Origin: Methanoregula sp.
GTDB taxonomy: Archaea > Halobacteriota > Methanomicrobia > Methanomicrobiales > Methanospirillaceae
Assembly (NCBI GenBank): GCA_030651815.1
Contig: JAUSBW010000236.1
Span: 1-37,827 of the forward strand
DNA length: 37,827 bases
Direction: 5' to 3'
Positions 1-37,827 of this stretch are shown here, piece after piece (position 1 is the first letter of the stretch; every line of letters starts with the position of its first letter). Under the pieces are notes generated by a model. The model was not told where the DNA came from. It did not search any database and saw only the letters and a program-made list of their open reading frames with translations. Both the position numbers and the translations under genes were made by a program.

Positions 1-6
1 AGTTTG

Positions 7-25
7 GTCGGAATAAGATTCCCCA
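7..25 (+). repeat. IS21 left-end internal repeat
   Basis: GTCGGAATAAGATTCCCCA closely matches the inverted copy at 2151-2169 (minus strand GTCGGAATATCATTCCCCA). IS21-type ends carry two or more such repeats; the outermost left one would lie before position 1. Confidence 0.75.
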
Positions 26-58
26 GTCCGGTACCAGATAGTACTTGGATGAAGGCGA

Positions 59-1327
59 ATGGTAGACACAGAGGATTATTTTATGTTCAAGGATCTCGCT
101 CGTGAACAGGAACAGACCACAGGACGGGTCAATATCAGCGAACTATCCCGGGAGACCGGATTTGATCGAAAGACCGTACGACATTATCTCTCTCAAGACA
201 TCCCCCCAGAGACATCCCACACACGAAACAAACCAAGCAAGCTGGATCCCTACAAGCCGCATATCAAGGAGAGACTGGAAAAATATCCCCGTCTAAGCCG
301 TGTACGTTTTTTTGAGGAGATTCAGAAGCAAGGATACGACGGCAAGCCGACAATCCTTGGCGACTATCTCCGCCAGATTCGTCCGCGGATCCCAGCCTTG
401 CCTGAGATCAGGTACGAAACTTTACCCGGAGAGATGATACAGTGTGACTGGTTAGAGTACCTCTACTCCCGCCCCGATGGTTCTGAGAAGAAGGTATACG
501 GCTTCTCGATGGTACTTGGCTACTCCCGGATGAGATATGTTGAGTTCTCACGATCACAAGATCTCCAGGCGTTTCTTGAGGGGCATCTGCGGGCCTTTGA
601 GTATTTCGGAGGGATACCAAAGGTTATCCTCTACGACAACCTCGGGAGCGTTGTTCTGAAACGGAAATACCCTTCAACAGCATCAGAATTTCATCCTGCA
701 TTCGTTGACCTCAGGGATCACTTTGGTTTCACCTCGCGCCTCTGCCGACTGTACCGGGCAAAAACCAAAGGCAAAGTTGAACGAACGATCGGCTATATCA
801 AAGACAACTTCATGTACGGCAGAGAATTCAACTCGGTAGAAGATATCAACCTTCAGGCACGGGAGTGGATGGACGTCGTCAATAGAAAGGTTCATGGGAC
901 AACCCATGAGATTCCATTTGACCGGCTCCCTCAGGAAAACCTCCGCCCATTCACCTCATATCCGTCGTATATCTTCCAGAAGACATACCAGCGTAAAGTC
1001 TCAAATGACTGTTACATCTCGTTGTACAGGAATCTCTATTCCGTTCCCTGGCGATATGCCCGGAGATATGTAGATGTGGTTGTCCGAAACAACACAGTGT
1101 TTGTCTTTGCTGATAAGATCGAGATCTGTTTTCACCCTCTGGTTGAAGGGAAAAACCAGCGTTTAAAGAAGAACGAACACTTCGCAGGCCTTTTAAAAAA
1201 GATTCTCGATGAACCGTGCCAGAACCCGAAGAAGAATTGGGTGAAGATGCCAGGTACTGAGCCTTGTTCTGTTGTAGAACGGAATCTTGCTGATTATGAT
1301 GCTTTAATTGAGGTGGGGAATTCATGA
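59..1327 (+). CDS. istA: IS21 transposase IstA
   Basis: This 422-residue protein is the DDE transposase that cuts and joins the IS21 ends. An N-terminal helix-turn-helix (about residues 22-44) should bind the end repeats. An rve-type integrase core follows, with the likely catalytic triad D130 (in QCDW), D193 (in LYDN) and E241 (in GKVER). The spacing and the GKVER context are typical of IstA. The stop overlaps the istB start as ATGA, which suggests translational coupling, the usual arrangement in this family. Length is normal for the family. The ATG at 59 is used because the preceding sequence is terminal IS DNA. I see no truncation or frameshift. Confidence 0.93.
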
Positions 1328-2121
1328 CGACACTCCTTCTTGAACGGGTGCATCAGCACCTGACAACGATGAAACTGATGACGGTAGATGCACTCCTCGA
1401 ACCAACACTTGAACGTGCAATGAAGGAGAGCATGAGCCCTCTCGAAACGATAGGTGATTTGGTTGAGCAGGAATGGAAAGGGAGAGTGTCAACGACGATC
1501 AGAACAAGGACCAAAAATGCCGGTTTTCCTCTCCTGAAACGTATTGATGAGTTTGATTTTGCGTTTCAACCTTCAGTTGACCGAACCGTGATCAGGGATC
1601 TTGCAACCCTGAGATTTGTGGATAACTCCGAGAACGTGGTGTTTCTCGGACCACCGGGAGTGGGAAAGACGCATTTGGCCATTGGTCTTGGTGTCGCCGC
1701 TATTGAGCAGGGAATTCCGGTTCTCTTCGTCAATGCCTCTGTTCTGATCGATAGGCTGAAGGATGCGTATCATACCGATCAGTTGGACAGGTATCTGAAG
1801 AAACTGACCCGGCCAGGAATTCTGATAATCGACGAGATAGGGTATCTGCCGTTCGATGCACAAGCGGCATATTGTTTCTTCCAGTTGATATCGCGGCGAT
1901 ACGAGGGAGGATCAACCATCTTCACCTCGAATAAGTCGTTCGCTGATTGGGGAGAGATCTTCCAGGATCATATCGTTGCTGCAGCACTTCTTGACCGGAT
2001 TTTACACCATTGCACCACGGTGAACATTCGAGGTGAAAGTTATCGTATGAAAGATCGAAAAAACCATAAATTGTGGACGAATCGAGAAGAATTAACAGGA
2101 ACGAGGTTTCCAAATGTTTGA
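1324..2121 (+). CDS. istB: IS21 helper ATPase IstB
   Basis: This 265-residue AAA+ ATPase is the transposition regulator that assembles with IstA and target DNA. Visible motifs are Walker [10 protein letters not shown] (residues 109-117), Walker B ILIIDEIG (about 166-173) and the sensor-like [11 protein letters not shown] (201-211). The N-terminal segment contains the IstB/DnaC-type four-helix region. The start overlaps the istA stop by 4 nt. Intact length and motifs argue for a functional protein. A decayed homologue of its C-terminus is present at 14285-14426, so this IS family has entered the locus more than once. Confidence 0.93.
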
Positions 2122-2150
2122 CAGAAAGTTGACGATAGATTTAAGTGGGG

Positions 2151-2200
2151 TGGGGAATGATATTCCGACACGATTGGGGAAAATTAGACCGACGTTGACA
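2151..2200 (-). repeat. IS21 right end with two repeats
   Basis: Two related 19-bp motifs read on the minus strand: 2175-2193 (GTCGGTCTAATTTTCCCCA) and 2151-2169 (GTCGGAATATCATTCCCCA). The terminal bases 2194-2200 read TGTCAAC on the minus strand. This is the expected multi-repeat end of an IS21 element and it fixes the insertion point in the acyltransferase gene. Confidence 0.8.
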
Positions 2201-3436
2201 GGGTACTGTGTTTTGAAAAATCAAAATCAAACAGAACATATTTATTTATACAATAAATCATATCGGATAAATTTCCCACCCTGAACATGATCCAACCAAG
2301 AAAAATAAAATATTGGGTGACGATAATCTTTAAAAAAGACTGGGAATGTTCGTTCAATGATGGCAATAGTTTTGGGAATGATCCCATTCGTTTGGCAACA
2401 AATTTATGGGACGATAACAGAACTCCGTGGTACCCCCCCAAATAACGAAATTCCATGCAGCTCCGTGCCATAAACCGCATAACAGCATGGAAATTTCCAA
2501 ATTAAAATATGTCCAAATTTTTCCTTTTCTATTCCCTCCCAACGGAATATAGACATAATCCCTGATAAAACTGGAAAGTGTGATATTCCAACGCCTCCAG
2601 AATTCAGTGGGACTTTTTGATAGGTAAGGTCGGAAAAAATTCTGCGGGAGATGAAGTCCGATCAATTCTGCGATCCCCAGTGCAATATCAATATACCCGG
2701 AAAAGTCGCAATAGATTTGAATTCCAAAAAGCACGGTTCCGATAACGATGTAGGGGGAACTTAAACTGGTGGGGTTGGCAAAAATTGCATTTACAATAGG
2801 GGCGCAATTATCAGCAATAACAAATTTCTTCACAAACCCCCACAACATGATTGTCACACCGGTTTTAAGATTGTCTGGGCTCAACGAAACACGATTTTTC
2901 AGTTGTGGGAGAAATTGGCCCGCCCGAACAATTGGTCCTGCTAATAGATGAGGGAAATAGGAAACGAAGAGAGCATATTTATAAAATTTCTTTTCAGGTT
3001 GAATTGTTCCTCTATAAATGTCAAAGACATAACTGATTGCCGAAAAAGTAAAAAAGGAGATTCCAATGGGTAAAATAAGTCCAAGAACAGGTAAATTCAA
3101 GTAATAATTTAAAGGTAATGGGATTTGATGTAATATTTCAATGCCGAAATTGTAGTATTTAAAAAAACCTAATGGGATTAGCAGACTAACCAGCGCAATA
3201 GCCAATACAATTTTTTTTCTTACCTGATTGGATGCACGATAGATAATTTCCCCAGATTGGAATGATATTATTGTGATGAATAATAACAAAATTACAAAAT
3301 AATTGCTGGTGGTCCAGTAGAATACATAGCTGCCCCCAAGAAGAATTGCTTGTTGATAGTGAGATTTTCTCAAACAATTGATCAGAATAAGAACGGTGAT
3401 TAAAAAAATGAAAAATTCTATACTGTTAAACTGCAT
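2201..3436 (-). pseudogene. MBOAT O-acyltransferase (AlgI/DltB type), frameshifted and IS-truncated
   Basis: This is a multi-pass membrane O-acyltransferase that would move acetyl or acyl groups from the cytoplasm to extracellular glycan. The family signatures are intact in the first 335 residues: LPIGISFFTFSAISY (122-136), FPHLLAGPIVR (161-171), CDFSGYIDIA (243-252), FWRRWNITLSSFIRDY (279-294) and GLWHGAAWNFVIWGG (321-335), with the probable catalytic His324. After WGG the frame breaks at a run of seven C (2433-2439, plus strand). One more base restores the expected continuation YHGVLLSSHKF, which stays open until it meets the IS21 end at 2200. The gene has therefore lost roughly the last 50 residues compared with a usual length near 470. 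Its start immediately follows the stop of the SGNH gene, so the two form an operon. Confidence 0.85.
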
Positions 3437-4495
3437 TTACACCCCATGTATCAAATTATCCGCGATTATTGTAGCTACCTTTTGTGAGAAATCGATTCGC
3501 CCTGCCGCGTTCAAATGATCCAAATCTACAAAATATTCCGAGGGGTATTCCCGTTCATAATTATACCATGGTACACCGGTAAAATTGAGGAAATTTGAAA
3601 GATTATGCCTAGATGATTTGTTAATTTTTTCTGACATCAAGTTATTTATAGGCATATTAATAATAATTACACGGATATTGTTCTGGCGAGCCTTCCCTAC
3701 CATATATAATAATGCCATCTTATTTTGGTTCAAATTTTCAGATATTATAATTGGATTTTTACCAAAAACTAACGCTGCTTCACTTTTTGCTGCTTCAGTT
3801 TGATTATATCCGTAAAACCATGGATCCTTAAAGTTCGTCATATAAATATCTTGGAAGCGGCTTGTTTTATTTGCCACACTTGACTGATTCCCACTAAAAA
3901 AATTCTGAATACGCTCATCTACGTTCTTATATATATATATTCGTTTATTTATAAAACGATTGAAATCATATTCGAATTGGGTTTGCTTGATAAGTTTTAG
4001 CTGTTTATCACTAAAAAAGGGTTGAAAATCCTCAATGTATATCTTTTTTTTCAGATAGGGGAGTATTGCATAATTGGGAAAAGTTGTACGATTCAAAAAA
4101 GTAATATCGTCCCCAAAATCCCTGTAACTTAACCCGATAACAACGATTTTTGGTCTTGATGCAATAATATAGTCAATTTCACCCACTCGGTTCTGAGGGG
4201 CATCAGCGTAGGTTCCTAAGTTATAAACTGACCCATTGGCCTTCTTTTTTTGCATTAACTCTTCGACCACATTTGCATCAATACCCTCCATCACATAACT
4301 ACTGCCTAAAATAAAGATATCTGATGTATGATTTTGCTCGTAAAAATTGAGAAGATTATTCATCCGGCTATAGGGAGGGTCATATTGCGGATTTGCATCA
4401 ACCATAAAATGAATAAGCACAAAATATGCAAATAATGCAATCCCAATGGATAATGCTACCGTGGATATAATCGGAAGTATTGTATCATCTTTCAT
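3437..4495 (-). CDS. SGNH/DltD-like membrane-anchored hydrolase or acyltransferase
   Basis: This 352-residue protein has one N-terminal membrane segment (about residues 8-30) and an extracellular SGNH-type domain. A GSSYVMEG motif (64-71), with Ser66 as likely nucleophile, stands for the GDS block, and a DLDHLN motif near the C-terminus supplies the Asp-His pair. Such proteins work with MBOAT transferases in O-acylation of alginate, teichoic acid and other polysaccharides. Its stop codon abuts the MBOAT ATG with no gap, which supports a functional pair. With the MBOAT broken, this gene may now lack its partner. The substrate cannot be read from sequence. Confidence 0.75.
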   Translation of the reverse strand: MKDDTILPIISTVALSIGIALFAYFVLIHFMVDANPQYDPPYSRMNNLLNFYEQNHTSDIFILGSSYVMEGIDANVVEELMQKKKANGSVYNLGTYADAPQNRVGEIDYIIASRPKIVVIGLSYRDFGDDITFLNRTTFPNYAILPYLKKKIYIEDFQPFFSDKQLKLIKQTQFEYDFNRFINKRIYIYKNVDERIQNFFSGNQSSVANKTSRFQDIYMTNFKDPWFYGYNQTEAAKSEAALVFGKNPIIISENLNQNKMALLYMVGKARQNNIRVIIINMPINNLMSEKINKSSRHNLSNFLNFTGVPWYNYEREYPSEYFVDLDHLNAAGRIDFSQKVATIIADNLIHGV

Positions 4496-4593
4496 TTGTT
4501 TTGCTCATTCAATTTGGTTGTTGGAAAGTGGTATCCTGTAAACTTGGGAACCCTGATTCTAATCGATATGTTTCAATGGCAGAATGAAAGTGT

Positions 4594-4788
4594 TCAGATG
4601 TGGCGGAATAGAATGGTATGCCCAAATTTATAATTCCATCGAAATTTATCCCGGAAGACCATGAGTAACCATCTCTTGTTTCCGACGTTCCTGAAGTCGA
4701 TTAGATCACGAACCTTGCCTAACTTGTTTCCTAACCCGGCGATTTTAGAATATTCCTGATTCAGAAAATAGTCCCCAAATCCGCTCAC
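4594..4788 (-). pseudogene. possible transposase N-terminal remnant
   Basis: A 64-codon open stretch starts with residues resembling the N-terminus of IS5/ISNCY-like archaeal transposases (a YSKIAGLGNKLGKVRDLID segment) and then loses resemblance. The stretch 4496-4926 between divergent genes holds no other gene I can support. A different frame at 4561-4670 gives protein-like sequence that I do not recognise. It may be a junction of two decayed fragments. Confidence is low because only about 30 residues look familiar. Confidence 0.3.
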
Positions 4789-4808
4789 ATATTTTTATTC
4801 TAAGTACG

Positions 4809-4817
4809 TATATAAAA
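4809..4817 (+). promoter_or_regulatory. candidate archaeal TATA box
   Basis: TATATAAAA lies about 110 bp before the plus-strand glycosyltransferase start at 4927, in an AT-rich divergent intergenic region. An archaeal promoter here would start transcription about 25 bp downstream and leave a leader of roughly 80-90 nt. Prediction from motif only. Confidence 0.4.
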
Positions 4818-4926
4818 ACATAAGCCGGGTTTATAGCTATTCTCATAAGATAAGATCAATGAGAAATAGTTTTAGGATTGTATATTGATTATTGCGGGAG
4901 TAATCTTATTTAATATTTAATTCTAA

Positions 4927-6555
4927 ATGGATACACGGATGTTGAATATCAAACGCAATTTTATGGATTGGATAAATTCATCTCCAGATAGAGCATCTAT
5001 CATTATTTTAATAATAACAAATTTCGTCTGTAACAACTTATTTCTATTTAATCTAGGATACTATAGTGACGATTGGAATAATCTGGTTTATACACAAGAG
5101 CACATTTCGTTTTTTGAAGCCTTTCTTTGCTCACGAAGACCAATAGCCAATATACTCTTTTTACTTGGGCAACAGATTACTGGAAATGTTCTATTGTTTC
5201 ATATTTTGGCATTGATCACTACTACGATTGTGCTTGTGATCGTATATTATATCTTTAGAAAAATTTTCAAAGAAGTTGGATATGAAACTGTTCTCTATCC
5301 GTTAATTGCATCGATGATTTTTTGCACACTTTTCAATAAGGATGAAATTTATCCATGGCCAATCCTTTCATTTGGATTTGCTTATATATGCTATATATCC
5401 ACAATATACCTGTATCTTAATAAAGAAAAGAAATATTACCTTTGTTTATCATGTATTGTTTATTTTTTAGCCACACTCACATATGAGTCAGGAATAACTA
5501 TCCCGGCCTTTCTTCTGTTGTATGATTATTTATTTGGAAAGAACTGGAAAAAATCACTTTACTTTGCTATACCATTAACAATATGTTTGGCAATCAGAGC
5601 CACACATTGGTTCGGGTTTGGTTGGGACGTGTATAATGATGGATTGGGTACTTATGGATTAGGAACGATCATTGCCACCCTTGCTGCACCAGTAATCGCA
5701 TCTTTTGTCTTTTTGAATAATCTTATCAATTCATTTTATGGGTATACACAAATGAGTGCTGCATTAATAATATTTCTAATTATTATTAATGTGGTTCTAT
5801 TGACAATAATTTACAAGTATTTAGTAACATTACACGAAAGTAATAAATTTGATATTAAATTGATATATGTTGCATTTTTGATGATTCTTGTTTTTTCCGC
5901 ACCCTATCTTATGAGAGGTGTCCTTAGCGCACAAACACGGGAATATTATTTTATCGATATCGGAATAGCGCTATTAATAGTCTGTGTACTTATTGCTTTC
6001 ACAAAGCAGGTAAAAACCGGGATTTTTGTGATAGTAATCATTGGTTTAGGACTTTTCATAAATCAAGGCCTTTACTATAATTGGGTAATAGGCGGAGAGC
6101 TATTGGAAAAAATTGATACGTGTATTGGGGAGAATACAGATGAATTGTTAAAATATGATTACATCTATTTTAATACACGATCATTCACAGAAAATATACC
6201 AAATGGAATTAAGTACGAAATTGTACCTTTTTATTTGACCGTTCAGGATCTAAAGAATAAGTTATTGGGACGGCCCCCCCTTTTAAAAAGTGACACACAA
6301 TATGATTACGGATATAATTTTTATTATAACGCAAGAGCGCTTGAACCTTGGGCACTCAAAGGAATGATAAGTGAACGTAAAAAAACAAATTATACTCTCA
6401 TTTATGGAAATTATGTTGGAACGGTTCCAATTGATGTGACTAAAGATACAATTATCTATAAAAACTTAGGCGAGGGATCAATCTTTAATGTGAGTCGAGA
6501 TAAAGTGTTCGAGATTAACTACTCATCCGTTGTTTCATTTGACCGATTGTCTTAG
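4927..6555 (+). CDS. multi-pass membrane glycosyltransferase, GT-C type
   Basis: This 542-residue protein has about ten or more predicted membrane helices, starting around residues 24-44. An acidic YSDDW motif (46-50) follows the first helix and an RRP motif lies at 70-72. That layout, an acidic pair in the first extracytoplasmic loop, is the mark of GT-C enzymes such as the ArnT, GT39 and Rgt families, which use polyprenyl-phosphate sugars outside the membrane. It would add a side-chain or terminal sugar to the glycan. The C-terminal third (from about 400) is a soluble or weakly hydrophobic tail. It is one of only two glycan genes on the plus strand and converges with asnB; the 79-bp gap holds a G7 run at 6585-6591. 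The acceptor is unknown. Confidence 0.65.
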   Translation: MDTRMLNIKRNFMDWINSSPDRASIIILIITNFVCNNLFLFNLGYYSDDWNNLVYTQEHISFFEAFLCSRRPIANILFLLGQQITGNVLLFHILALITTTIVLVIVYYIFRKIFKEVGYETVLYPLIASMIFCTLFNKDEIYPWPILSFGFAYICYISTIYLYLNKEKKYYLCLSCIVYFLATLTYESGITIPAFLLLYDYLFGKNWKKSLYFAIPLTICLAIRATHWFGFGWDVYNDGLGTYGLGTIIATLAAPVIASFVFLNNLINSFYGYTQMSAALIIFLIIINVVLLTIIYKYLVTLHESNKFDIKLIYVAFLMILVFSAPYLMRGVLSAQTREYYFIDIGIALLIVCVLIAFTKQVKTGIFVIVIIGLGLFINQGLYYNWVIGGELLEKIDTCIGENTDELLKYDYIYFNTRSFTENIPNGIKYEIVPFYLTVQDLKNKLLGRPPLLKSDTQYDYGYNFYYNARALEPWALKGMISERKKTNYTLIYGNYVGTVPIDVTKDTIIYKNLGEGSIFNVSRDKVFEINYSSVVSFDRLS

Positions 6556-6634
6556 GATCGGTAATATCTGGATGAAATCTCTTTGGGGGGGTGGAAATCT
6601 CCGCTATATCGCAAATCAACTTCCGAAAAAAATT

Positions 6635-8476
6635 TCAACAACCCCGGAAGTAGCAATCGTACCACAATTCAGCTGCAAACAATGTCCAAATTTCAGATGG
6701 ACTGTATCGGATTTTTTTATTTAGGTTTTTAATTAAGTGCAGTCGTGCATCATTTTTTAATGTGTCTTTTAATAATGGTCCTTCATGTATCATCTGCAAA
6801 ACGATCTCTTGCAAATCATCCTGCATCCATTGTCCAACCGTTGTCCCAAATCCAAGTTTTGGTCTTTGTAAGATCTCTCGTGGGAGTAAACCCTGTACTG
6901 CCTTTCTTAAGATGTATTTCTCTTGCCTGTTTTTAATTTTTAACTGAGGTGGGATAGTAAAAGCAAATTGGATGAGTTCAACATCCAATAAAGGAATTCT
7001 CGCCTCAACAGAATTCGCCATAGTCCCTTTGTCAACTTTCATCAGGAATTTTTCTGGTAATAGATTTTTACAATCTACCGCGAGCATTTTTCCGAGAGAT
7101 GTTTGTTGAGCTTCAGGAAAATTTGCGTGTGTGTTAATGTCAACATAGGGTAAGGAACTGATATTTTCTATTTCTTTATCTCCCAGATTTCTTTGAGTGT
7201 TTAAATGGATTCTGTCAAATGACGAATCCAGAAAAAAATCAAGATATCGCATTTTGTTATTAATAAAATGAGAGTTGAAGGGGTAATATCGTTTATAAAA
7301 CAGATTTGTTACCGCACCAGCCATTTTGCTTATAACAGGATTTCTTAATAACGAATAGATCCGTGGATTATATGAATAATTGAGATATCCGCCAAATAAT
7401 TCATCTCCTCCATCTCCCGTCAAAACAACCGTAACATATTTTTTTGCTTCTTTTGATAAAAAATAGGTGTTAATTATTGCTGCATCTCCCAAAGGTTCGT
7501 CGTAAATCCATGCAATTTTTCTTAAATCTTTTAATACCATCTCTGAAGTGATTTGAACCTCATGATGATCGGTATCGAGATATTCACTCACTTTTTTTGC
7601 ATAGGGGAGTTCGGAAAAAGTTTCAAATCCTACAGAGAAGGTATGGAAATTGTTAGTGTAATATGGTCTTGCCAGAGCAACCACAGCGGAAGAATCAATC
7701 CCTCCAGAGAGAAATGCCCCGACAGGAACATCAGAATTCATTCGTAATTTTGTTGCGTTCTCTAAAATTTCGAGTAACTTTTTGGCAAAGTAATCTTCAT
7801 TTTCATTAATGACGTTTTCAACAATATCCCAGTATTTATGGATTATAACTTCTTTTTCATTAAGAATGAGCATATGACCGGGCAGTAATTTTTGTACTCC
7901 CTGAAAAAGGGTTTTTTCTCCAAGAGGGTATTGATATGCAAGGTATGACCAGAAGGCGGTTTTATCCAGGATACGTGGAAATCCGGCCTCAAGTAGTGCT
8001 TTAATTTCTGACGCAAAAAGAAAGCATCCTTGGTAGTTTGCATAATAGAGAGGTTTTTTTCCAATAGGATCTCTTGCAAGAATGAGCAACTCTTTTTTTC
8101 TGTCATATATTGCTAATGCAAACATACCCCGCAATTTCTTGATGAATTCCAAATCGAACTCTTCATACGCATGGATAATTGTTTCACTATCTGAATTTGA
8201 ATGAAAATGATGTCCCCGTTTCTCTAATTGAGCCCGCAATTCTTTGAAATTATATATTTCTCCATTAACAGAAAGCCAGATATCCCCTTCTTCATTGGAC
8301 ATTGGCTGTTTACCATGCTCTGACAGATCAATAATACTGAGTCGTGAATGACCCAAGGTTATGTTCTTATCCGAAAATATCCCTTGACCATCCGGACCCC
8401 GATGTTTCAGAACATCGAGCATTTTTTGGATTAAAATTTTATTTTCTTGCCCGTATATTCCGCAAATTCCACACAT
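6635..8476 (-). CDS. asnB: asparagine synthase (glutamine-hydrolysing) family amidotransferase
   Basis: This 613-residue protein has an N-terminal class II glutamine amidotransferase domain: Cys2 nucleophile in MCGICG, HRGPDG (25-30), RLSIID (45-50), NGEIYN (71-76). A C-terminal synthetase domain has the PP-loop SGGIDSS (257-263) and LTGDGGDELFGGY. It uses glutamine nitrogen and ATP to amidate a carboxylate. In general metabolism that is aspartate to asparagine. In polysaccharide loci such AsnB-like enzymes often amidate uronic acids or sugar-bound acids, and the Wbp-like uronic acid genes in this window fit that role. All catalytic residues are present. There is no clear ribosome site, so the mRNA may be leaderless. 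Confidence 0.9.
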   Translation of the reverse strand: MCGICGIYGQENKILIQKMLDVLKHRGPDGQGIFSDKNITLGHSRLSIIDLSEHGKQPMSNEEGDIWLSVNGEIYNFKELRAQLEKRGHHFHSNSDSETIIHAYEEFDLEFIKKLRGMFALAIYDRKKELLILARDPIGKKPLYYANYQGCFLFASEIKALLEAGFPRILDKTAFWSYLAYQYPLGEKTLFQGVQKLLPGHMLILNEKEVIIHKYWDIVENVINENEDYFAKKLLEILENATKLRMNSDVPVGAFLSGGIDSSAVVALARPYYTNNFHTFSVGFETFSELPYAKKVSEYLDTDHHEVQITSEMVLKDLRKIAWIYDEPLGDAAIINTYFLSKEAKKYVTVVLTGDGGDELFGGYLNYSYNPRIYSLLRNPVISKMAGAVTNLFYKRYYPFNSHFINNKMRYLDFFLDSSFDRIHLNTQRNLGDKEIENISSLPYVDINTHANFPEAQQTSLGKMLAVDCKNLLPEKFLMKVDKGTMANSVEARIPLLDVELIQFAFTIPPQLKIKNRQEKYILRKAVQGLLPREILQRPKLGFGTTVGQWMQDDLQEIVLQMIHEGPLLKDTLKNDARLHLIKNLNKKIRYSPSEIWTLFAAELWYDCYFRGC

Positions 8477-8565
8477 AAGTAATTACTTTTATTTTAATTT
8501 TTGACTATTTTAACAAGATCGTTTCAAACAATGCAAAAATTACCTTTAAAATGATAAGAGTGTCT

Positions 8566-8940
8566 CTATACTGCTGTAAAATTTACCCCAAAATCCAAAA
8601 AGATCATGTCACTATTCACAGATAAATTCCAATTACCCATGATCCCTTCTTCATTGATATCGATAAGGATCGAACCGGTGAGTCTGAGCAGGGAGGAATC
8701 ATTTGGGGAAGTCCCGATCTTTCTGCTCCGACGTTTGAGTTATTTATTAACTCGTTTCAGGATATTAGTAGTACGAATCTTTTTCCAGTGTTCCGGGAGA
8801 TAAGCCCGGTAATTTATCAGGTCATAATGGAACCGGTGAATAGTATCAGCTGCACGAGAGAGTCCTCGTTCATCGAGTTGAATTGCAAACTCCACGCAAG
8901 TCCGATTAAATTCAATGATTTTTAAGATAAATTCAAAAAT
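8566..8940 (-). pseudogene. IS256/Mutator-type transposase C-terminal relic
   Basis: A minus-strand frame encodes the C-terminal part of a Mutator-type transposase: a LDERGLSRAADTIHRF segment, then EHWKKIRTTNILKRVNK, a TAA stop where the family has an acidic codon, then LKRRSRKIGTSPNDSSLLRLTG and an INEEG tail, ending at TAG 8566-8568. The core block (IRTTN, R-N-K/R-x-LKRR, FPN/SPN-x-S-x-LRL) is characteristic. The N-terminal two-thirds, including most of the DDE core, is missing. This relic fills most of 8477-8964 between divergent asnB and wecB. I see no other gene there. Confidence 0.75.
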
Positions 8941-8964
8941 GAAGGAGATAGAATATCTAACCTG

Positions 8965-10074
8965 ATGAAGATAGCGATAATTTTAGGGACTCGCCCGGAA
9001 ATTATAAAAATGTCCCCTATTATTCGATATTTAAATAAAAAACAAGAGAATTTTTTTATTTTACATACAGGTCAGCACTACTCATATGAAATGGACAAAA
9101 CATTTTTTGATACTCTGGAACTACCCGCACCAAAATATAATCTTGATGTAGGTTCTGCGAGTCATGCAATCCAATCGGGCAAAATAATGATGGGTGTTGA
9201 AGAAGTATTTCAAAAAGAAAAACCAGATGTCGTTCTTGTACAGGGAGATACTAACACAGTAATGGCAGGGGCGATTGCAGCATCCAAACTGCACATCAAA
9301 GTTGGACATGTTGAAGCCGGTCTCCGTAGTCACGATAGGTCAATGCCAGAGGAGATCAATCGGATTATCGCTGATCACATATCCGATTATCTGTTTGCAC
9401 CCACAAAATTGGCAAAAGATAACCTTTTAGATGAAGGAATCGATCAAAATAAAATTTTTATTACGGGAAATACGATTGTCGATGCAATTCTCCAAAATCT
9501 AAAAATTGCACAAAAATCCGGAAATATTCTCAAAACATTAAATCTGGTGCATAAAAATTATTTCCTGGTCACAGTACACCGTGCAGAAAATGTGGATGAT
9601 AAGGAACGACTAAAAAAAATAATTATGGGGCTTTGTGCGATTCAGAAAAAATATTCACTACCCATCATTTTTCCGATCCATCCAAGAACTAATAAAAGAA
9701 TCGCGGAGTTTGGAATTGATCTGGAAGGGATTACAATTATCCCCCCTCAGGGTTTTTTGGAATTTCTTCAGCTTGAAGATAATGCAAAGCTTATCCTGAC
9801 GGATTCCGGGGGTGTGCAGGAAGAGGCATGTATTTTAGGTGTTCCTTGCGTTACTCTGCGTGACAATACAGAAAGACCAGAAACTGTGGACGTTCATGCA
9901 AATATATTATCTGGAGTGGAGCCAGATTTGATCTTACGATCAACAGAGAATATGTTGGAATCAGAAACGATCTGGAAGAATCCATTTGGAGATGGTAAGG
10001 CATCTCAAATGATAATACGTACTCTCATCAGGGCATTTCAAGGTAGTCACTCTCCAGACGATTCAACTGCGTAA
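8965..10074 (+). CDS. wecB: UDP-N-acetylglucosamine 2-epimerase (non-hydrolysing)
   Basis: This 369-residue enzyme interconverts UDP-GlcNAc and UDP-ManNAc, or the corresponding uronic or diacetamido forms if WbpI-like. Family motifs are all present: GTRPE (8-12), TGQHYSYEMDK (35-45), QGDTNT with catalytic D95 (93-98), HVEAGLRS with E117 (115-122), MPEEINR with E130 (127-133), VHRAEN (204-209), HPR (239-241), DSGGVQEE (280-287) and NTERPE (301-306). It is intact, unlike two other wecB-type sequences here (12556-12821 and 30123-31287), so it may supply the activity for the whole locus. An AAGGAG motif at 8942-8947 is 17 nt before the ATG, longer than usual. No better in-frame start is visible. 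Confidence 0.92.
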   Translation: MKIAIILGTRPEIIKMSPIIRYLNKKQENFFILHTGQHYSYEMDKTFFDTLELPAPKYNLDVGSASHAIQSGKIMMGVEEVFQKEKPDVVLVQGDTNTVMAGAIAASKLHIKVGHVEAGLRSHDRSMPEEINRIIADHISDYLFAPTKLAKDNLLDEGIDQNKIFITGNTIVDAILQNLKIAQKSGNILKTLNLVHKNYFLVTVHRAENVDDKERLKKIIMGLCAIQKKYSLPIIFPIHPRTNKRIAEFGIDLEGITIIPPQGFLEFLQLEDNAKLILTDSGGVQEEACILGVPCVTLRDNTERPETVDVHANILSGVEPDLILRSTENMLESETIWKNPFGDGKASQMIIRTLIRAFQGSHSPDDSTA

Positions 10075-10107
10075 GTCCTATTAGCATGAGATTTGAATGC
10101 GTGAAAT

Positions 10108-11373
10108 CTATTTCGATCTCTTTTCAACCAGATCCGATAGAATTTTATCCATCATTTTTGTAGTCTGCCGAATGTCGTATTCACAGGCTATTTTTTCAAA
10201 ATTTTCCGATACATACAAATTTCCATTTTTCCATTTCTGAAACAGGTCTGCAATTGCACACGCAATGCTTTTAGAATCTGTTGGAGAGACAAACGGGCAT
10301 TCCAAGCGTTCTAATAGCTCGGCTACCGCGCCTTTTAAGGGGGTTAATCCTAATATTGGTTTTCGGAATGCCAGATAATCAACTATTTTACTGGGAAGAA
10401 AAACACTTTCATCATCACTTGGAGCATCAATAACCAGGAGTACGTCCGCTTCTGCTGTCAATCGCGCACTCATTTCATAGGAAACGGGTCCATGAAGAAT
10501 TACAGTGTCATCAAGTTTCAACTGTTTTACTAATGAAGAATAACGTTCGGCATGGGGTCCGATTAATGACACTTCGATCTGATTTCTTTGGTTTTCATCC
10601 AGTAAGTGCAGACCACGAAGTAAACCTTCAGGTGTACGCATATTCGGATAAAAACTTCCAATATGTAATAACTTCAAGCGGGATTTAGCTATTTGCTCAA
10701 TATCATGTCGCACTTCAAAATCAGTATCTGAATCATAACCATGTGGGATAACAAATGTCTTTTCACCCCAATCAGGAGGATATTTACTCATTACCAAACG
10801 GACAGTTTGAGATGATGTAAATATAATTGCATCTGCTTCCCGAATTACAGATTCTTCCATTTTTTTTACTTTTGTCATTTGCTTTTGGTTGAAGTTATAA
10901 TAAGGACTGTCAACCCAGGGATCACTAAAATGAGCAATCCAAGGCAATCCACTCATTTGATATGCTTTAAGTCCGATCAAGTGATCAGACCAGGGTTGAG
11001 CAAACGATATAATTGCTGAAAAATCTTTTTTCACCAGCAATTCTTGTATTACGTCCATAACCCGCGGTATCCATACCTGTTTTTCATCAGGGGATTGTTG
11101 GAAATTTGGAAATATATACCAAAAAATTCGATATAGTAAAAATTCTTCATTGGATGGAACTGGGACTGTAGTATAATACTTCGCATATTGTTTCTCTAAA
11201 AAGGGATCATATTGACTCATTTTAATCGATTGTGGATCAACGCAAATAACGGTAATTTCCCAACCATACTCAGCAAGTGATTTAAGCATACGTGCTACCT
11301 GAATGGACTGGGGTAAAAGAAGGGGCGGCATAGCCCATGAAATAACCAGAAGATTCTTCATTGGGGTTTCCAT
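10108..11373 (-). CDS. glycosyltransferase family 4 (WbuB-like)
   Basis: This 421-residue GT-B glycosyltransferase transfers a sugar from a nucleotide donor to a lipid-linked acceptor at the cytoplasmic face. The N-terminal half begins with a strand and loop of the form LLVISWAMPP. The C-terminal half has the donor-binding pattern: KLLHIGSFYPN about 235-245, and a late acidic region around VFLPSKIVDYLAFRKPILG (about 335-353) in the EX7E position. The true start may be the second Met (five codons in), which begins the first beta strand. It follows the small gene 11382-11654 by 8 nt and is the last gene of the deacetylase operon. Confidence 0.85.
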   Translation of the reverse strand: METPMKNLLVISWAMPPLLLPQSIQVARMLKSLAEYGWEITVICVDPQSIKMSQYDPFLEKQYAKYYTTVPVPSNEEFLLYRIFWYIFPNFQQSPDEKQVWIPRVMDVIQELLVKKDFSAIISFAQPWSDHLIGLKAYQMSGLPWIAHFSDPWVDSPYYNFNQKQMTKVKKMEESVIREADAIIFTSSQTVRLVMSKYPPDWGEKTFVIPHGYDSDTDFEVRHDIEQIAKSRLKLLHIGSFYPNMRTPEGLLRGLHLLDENQRNQIEVSLIGPHAERYSSLVKQLKLDDTVILHGPVSYEMSARLTAEADVLLVIDAPSDDESVFLPSKIVDYLAFRKPILGLTPLKGAVAELLERLECPFVSPTDSKSIACAIADLFQKWKNGNLYVSENFEKIACEYDIRQTTKMMDKILSDLVEKRSK

Positions 11374-11381
11374 TTGCGCAA

Positions 11382-11654
11382 CTATAATTCAAGGATGAAC
11401 AGGTTCCACAAGCGATGCTGATTAAGTGAAGTACTTTGCTTTTGAGTTCCGTGTTTCAACGGTTGATGTATGGGATCTTTTTGTAACCCCAGGTATAATT
11501 GTGTATAATTTGAGGTCAGAAGATCTATAGCCCTAGATGTGAGATCTTTATTCAGCCAATCGTAAACCATGTGAATTCTTACCAGTTGCAGTATGCATAA
11601 AACAGGATGTATTTCACTGAAGGAGATATTGTGAGGAGACTTAATAATCTGCAT
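11382..11654 (-). CDS. small protein of unknown function
   Basis: A 90-residue open frame starts with ATG at 11654, overlapping the deacetylase TGA as TGATG, and ends 8 nt before the GT4 gene. The tight packing on both sides suggests it is translated. I recognise no domain. The sequence is mixed polar and hydrophobic, with no membrane helix, signal peptide or cysteine motif. It could instead be the remainder of a larger gene that lost its middle, as happened to several neighbours in this locus. Confidence 0.4.
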   Translation of the reverse strand: MQIIKSPHNISFSEIHPVLCILQLVRIHMVYDWLNKDLTSRAIDLLTSNYTQLYLGLQKDPIHQPLKHGTQKQSTSLNQHRLWNLFILEL

Positions 11655-12559
11655 CAACTACCTTCCCTTAATTTAATTGCGTCATCATAATAAAGCGTTG
11701 GAATTTCCTGTTGAATAAGGAAATCTATAGCCTCATAAAACGATCTGCTTGAAACAACATGAGCTGGATCAACGTAATAGTTTAGTACTCCACTTACATT
11801 CAATTTCATAAGATGTTCAATTGTTTGTATAAACTGGAATGCATATTCATTTTTTACAATGGGATTATATGGACTTATGATGTTGTTCCAGGAATCTAGA
11901 ATCTCTAATGGCTCGAAATAAGAACCTGATAGGGAAATTTCATACAATCCATTGATTGTTTGTACCGGGCCGAAGCGGAATCCTGAAATGGGCATTGTAG
12001 AACTGGAATACAGATATTTCAACTCTTGAAGGACATTATATATAGATTTTATAAGTAATGGATTTTGAATGGTTCCAAAATGGGGTGCACGAAAACCAAT
12101 CGGTGGATGTCCAATCACAGAATTATAGATTTTATGGCCTTCTTTTATGTCTCTTATAACCTCCCCCACGGGCATGTCGTTATAGAATGTTGTTGACCAA
12201 TAGCGTCCACCTCTTTTTTCGACATGTGGAAGGGCACCATGATTTATAAAATCAGCACCACCGTCTGATAAACTGCGGTAAACTTCGGCACCTTCTTTGA
12301 GTAAATGACCCGGTACTGCAAATGTACCCTTCAATCCATTTTTTTTCAAATAAGAATGGATAATTTTTGCAGCAGGGATATCTTCAGGTGAATCACAATC
12401 AAATGATAAAATGACATACAATCGGTCAAATCCCTGTTTTTGTGCTAATTTTCCATATCGCTTGAAAAGCAAATCCGGTTTGAATTTGCCCTCTAACCGG
12501 TAAACAAGCTGAGCCGGGTCATGGATGCCAATTTTCAGCAGATTGGAGACATTTATCAT
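11654..12559 (-). CDS. polysaccharide deacetylase family protein
   Basis: This 301-residue protein has a NodB-homology fold. SFDCDSPED (about residues 51-59) supplies the catalytic and metal-binding Asp pair, and an INHGALPHVEK segment (about 105-115) supplies histidines of the metal site. A GFRAPHFG block is the family RxPxG/Y region. It should remove N-acetyl or related groups from an amino sugar in the glycan or its lipid-linked precursor. No signal peptide is seen, so it likely acts in the cytoplasm. Its ATG overlaps the stop of a decayed wecB frame, so the ancestral operon ran wecB, deacetylase, small protein, GT4. Confidence 0.8.
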   Translation of the reverse strand: MINVSNLLKIGIHDPAQLVYRLEGKFKPDLLFKRYGKLAQKQGFDRLYVILSFDCDSPEDIPAAKIIHSYLKKNGLKGTFAVPGHLLKEGAEVYRSLSDGGADFINHGALPHVEKRGGRYWSTTFYNDMPVGEVIRDIKEGHKIYNSVIGHPPIGFRAPHFGTIQNPLLIKSIYNVLQELKYLYSSSTMPISGFRFGPVQTINGLYEISLSGSYFEPLEILDSWNNIISPYNPIVKNEYAFQFIQTIEHLMKLNVSGVLNYYVDPAHVVSSRSFYEAIDFLIQQEIPTLYYDDAIKLREGS

Positions 12560-12821
12560 ATATAATTCACTTCTTTCAGGCTTTTTACTACGGTGTCAGC
12601 CGTATGTCCGCACCAGCAGTATTTTTTGGCAAATTTGAACCAATAATGAGGTCAGTTTTTTAAGATTATCAGCTTTATCAACTGTTTTCATCATAGTGTT
12701 GCCCGGTATGGATCAGAACCGGATCACACCATGCTTCACGAGACAAGGCATGATATAATAGTGCTATCTTCATGAAATTGGGGCGGGCGGCAACAATAAG
12801 ATGAATGAGTATTTTTTTCAT
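12556..12821 (-). pseudogene. wecB-type epimerase relic with internal deletion
   Basis: On the minus strand an ATG at 12821 opens a 47-codon frame (12678-12821) that is clearly the N-terminus of a UDP-GlcNAc 2-epimerase: an AARPNFMKIALLYHAL block and HTGQHYDEN, then TGA. Further down, a frame ending at 12556 has a GHTADTVVKSLKEV tail like the family's C-terminus (normally WDGHTAERI). The roughly 280 middle codons are gone. The terminal TGA overlaps the deacetylase start. The relic explains most of the 367-bp stretch 12560-12926. Confidence 0.75.
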
Positions 12822-12845
12822 TTCTCATGGCTTTTTGGTTGCCAA

Positions 12846-12853
12846 GATATAAA
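12846..12853 (-). promoter_or_regulatory. candidate TATA box for the deacetylase operon
   Basis: TTTATATC on the minus strand lies 25 bp before the relic wecB ATG and could still drive the downstream deacetylase, small protein and GT4 genes. Motif-only prediction. Confidence 0.3.
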
Positions 12854-12926
12854 GTGATGATGTCTAAATCGGGATAATTCGTTTACCAACTATCTTTATT
12901 ATTCCAAAAAGGGTTACGGGTCACTG

Positions 12927-14096
12927 TCACGAACTACTCTTTTTCCATGATAAAAGATTCTGATATACCTTAACATATTCAGCCTCTGTTATTTCCGGGG
13001 ACCATAATGCCTGGGCATGGGAATATCCATTTCGACCAATCTGTTCCCGAAAGGTATGGTCAGTTAACATTGATTGAAGCGCATCGTGATAGCCGTCGAC
13101 GGTGTTTTCAACAAGACAAATGAAATTCTCATTAAATTCATGTACCGGCTCTCCTTTTCGTTTATTATGGATGACCGGTAATCCAGTCAGTAATGCTTCA
13201 ATAAGCGCTTTGCTGATTCCCCAGTATTCATTATGAACTGCAAAAATATCATAATCTGGCAGTATTTTACACAGCTGATCATTCGGTATTCCTTTATAAA
13301 AGATTACACGGTCTTGAATCTTACATTCTATAGCCACTTGTTCCAAATATTTATGGTAGGGACCATATCCAATTAACGTCAACTCAACATCAGGAATAAG
13401 AGCCACAGCACGAATTAAATTATCTGGATTTTTTTGGTCAAATTGTCTCCCAACCGAGATAATCCGTGGGGGGGTATGGAGAGAATATGTTTGTTTTTTA
13501 CATAAAAAAACTGAATTTAATACATTATAGCATACTTTAACTTGTTTAGCTCCATGGTCTATTGCATAACCTCGTATCGATTCATATACTGGCAGAACTA
13601 TATCCGAATTTTTAAGGGTCGCATTTTCAAACCAGACCATTCGTTTATACATTAAAAATATTAGCCAATTGGATCTCCATGATAAATTATTTCGAATATC
13701 TACATCTGGATTAATATGCAAAGAAGTTACCAAGGGGATTTTTTGCTGTTGTTTAATTTGTGCTGCCAAAAACCCATTAACAGAATTACCATAAGCCCGT
13801 ATTAATGAAGGTTGTATTTCCCTTGCCAACTCTATACCAGAAGCAATCCATTTTTTTAACATGAACGGTTGCCAGCCAAATGTGCTTATAACGGATGGCA
13901 ATGGTAGATTATGAAGGTGTAATCTTGCTCGTCCGACTGTCTTCTGGACGGCCTCTCTATCCGGTTTATCATTATTAGTCATGAGAATATGAACATCATC
14001 AAATAACTCACCCGGATTATAATAACGTGCGGTAATTTCTCCTTTCTTTACTAAATCCGAAAGGCTATCCGATATAACTACCAATAAAGATACCAT
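12927..14096 (-). CDS. glycosyltransferase family 4
   Basis: This 389-residue GT-B fold glycosyltransferase has, in the C-terminal Rossmann half, RIISVGRQFDQKNP (about 212-225), ELTLIGYGPYHKYLE (about 240-254), a DIFAVHNEYWGISKALIEALLTGLPVI block (about 285-311) that includes the EX7E-type donor site, and a final helix. The N-terminus begins directly with a beta strand. A good AAGGAGAA ribosome site precedes the ATG by about 8 nt. A G7 run at 13468-13474 lies inside the gene without breaking the frame. The sugar donor is unknown. Confidence 0.85.
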   Translation of the reverse strand: MVSLLVVISDSLSDLVKKGEITARYYNPGELFDDVHILMTNNDKPDREAVQKTVGRARLHLHNLPLPSVISTFGWQPFMLKKWIASGIELAREIQPSLIRAYGNSVNGFLAAQIKQQQKIPLVTSLHINPDVDIRNNLSWRSNWLIFLMYKRMVWFENATLKNSDIVLPVYESIRGYAIDHGAKQVKVCYNVLNSVFLCKKQTYSLHTPPRIISVGRQFDQKNPDNLIRAVALIPDVELTLIGYGPYHKYLEQVAIECKIQDRVIFYKGIPNDQLCKILPDYDIFAVHNEYWGISKALIEALLTGLPVIHNKRKGEPVHEFNENFICLVENTVDGYHDALQSMLTDHTFREQIGRNGYSHAQALWSPEITEAEYVKVYQNLLSWKKSSS

Positions 14097-14153
14097 ATAT
14101 TATTCTCCTTTTTAAATGCATACAGGATTATTGAAAGTTTGAATGGATCTCGT

Positions 14154-14426
14154 TGTCATCGGCAGAATTAAATTCCCCAATTCGGGCGTTACTTTTTCCC
14201 CAGTCCTCATAGACATTTAGATTAACTGTTCAATTCTGCTATAGGGGGTCAGATTTATAGAATGCTCAACGCATCATGCTTCTTTTAATTTGTCATCCGA
14301 TAACTTTCACCATTAATGGTTACTGTCGTACAGTGATAAAGGACACGGTCAATAATCACAATTGCGATAATATGATCCTAAGATCTCTCCCCATTCACCA
14401 AAGTATTTGTTCCAAGTAATGCCCAT
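14154..14426 (-). mobile_element. decayed IS21-family relic (istB 3' end plus right end)
   Basis: On the minus strand, 14426-14285 encodes the C-terminus of an IstB protein: a NKYFGEWGEIL segment, a frameshift, then DHIIAIVIIDRVLYHCTTVTINGESYR in pieces, with stop TAA at 14285-14287. This parallels the intact IstB residues from about 203 to 241. Beyond it, two TGGGGAA-type repeats and a terminal GATGACA (14154-14160) mirror the right end of the intact IS21 at 2151-2200. The remainder of the element is gone. It is an older insertion of a related element in the same orientation relative to its neighbours. Confidence 0.7.
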
Positions 14427-14439
14427 ATGAAGCCCTCAA

Positions 14440-14747
14440 TTAATTATCTCTGCTGAACGGGTTTATTGTTACGGGGATATATTCCATCATCTTTTCATTC
14501 AATTCCGGATACATTGGAAGTGACAGAATTGCATTTTGGTAATCGTAAGCGACCGGGCCACTGGGGGATATCCCAGATATTGATACACCTTCAGGAACGG
14601 GAGAGCAACCGGAGAATGGATTCCCGTTTCAATTCCATTTTTCCGTAAGAATGCTGCAAGCTCATCCCAGTGTTTCATTCGGATTACGTACGGGTGAAAG
14701 ATATGGGATGAATTTTTGTAACAGTACACTCCACAAAAATACCCCAA
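14440..14747 (-). pseudogene. DegT/DnrJ aminotransferase C-terminal fragment, frameshifted
   Basis: The fragment begins right after the radical SAM stop and encodes the last third of a sugar aminotransferase: SSHIFHPYVIRM, an ELAAFLRKNGIETGIHSPVA stretch and FLKVYQYLGY, then a frame break at a run of five bases (14563-14567). One added base restores PVAYDYQNAILSLPMYPELN and NEKMMEYI. It is clearly homologous to the C-terminus of the intact aminotransferase at 31409-32518. The 5' two-thirds, including the PLP lysine, is missing, so it cannot be functional. Confidence 0.8.
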
Positions 14748-14751
14748 AAAA

Positions 14752-16248
14752 TTATAAGAAACCCCGTGTTTTTAAAATTTTCTGGAAGATTGTATTAATT
14801 CTACCTTGAGAAAGCAATCTAATTAGCCAGGGGTGTGCTAATATCAAATATCCATGCTTCAATACAGGGGGTGTTCTTCCGGCCAAGTATATCAGGATCT
14901 TGCTATACGATTTTTCAGGATATAATATGTTATTCCGTTTAAATTTCAGATATGGATCACTTTTAAGATCAATTAACGAATCATTTAGTGCTCTTGCATA
15001 GAGTTCAGTTCCTGGGAAAAATGTGAGTGAAAACGAACTGATATTATAGGGTTTTGGCATTTCTGCCAAAAATGTTATTGTTTTAGCAATATCTAGTTCA
15101 CTCTCATAGGGGTTATCAAGGATAATATCATAATATTTTACGATGTGTGGGAATTCTGCAAGCATTTGCGTATTTTTTTTGAATAATTTTGCATTGAATG
15201 GTCTTTTGTAGCAGTTTTTCTGGACATTCTCACTACCCGATTGCAAACCTATCTCAATTGAGATGAGACCCGCTTCAGATAGTAAAGAGATTTTTTCGCG
15301 GCTAATAGTGTTTGCATTCAGATTGCACTTAAATGGGAGATTGATCGATGATTTATATTGTTCACAGAATTGTTTAATGAATTCTAACGGTCGTGCAGTG
15401 AAATCATCATCAAAAAAACTGATAAAATTGATAAAATTATTATGTCGGGTTATCTCTTCTAGTTCTCCTATAATGTGTTCAATACTCCTTGTTCGAAGAA
15501 ACGTTCCCTTTCCCTTATAGATTTTATGATAATGGTTGTTACAGCAATACGCACAGTGATTGGGACATCCACGGGAGGTCATTGTTAAATATTGGTAATT
15601 TTCGCTCGTTTTAAGACCAAAATAGTGCTGTAGGGTGCTTCCCATCGTGAGAAGATCTTTCATTATTTTTTCAGTTCCCGGGCGAATGTGCGCATCCTTA
15701 ATAATAAACATGTGATTTATATCATAATCTTGATATGGATATTTATCCAAATTTTGTTCAAGCGGCCGAACATCATTCTTTATAACGACCCCTTCTTCTG
15801 TTTTTATCCAGATTCCCATAATATCTCGTAATGGCTCTTTATTTTTAACTGCCTTTGCGATTTCCAGCATTGTTTCTTCACCTTCGCCCAGACAGACAAT
15901 ATCGCAATGTAGTATCGATGTATCAGGACTTACTGTCGCATGAATGCCCCCCCATATCACCAGTTTTTCGGGAAATTCTCTCTTCAAAAAATCACTCAGT
16001 GCAGCTGCTGAATGATAATAGCTTGAAAAAACTGAAAATGCAATAATATCGCAATCAGTTATCAAGCGGGCAAGTTCTTCGTAAATTTCTTGAGGGTATC
16101 CCCAATCCCCCCAATTCATTCCGTCAGTTAAATCTGGTGATAAAAAAAATAATTTGGTCTCAAAATGATTACTCAATAAATATGATGAAATACATCTTAA
16201 ACCATAATTTGTAGTATAATGAGAAGGATCGATAAGAGCAATTTTCAT
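14752..16248 (-). CDS. B12-binding-type radical SAM protein
   Basis: This 498-residue protein has an N-terminal cobalamin-binding-like Rossmann domain (residues 1-140, with WGGIHAT at 99-105 and GEGEE at 121-125) and a radical SAM core with the [4Fe-4S] ligands C228, C232 and C235 in RGCPNHCAYC, plus IGLQSGSE further on. Such class B enzymes carry out radical methylations or other C-C and C-H chemistry. In glycan loci the substrate may be a lipid or sugar precursor, but the sequence does not say. A C7 run at 15947-15953 sits in the gene without breaking it. No ribosome site is visible. It is flanked by relics on both sides and may be an orphan from an earlier operon. Confidence 0.85.
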   Translation of the reverse strand: MKIALIDPSHYTTNYGLRCISSYLLSNHFETKLFFLSPDLTDGMNWGDWGYPQEIYEELARLITDCDIIAFSVFSSYYHSAAALSDFLKREFPEKLVIWGGIHATVSPDTSILHCDIVCLGEGEETMLEIAKAVKNKEPLRDIMGIWIKTEEGVVIKNDVRPLEQNLDKYPYQDYDINHMFIIKDAHIRPGTEKIMKDLLTMGSTLQHYFGLKTSENYQYLTMTSRGCPNHCAYCCNNHYHKIYKGKGTFLRTRSIEHIIGELEEITRHNNFINFISFFDDDFTARPLEFIKQFCEQYKSSINLPFKCNLNANTISREKISLLSEAGLISIEIGLQSGSENVQKNCYKRPFNAKLFKKNTQMLAEFPHIVKYYDIILDNPYESELDIAKTITFLAEMPKPYNISSFSLTFFPGTELYARALNDSLIDLKSDPYLKFKRNNILYPEKSYSKILIYLAGRTPPVLKHGYLILAHPWLIRLLSQGRINTIFQKILKTRGFL

Positions 16249-16360
16249 ATTATTTAATAGTAACTGTACCTATATAGGACTTACCCGGTTAATAGAGAGA
16301 GAGTTTACACACCCGATATTTAAGAGATGGGAAGTGAGTGCAGTCAACCACTAACCCCAA

Positions 16361-16513
16361 GTCTGGGGGGATGACTTCGTCGATGTACTGTCCTATCTCA
16401 AGGGTGTCAAACATTCCAGATACTATGCCGAGTTGCCCCCGGGTTAGATTTGAGCCGTCTATTAGTGTCAATGACAGTATGCTCATATGCGGTTCTCCCC
16501 CGGTAAATATCAA
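16361..16513 (-). pseudogene. probable IS1634-like transposase N-terminal relic
   Basis: A short frame contains NLTRGQLGIVSGMFDTLEIG and YIDEVIPPD, which resembles the N-terminal domain (DUF4277) of IS1634-type transposases found in methanogens. Similarity stops at about 16361. Together with the IS66 relic it fills the 508-bp stretch 16249-16756. No intact gene is there. Confidence 0.45.
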
Positions 16514-16562
16514 TGTACAAAATAATTGAAATCATGGATTTTTACTGCCGAAGGTCGGGTGA

Positions 16563-16733
16563 AAAGTTCAGCAGAAGATTTCTGGGACTTTCAGAAGCGA
16601 GGATGGAGCAAACTGGTTCTGCCGTATTAGGGGATATATCTCAACCATGAAAATGAATGTCCAACCAGTTTTAGATTCGTTCGTGGGTACAATGAATGAC
16701 TCTCCGTTCATTCCATCTGTCCCTCCCGGTTAG
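16563..16733 (+). pseudogene. IS66-family transposase C-terminal relic
   Basis: A 56-codon plus-strand frame ends at TAG 16731-16733. It carries KISGTFRS, EDGANWFCRIRGYIST and a tail ending FIPSVPPG, matching the C-terminal end of IS66 transposases (SGTFRS then FCRIRGYIST is diagnostic). A TGA at 16560-16562 closes the frame upstream. The rest of the element is missing. Confidence 0.65.
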
Positions 16734-16756
16734 GCTGAACGGACACATTTTTTCTT

Positions 16757-17557
16757 CTATTTTTGCACCTTAAAAACCAACGTCTGACGGAAGGGTATGA
16801 TTATTGACATTACCCACGATTCACCCTTCGTCCAGAACGGGAACTGAAGGGTCAGCCATTTTAAGGGTATAATAACCGGCCAATACGATGTAAATGCATG
16901 ATCGGTGTAGGTGAATCCATTCCTGTTCAATAATCGGTATAGCGTCGTAAAATCCCAGTTATATATATGGTCATTCTGGGTCCCGGTATTGCGCTCTTCA
17001 TTATCAATGCAATTTGCTATTTTTTTTGCAAATCGGTAATTAAAAAATAACAGATGGTGAAGAATATTCGCATAAGAATGTGCATTGGGAGTGGAAAGGA
17101 TCAAGTAGCCGTTGGGTTTTAAAAGCCGATGGAACTCTTTTAAAAATTTTCCAGGAGAGTCTACATGTTCGATGGTCTCTAAAAACAAGATGCAATCAAA
17201 GGATTTACCGGGGAGATTAAGAGTGAACAGATCACCCGCAAGAAAGTCAATATTATCTGCCCCATAAAAATCCTGTGCAATTTCAATGGATGATTCAAGA
17301 ATATCTACAGCAACTACCTTTTTTGCCTTTTTTGCTATGCGACTGGCAAAAATACCTATTCCACACCCTACATCGAGAATTGTATCGCCTTCAACCATAT
17401 GGAGTGTTGTCGCAGCACGGGATGGCAGAGGATTTTTTTCCGCTTTTTCAAGCAGGGCAGCTATTTCTGTTTTAGACCATGTTTTTCCATCATATACATA
17501 CTGCTTTTCCATACCTTCATTCCTCATTTCGATTGTATTAGGATTCTGGCTATTCAT
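16757..17557 (-). CDS. class I SAM-dependent methyltransferase
   Basis: This methyltransferase, about 266 residues from the chosen start, has motif I ILDVGCGIGIFASRIA, the acidic VVAVDILESS of motif II, and late motifs FDCILFLETIEHV and LLKPNGYLILSTPN. Its closest style is UbiG-type or type 11 methyltransferases in glycan loci, which methylate sugars. The ATG at 17557 overlaps the flippase stop by 8 nt. A longer reading from 17620 would overlap the flippase by 71 nt and is less likely. It is the last gene of the 16757-27624 block. Confidence 0.85.
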   Translation of the reverse strand: MNSQNPNTIEMRNEGMEKQYVYDGKTWSKTEIAALLEKAEKNPLPSRAATTLHMVEGDTILDVGCGIGIFASRIAKKAKKVVAVDILESSIEIAQDFYGADNIDFLAGDLFTLNLPGKSFDCILFLETIEHVDSPGKFLKEFHRLLKPNGYLILSTPNAHSYANILHHLLFFNYRFAKKIANCIDNEERNTGTQNDHIYNWDFTTLYRLLNRNGFTYTDHAFTSYWPVIIPLKWLTLQFPFWTKGESWVMSIIIPFRQTLVFKVQK

Positions 17558-19043
17558 TGATCCCCAATAATTTACGGATAATTGGATATTTTCTGATATC
17601 GCTACAATGCAGCATTTCAAGGAGTATTTTCATTTCCTGGGGATTTATTGCTCTTATCACTATCATCATCCCCCCATATGTGAGTATTCCAATAATGCAG
17701 GATATCAGTACTGATTCAATAAGTACATTCATGACGATCAAAACTACTATTGCCATTATACCTGTAGAGAAGAGTGTTTTGTAAAGAAATGTCCAATCAT
17801 ATACAAAATTGATGTATTTATTCCCCAGCCAGATCTCGAAGATCATCTGTAGCATAAACGAGAGGCATAAAGCAACTGCTGCTCCAAGGATTCCAAGCCA
17901 TGGAATGAGAAGAACATTCAATATAATGTTGAACCCTGCTGTAACAAACAATGATATTGTGCCGTAGATCTGTTTCCGGACGAATCCCAAAGAAAGGACA
18001 AAATAACTGCCAATAATGTGAAACATAAATCCCAGTGCAATAAATGGCACGAGCGGGGCGCCTGCTAAAAATTCCGGGGATGTTAACAAGATAAAGATTG
18101 CGGAACCAAGCAGTGCAAAGCCGGCAATTGCAGGAATCATGATTCCAAGGGCAAGTTTCAATGAATAATTAAAGAGCTCGTTCATTTCGCTGAATTTTTT
18201 GAGATTGAACAATTCTGCTGCTTTAGGAGGGTACATTGTCCATATTGGTCCAAAGATCATGCTCATAATCATATATCCAAAGGAATACGCGACACTGAAA
18301 ACCCCCACTGCCGCAAGATTATCGTAATAGCCAATGAACACGCGGTTGGATAACGTCAGTATCCACCATGCATATCCCATAGGGAGCACCTGTACGCCAA
18401 ATTTTAATAATTTACCTAGGATGGATAAATCCGGATACGAGAAGCCCTGATTTTTTCCGATATGAATCAAAATTATCAGAACCAGAAGAGATTCGAAGAG
18501 AAATGTTACGAGAATCAATTCGAAGAGGTTCCCTTTGGAAAATGCAACTATAGCAGAAAGAAGTGCAACTGAAAAAGCTTGAATTATATTGATTATTGAA
18601 TAGACTTTTGCATTATCCTTCATGCGGTACCATAGCTTGCACATACTGAGAAGGGCAGATTCCAGTAATACAAAACCCGCCAGTATTATAAATTGAAAAT
18701 TCTCCGGGCTGTCCAAAACGAGGACAGATAATTGCTGGGAGAAAATGCAGAGCAGGCATACACATATGATACCTGAACACGTAATAAAAAGTAAAATCGA
18801 TGAAAATGTTTTTTTAATGAACATTTCCCCTTTTCCGGAAGTGCAGGTGATAACAGCGGAATCCAATCCTAATATCACAATTGGGGTGAGCAAGGAGACG
18901 AGGACAGTAACCTGAGCCCAGATCCCGTAATTTACCGAACCATACGTTTTAGTAAGAATTGGAATTAAAAGGAGTCCTTTTAAACTAAGCAGGATCTCCG
19001 TCACACTTAGGATGGCAGTGTTCTGGAAATACTTTTTAATCAT
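17550..19043 (-). CDS. polysaccharide flippase (Wzx/PST family)
   Basis: This 497-residue integral membrane protein has 12 to 14 predicted helices. It begins MIKKYFQNTAILSVTEIL, with the N-terminal amphipathic start typical of Wzx-like MATE/PST exporters. It should flip lipid-linked oligosaccharide across the membrane. No polymerase (Wzy) is obvious nearby, although the multi-pass protein at 4927-6555 is the other large membrane enzyme. It starts directly after the stop of the methyltransferase at 19044 with no gap, so the genes are cotranscribed. Confidence 0.88.
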   Translation of the reverse strand: MIKKYFQNTAILSVTEILLSLKGLLLIPILTKTYGSVNYGIWAQVTVLVSLLTPIVILGLDSAVITCTSGKGEMFIKKTFSSILLFITCSGIICVCLLCIFSQQLSVLVLDSPENFQFIILAGFVLLESALLSMCKLWYRMKDNAKVYSIINIIQAFSVALLSAIVAFSKGNLFELILVTFLFESLLVLIILIHIGKNQGFSYPDLSILGKLLKFGVQVLPMGYAWWILTLSNRVFIGYYDNLAAVGVFSVAYSFGYMIMSMIFGPIWTMYPPKAAELFNLKKFSEMNELFNYSLKLALGIMIPAIAGFALLGSAIFILLTSPEFLAGAPLVPFIALGFMFHIIGSYFVLSLGFVRKQIYGTISLFVTAGFNIILNVLLIPWLGILGAAVALCLSFMLQMIFEIWLGNKYINFVYDWTFLYKTLFSTGIMAIVVLIVMNVLIESVLISCIIGILTYGGMMIVIRAINPQEMKILLEMLHCSDIRKYPIIRKLLGINE

Positions 19044-19622
19044 TTATCGGATCCTTTTTTCCGCATGAACGATACTCCATCCTTCAAAAAATATGTTTGA
19101 AATACAATAGGCTCCCGGGATTTTATATATGATAGATAAGACTTTTCCCAGATATGTGAAAGAATAGTCTTCCAGCAGGAGGAACGTTGTTCTGAAGGGG
19201 TACTTCTTCAGGAGTGTTTCCAACTCCCAGGGATGCCAGATATGGTTGACCACTCCATGTTCAACATTTTTAACTCGTATCAACCGCGGTTTATTGTAAT
19301 CAAAAACGATAAATTGCCCTCTTGGTTTCAATACTCTGGATACTTCTTTTATCAGTAATTCCGGAGTTTTAATTTGATAGAGAGCAGCTATCATAAATAC
19401 AAAATCAAAAGAATTTTCCTTGAACGGAAGAACCTGACCATCACAGAAAACACAAATATCGCCCGAATCATAGTACGAACTGGCAGGGAGATCCGTACTT
19501 ACATAATCCTCAAAAAGATCCCGGTAAAGGCAGCCTCCAGCGGCTATCTCCAGTACTGAACCTCCACGGTACTTTTTTTTCAATATTCTTTCAATTAGAG
19601 CGAATCGAATTCCCCTTCCCAT
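19044..19622 (-). CDS. small SAM-dependent methyltransferase
   Basis: This 192-residue protein has motif I SVLEIAAGGCLYRDL (about residues 22-36) and motifs DGQVLPFKENSFDFVFMIAALYQ and VLKPRGQFIVFDYNKP, typical of type 11 methyltransferases. It lacks a long N-terminal extension. The ribosome site GAGGTG precedes the ATG. It ends exactly where the flippase begins. The substrate is probably a glycan sugar or carrier; it is not determined. Confidence 0.8.
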   Translation of the reverse strand: MGRGIRFALIERILKKKYRGGSVLEIAAGGCLYRDLFEDYVSTDLPASSYYDSGDICVFCDGQVLPFKENSFDFVFMIAALYQIKTPELLIKEVSRVLKPRGQFIVFDYNKPRLIRVKNVEHGVVNHIWHPWELETLLKKYPFRTTFLLLEDYSFTYLGKVLSIIYKIPGAYCISNIFFEGWSIVHAEKRIR

Positions 19623-19634
19623 TCACTCACCACC

Positions 19635-20741
19635 TCAGCGGATACCTGTTAATTGAGATAATTTTCTGTATGATCTTATTAAAAAATTCCGGACTGTATT
19701 TGATATATAAGGTAATTCTTTTTCAAAAACTGAATATTCAATATAGTGTCCGCCCCATTTTTTTTTAAATCTCCGAATTCCTTCCTCCTTCGCATTGGAA
19801 GGATGGGGGTTCACGCCAGCCAGATCAAATGTATGGCAACCGATGCTTTTTGCGTACCTGAACATCTCCCAATGCAAGAGATCCTGGGCATAGATCTTGT
19901 TTTCATATGCCAATTTACTGGTAGATGACATGATTTCCGTGGCATATCCGTTATATACAGGCATACCCAGAACGGCTTCTATGTTTCCACCAAGTTCAGC
20001 GTAAAAATAGTGATAATATTTATCGTGATTTTCGGTGTTTTTTATTGTTTCAGCAGACCATAGTGGGATTTCCGATCGCCCGAATTCTTTTTCCATTCGG
20101 TTATAGGGAATAATAAATTTTTCAATAAATTCTTGGGGTCCACTCACTTTTTTGACAATAACCCCTCTCCCATCCATTTGTTTAAGGGATTTTCTCGCGG
20201 AGTGTTCGAGGCTCATCCATAGTTTGTCTTCATCCTGAGTTAAATCCACAAGATATGTGCCCCAGATTTTCCTTGTATATCCGAACTGTTCGAAAATATT
20301 CAGGATTCTGGTGTCATTGGAATAATGCGGTTCGTACCTGAACGGGGATATATGTATTGAACCCACATGGTGTTTTTGCGAATAGGAATCGATAAATTGT
20401 AAATATTTATGCATTATATCTAGATCATTTCCTCTCTTCAAAATTACGGGTCCACCCAATGAAATAATCTGTTTTGAGAAAATTCGATTAATTTCATTAA
20501 GTATCCGATAGAAAAATGTCTGGTTTCTGATATATGGATATTGAATATTCAGGGGAGCATATGCCAACGCCGCCTCATTTTCAGTAAATTCTAAAAACAA
20601 TGTTTCATATTTATACGCCTTTTTTATAATTTCCGACCAGCAATAGGATTGTAGAAAGTTCGTGGAAATACTTTTTAAAATTAATCTATCCCATTCATCT
20701 TCCTTTTTAGGATGTAGTTCTTCGATCTGAATTATACTCAA
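19635..20741 (-). CDS. FemAB/GNAT-like aminoacyl- or acyltransferase
   Basis: This 368-residue protein resembles FemX/FemAB-like and GNAT-domain proteins: a double GNAT fold with an ARKSLKQMDGRGVIVKKV segment (about residues 173-190), AELGGNIEAVLGMPVYNGYA (about 249-268) and the late block FDLAGVNPHPSNAKEEGIRRFKKKWG in pieces. FemAB enzymes use aminoacyl-tRNA to add amino acids; relatives in polysaccharide loci acylate sugars. The start appears to be TTG, overlapping the upstream glycosyltransferase TGA and only 3 nt after a strong GGAGG. No other in-frame start is close by. It could add an amino acid to an amino sugar of the glycan. Confidence 0.7.
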   Translation of the reverse strand: MSIIQIEELHPKKEDEWDRLILKSISTNFLQSYCWSEIIKKAYKYETLFLEFTENEAALAYAPLNIQYPYIRNQTFFYRILNEINRIFSKQIISLGGPVILKRGNDLDIMHKYLQFIDSYSQKHHVGSIHISPFRYEPHYSNDTRILNIFEQFGYTRKIWGTYLVDLTQDEDKLWMSLEHSARKSLKQMDGRGVIVKKVSGPQEFIEKFIIPYNRMEKEFGRSEIPLWSAETIKNTENHDKYYHYFYAELGGNIEAVLGMPVYNGYATEIMSSTSKLAYENKIYAQDLLHWEMFRYAKSIGCHTFDLAGVNPHPSNAKEEGIRRFKKKWGGHYIEYSVFEKELPYISNTVRNFLIRSYRKLSQLTGIR

Positions 20742-22000
20742 TCACCTCCCCGTCCATCTTTTTTATAAGGGTTTTTTTCCCATCCATAATCCTGAATTTG
20801 GTGACCGGTAAGAAGTGTGTAGTAAAAGATAAACTGATCAAGGCAGGTTTCCCAATTGTGATATTTATATACCCATTCGCGTGCCTCTTTTCCCAGTTTC
20901 TCCAAAAACTGACGATCCGCACATTTCATTATTTGTTCGTAGATCTCCTCTTCCGAATGGCAGTTTAATATTGGGGGGTCATCGGGATATAACAGTCTTG
21001 CACACGCACGGTCGATATAGATCATAACCGGTTTTCCCACGGACATAGCTTCCATTGCAATTCCTCCAAAACCCCCAATATCAAACTGATCTACAATTAC
21101 ATCTGACTTGTAGAATTCATCAACTAATTCATCGCGAGACAGATGGGGTTTCCAGATGAAACGATCTTCTACACCCAGATCCCGTATGAGTTGCTTGGCA
21201 ATCTCCCGATCAGAGCCCCGGTCCAGAATGATGCATTGTGCATGTAGCCCGGATTTTATTGCCTTTGCAAAAGCCCGGATAAACCGGTCATTGCCTTTTG
21301 AGGATTTCCGATTTTCACCGGTATCGTTCACTTTCCAGTCGAGATGACTGGTATGAAAGAATGAAATTGTCTGATTCTTGTCAGTTATACAACCGATATT
21401 AACTTGATCGACGAGATAATATGGATATCTCATAAAAACAACACGCGGAACATCATGGATGAAAATATTTTTGAGTGAGTTTGGATATGGCGCACACCAG
21501 TTCAGATCTGCACTATGAAGGTGTTGACGATATAGAACAGCCCCCAGTGATTTTTCATTTACCCACTCAGTAATATCTGATCCTGTGGTGATATTTACTA
21601 CCGGAGGCAACTGTATCAATGATCTTAAAAACCAGAATTTACCTAAAAAAAAGATTAATGCACCCGTAAAACTCACGATCAGTCTACATTTTTTTGCGAG
21701 CTTTATGAATTCCCGGGTTGTATGAATTGTGATTATATTATTCTCTTTAAAATGCGTATGATATTCTGATACTATCGTTACGTTATTTGAGCTTTGATCG
21801 TGTTTTCTTAAAACACCGCATTTGAGACCTTTCCGGCTAAGGTGCTCTGCAAATAACAGATCATTCTGGACTAAGTCACCGATGATCATCACATCAAACT
21901 TTTTCTCTTGAATATGTGCCCACTCCTTGAAATTTTTGATATTCTTATCCGATATTACATAATTTCGTAATCTTCGATAAGTAACAACCCCCCCCTGCAA
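20738..22000 (-). CDS. glycosyltransferase (GT4-like)
   Basis: This protein of up to 420 residues has a GT-B layout: an N-terminal Rossmann strand FDVMIIGDL, and in the C-terminal half QCIILDRGSDREIAKQLI, VIVDQFDIGGFGGIAMEAMSV in pieces and GKPVMIYIDR, containing the glutamate of the donor site. The start is unresolved. The longest reading begins with TTG at 22000 beside a run of eight C (21988-21995) and overlaps the formyltransferase by 46 nt. A GTG/ATG pair at 21892/21889 would start just inside the first strand. The C-terminus overlaps the FemAB-like gene by 4 nt. Confidence 0.75.
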   Translation of the reverse strand: MQGGVVTYRRLRNYVISDKNIKNFKEWAHIQEKKFDVMIIGDLVQNDLLFAEHLSRKGLKCGVLRKHDQSSNNVTIVSEYHTHFKENNIITIHTTREFIKLAKKCRLIVSFTGALIFFLGKFWFLRSLIQLPPVVNITTGSDITEWVNEKSLGAVLYRQHLHSADLNWCAPYPNSLKNIFIHDVPRVVFMRYPYYLVDQVNIGCITDKNQTISFFHTSHLDWKVNDTGENRKSSKGNDRFIRAFAKAIKSGLHAQCIILDRGSDREIAKQLIRDLGVEDRFIWKPHLSRDELVDEFYKSDVIVDQFDIGGFGGIAMEAMSVGKPVMIYIDRACARLLYPDDPPILNCHSEEEIYEQIMKCADRQFLEKLGKEAREWVYKYHNWETCLDQFIFYYTLLTGHQIQDYGWEKNPYKKDGRGGD

Positions 22001-22854
22001 TTTATTATTAAATTGTTATCGAAGGATTCAACGCATTCACCATATTTTGCATCGGAATAGTTTATTCGTGTATCAAATACCTGACAACGCCAGATCTTAA
22101 TGCATTTTTCATTAATATATCCATAAGCCCCTGGATATGGTCTTGTTTGCGCCCGGACAAAATTGTAAATCTGCCAGACATCCATATTTTCCCAGTTAAT
22201 TAATCCGTCAGCAGGGGAGCGTTTTTTATAATAACTGGGAATTCCGTCCTGTTTTTTTACGCTAATGGTTCCATCAATAATCTTTGGCAGGCTTCTTATT
22301 AGCATACGTTTTGTCACGATTACATTTTTCATGTATAATGTCCGGATATCATCAAAATCATTAATATCAAACATTTCTGTATCAATTATGTCACCATCAT
22401 CAACCCCAGGCTTAATAAAAAACAGATGCATAATAAATCTTTTTTTGCCTTCAATTAACGACCAATTTAGCGGAGATCTCCCTCGACCTTTGGGAAGAAA
22501 ATCAGAACTACCATGTCCACCTATTGCACCAATATTTAGTGTATCCAAAACATTTTTTGGAAATAAACGCTGCCAGCCACCTTGAATCAACAAATCAAAT
22601 TTATGCTTGTTAAAAAAATTATAATCCTCGTTGTTTTTTAATGAATAATCGATTGGGTAATAAACGGGGATATTATATTGTTTAGCTAGTGACTCAAAAT
22701 TTTTATACTCGGAAACATTAAACTTTTGTGCTTGCTCTTCAGATAATGTTACAAAATATTCGAATTGGATACCTTCTTCAAGTAATGACTCAATAATTTT
22801 ATAGCCTGCAAAGTGGCAACCACACATCACAAGTTTTTTTTCTTTATCTAACAT
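21955..22854 (-). CDS. sugar N-formyltransferase-like protein (Fmt/ArnA type)
   Basis: This 299-residue protein has a formyltransferase N-terminal fold and an Fmt-type C-terminal domain (WQIYNFVRAQTRPYPGAYG). It should transfer a formyl group from N10-formyl-tetrahydrofolate to an amino sugar. The region usually written N-x-H-(x)-LLP is G112-G113-H114-G-S-S-D-F-L-P, followed by RGRSPLNW and VDDGD with D152. The catalytic His and Asp are kept, but the usual Asn two residues before His is Gly. It starts inside the 3' end of the upstream deacetylase-like gene (11-nt overlap) with an AAGGAG site. Confidence 0.75.
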   Translation of the reverse strand: MLDKEKKLVMCGCHFAGYKIIESLLEEGIQFEYFVTLSEEQAQKFNVSEYKNFESLAKQYNIPVYYPIDYSLKNNEDYNFFNKHKFDLLIQGGWQRLFPKNVLDTLNIGAIGGHGSSDFLPKGRGRSPLNWSLIEGKKRFIMHLFFIKPGVDDGDIIDTEMFDINDFDDIRTLYMKNVIVTKRMLIRSLPKIIDGTISVKKQDGIPSYYKKRSPADGLINWENMDVWQIYNFVRAQTRPYPGAYGYINEKCIKIWRCQVFDTRINYSDAKYGECVESFDNNLIINCRGGLLLIEDYEIM

Positions 22855-23596
22855 TTTTTCTCCTTATTTGATTCATGATGAGATCATATCTCATATGTTG
22901 CTTTTTATTCCTCCCATTAATACATCGTGATATCCGATCCCGTGGGCTAAGGACATCGTAAGTCCACCATTCAGGATGGGTTAAAATTTGCAAGTTATTG
23001 TCATCACTATCATTTAATAAATCGAACAATCTCTGAAAACGCCAGTACCCGTTTGAATCAGAACAATATGTATAATGTTTCATAATATATTTTGAATACG
23101 TATTTACTAATCCGCCAAGATAATCTGCTTTTAAATCCAATGCATTCGTAGTATCAGGTTGATGGATTGAAATCACTAAAATTCGTTTATCAAACAAATC
23201 ATCTAATAAATTTTTTTCTATTTCTATCCATTCATGTAAATTTTTTTTATTATGAGAAAGACTTTCAAAAAAAACGGGATCAAAATGAAGACCAATTTCA
23301 TGATCTAATTCTAATATTTTATTAATCAAGGATGTGATTTCATCTTCAAAAAGATTATAGTGAATGCTATGTAAATGGAGAAAAAATGTACTCTTGATCC
23401 CTTCTTCTGCCTCAATTTTTGCCAAAGAAAAAGCCCTATGGATGGAGACATCAACATCATGCCGCCATAAAATATTATGACCTGCCTTTTTATAGTCCTG
23501 ATAACTGATAAAATCAAATTTTTTTATTGCAATTTTTATTAATTTGCGATATTCATCCTCAGTAAAATCGCCAAAATTAAATTTTTCATAATTCAT
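22844..23596 (-). CDS. polysaccharide deacetylase-like protein
   Basis: This 250-residue protein has RHDVDVS (about residues 45-51) with the Asp pair, GLHFDPVFF (about 101-109) as the histidine block and LTHPEWW near residue 205, the pattern of divergent NodB-type deacetylases in surface glycan clusters. It could deacetylate an amino sugar before formylation by the enzyme encoded next, an inference from order. The ribosome site GAGGT precedes the ATG. No signal peptide. Confidence 0.7.
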   Translation of the reverse strand: MNYEKFNFGDFTEDEYRKLIKIAIKKFDFISYQDYKKAGHNILWRHDVDVSIHRAFSLAKIEAEEGIKSTFFLHLHSIHYNLFEDEITSLINKILELDHEIGLHFDPVFFESLSHNKKNLHEWIEIEKNLLDDLFDKRILVISIHQPDTTNALDLKADYLGGLVNTYSKYIMKHYTYCSDSNGYWRFQRLFDLLNDSDDNNLQILTHPEWWTYDVLSPRDRISRCINGRNKKQHMRYDLIMNQIRRKNVR

Positions 23597-23732
23597 ATTT
23601 ACCTCACACCTTAATTTCTAATTAAACATTAAATGCTTAAACCTGTATTGAATTTATTCGGCAATCAAGTTCACCGTCATTGGGGTATTCATACACACAC
23701 GCGAATTCAGATATTTCAATTCGTGTTTGACC

Positions 23733-24407
23733 TTACTGTCTTTTAAGTCGCTGAATTGTGACTGAATTTACTCCCTTTTTTTTAGCTGAATCTAGAAACA
23801 TTCTAATATCATATTCTTCCTGTACGAATTCAATTCCGGATCGTGTATCAAAAATTGCCGCTTGCGCTCTGTTATCACCATTTCTTGGTAAGCCAACAGA
23901 TCCCGGATTAACAATATTTTTTGCTTCAATTTTTTTATAGAACGGATAATGGGTGTGCCCTAGAAAAAAATAATCTGAATTGATCATTAAAAAATTCTTA
24001 AAATATTGATAATCCGGATAGACATATTCCTGCAATGGATCCCAAGGACTTCCGTGAAAAAATAAGAATTTTTTTCCATCAAGTGTTAGATTTAGTTTCG
24101 TTGGAAGCGAAGCCAGCCAGTGAAGCACTTTTGGGGAAATTGAATTTTGTACATATTCTAAATTATATATGCATGCACGTTCAGGTGGATACGATAAAGT
24201 GCCTAGTAGATATGCTTCATGATTACCACAAATCGCGGATATATCAATTTCCATTAATCGGTCAAGAACTTCAATGGATTGGTGAAAATATCCAATCATG
24301 TCACCTAGACAGATAATTTTTTCAACGTTATTTTCTTCAAATTCGTGCAGGATTACCTCAAGCGCATCACAATTGCCGTGGATATCTGAAATTATACCGA
24401 TTTTCAT
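23733..24407 (-). CDS. metallophosphoesterase (YfcE/MJ0936-like)
   Basis: This 224-residue calcineurin-like phosphoesterase has the five metal-binding blocks: SDIHGN (D8, H10), GDMIGY (D36), GNHEAY (N62, H63), HGSPWDP and GHTHYPF. These enzymes hydrolyse phosphodiesters or phosphomonoesters with two metal ions. Its position inside a dense glycan operon suggests action on a phosphorylated sugar or carrier intermediate, but the family is broad. It follows the epimerase by 9 nt. Confidence 0.85.
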   Translation of the reverse strand: MKIGIISDIHGNCDALEVILHEFEENNVEKIICLGDMIGYFHQSIEVLDRLMEIDISAICGNHEAYLLGTLSYPPERACIYNLEYVQNSISPKVLHWLASLPTKLNLTLDGKKFLFFHGSPWDPLQEYVYPDYQYFKNFLMINSDYFFLGHTHYPFYKKIEAKNIVNPGSVGLPRNGDNRAQAAIFDTRSGIEFVQEEYDIRMFLDSAKKKGVNSVTIQRLKRQ

Positions 24408-24416
24408 TTTATCGAT

Positions 24417-25337
24417 CTAATGAACATTCTTGTATTCTTGTATGCAATCCACTAATCCATCTCTCATTGAGTATTTTGTGGAAAAATTTAACTCGTTTCG
24501 AGATTTTGAAACATCAATAGACACTTTTTTTCCTTCTTGAGGGTCTTCTTTCCCGGAGTACGTAATTTTGGATTTTGATTGAGTAAGTTCGATGATAAGA
24601 TGTGCTAATTCATTCATGGTTATTGTTTTTCCACTTGCAATATTATAAATCCCTGATTTTTGTTGGGTGTATGCTTGCCAGAATGCTTGTGCAACATCCT
24701 TGACATAAATAAAATCCTGTTCTCTATAGCCATTACCATATAATACCAAATCTTCATCATTTAAAGAGCGTTCAATAAAAATATTTATCACCGTTTTTAT
24801 TCGATTTTCAATTCCATAAGGCGCATTCAATCTCAGGATTGTTAAGGGTAGTTGATTGTTTTGATATTCTTTATAGAATAACATTTCACCAACATATTTT
24901 GAGATGGAATAATAGTTTTCTGGCATTACTACGGTCATTTCTGACCACGGAATAGGGGTTATTCGCGAATATACTGAAGAAGTGGATGCATATATTAAAT
25001 GAAATTTGTTTTTTGTCCAAGCATCCAATATGGATTTGTGCATTTTTATGTTTTTGTCAAAAATACTCAGGTCTGTATTAAAAAATGATTTGGGGATGAT
25101 TGAAGATAGGTAAATAAGCGTATCGATATTTTTATCGGAAAGCCAATCAATAAGCGACTGATTACATGTGATATCCACGGAATCAATGCGGATATCCTGA
25201 ATTTTTCCGCCGTTTTGAGAGCAAAGGTATACATAGACAGACTCATTCAGGAAACGGGATGTAACCTCCGTTCCAATAAATCCGGTTGCACCCACAATTG
25301 CGACGCTCGGTTTCATATGACCTGTGATCCATTTCAT
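24417..25337 (-). CDS. NAD-dependent epimerase/dehydratase (extended SDR)
   Basis: This 306-residue protein has GATGFIG (about residues 16-22) for NAD(P) binding, S119-S121, and the YxxxK pair Y143/K147. Such enzymes epimerise, dehydrate or reduce nucleotide sugars. The ATG at 25337 overlaps the upstream methyltransferase stop by 4 nt, and a second in-frame ATG lies seven codons on, right before the first beta strand. The exact substrate is unclear; the adjacent two-domain methyltransferase suggests a branched or C-methylated deoxysugar route. Confidence 0.82.
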   Translation of the reverse strand: MKWITGHMKPSVAIVGATGFIGTEVTSRFLNESVYVYLCSQNGGKIQDIRIDSVDITCNQSLIDWLSDKNIDTLIYLSSIIPKSFFNTDLSIFDKNIKMHKSILDAWTKNKFHLIYASTSSVYSRITPIPWSEMTVVMPENYYSISKYVGEMLFYKEYQNNQLPLTILRLNAPYGIENRIKTVINIFIERSLNDEDLVLYGNGYREQDFIYVKDVAQAFWQAYTQQKSGIYNIASGKTITMNELAHLIIELTQSKSKITYSGKEDPQEGKKVSIDVSKSRNELNFSTKYSMRDGLVDCIQEYKNVH

Positions 25338-26545
25338 TCTTTTTTCGAAATCAAATTGATATCATTTACATTTTGGTTTATAAAAAGATCATCCCATGTT
25401 ATTATTCTTAAATCTTTGAGAGAATCACCCAATTCTCGTTTAATTTTTTCTCCAAAGGAATGCGTGAAAATAATAAGTAATTCTGGCGGATCTCTTACTA
25501 ATTCTTGACGATTTTCAATTGGGACGTTGAATCCTGGATAGTATGTCCGGTAAAGAACGGGATTATCATCAAAAAAACGCAGTTTTGGTAAATCAATTCG
25601 AGACTTGATTAAAGAGAGTATGTTGATTGCTCTACCTGGAACAAAAACTCCCATTGTATATTTATGTTGAGTGGCAGATTTAAAAAAATCTGTAATTTTC
25701 TCAAGATCATTTTGTGCAAGAATTTGAAATTGTTTTGCAAGTATTTTTTGAGATTCAATTGCGTTGTCGTCTGGCTGTTTTTTCAAGTCATTTGATAATA
25801 TGGATGCATAAAGCAATCCTCCAAAATGTGATTTTTTTATATCCCCCGCCAGTTTTGTTGAAAGCGTAATGGAATTTTGTAATGTATCTGATGTAAAAAA
25901 ACTCCAGTGTTCGTGGAAAATAAAGGAGAGATCCCCCGTTTTTATATATGGCTCACAATCCGGTACTGAAATAAACATTTTCCCATTTTGATTCAAATAC
26001 TTCATTACTTCTTTGAAGAACTGTGAAATATCCGGAATATGTTCAAGAAAGGCATATAAAATAATAATGTCAAATTTTCCGGTAATTTTAGATGAGGGGA
26101 AAAAATCTCTAACTATCGGAATTTTGAAACGTTCTGCACCAATTTGCCCTTGTAGTCCTGGTTCAATACCGATCACATCAGCACCACGATTTTTCAATTG
26201 GTAAAGAAGATAACCGGTTCCACATCCAATCTCCAGAATTTTTAAATTTTTAAAATTATCGGTTTTTAATGTCTTGTTCAAAAATTTAATAAAATCTTGT
26301 GCATATAACTCCCCAATACCGTGATCATCCATCATTCCGCTGATTTCAGAACCTGTTAAATATGCTTTCGATAAAATTTTTTCAACATATTTATTCTTCG
26401 ATTGAATAAGTGTCCCAGTTTTTTTATCAATATCTAATGAAAATGGAAGAAAATCAGGGATGTCTCCACCATTTGATGGTTCTAGTAATGGTTTAAAAAC
26501 AAATGGAAGTGAACCGATATGCCAAGGATATGAATTAACGCCCAT
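25334..26545 (-). CDS. two-domain SAM methyltransferase, sugar C-methyltransferase type
   Basis: This 403-residue protein has a central SAM domain (ILEIGCGTGYLLYQL, VIGIEPG, DIIILYAFLEHIPD) and a C-terminal Rossmann-like domain (VFVPGRAINILSLI, RFFDDNP, ELLIIFTHSFGEKI), the layout of Methyltransf_11/Methyltransf_14 proteins such as TylCIII-like sugar C-methyltransferases. The N-terminal zinc-binding cysteine cluster of the classic family is missing; that region instead has an unusual leader (residues 1-75). It overlaps the epimerase gene by 4 nt. Sugar or acyl-chain methylation is plausible. Confidence 0.75.
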   Translation of the reverse strand: MGVNSYPWHIGSLPFVFKPLLEPSNGGDIPDFLPFSLDIDKKTGTLIQSKNKYVEKILSKAYLTGSEISGMMDDHGIGELYAQDFIKFLNKTLKTDNFKNLKILEIGCGTGYLLYQLKNRGADVIGIEPGLQGQIGAERFKIPIVRDFFPSSKITGKFDIIILYAFLEHIPDISQFFKEVMKYLNQNGKMFISVPDCEPYIKTGDLSFIFHEHWSFFTSDTLQNSITLSTKLAGDIKKSHFGGLLYASILSNDLKKQPDDNAIESQKILAKQFQILAQNDLEKITDFFKSATQHKYTMGVFVPGRAINILSLIKSRIDLPKLRFFDDNPVLYRTYYPGFNVPIENRQELVRDPPELLIIFTHSFGEKIKRELGDSLKDLRIITWDDLFINQNVNDINLISKKE

Positions 26546-26568
26546 AGTTCCTCTCGTTAAAAAAATAA

Positions 26569-27624
26569 TTAATCCAATTCATTAATCATAATCTCTTCAA
26601 GTCCACGTAATACCATTCCTTCTTTTGGCTGTGGCATTGAATGAATATCTTCATCAATGAAGTATTTCCGAATAAATAAGTCCGGCTCATTTACACCACC
26701 CAATGCCCGTAGGTATGTTGTTCCTGAGAATCTCGGATTGATTTCAAACGGATAGGCAACTCCGTCAACGTACCGGCACTGGACATTGATGGGACCTGTT
26801 GAACCCAGTTTTTTTGCAATTTCAATACACTGCTTATTAAGATTATCATCATTTACGATTTGTCCTTGGGAAATCCCTGAAGAAATTGCTAAAATCTCAT
26901 CTTTTTTTCTCAACGATCTTATTTTAATCCGGTTCGATAAGCCACTCATTATGAATCGTCTTATCCCTATGACAGAAACAATCTCCTTATCCCGCCCGGA
27001 CAGTACTCCGACCGTATATTCATTCTCATATGAACCGACGTATTCCTGAACCAGTGGCTTTCCGCCATATTTCAAAATATAGTTACAAAAAAAGTTTAAT
27101 TCTTCAGCATCTTGTGCAATAAATGTATTATTTGACCCGCCACCCCCAAGATATGGCTTAATTACTGACGGGAAAAAATCAATCGACTGAATGTCTCTTT
27201 TGGTTTCAATTGGGACTGTTCTTGGAATAGCAATTCCACACGTATCTAGATATTGAAAGGTCTCTTTTTTGTTTAAACACAATTTAATGATCCGTGCGTC
27301 ATTTATAGGTAAAAAAATACCTTGGTCTTGTAATACATCACGGTTTTCTGATATTGCCCAAAGATCTGGTTCAGATCCGGGAAAGAGAACATCGATTTTT
27401 TCATTTTGACAAATAGATAATAACTTTTCAATATATAATGGATCGATTGCTGGTGGAAGAGTGTATTTTTTGTCCGATTTGGAAAATCCTAAATTATATT
27501 TTACCATATCACATCCACAAATATAATATGCTATTTCGGAATGACGGAGTGCTTTAAGAATTTCTAATCCAAACCCTCCCCCACCGACACCGGCAATTAA
27601 TACTCGAATTGGCGTATTTCTCAT
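26569..27624 (-). CDS. ATP-grasp enzyme (CarB-like)
   Basis: This 351-residue protein has an N-terminal pre-ATP-grasp Rossmann domain (RVLIAGVGGGGFGLEILKAL, FPGSEPDLWA) and an ATP-grasp fold (VIKPYLGGGGSNNTF, PLVQEYVGSYENEYTVGV, NVQCRYVDG, FEINPRFSGTTYLRA). ATP-grasp ligases join a carboxylate to an amine or similar nucleophile through an acyl-phosphate. Within a glycan operon it may attach an amino acid or acid to a sugar; the substrate is not readable. The ribosome site AAGGAGG (27631-27637) is 6 nt from the ATG. It is the first intact gene of the long minus-strand block ending at 16757. Confidence 0.85.
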   Translation of the reverse strand: MRNTPIRVLIAGVGGGGFGLEILKALRHSEIAYYICGCDMVKYNLGFSKSDKKYTLPPAIDPLYIEKLLSICQNEKIDVLFPGSEPDLWAISENRDVLQDQGIFLPINDARIIKLCLNKKETFQYLDTCGIAIPRTVPIETKRDIQSIDFFPSVIKPYLGGGGSNNTFIAQDAEELNFFCNYILKYGGKPLVQEYVGSYENEYTVGVLSGRDKEIVSVIGIRRFIMSGLSNRIKIRSLRKKDEILAISSGISQGQIVNDDNLNKQCIEIAKKLGSTGPINVQCRYVDGVAYPFEINPRFSGTTYLRALGGVNEPDLFIRKYFIDEDIHSMPQPKEGMVLRGLEEIMINELD

Positions 27625-27638
27625 ACAAATCCTCCTTC

Positions 27639-27893
27639 TTATATCGATTTTACAGATTTGAATATTTTCATGTCATTTACATCCGTTGATTCCCTAATTG
27701 CCGGATCAATCATTTTTGTTGAATATCCATTTCCGCAACCTATTTCAAGAGGCATATCTCGTTTGTCAAAATATTTTTATATTAAATCAATTTCCAAATC
27801 AAGTTGGTTTAGATCCCTAATAGAGGCGGTTGCATGACTATTTTTGATTGTACTTTTGTGCCAATTGAGGTCAGAAATATCCTTGCATTTCTG
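27639..27893 (-). pseudogene. SAM methyltransferase relic
   Basis: One minus-strand frame encodes about 85 residues like the start of a sugar methyltransferase: SDLNWHKSTIKNSHATASI, RDLNQLDLEIDLI, an in-frame TAA (27777-27779), KYFDKRDMPLEIGCGNGYST with motif I, then unrelated-looking sequence to TAA at 27639-27641. No motifs II-IV follow, so the 3' part is deleted. It explains much of the 443-bp stretch 27625-28067. Confidence 0.6.
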
Positions 27894-27946
27894 TCAGAAT
27901 GCATTCTCTCCATCACCAATTATACAAATGGGTTACTTTTTTCGAG

Positions 27947-28042
27947 TTATGCAACAGCCTCAATAGTTACTCGTTGAGGTTCAATACCTTCAGTTGTTTG
28001 AGCCACCCCATGAAGTTTTATTGGTTTTTCATATCTTTCCAT
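27947..28042 (-). other. 31-codon open frame, doubtful
   Basis: ATG at 28042 is preceded by a purine-rich AGAGAGATG and opens a 31-codon frame that ends TAA at 27947. Its residues (start MERYEKPIKLHG) match nothing I recognise. It may be the start of a deleted gene. Reported because the rest of 27894-28067 is otherwise empty. Confidence 0.2.
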
Positions 28043-28067
28043 GAGTTTTCATCTCTCTTTTAACTTT

Positions 28068-29024
28068 TCACATTCTTTTGTACCATTCTATAGTAGTTTT
28101 TAAACCATCTTCAAAATTAACGGATGGATGAAACCCAATCAGATCCTCTGCTAAAAATATATTAGCAATATGACGTTTTACATCACCCGGTCTTTCTGTC
28201 TCATATATAATTTGTTCATTACACCCCAAATAATTTTTAATAAATTCAACTAAATACCGGATTGAAATCTCTTTTCCACTTGCGATATTTAAAACCCGGT
28301 TTCTCGTATTTTTATGATTATATACTTCAATCGCAGCATTTGCAGTATCTGTGACATAAAGATAATCCCGGGTCTGTCTGCCATCACCGTAAATTGCCGG
28401 GGCCATACCATTCAATATTCTCTTTATTGTCAGGGGGATTACACCAGCATAACTTTTCTCGTTTTGGCGTGGTCCATAATTGTTAAAGGGCCGGATAATT
28501 GATGCATCGATCCCAAATGTTCTGCAATAAGAGAATATCAACAGGTCTTCTGCAGCTTTGCTGGCGGCATAGGTAGTGGTGCCATTCAAAGGATGATTTT
28601 CATCCATCGGCCCGGAAATTGACGTTCCATATGCTTCAGAAGAAGAAAAATGAATTAATGTCTTAAAAAGATCATTCCGTGCCAATTCACACATCGCCAA
28701 AGATAAATCAATATTATGTTTAAAAGTCCATTCGGGTTTTTCAAGAGATGCGGGCAACGGTATCACTGCAAGATCGAATACAACATCGATTCCCTCCGTG
28801 CCCAGTATTTTTTTCATTTCTTCATAATTTGATGCATCCTGGTTATACACCTTCAACGAGTCATAATTTTTTTGAGCGTCAGCAAGGTTTTCATTTTTTC
28901 CGAGAAAAAAGTTATCAACAACAATAATTTTTTCAGGTTCTTCTCTGATAATAGCATCAACCAAATGGCTCCCAATAAAGCCGGCTCCGCCAGTAACGAG
29001 GACTGATTTATTTTTTAGACTCAT
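28068..29024 (-). CDS. nucleotide-sugar epimerase/dehydratase (extended SDR)
   Basis: This 318-residue protein has GGAGFIGSHL (12-21) for NAD binding, SSSEAYG (127-133), the Y152/K156 catalytic pair in YAASK, RPFNNYGPRQ and GDGRQTRDYLYVTD, all typical of UDP-glucose 4-epimerase and dTDP-glucose 4,6-dehydratase relatives. The pairing with a DegT aminotransferase directly upstream (4-nt overlap) suggests a 4,6-dehydratase or 4-epimerase feeding a keto or epimerised sugar to transamination. The exact specificity is not clear. Good GGAGGAT ribosome site. Confidence 0.88.
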   Translation of the reverse strand: MSLKNKSVLVTGGAGFIGSHLVDAIIREEPEKIIVVDNFFLGKNENLADAQKNYDSLKVYNQDASNYEEMKKILGTEGIDVVFDLAVIPLPASLEKPEWTFKHNIDLSLAMCELARNDLFKTLIHFSSSEAYGTSISGPMDENHPLNGTTTYAASKAAEDLLIFSYCRTFGIDASIIRPFNNYGPRQNEKSYAGVIPLTIKRILNGMAPAIYGDGRQTRDYLYVTDTANAAIEVYNHKNTRNRVLNIASGKEISIRYLVEFIKNYLGCNEQIIYETERPGDVKRHIANIFLAEDLIGFHPSVNFEDGLKTTIEWYKRM

Positions 29025-30145
29025 TTATATCCTCCAATTGTCTGTTGAATAGTTTCTGCAACCTCATCAATTACTGTTTCTTGCAAGGTAAAATACATTG
29101 GCAGGGAAATTGCCCGATGAAACACATCCTGCGAGCAGGGACATGTTTGAGGTGCATGATACACGGGTTGCATATGCGATGCATACGTTCCAATCTGTGT
29201 CTGAATGCCTCTCGACAAAAGATCCTGGATCATTTTATTCCTGTCAATGGTTGGATTGAGAAGTGCCACATAACTCTGATAGATCGAAATGGTATCGGGA
29301 TCAATATAGGGTTTGTCGATTCCTTCTATTTCATCCAGTCGTGTATCCCAGTGTTGGGCAAGTGTCCGTTTTCGATCGATAATTTGATCGAGTCGCCGTA
29401 ATTGGGCTACCCCAACTGCTGCCGTGATATCACTCATCTTGTAATTATAACCAACATCGATAAATTCAGGAACCGAAAATCTTGCTTTCCCCTCTCGTTC
29501 CCATGCAGACTTCATACCAAACATCGATAAATGACGGGCTTTCGCTGCAATTTCATCGTTATTGGTAACAAGCATCCCGCCTTCACCCGTTGTTATGCCT
29601 TTTCTGGCGTGAAACGAGAAGCAGCCGATATCGCCAATTGCTCCCGCATACTTCCCTTTATATTGTGCCCCTAATGCACATGCCGCATCTTCAATAACCG
29701 AAAGGCTATGATTCCGGGCAATTTTCAAGATCTCATCCATCCGGGCAGGTTGACCAAACGTATGCACCGGAATGATTGCCCGGGTTCTGTCGGTGATAAG
29801 TGCCTCAATTTTTTCAGGATTAATATTATATGAATCAGGATCGATGTCAACGAAAATGGGTTTTGCACCACAGTAAAGAACTGCATGACCCGTTGCAGGG
29901 AATGTATAATCGGCAACCAGAACTTCGTCACCAGATGATACTCCGGAACAGAGAAGTGCAAGATGAAGTGCAGCGGTGCAATTCGTAACGGCAATGGCAT
30001 GTTTTGACCGTATTTTTCGCGCAACACCTTCTTCAAACTCTTTTACTTTTGGACCTTGTGTTACCCATCCGGAATCAAGTACATCCTTAATCTCCTTGAT
30101 TTCATCATTATCGAAATAGGGTTTAGTTAAAGGTATTTCTTTCAT
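29021..30145 (-). CDS. DegT/DnrJ/EryC1/StrS sugar aminotransferase
   Basis: This 374-residue PLP enzyme transaminates a keto sugar nucleotide. The PLP lysine is K182 in FSFHARKGITTGEGG. NCTAALHLAL (55-64), VLVADYTFPATGHAVLY (75-91) and IEDAACALGA (151-160) are family blocks. A GGAGAT site precedes the ATG. Its 5' end overlaps the out-of-frame tail of the wecB-type chimera (30123). That chimera's aminotransferase part is a close paralogue of this gene, for example in the DEVLVADYTFPATGH block. Confidence 0.9.
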   Translation of the reverse strand: MKEIPLTKPYFDNDEIKEIKDVLDSGWVTQGPKVKEFEEGVARKIRSKHAIAVTNCTAALHLALLCSGVSSGDEVLVADYTFPATGHAVLYCGAKPIFVDIDPDSYNINPEKIEALITDRTRAIIPVHTFGQPARMDEILKIARNHSLSVIEDAACALGAQYKGKYAGAIGDIGCFSFHARKGITTGEGGMLVTNNDEIAAKARHLSMFGMKSAWEREGKARFSVPEFIDVGYNYKMSDITAAVGVAQLRRLDQIIDRKRTLAQHWDTRLDEIEGIDKPYIDPDTISIYQSYVALLNPTIDRNKMIQDLLSRGIQTQIGTYASHMQPVYHAPQTCPCSQDVFHRAISLPMYFTLQETVIDEVAETIQQTIGGYK

Positions 30146-31287
30146 TCTTTATCTCCATTAAGTGTAATTTTTTTACAATATTATGTGCTGCCATACCATC
30201 GCCAAAAATATTCTTTTTCTTGTGATCATGATCTACCTGGCAGATCACTTCTAGAATCTTATTTTTATCCGTTCCCATTAATATATCCCCCGTCCTCCAT
30301 CGTCTCCACCCATTCAGTCCCATCCCGCAAAGTAATACACGGGACACTGAGGATATGCGCCTCCTTATGGATCCCACCGGAATCCGTGAGAATTTTACAA
30401 GCATGCCGTATTAGCTTCAGCATGTCGAGATAGCCAAGCGGTTCCGTGACAATTATATTCGCAGGCAGCCGGTTCCACATTCCATATTCTTCCAGGAACT
30501 TTTTAGTACGCGGATGCACCGGGAAGACAACCGGCATCCTTGCCTCGCCAACCGCTCCAATGATGTTCTCCATGTACTCCCGGCTGTCCGTATTTGCCGG
30601 GCGGTGAACGGTGATGACAAGATACTGCTTTGATACAACACGAAGCCTTTCAAGAATCTGCGAACGATCTTCGGCAATCCCCTTGTTGAATTCCAGCGCA
30701 TCCACCATCACGTCACCGACTAGATGGACGCCCCGGGTAATTCCTTCGTTCCGGAGATTATCTACAGCAGTCTGGGTCAGGCAGAAAAGGACGTCAGAAA
30801 TATGATCAATGAGCACGCGGTTGATCTCTTCAGGCATAGTGCGGTCGAATGATCGCAATCCCGCCTCCGCAAGCGCACCGGCAAACGTGGAGTTAGTGTT
30901 GTTGTACATGATCACAAGGTCAGGCTTCTCCTTTAAGAGAAACTCTTCAATTTTTGTGGGATCGATATTGTATGTTTTAGGATCATTATCCACAAAAACG
31001 GGTGTAGCACCACAATAAAGGACAGAATGCCCGGTTGCTGGAAACGTGTAATCTGCTACGAGAACTTCGTCACCAAGGGAAATTCCAATACTGATATTTG
31101 CAAGATGGAGAGCATTCGTGCAATTTGATACTGCAACAGCATATTTTACACCGATAGATTTTGCAATAGATTCCTCAAATTCTTTAACTTTTGGTCCTTG
31201 TGATACCCGTCCAGAATTCAATACTTTCTTGATTTCTTCGAGTTCACAATTATCAAAATATGGTTTTGATAAGGTGAATGTAGTTAT
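30123..31287 (-). pseudogene. aminotransferase-epimerase chimera, decayed
   Basis: The first 110 or so codons are the N-terminus of a DegT aminotransferase (LSKPYFDN, GRVSQGPKVKEFEE, DEVLVADYTFPATGH), without a recognisable start codon because TGA stands at 31288-31290. Near 30945 the protein switches in frame, after IDPTKIEE, to a WecB/WbpI 2-epimerase: LLKEKPDLVIMYNNTNST, AGLRSFDRTMPEEINR, TVHRPANTD, HPRTKK, DSGGIHKEA. The epimerase part has Asn where the catalytic Asp (GDTN) belongs and lacks about 11 residues before EAGLRS. A C5 run at 30287-30291 shifts the frame; one base fewer restores the C-terminus GTDKNKILEVI up to 30123. Neither activity can survive. Confidence 0.85.
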
Positions 31288-31340
31288 TCAATTAATTATG
31301 CCTCCATGATTTTATAAACTGTATTTGTTTTTAAATCCCG

Positions 31341-31415
31341 TTATGCAGCAATTTCCAAAAGCATCGATTCTATCACATTCAGATGGACCGGCAGGGAGAG
31401 TACCTCTTTTAATCC
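31341..31415 (-). pseudogene. DegT aminotransferase C-terminal scrap
   Basis: Twenty-four codons reading LKEVLSLPVHLNVIESMLLE and a short tail match the C-terminal SLPVHPNVT block of DegT aminotransferases. They begin inside the 3' end of the intact aminotransferase gene in another frame and end at TAA 31341-31343. This suggests that an aminotransferase tail was joined here by recombination or deletion. The remaining bases to the chimera (31288-31340) hold nothing I recognise. Confidence 0.5.
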
Positions 31416-32518
31416 TCTCCATAATATTGGTTTATCATTGTGGCAATGAATTCTATCATCTTCTCGTTTAATTCCGGATACATCGGCAGTGAAATAATTT
31501 TCTGTTGGGACTCATAAGCAACCGGGAAATCACTTGGTTTATGTCCCAGATATCCATATGCTTTCAGGAATGGAAGAGCAACCGGGTAATGGATTCCCGT
31601 TTCAATACCATTCGCTTTGAGATGTGCTGCAAGTTTATCCCTCTCTTCTGCTTGTATAACGTACAAATGAAACACATGAGATGCGTGAGATCTGATTTTT
31701 GGGGGAGATATTCCGTCAATTTCTTTTAACAAGTGACTATAAATCTGGGCATTTTTGAACCTTTTTTGAGTCCACTCATCAATATAGTTCAACTTCACCA
31801 AAAGAACTGCAGCCTGAAGTCCATCCAACCTGCTATTGACACCTTCAAATTCGTGGTCGTGCTTATGCAGTGTTCCATGATTTGCATAACGTCTTATTTT
31901 TTCTGCCAAAGCATCATCATTAGTAGTTACAGCACCGGCGTCGCCATACGCGCCGAGATTTTTTCCCGGGTAGAAACTGAAAGTTCCCGCATCCCCGAAT
32001 GTCCCTACTCGCTTTCCCTGAAATTCTGCAAAATGTGCCTGGGCACAATCTTCAACAAGATAGAGATCGTACTGGTCACACATTTTTTTGATCGAAGTCA
32101 TATCTGCAGGTTGTCCATAGAGATGAACTGGGAGGATAGCTTTTGTTTGAGGTGTGATCTTATCTTCAATTTTTGTGGGATCGATCGTGTAATAATCTTT
32201 CTCAATATCCACAAAAACCGGCTTAGCACCTGTCAGGCTGATGGTTTCAGAAGTTGAGATCCAGCTGCTTGCCGTTGTGATGACTTCATCACCCGCTCCG
32301 ATTCCCAGCATTTTTAACGTGATAAAAATTGCATCAGTCCCATTGGCAACACCGATGCAGTGTTTAACACCATATTTTTTTGCGAATTCTGTTTCGAATT
32401 CATGAACGAATTTTCCACGGATAAATGCAGTCTCATTGATAACTGACTGAATCGCATCATCAATTTTTGGTTTTATTGATTGGTATTGTGATTTCAAATC
32501 TACTAAAGGAATATGCAT
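31409..32518 (-). CDS. DegT-family aminotransferase (WbpE-like)
   Basis: This 369-residue PLP enzyme has the catalytic K186 in SFYPGKNLGAYGDAG, NGTDAIFITLKMLGIGAGDEV (in pieces) and EDCAQAH (156-162). The PGKNLGA-YGDAGA context is typical of WbpE-type enzymes that aminate the 3-keto group of UDP-2-acetamido-2-deoxy-hexuluronate. Its neighbours, a WbpD-like acetyltransferase and a WbpB-like dehydrogenase, support that role. GGAGG ribosome site 7 nt upstream. Confidence 0.88.
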   Translation of the reverse strand: MHIPLVDLKSQYQSIKPKIDDAIQSVINETAFIRGKFVHEFETEFAKKYGVKHCIGVANGTDAIFITLKMLGIGAGDEVITTASSWISTSETISLTGAKPVFVDIEKDYYTIDPTKIEDKITPQTKAILPVHLYGQPADMTSIKKMCDQYDLYLVEDCAQAHFAEFQGKRVGTFGDAGTFSFYPGKNLGAYGDAGAVTTNDDALAEKIRRYANHGTLHKHDHEFEGVNSRLDGLQAAVLLVKLNYIDEWTQKRFKNAQIYSHLLKEIDGISPPKIRSHASHVFHLYVIQAEERDKLAAHLKANGIETGIHYPVALPFLKAYGYLGHKPSDFPVAYESQQKIISLPMYPELNEKMIEFIATMINQYYGED

Positions 32519-32601
32519 GTTGCCCCTCCATCAAGAATCTATAAGATTAATAAATTCAGATGCACTCTTATCGGACTGACAAAAACCCTGAAGTCATTTT
32601 A

Positions 32602-33195
32602 TTAATGCACACAAAGCATAACCGGCTCGCACCAACCTTCTCCTATTCGATAGTTGCTACCGCACCGTTGACACCGATAATCTTGATTTTCTGTAGCGGT
32701 AGCAATGTGCTCCCCACATGCACAGACCCAACCCTGCTGCCTTGCAGGAACCCCATAAAACAACGCAAATGGAGGAACATCGCTCGTCACAACAGATCCT
32801 GCCCCAACCATCGCATACTCCCCAATGGTCACACCGCAGATTATAGTTGAATTTGCCCCGATTGTAGCACCGTGCAAAACTCTTGTCTTTTTAAATTCGT
32901 TTTTCCGTGAAACAAAACTTCGAGGAAGCAGGACATTTGTAAAGACCACACTTGGACCAATAAAGACATCATCATTAATTTCTACGCACTCATATACACT
33001 GACATTGTTTTTAATTTTCACCCGATTCCCAATCCGGGTTTTTCCCTCAACATATACGTTTTGGGAAAGGACACATCCCTCACCAATATCAGCACCGGGA
33101 AGTACCGTACAAAACTGCCATATTTTGGTCCCATGACCTATCCGGGCCTCAGAGGAAACTAAACTTGTCGGATCAATGAAGAGATCTGCAACCAT
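32602..33195 (-). CDS. left-handed beta-helix N-acetyltransferase (WbpD-like) with C-terminal zinc ribbon
   Basis: This 197-residue acyltransferase has hexapeptide repeats through about residues 10-155 (IGHGTKIWQF, IGEGCVLSQNVYV, IGNRVKIKNNVSVYE, IGANSTIICGVTIGEYAMVGAGSVV in blocks) and should acetylate the 3-amino group of a UDP-2-acetamido-3-amino uronic acid. Beyond the usual end, C158, C160, C175 and C178 (CACGEHI and YRCQRCGSNYR) look like a small zinc ribbon, seen in some archaeal and bacterial homologues. Weak ribosome site. It lies between the WbpB-like and WbpE-like genes in pathway context. Confidence 0.85.
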   Translation of the reverse strand: MVADLFIDPTSLVSSEARIGHGTKIWQFCTVLPGADIGEGCVLSQNVYVEGKTRIGNRVKIKNNVSVYECVEINDDVFIGPSVVFTNVLLPRSFVSRKNEFKKTRVLHGATIGANSTIICGVTIGEYAMVGAGSVVTSDVPPFALFYGVPARQQGWVCACGEHIATATENQDYRCQRCGSNYRIGEGWCEPVMLCVH

Positions 33196-33242
33196 GATGT
33201 TTTCTCAGGATCATTATACCCATATATGCAAATTTCATTATT

Positions 33243-34232
33243 TCAGATTTCTCTACATAAGATTCGCACAACTTCTTTTGCATGCTTCGTTCCGGTGAGA
33301 CACTCTGTATTATTTATAATGCAGTCGAGGAAATGAGCAATTTCTGTTTCCAATGGCTCCTTAAAATCGATTTGGGGAATAATAATATCACCGGATCGTT
33401 GGTTAAATTTGAATCCTCCGTTTTTATCATAATCCATATTTGTTCCTAAGATTGCCATTCTATCAATCCCTTTATCATAAATTGCAACTTTATTCTCAGC
33501 GACATCATCGTACACTATCATTTTCTTAGTGCCAACAATTGTAATACACCGGATTTTCTGGGGATCAAGCCAGCTGACATGGATTTCTGCCATTACCTTG
33601 TTGGGATAGATAATATTCAGAAAAACCACATCATCTATTCCCTCTTGAACATATGCCATACCACGTTTCGTAATTGAGATCGGTCTGGGATTGTCAAGCC
33701 AGTATTGAATAATGCTGATGTCATGAGGGGCAAAATTCCAAAGAGCATCGACATCAGTACGGATTCGGCCTAAGTTCAATCTGTGACTATATATATACCG
33801 AATTTCACCTACATCACCGTTATCAATCAATTTTTTAATATATCGTACTGCGTTATTATAGAGGAAAGTATGCCCCACCATCGCTACCAATTTTTGTTTA
33901 TTCGCGAGGGATTCGATCTGTTCAACTTCGGAGACCGAGGTTGCCATCGGTTTCTCCACGAGGACATGTTTTCCTGATTCCAATCCTTTCATAACCAAAT
34001 CAAAATGGGTATTAACCGGGGTTGCAATTACGATTGCATCAATATCATCATCATTAATAATATCTTCAGAATTATTTGTTGTTTTTATTGAAGGATACAA
34101 TCTATTGACATAGTCACACCTTTCTTTAGAGAAATCTGCAACGGTCTTAACAACACAATTTTTATTTGCTACCAGATTTCGAAGAAGGTTCGGACCCCAA
34201 TACCCTATACCCATTTGAGCAATTTTTATCAT
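33243..34232 (-). CDS. Gfo/Idh/MocA oxidoreductase (WlbA/WbpB-like)
   Basis: This 329-residue NAD-dependent dehydrogenase has an N-terminal Rossmann motif GIGYWGPNLLRN (8-19) and the EKPMA motif (93-97) with the catalytic Lys94. A conserved YNNAVRYIK helix region and WNFAPHDISIIQYWL with catalytic His follow. The close family members oxidise C3 of UDP-2-acetamido-2-deoxy-glucuronate. It is first in the WbpB-D-E-like order and has its own candidate TATA box at 34333-34341. Confidence 0.87.
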   Translation of the reverse strand: MIKIAQMGIGYWGPNLLRNLVANKNCVVKTVADFSKERCDYVNRLYPSIKTTNNSEDIINDDDIDAIVIATPVNTHFDLVMKGLESGKHVLVEKPMATSVSEVEQIESLANKQKLVAMVGHTFLYNNAVRYIKKLIDNGDVGEIRYIYSHRLNLGRIRTDVDALWNFAPHDISIIQYWLDNPRPISITKRGMAYVQEGIDDVVFLNIIYPNKVMAEIHVSWLDPQKIRCITIVGTKKMIVYDDVAENKVAIYDKGIDRMAILGTNMDYDKNGGFKFNQRSGDIIIPQIDFKEPLETEIAHFLDCIINNTECLTGTKHAKEVVRILCREI

Positions 34233-34332
34233 TTAACGCCATACCTTCTTTTTATCTATTAAATATTATCTGTGTTCTTAAGAGTAATTATCTTTCTCTT
34301 GAAATAGTAGACAACGCATTGAGATTAGTCAA

Positions 34333-34341
34333 TTATTTATA
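34333..34341 (-). promoter_or_regulatory. candidate TATA box for the WbpB-like operon
   Basis: TATAAATAA on the minus strand lies about 100 bp before the oxidoreductase start in the 135-bp gap after galU. If used, transcription of the Wbp-like genes can be separated from galU. Confidence 0.4.
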
Positions 34342-34367
34342 CCATGTCAGTGGTAAATGTCTTCGCT

Positions 34368-35249
34368 TCAATCCTGACACAACCGATCACTTAGGAATTT
34401 CCTCAAATTATCCCGCAGTTCCGGATCCCGGAGTGCAAAATCAATAATCGTTTCAATATACCCCATTTTATCCCCGGTATCATAGCGTTTGCCTTCAAAC
34501 TTGTATGCATACACCGGATGGTCTCTCAACAGAAGATGAATAGCATCCGTCAGCTGGATTTCGTTTCCTACCCCAGGATCGGTATTCTTCAAGCAATCAA
34601 AAATTTCCGGGACGAAAATGTACCTGCCAACGGCGCCCATATCCGATGGTGCTTTTTCCGGGGATGGTTTTTCAACAATATCTTCAATCCTGATGAGATC
34701 CGGTTCAATTTCATTCCCCTTAATAATACCATAATGGCAGACTTTTTCACGCGGCACATGTTCAATCGATATCACCGATGCATTAAACCGGGAATATACA
34801 GACATCAGTTGCGCCGTGCAGGGTTTTCTATTCGAGATAATATCATCGCCAAGCAGCACAGCAAATGGCTCATTGCCGATATGGTTTTCAGCTTTGAGGA
34901 GTGCATCGCCAAGTCCGTTTGGCTCCTTCTGTCGGACATAATGAATCGTGGGGAAATCCGATATTTCCTTGAGCCTTTTCAGGGTTGCATCCTTGTGTTG
35001 ATCTTTTAACCGCATCTCAAGTTCAGGTGCCGCATCAAAATAATCCTCAATCGCACGTTTTCCCCTGCCGGTAATAATGATGATATCATCAATGCCGGAA
35101 TTAACCGCTTCTTCCACCACATAATGAATAACAGGCTTATCGATGATGGGAAGCATCTCTTTTGGCATCGATTTTGTTACCGGTAAGAAGCGTGTGCCAA
35201 GGCCTGCAGCTGGGATAACCGCTTTGTGTATGCTCTGCGTTTTTGTCAT
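34368..35249 (-). CDS. galU: UTP-glucose-1-phosphate uridylyltransferase
   Basis: This 293-residue nucleotidyltransferase makes UDP-glucose from UTP and glucose 1-phosphate. The N-terminal signature [20 protein letters not shown] (14-33) contains the nucleotide-binding glycine loop and the metal/triphosphate-binding residues. GLGDALLKAENHIGNEPFAV and KRYDTGDKMGY are also typical. Some archaeal members prefer other sugars. The ATG overlaps the stop of a 19-codon leader frame (35246-35305) that itself starts like a galU gene. Intact and in frame. Confidence 0.92.
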   Translation of the reverse strand: MTKTQSIHKAVIPAAGLGTRFLPVTKSMPKEMLPIIDKPVIHYVVEEAVNSGIDDIIIITGRGKRAIEDYFDAAPELEMRLKDQHKDATLKRLKEISDFPTIHYVRQKEPNGLGDALLKAENHIGNEPFAVLLGDDIISNRKPCTAQLMSVYSRFNASVISIEHVPREKVCHYGIIKGNEIEPDLIRIEDIVEKPSPEKAPSDMGAVGRYIFVPEIFDCLKNTDPGVGNEIQLTDAIHLLLRDHPVYAYKFEGKRYDTGDKMGYIETIIDFALRDPELRDNLRKFLSDRLCQD

Positions 35250-35305
35250 TGCGGGTCACCGGAACCTGATTTCGCAGCAGGGATCACCGTTTTAGTAAGG
35301 GTCAT
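35246..35305 (-). pseudogene. galU 5' scrap directly ahead of galU
   Basis: A 19-codon frame starts MTLTKTVIPAA, the beginning of a GalU-type protein, then departs and ends TGA overlapping the intact galU ATG (ATGA). It is preceded by the 3' end of a dehydrogenase fragment (35309-35380). It looks like a recombination join at the galU start; it could also couple translation into galU. Confidence 0.6.
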
Positions 35306-35308
35306 TTA

Positions 35309-35380
35309 CTAAGAGACTCCTTCATAGATTGCAGCTTCTTTGCGTGCTTTACTGATCCTTCTCCCATCGAAAACCGCTTC
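35309..35380 (-). pseudogene. UDP-sugar dehydrogenase C-terminal scrap
   Basis: The minus strand encodes AVFDGRRISKARKEAAIYEG and ends VS-TAG at 35309-35311. This is nearly the same as the C-terminus of the full dehydrogenase at 36496 (VIDGRRIDKARKEAAIYEGV). Only these last 24 or so codons remain. The stretch 35381-35496 upstream shows no supported gene. Confidence 0.75.
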
Positions 35381-35496
35381 GTTATACAACGCCAACCCAA
35401 TCCTTACTGATTTCATGCAGGCAGAAAAAACCCGCACTGATACTTGCAGAATCTCAAATCCGATCATGATACCTGATCCAATAAACCTGAAAATTG

Positions 35497-35742
35497 TTAC
35501 GAATACACGGTATCCCGGTGTTCAAAGGTATGAAAAATAAGACAATCTCCTGTATGTTCATAAAGGATGCGAAACGGTGGCACATGTACACTTCGCAGGC
35601 CGGTGAGTTCATATCTCAGGGGCTTTCCGGCACGAGGATTGTCAATAATTTTCTCTACGATCTTCTTCGCTTTTGTTTGCATGGCTTTATCCCGAACCTT
35701 TTTGATTCCCCGACGGAATTCGTGGGTATACGTGATGTGCAT
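35497..35742 (-). CDS. RelE/ParE-superfamily toxin
   Basis: From the chosen ATG at 35742 the protein has about 81 residues, beginning MHITYTHEFRRGIKKVRD, with AKKIVEKIIDNPRAGKPLRYELTGLRS (in parts) and the core strands VPPFRILYEH and LIFHTFEHRDTVYS. This is the compact RelE-like mRNA interferase or ParE-like fold with basic and aromatic C-terminal residues. The start is chosen because it falls 1 nt after the antitoxin stop; a longer reading to 35787 would overlap the antitoxin. It probably blocks translation when unpaired. Confidence 0.8.
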   Translation of the reverse strand: MHITYTHEFRRGIKKVRDKAMQTKAKKIVEKIIDNPRAGKPLRYELTGLRSVHVPPFRILYEHTGDCLIFHTFEHRDTVYS

Positions 35743-35743
35743 G

Positions 35744-35959
35744 TCATTCCCAGATGCTGTCGAGATCATCAGCCGAGGATAGTTCACATACCCTGCCGGC
35801 TTTTACGTCTTTTCTCGAACGGTCAATCTGTTTCATCAACTGTGGCGTATTGAGTATTTCGATGGTTTCGATTACTTCCTCGAGTTCGTTATTCAATCGT
35901 TTCAGTGTTAAAAACGCCTCAGGGCTTATCACAACAGGTGCCGTTGATGTATCTTCCAT
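35744..35959 (-). CDS. antitoxin partner of the RelE-like toxin
   Basis: The likely 71-residue antitoxin begins MEDTSTAPVVIS and has a coiled, acidic helix region (LNNELEEVIETIEIL) followed by SRKDVKAGRVCEL, typical of small RelB- or Phd-like antitoxins paired with RelE toxins. The same frame stays open upstream to 36241 for 94 more codons, but that part resembles no antitoxin, and an ATG six codons earlier (35977) is also possible. It precedes the toxin by 1 nt, the standard order. Confidence 0.7.
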   Translation of the reverse strand: MEDTSTAPVVISPEAFLTLKRLNNELEEVIETIEILNTPQLMKQIDRSRKDVKAGRVCELSSADDLDSIWE

Positions 35960-35993
35960 TTGATATGCCACTCTCATACACCTGAATTGATCG

Positions 35994-36012
35994 ACATACA
36001 ATTTATGTATGT
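35994..36012. promoter_or_regulatory. candidate toxin-antitoxin operator palindrome
   Basis: ACATACA, five bases (ATTTA), TGTATGT forms a perfect 7-bp inverted repeat 35-50 bp ahead of the antitoxin start and includes a TATA-like ATAAAT on the minus strand. Toxin-antitoxin operons are usually repressed by their own complex at such palindromes. Confidence 0.5.
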
Positions 36013-36411
36013 TGATAAGCGGCAAAAAAGCGGACATATACGTCAGAATGACGTTTATGCATTGAAGATGAAAATGAATACACGCATTTTCTTGCCAGAT
36101 TATTTCATCGGATTCTTGTGCAGCATAAACCGCTCGTGCATGGTCAGGATTACTTAAGCGCACCAGATACCCATTGATCAAAGCAGCATGCGTTTTCTCA
36201 TGGATGACCTTCCAGTACCGGGCAATATCCCGGTAAATCAAATGCGGATTGTCCTTGCACCTGTTGAGTTATCAGGAGTATCAACAATCAGGTTCACAAT
36301 CCAGACATCGACACTTTAACAGCGCCCGGTACAACATTCGTGTCATTGTACGCCGCTCTGATGAGATTCCGGTTTTCACAACACAGATATCGGGACTGGA
36401 ATCTTCGCGTG
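36013..36411. other. stretch without a supported gene
   Basis: About 400 bp between the antitoxin operator and the galU fragment. The minus strand has an open frame from 36241 that runs on into the antitoxin, but its residues resemble no family I know. I see no RNA gene or transposase relic here. It may be DNA brought in with the toxin-antitoxin module. Confidence 0.4.
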
Positions 36412-36495
36412 CATCTCCATTGGCATCGATTTAGTGACCGGCAGGAACCGGGTTCCAAGTCCTGCCACCGGAATAACTGCCTTTTTTACGTTCAT
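36412..36495 (-). pseudogene. galU N-terminal scrap after the dehydrogenase
   Basis: An ATG directly after the dehydrogenase TAG opens 28 codons that read [20 protein letters not shown] then TKSMPMEM, the GalU nucleotide-binding signature. The frame then loses similarity. This is a second, truncated galU in the position expected for an ugd-galU operon. Confidence 0.85.
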
Positions 36496-37760
36496 CTACC
36501 AGCAGACTCCTTCATAAATTGCGGCTTCCTTCCGGGCTTTGTCAATACGTCTCCCATCGATGACCGTTTTACCACGGTAATCGAGATCCTCGAATTCTTT
36601 CCATTCGGTCACGATGAGGACGGCATCAGCATTCAACACATCCATGGCTTTTTCCGCATATGAAATATCCGTAAAAAGAGGTCTGAAATTATTTGTCGCA
36701 ACCGGATCATACACAATAATTTTTGCTCCTTCCCTGTGCAGCGCTTCAATAATCGGGATCGCCCGGCTCTCCCGCACATCATCGCTATCCGGTTTGAAGG
36801 CAAGCCCGAGAATACCTATCATTTTTCCCGTGATATCCATATGATGCTTCAAAAGCTCGATCATCTTTGCTGGCTGATCCTCATTCGTTTCTATCACTGC
36901 ATTGAGGATCTGCGGTTCAACACCCAGCGTGCGTGCATGAGCGATCAGAGCCCGGACATCCTTCGGGAATCACGAACCCCCAAAACCAATACCGGACCGG
37001 AAGAAGTGTGGGTTGATGCGGGCATCCAGTCCGACTCCTTTGAACACTTCATAGCTATCGATACCCATCTTTTTACAGAGATTTCCGATCTCGTTTGCGA
37101 AACTGATCTTCGTTGCAAGAAACGCATTACTCGTGTATTTGATCATCTCGGATGTACGGATCGTTGTCGCATAGAGGGGAACATTGAGCGGTTTGTACAG
37201 TTCTTCAAGAATGGTGCGGGTTTTTACGTCATTTGTCCCGATCACAACCCGGTCGGAATGGAAAAAATCCTCAACCGCACTTCCTTCTTTCAGGAACTCA
37301 GGGTTTGAAGCAATGCCAAAATCCACAAACGCTTTTTTCCCGGATTCTTTCTCCAGGATCGGGATGACAAGCGTTTCGGATGTCCCGGGAAGCACGGTAC
37401 TTTTTACGATGATTGTATGATGCCCATCATCAGAAGCCAGAATTTTACCAATCGTGTGGGACACATCCCGTACCTGATCCAGATCGATTGAGCCATCGTC
37501 ATTCGATGGTGTTCCGACGCAGATAAACGTAAGGGCAGTCTTCCGGATTGCATCCGGCAAATCGACTGTTGTTGTAATCTTTGACAGGTTTTTTTCCAGG
37601 AGTTGATCCAATCCCGGTTCATAAATGGGACTCTTTCCCGATTGGATCAGATCCAGTTTTTTTTGTCTCTTCCGACAAAAATTATCTCATGCCCTAGCTC
37701 TGCAAGACACGCGCCGGTGACAGCGCCGACATATCCAGTACCAATAATTGAAATTTTCAT
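36496..37760 (-). pseudogene. UDP-sugar 6-dehydrogenase with UGA at the catalytic Cys and an N-terminal frameshift
   Basis: If repaired, this 421-residue enzyme would oxidise UDP-glucose or UDP-GlcNAc to the uronate with two NAD (UgdH/WbpA type). The N-terminus begins [16 protein letters not shown] with a Rossmann glycine motif. VGTPSNDDGS, STVLPGTS, NPEFLKEGSAVEDF, EMIKYTSNAFLATKISF, FRSGIGFGGS and FPKDVRAL, then ILGLAFKPDSDDVRES follow. A run of eight T (37657-37664) shifts the frame after residue 32; one more base restores it. Codon 264, expected to be the catalytic Cys in GGSCFPKD, is TGA (36970-36972), and the frame is otherwise open to TAG at 36496. It could be a pseudogene, or the UGA could be recoded. 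Confidence 0.88.
36970..36972 (-). other. in-frame UGA at the catalytic cysteine position
   Basis: The minus strand reads GGT TCG TGA TTC CCG AAG, where the family has GGS-Cys-FPK. The codons on both sides are in the same frame for hundreds of bases, so this is a single-base difference from TGC or TGT, not an indel. UGA is the selenocysteine codon. Confidence 0.9.
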
Positions 37761-37827
37761 AAAAATGCACATTTTTTTCATCTGAATATCAACAGTTCAT
37801 TTCACCAGAACGTTGCTGTATACTAAT

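Follow-up and report, generated by a model that had tools for sequence, protein, structure and literature searches.

The window, a 37,827-nucleotide stretch of a Methanoregula sp. contig (JAUSBW010000236.1), has eleven long open frames in its ORF listing between positions 16757 and 27624, all on the minus strand; they form a real operon within a more extensive surface-glycan island of this methanogen. In transcription order they encode an ATP-grasp ligase, a two-domain methyltransferase (MT1), an SDR, a phosphoesterase, a deacetylase-like protein, a formyltransferase-family protein (FMT), a glycosyltransferase, a FemAB-like transferase, a second methyltransferase (MT2), a flippase and a third methyltransferase (MT3). 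The gene families named in a preliminary description of the locus hold, with ten of the eleven products matching Pfam above the curated cut-offs and the exception (22844–23596), which has no Pfam match, placed by its predicted fold (CE4). Many of the genes were also described as overlapping by 4 to 11 nt or abutting, and this is true of part of the junctions, which are in order a 23-nt gap, a 4-nt overlap, gaps of 9 and 136 nt, overlaps of 11, 46 and 4 nt, a 12-nt gap, a 0-nt junction and a 71-nt overlap. The 46-nt and 71-nt overlaps are probably start-codon artefacts: the TTG starts listed for the glycosyltransferase and MT3 genes are probably too early, with the true start of the former lying downstream and a later ATG being likelier for the latter. 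The GC content of the operon is low (36% vs 46%). Although the assembly is in 285 contigs with 3.1% contamination, contamination is an unlikely source of this contig, given that its GalU-like protein shares 90% identity with one in a same-genus genome.

The functional set extends past position 27624, as two further leftwards-transcribed genes belong to it by synteny elsewhere. The first is an SDR resembling NDP-sugar 4,6-dehydratases/decarboxylases ('UXS'; 28068–29024; GDP_Man_Dehyd, 178 bits) that stays below the cut-offs of the RmlB and LegB models and matches at 53% an Anaerolineales homologue adjoining the same genes. The second is a DegT-family sugar aminotransferase (DegT1; 29021–30145; DegT_DnrJ_EryC1, 399 bits), below the cut-offs of the PseC and LegC models and matching a Methanoperedens homologue at 64%. 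Next on the same strand is a hybrid ORF (30265–31221; Pfam) in which a DegT N-terminus (residues 1–95; 67% to DegT1) is fused to the mid-part of a WecB-type epimerase (residues 91–309; 45% to the window's WecB-like protein), and which is probably broken. It is followed by WbpE-, WbpD- and WbpB-like genes (31409–34232, minus strand) for a DegT2 protein, a hexapeptide acetyltransferase and a GFO/IDH oxidoreductase by Pfam and NCBIfam families, which we take to be perhaps part of a UDP-2,3-diamino uronic acid pathway. An AsnB-type amidotransferase (6635–8476, minus strand; TIGR01536, 509 bits) perhaps serves the same glycan. Transposase-like genes are present at the window edge, and the genome has two STT3-type matches, both on other contigs.

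The ATP-grasp protein (26569–27624) belongs to the PRK12767 family (NF009402, 351.5 bits over residues 6–349; curated cut-off 218 bits) and matches ATPgrasp_Ter, PylC-like_N (its N domain) and ATP-grasp_3 above their cut-offs. It is a predicted amide or acyl ligase with an amino sugar, or that sugar's carboxylate, as substrate, and the calcineurin-like phosphoesterase (23733–24407; Metallophos_2, 99 bits) is predicted to take phosphate off its product. Two genes separate the pair in the window. A phosphoesterase is nearby in all 18 tree rows of the window's ATP-grasp clade, the window counted, and at five other loci outside it, and the label needs three changes on the tree. Relatives of the phosphoesterase lie within 300 nt of an ATP-grasp gene at 23 loci, two of which are one record, and an unrelated HAD phosphatase lies within the same distance of other ATP-grasp relatives at seven loci (a Haloarcula plasmid, Methanoperedens and five genomes of the phylum), the first two of which also supplied the HAD profile. 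Among 80 loci with ATP-grasp relatives, where neighbours within 10 kb were labelled by blastp, the DegT1 label occurs at 66, SDR at 47, MT1 at 45 and phosphoesterase at 22, and 28 DegT1 copies lie less than 1 kb away on the same strand. AsnB labels accompany 15 of the 22 loci with a phosphoesterase versus one of the 58 without.

Acylation of a 4-amino group is not the only role that can be proposed for this ligase. A possible, if rather unlikely, alternative is that it amidates the carboxylate of a uronic acid with a (phospho-)amine or amino acid. The WbpB/D/E-like uronic-acid genes in the same island and in a second locus (L091) agree with this, as does the WbpD label near 16 of the 80 ATP-grasp relatives; Methanococcus N-glycans carry a threonine amide, and pairing an ATP-grasp enzyme with a phosphatase follows the logic of the Campylobacter HS:2 capsule in the published portion considered below. 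However, labels for uronic-acid enzymes are scarce near the relatives (GFO 4/80; UDPGDH 1/80, with a truncated protein as query) compared with DegT1 (66/80).

MT1 (25334–26545; Methyltransf_23) scores 19.2 bits against Methyltransf_14, under the cut-off. Its predicted model (pLDDT 73.9, pTM 0.76) superimposes on KijD1, MtmC and TcaB9 with Z-scores of 24.6–25.9 over 348–356 residues (rmsd 4.4–5.0), the next-best chain reaching Z 18.1 over 204 residues. These nucleotide-sugar 3-C-methyltransferases have an N-terminal cysteine zinc site, and in the alignment its cysteines are missing from the window protein and one relative (L082) and present in four others (L087, L088, L090, L093). Because this site has no match, MT1 is predicted to work like the 3-C-methyltransferases and is not called a member. 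His213 is present in all six aligned rows and is preceded by Glu in three, the window included; it may be the counterpart of H225 in TcaB9, where structure entry titles indicate that E224 and H225 were probed by mutation. Given the type of MT1, one of the methyl groups probably forms a branch on carbon. The adjacent SDR (24417–25337; Epimerase, 124 bits) is of the NDP-sugar epimerase/reductase type and is 56% identical to the SDR of a Methanoperedens cassette.

The product of 22844–23596 is a CE4/NodB-fold protein and a predicted sugar de-N-acylase. The leading fold matches of its model (pLDDT 73, pTM 0.78) are CE4 enzymes including PplD, IcaB and ArnD, reaching Z 12.6 over 182 residues. Eight residues (R45, H46, D47, D49, H104, H145, H207 and P208) are invariant in 14 aligned rows. 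CE4/NodB deacetylases have an H-x3-H metal motif; the window protein has H104 with no His at +4, the second His being kept in seven of the 14 rows, and because the motif is incomplete it is predicted only to work like these enzymes. FMT, ATP-grasp or FemAB genes lie within 5 kb of 20 of 27 CE4-like relatives (WecB control, 5/40) and none of the three at the other seven; FemAB relatives are within 201 nt at 11 of the 27.

FMT (21955–22854) matches Formyl_trans_N (39.7 bits; cut-off 26.1) and Formyl_trans_C (60.1 bits; cut-off 21.1), stops some 20 residues short of most relatives, and has Fmt and ArnA as closest solved kin. Sugar N-formyltransferases of the ArnA type use an Asn-His-Asp catalytic triad. 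In an alignment of 12 rows, ArnA itself not among them, H114 and D152 are invariant and the Asn of the N-x-H motif is kept in five rows and replaced by Gly in seven, including the window. Since FMT is without this Asn, formylation is likely and not certain. A deacetylase-family gene (CE4 type or PIG-L) directly adjoins FMT in eight of ten other genomes compared, and adjoins two (L093, L094) of the four FMT-like matches among the 80 loci. FolD, a possible source of formyl-folate, was found; FTHFS was looked for and was absent.

The formyl group could be transient, with FMT protecting the amine, the glycosyltransferase transferring the sugar and the CE4-type protein deformylating it, perhaps for FemAB, leaving a formyl-free glycan as in the Arn pathway, where ArnD is the deformylase. 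The three genes are contiguous, ArnD ranks second among the Foldseek matches of the CE4-type protein (Z 10.0), and ArnA is among the close solved kin of FMT. This is unlikely, as many other CE4 enzymes fit the model as well as ArnD or better, and the CE4-like relatives are mostly with FemAB or ATP-grasp, FMT being within 5 kb at only five of the 27 loci, such that a deformylase would have no evident job there; furthermore, PIG-L, a family of de-N-acetylases, is the partner of FMT in four genomes of one family (f8) and in L094. It is more doubtful still that FMT is no longer a formyltransferase, and is inactive or transfers another one-carbon or acyl group. The Gly substitution and a two-residue insert after the His, shared by the window and four loci (L018–L021), suggest change, but H114 and D152 are kept and the Gly also occurs in L024, a nonulosonic-acid cluster resembling the one in Halorubrum sp. 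PV6, an archaeon with a glycan that is reported to contain N-formyl (PMC6137143).

The remaining genes of the operon encode a Glycos_transf_1-type glycosyltransferase (20738–22000; 45 bits), a FemAB-like acyl/aminoacyl transferase (19635–20741; FemAB, 55.7 bits, cut-off 24, the match being strongest in the C-terminal part), the SAM methyltransferases MT2 (19044–19622; Methyltransf_11, 44 bits) and MT3 (16757–17620; Methyltransf_23, 88.7 bits), and a Wzx-type flippase (17550–19043; Polysacc_synt, 61 bits). FemAB transferases use aminoacyl-tRNA as donor.

The preliminary description proposed a search for conserved gene order in other methanogens, with scattered, unlinked genes counting against joint function. 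The set is not conserved among methanogens of the order, where the operon DNA matches one of 232 genomes (E 1e-10) and MT1 one of 232 (E 1e-20), in both cases the window's own, and the phosphoesterase matches two of 108 genomes of the family (E 1e-25). A cluster that is related but not the same, with ATP-grasp (36–38%), SDR, MT1-like and DegT1-like genes, occurs in two genomes of the order, one of them from the same genus, and in one genome of the family ATP-grasp adjoins the phosphoesterase. Linkage of many of the genes does recur elsewhere, with the nearer kin of the set in Methanoperedens, where six of the eleven families are together, and in bacteria, where Sedimenticola has at least six and an Anaerolineales MAG five; the neighbouring aminotransferase and dehydratase go with them. 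The whole set was found in no other locus compared; FMT, ATP-grasp and FemAB surround one CE4-type gene in the window, in L027, and in L023 with L199. An accidental, decaying gathering of mobile glycan genes with no joint function is very improbable, because none of the eleven frames is interrupted and parts of the set are found together in different phyla, notwithstanding the adjoining hybrid ORF, the transposase-like genes, the low GC and the sporadic occurrence.

The best explanation as a whole, held with moderate confidence, is an edited 4-amino, 3-C-methyl sugar in an exported surface glycan, either an S-layer N-glycan or a polysaccharide. Families, two predicted folds and recurrent linkage suggest the route, and its substrates, step order and products are inferred from them. 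The SDR at 28068 and DegT1 would form an NDP-4-amino-4,6-dideoxy sugar, and MT1 would methylate it at ring carbon 3, with one stereocentre set by the SDR at 24417. The ATP-grasp enzyme would attach a small acid or amine by an amide bond, probably in phosphorylated form, and the phosphoesterase would then strip the phosphate. The CE4-type protein would strip N-acetyl from another amine, to be re-capped with formyl by FMT or an amino acid by FemAB; MT2 and MT3 would add O- or N-methyls, the glycosyltransferase would attach the sugar and the flippase would export the product. The glycan first envisaged, with N-formyl, amino-acid and methyl groups, is thus retained in its likely formyl group and in the 3-C-methyltransferase type of MT1, with an amino acid as one option among other acids that ATP-grasp or FemAB could add.

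More speculatively, the locus may exemplify a modular 'strip and re-cap' editing of amides common to archaeal and bacterial surface glycans, whose product here would be a sugar with 3-C-methyl, N-formyl and N-acyl groups, to our knowledge known from no archaeon. A CE4-type or PIG-L de-N-acylase would free the sugar amine, and one of three exchangeable caps would follow, through formyltransferase, FemAB or ATP-grasp, the last in many cases paired with a phosphatase of its own that has one of two unrelated folds; the window would add a phosphatase and a carbon-methylating enzyme to all three. A list of odd enzymes would become a testable scheme, in which an amide-forming machine beside a de-N-acylase predicts a group on a surface sugar. 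It would tie an ATP-grasp family that NCBI names only 'carbamoyl phosphate synthase-like' to sugar decoration in different domains of life, with a phosphatase as partner. The scheme also points to amino sugars with carbon branches on the surfaces of methanogens, and these would matter for the way such cells vary their coats.

Each step has a precedent and none was found for the combination, in keeping with the initial impression that this is not a described archaeal pathway. We know of no phosphatase or C-methyl in the Neisseria PglB2 system. There, an ATP-grasp domain is likewise behind an acylated amino-dideoxy sugar (a glyceramido-acetamido trideoxyhexose), but is fused to a phosphoglycosyltransferase (PMC11130364, in part). 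In M. persicum, M. attenuatum and Mycobacterium sp. Marseille-P9652, ATP-grasp relatives occur with MT1- and DegT1-like genes as in the window, although they are of another ATP-grasp clade and have no phosphoesterase label nearby. N-acylkansosamine resembles the sugar proposed here in being 3-C-methylated, 4-acylamido and O-methylated. Its cluster for Mycobacterium kansasii LOS differs from the window in having a glucose-1-phosphate cytidylyltransferase, according to the portion of the account consulted (PMC4403928). The island also shares four enzyme types with the lipid A pathway of ArnA, ArnB, ArnC and ArnD, ArnA and ArnD being matched by sequence or fold. In that pathway a formyltransferase, aminotransferase, glycosyltransferase and CE4-fold enzyme act on one amino sugar and the formyl is transient, whereas the window has a separate FMT with Gly for Asn plus ATP-grasp, a C-methyltransferase type and FemAB. 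WbmS of Bordetella shares the CE4 fold with the window protein (3hft, Z 10.6), sequence similarity between the two having been searched for and not found. Modification of the terminal sugar is the predicted role of mid-locus genes in the Bordetella wbm O-antigen locus (PMC3849452), and the locus of a new serotype has predicted formyltransferase, aminotransferase, methyltransferase and asparagine synthase genes (PMC12243275), both sources being used in part. Amidation of the Campylobacter jejuni HS:2 capsule similarly combines an ATP-grasp ligase (the Cj1438 C-domain) with a dedicated phosphatase (Cj1435) in an amide-bond decoration of a surface sugar, but the ligase is TupA-like, the phosphatase is of the HAD type and the target is the glucuronic acid carboxylate; the consulted portion of that account mentions no C-methyltransferase or formyltransferase (PMC11800379). 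In the S-layer N-glycan of Halorubrum sp. PV6 the sugar is a nonulosonic acid, 5-N-formyl-legionaminic acid, and the consulted portion mentions a candidate formyltransferase in the cluster and no ATP-grasp/phosphatase cassette; nevertheless, it provides a precedent for N-formyl in archaeal glycans, as predicted here from genes (PMC6137143).

The eleven minus-strand genes at 16757–27624 of the window lie where the preliminary description placed them, and all frames are open. Ten match Pfam families above cut-offs; for the eleventh product, the deacetylase-like protein encoded at 22844–23596 (here the CE4-type protein), Pfam gives no match up to E 10. The same strand carries, upstream, an NDP-sugar SDR gene (UXS, 28068–29024), a DegT aminotransferase gene (DegT1, 29021–30145), a DegT–WecB hybrid ORF, genes resembling WbpE, WbpD and WbpB, one resembling GalU (identified by reading its sequence) and a UDP-sugar dehydrogenase gene. 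Downstream are genes for a radical-SAM/B12 protein, glycosyltransferases, a second deacetylase-like protein and AsnB; the radical-SAM protein with its B12-binding domain (14752–16248, minus strand) directly follows the operon and has distant relatives in the Smac51 locus of a cockroach-gut deltaproteobacterium. Because predicted promoter and terminator sites are no more numerous than in shuffles, the limits of the operon rest on gene spacing. An eight-G run on the minus strand (21988–21995), the sole G or C run of at least eight in the window, lies in the overlap of the formyltransferase gene end and a glycosyltransferase gene start and could be a slippage site.

The refuting outcome named in the preliminary description, genes lying scattered in relatives, does not hold for sub-sets of these genes, which lie together in distant genomes. 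A Methanoperedens locus (L079) with six of the eleven operon families has the order WecB, DegT1 (64% identity), UXS-like (30%), FemAB-like, SDR (56%), phosphoesterase (52%) and ATP-grasp (58%). Immediately past this cassette (11051–13579) come genes for a deacetylase resembling WbmS (PF22537), another ATP-grasp protein (PylC-like) and a HAD phosphatase, followed by those for a glycosyltransferase, a flippase and AsnB. An Anaerolineales locus (L091; five of eleven families) contains WbpD, DegT, GFO, UDP-sugar dehydrogenase, UXS (53%), DegT1, SDR, phosphoesterase, a methyltransferase that blastp labels MT1 (the two-domain methyltransferase of the window) and that is single-domain, and ATP-grasp, with a flippase farther along. 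In Sedimenticola (L093; at least six of eleven) UXS, DegT1, AsnB, phosphoesterase, ATP-grasp, a methyltransferase, a CE4-type gene (40%), a formyltransferase, WbqC and a glycosyltransferase gene are found, and Smac51 has contiguous SDR, MT1, phosphoesterase and ATP-grasp genes. Gene order is shuffled among these loci, and none has the full set. In the hybrid ORF of the window (30265–31221, minus strand) a DegT N-terminus, 67% identical to DegT1, runs into the central part of a WecB-type epimerase. Over 233 residues the ORF shares 60.5% identity with WecB from the Methanoperedens cassette, so it may be what is left of an epimerase that belonged to the cassette.

The CE4 assignment is decided by predicted fold: the model (pLDDT 73, pTM 0.78) matches the CE4 enzymes PplD, IcaB, PgaB, ArnD, chitin deacetylases and Bordetella WbmS. 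By sequence, neither Pfam nor phmmer against PDB links the protein to known deacetylases, its profile has weak PDB matches (best E 0.037), and profile comparison with the second deacetylase-like protein of the window gives no link (probability 0.6, E 0.1). An H-x3-H motif is retained in 7 of 14 aligned rows, the window not among them. At E 1e-8 there are 28 matches in 27 of 294 phylum genomes, window included. Around the 27 non-window matches (17 genera; some loci cut by contig ends), the surrounding 5 kb include the formyltransferase-family gene (FMT) at 5 loci, ATP-grasp at 7 and FemAB at 11, always on the same strand. At least one of these three putative caps is present in 20 of the 27 loci, from 13 of the 17 genera, versus 5 of 40 WecB control loci (Fisher p 4e-7, loci counted as independent), the controls being picked by us among the matches listed and taxonomically unmatched to the CE4 set; three of the five partnered controls also carry a CE4-like gene. 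For FemAB, the profile was built iteratively, starting with the protein encoded at 19635–20741, across all loci, CE4 and control alike. None of the three partners is found within 5 kb in the other 7 of the 27 loci, which, like the H-x3-H motif missing from the window protein, counts against the proposed scheme. The CE4-type gene is directly adjoined by FMT in four of five FMT loci and by FemAB in 11 of 11 (≤201 nt). L199 and L209, which represent the L023 and L027 clusters respectively, have ATP-grasp and FemAB within 5 kb of the CE4-type gene and FMT farther along, so two further loci (L023/L199 and L027/L209) resemble the window in having all three caps beside a CE4-type gene. The recurrent archaeal cluster L022, L023, L025 and L027 comprises CE4-type (read in L199 for L023), FemAB, hexapeptide acetyltransferase, DUF354 and GT2 (both by Pfam in L027 only), WbqC, FMT and PIG-L genes, with ATP-grasp seen in L023 and L027.

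FMT (21955–22854) is matched in 11 of 294 phylum genomes, one being its own; as sole probe of the genome contig collection it gave 28 pattern matches and no relatives. In the ten other genomes it is adjoined by a CE4-type gene in four (L018–L021) and by PIG-L in four (L022, L023, L025 and L027; by Pfam in L027, and by 77–81% blastp identity to the L027 protein in the others). Neither is directly adjacent in L024 or L026, though in L024 a PIG-L-like gene lies on the opposite strand with one gene in between. Among 80 ATP-grasp loci there are four FMT-like matches, adjoined by a CE4-type gene in L093 and by PIG-L in L094. This pairing with two unrelated deacetylase families favours deacetylation followed by formylation over an Arn-like arrangement with a deformylase. 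Gly takes the place of an Asn of the FMT motif in 7 of 12 rows, including L024, where the neighbours are genes of a nonulosonic-acid pathway resembling that of Halorubrum sp. PV6, which has N-formyl-legionaminic acid on its S-layer glycan and HrrPV6_1050 as a possible formyltransferase (PMC6137143); given this setting, an indirect argument, Gly need not abolish formylation. FTHFS was not found in the genome, an argument against formylation that is set aside as FolD is present. A second, distant formyltransferase relative (L017; 27%, E 2.8e-16) is encoded in the same genome at C252:5911–6627.

The ATP-grasp protein (26569–27624) scores 351.5 bits against NF009402, which at E 1e-40 matches 13 of 294 phylum genomes (four above its cut-off), own included; surroundings were examined in nine of the 12 non-window genomes. 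Two peptide patterns gave 92 loci in the genome contig collection, and within 10 kb of ATP-grasp in the best 80 (seven being near-copy Bradyrhizobium loci) are DegT1 (66/80), SDR (47/80), MT1 (45/80), UXS (42/80), MT3 (25/80; in the window 16757–17620), phosphoesterase (22/80), AsnB (16/80), FMT (3/80) and CE4-type (2/80) genes, labelled by best blastp match to window proteins with no orthology implied. FemAB is found near ATP-grasp in none of these 80 by blastp and in 10 by profile. AsnB is present in 15 of 22 loci with phosphoesterase versus 1 of 58 without (loci counted as independent). In a quick tree (78 rows, with three of the 80 loci dropped because of their ORF length and the window put in; SH-aLRT only, long-branch warnings), the window groups with Candidatus Methanoperedens (support 99) within a clade of 18 rows (support 97), all with phosphoesterase; five further phosphoesterase loci fall elsewhere. 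MT1-, DegT1- and SDR-like genes accompany most rows that lack it, and 12 loci also have a GalU-like nucleotidyltransferase that may be of the CDP-glucose type. Such rows include Mycobacterium persicum, M. attenuatum and Pseudomonas viridiflava, and this kind of cluster also occurs in two genomes from the same order as the window, one of them from the same genus (L050, L051). In Mycobacterium loci L128, L132 and L136 the MT1-, DegT1- and ATP-grasp-like genes are consecutive, a candidate N-acylkansosamine pathway. Higher LOS of M. kansasii bear this sugar, and the LOS cluster encodes a glucose-1-phosphate cytidylyltransferase, epimerases and a methyltransferase (PMC4403928); we infer that the mycobacterial ATP-grasp relatives would make an N-acyl group of kansosamine type.

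In a profile search of loci longer than 4 kb (L018 upward; ATP-grasp profile from the 80 loci plus window), the phosphoesterase gene lies within 300 nt of ATP-grasp in 23 loci (22 records, L030 and L088 being one) and a HAD phosphatase gene in seven, two of which supplied the HAD profile. Of the seven phylum CE4 loci with ATP-grasp within 5 kb, four (L189–L192) are among these HAD loci, as is plasmid locus L032. That two unrelated phosphatases occupy the same place suggests that the ligase acts on a phosphorylated substrate. In the window MT1 (25334–26545) and SDR (24417–25337) separate ATP-grasp from phosphoesterase (23733–24407). The predicted MT1 structure aligns with the C3-methyltransferases KijD1, MtmC and TcaB9 over 348–356 residues (Z 24.6–25.9), the next chain aligning over 204 (Z 18.1); strict membership is not claimed because N-terminal cysteines present in four relatives are missing from MT1.

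The source assembly is 3.28 Mb and 99.9% complete. Operon GC is 36.1% versus 46.1% in 13 readable stretches of other contigs (20 sampled, seven wholly N and excluded), where 32 pieces of 2.5 kb have a mean of 46.0, sd 4.5 and minimum of 36.6. Conserved gene order, which the preliminary description suggested seeking in other methanogens, was not found in close relatives: operon DNA matches one of 232 order genomes, its own, MT1 likewise one of 232, and phosphoesterase two of 108 family genomes. The GalU-like protein is 90% identical to one in a same-genus genome. Low GC, sparse matches and this identity mark the region as an accessory island, probably acquired by transfer, and the contig as genuine. 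At the window edge (59–2121, plus strand) lie two genes that, from sequence reading, look like istA/istB of IS21.

The best-supported scheme draws on gene content and recurrent linkage, and on the predicted folds of two proteins. A de-N-acylase would free a sugar amine and a cap would put a new group on it; we infer all substrates, the direction of CE4 action, the amine receiving formyl, the ATP-grasp target (amine or carboxylate) and the group added by FemAB. The glycan could be destined for S-layer protein, two STT3 genes lying elsewhere in the genome, or for a polysaccharide. A search of open-licence papers, covering listings and passages, gave no report of this gene combination in an archaeon. 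Every component has bacterial or archaeal precedent: for a ligase on a phosphorylated substrate with a phosphatase after it, the precedent is Campylobacter, where Cj1438C amidates with serinol phosphate or ethanolamine phosphate and Cj1435 then strips the phosphate (PMC11800379). What would be new is the more general strip-and-re-cap reading.
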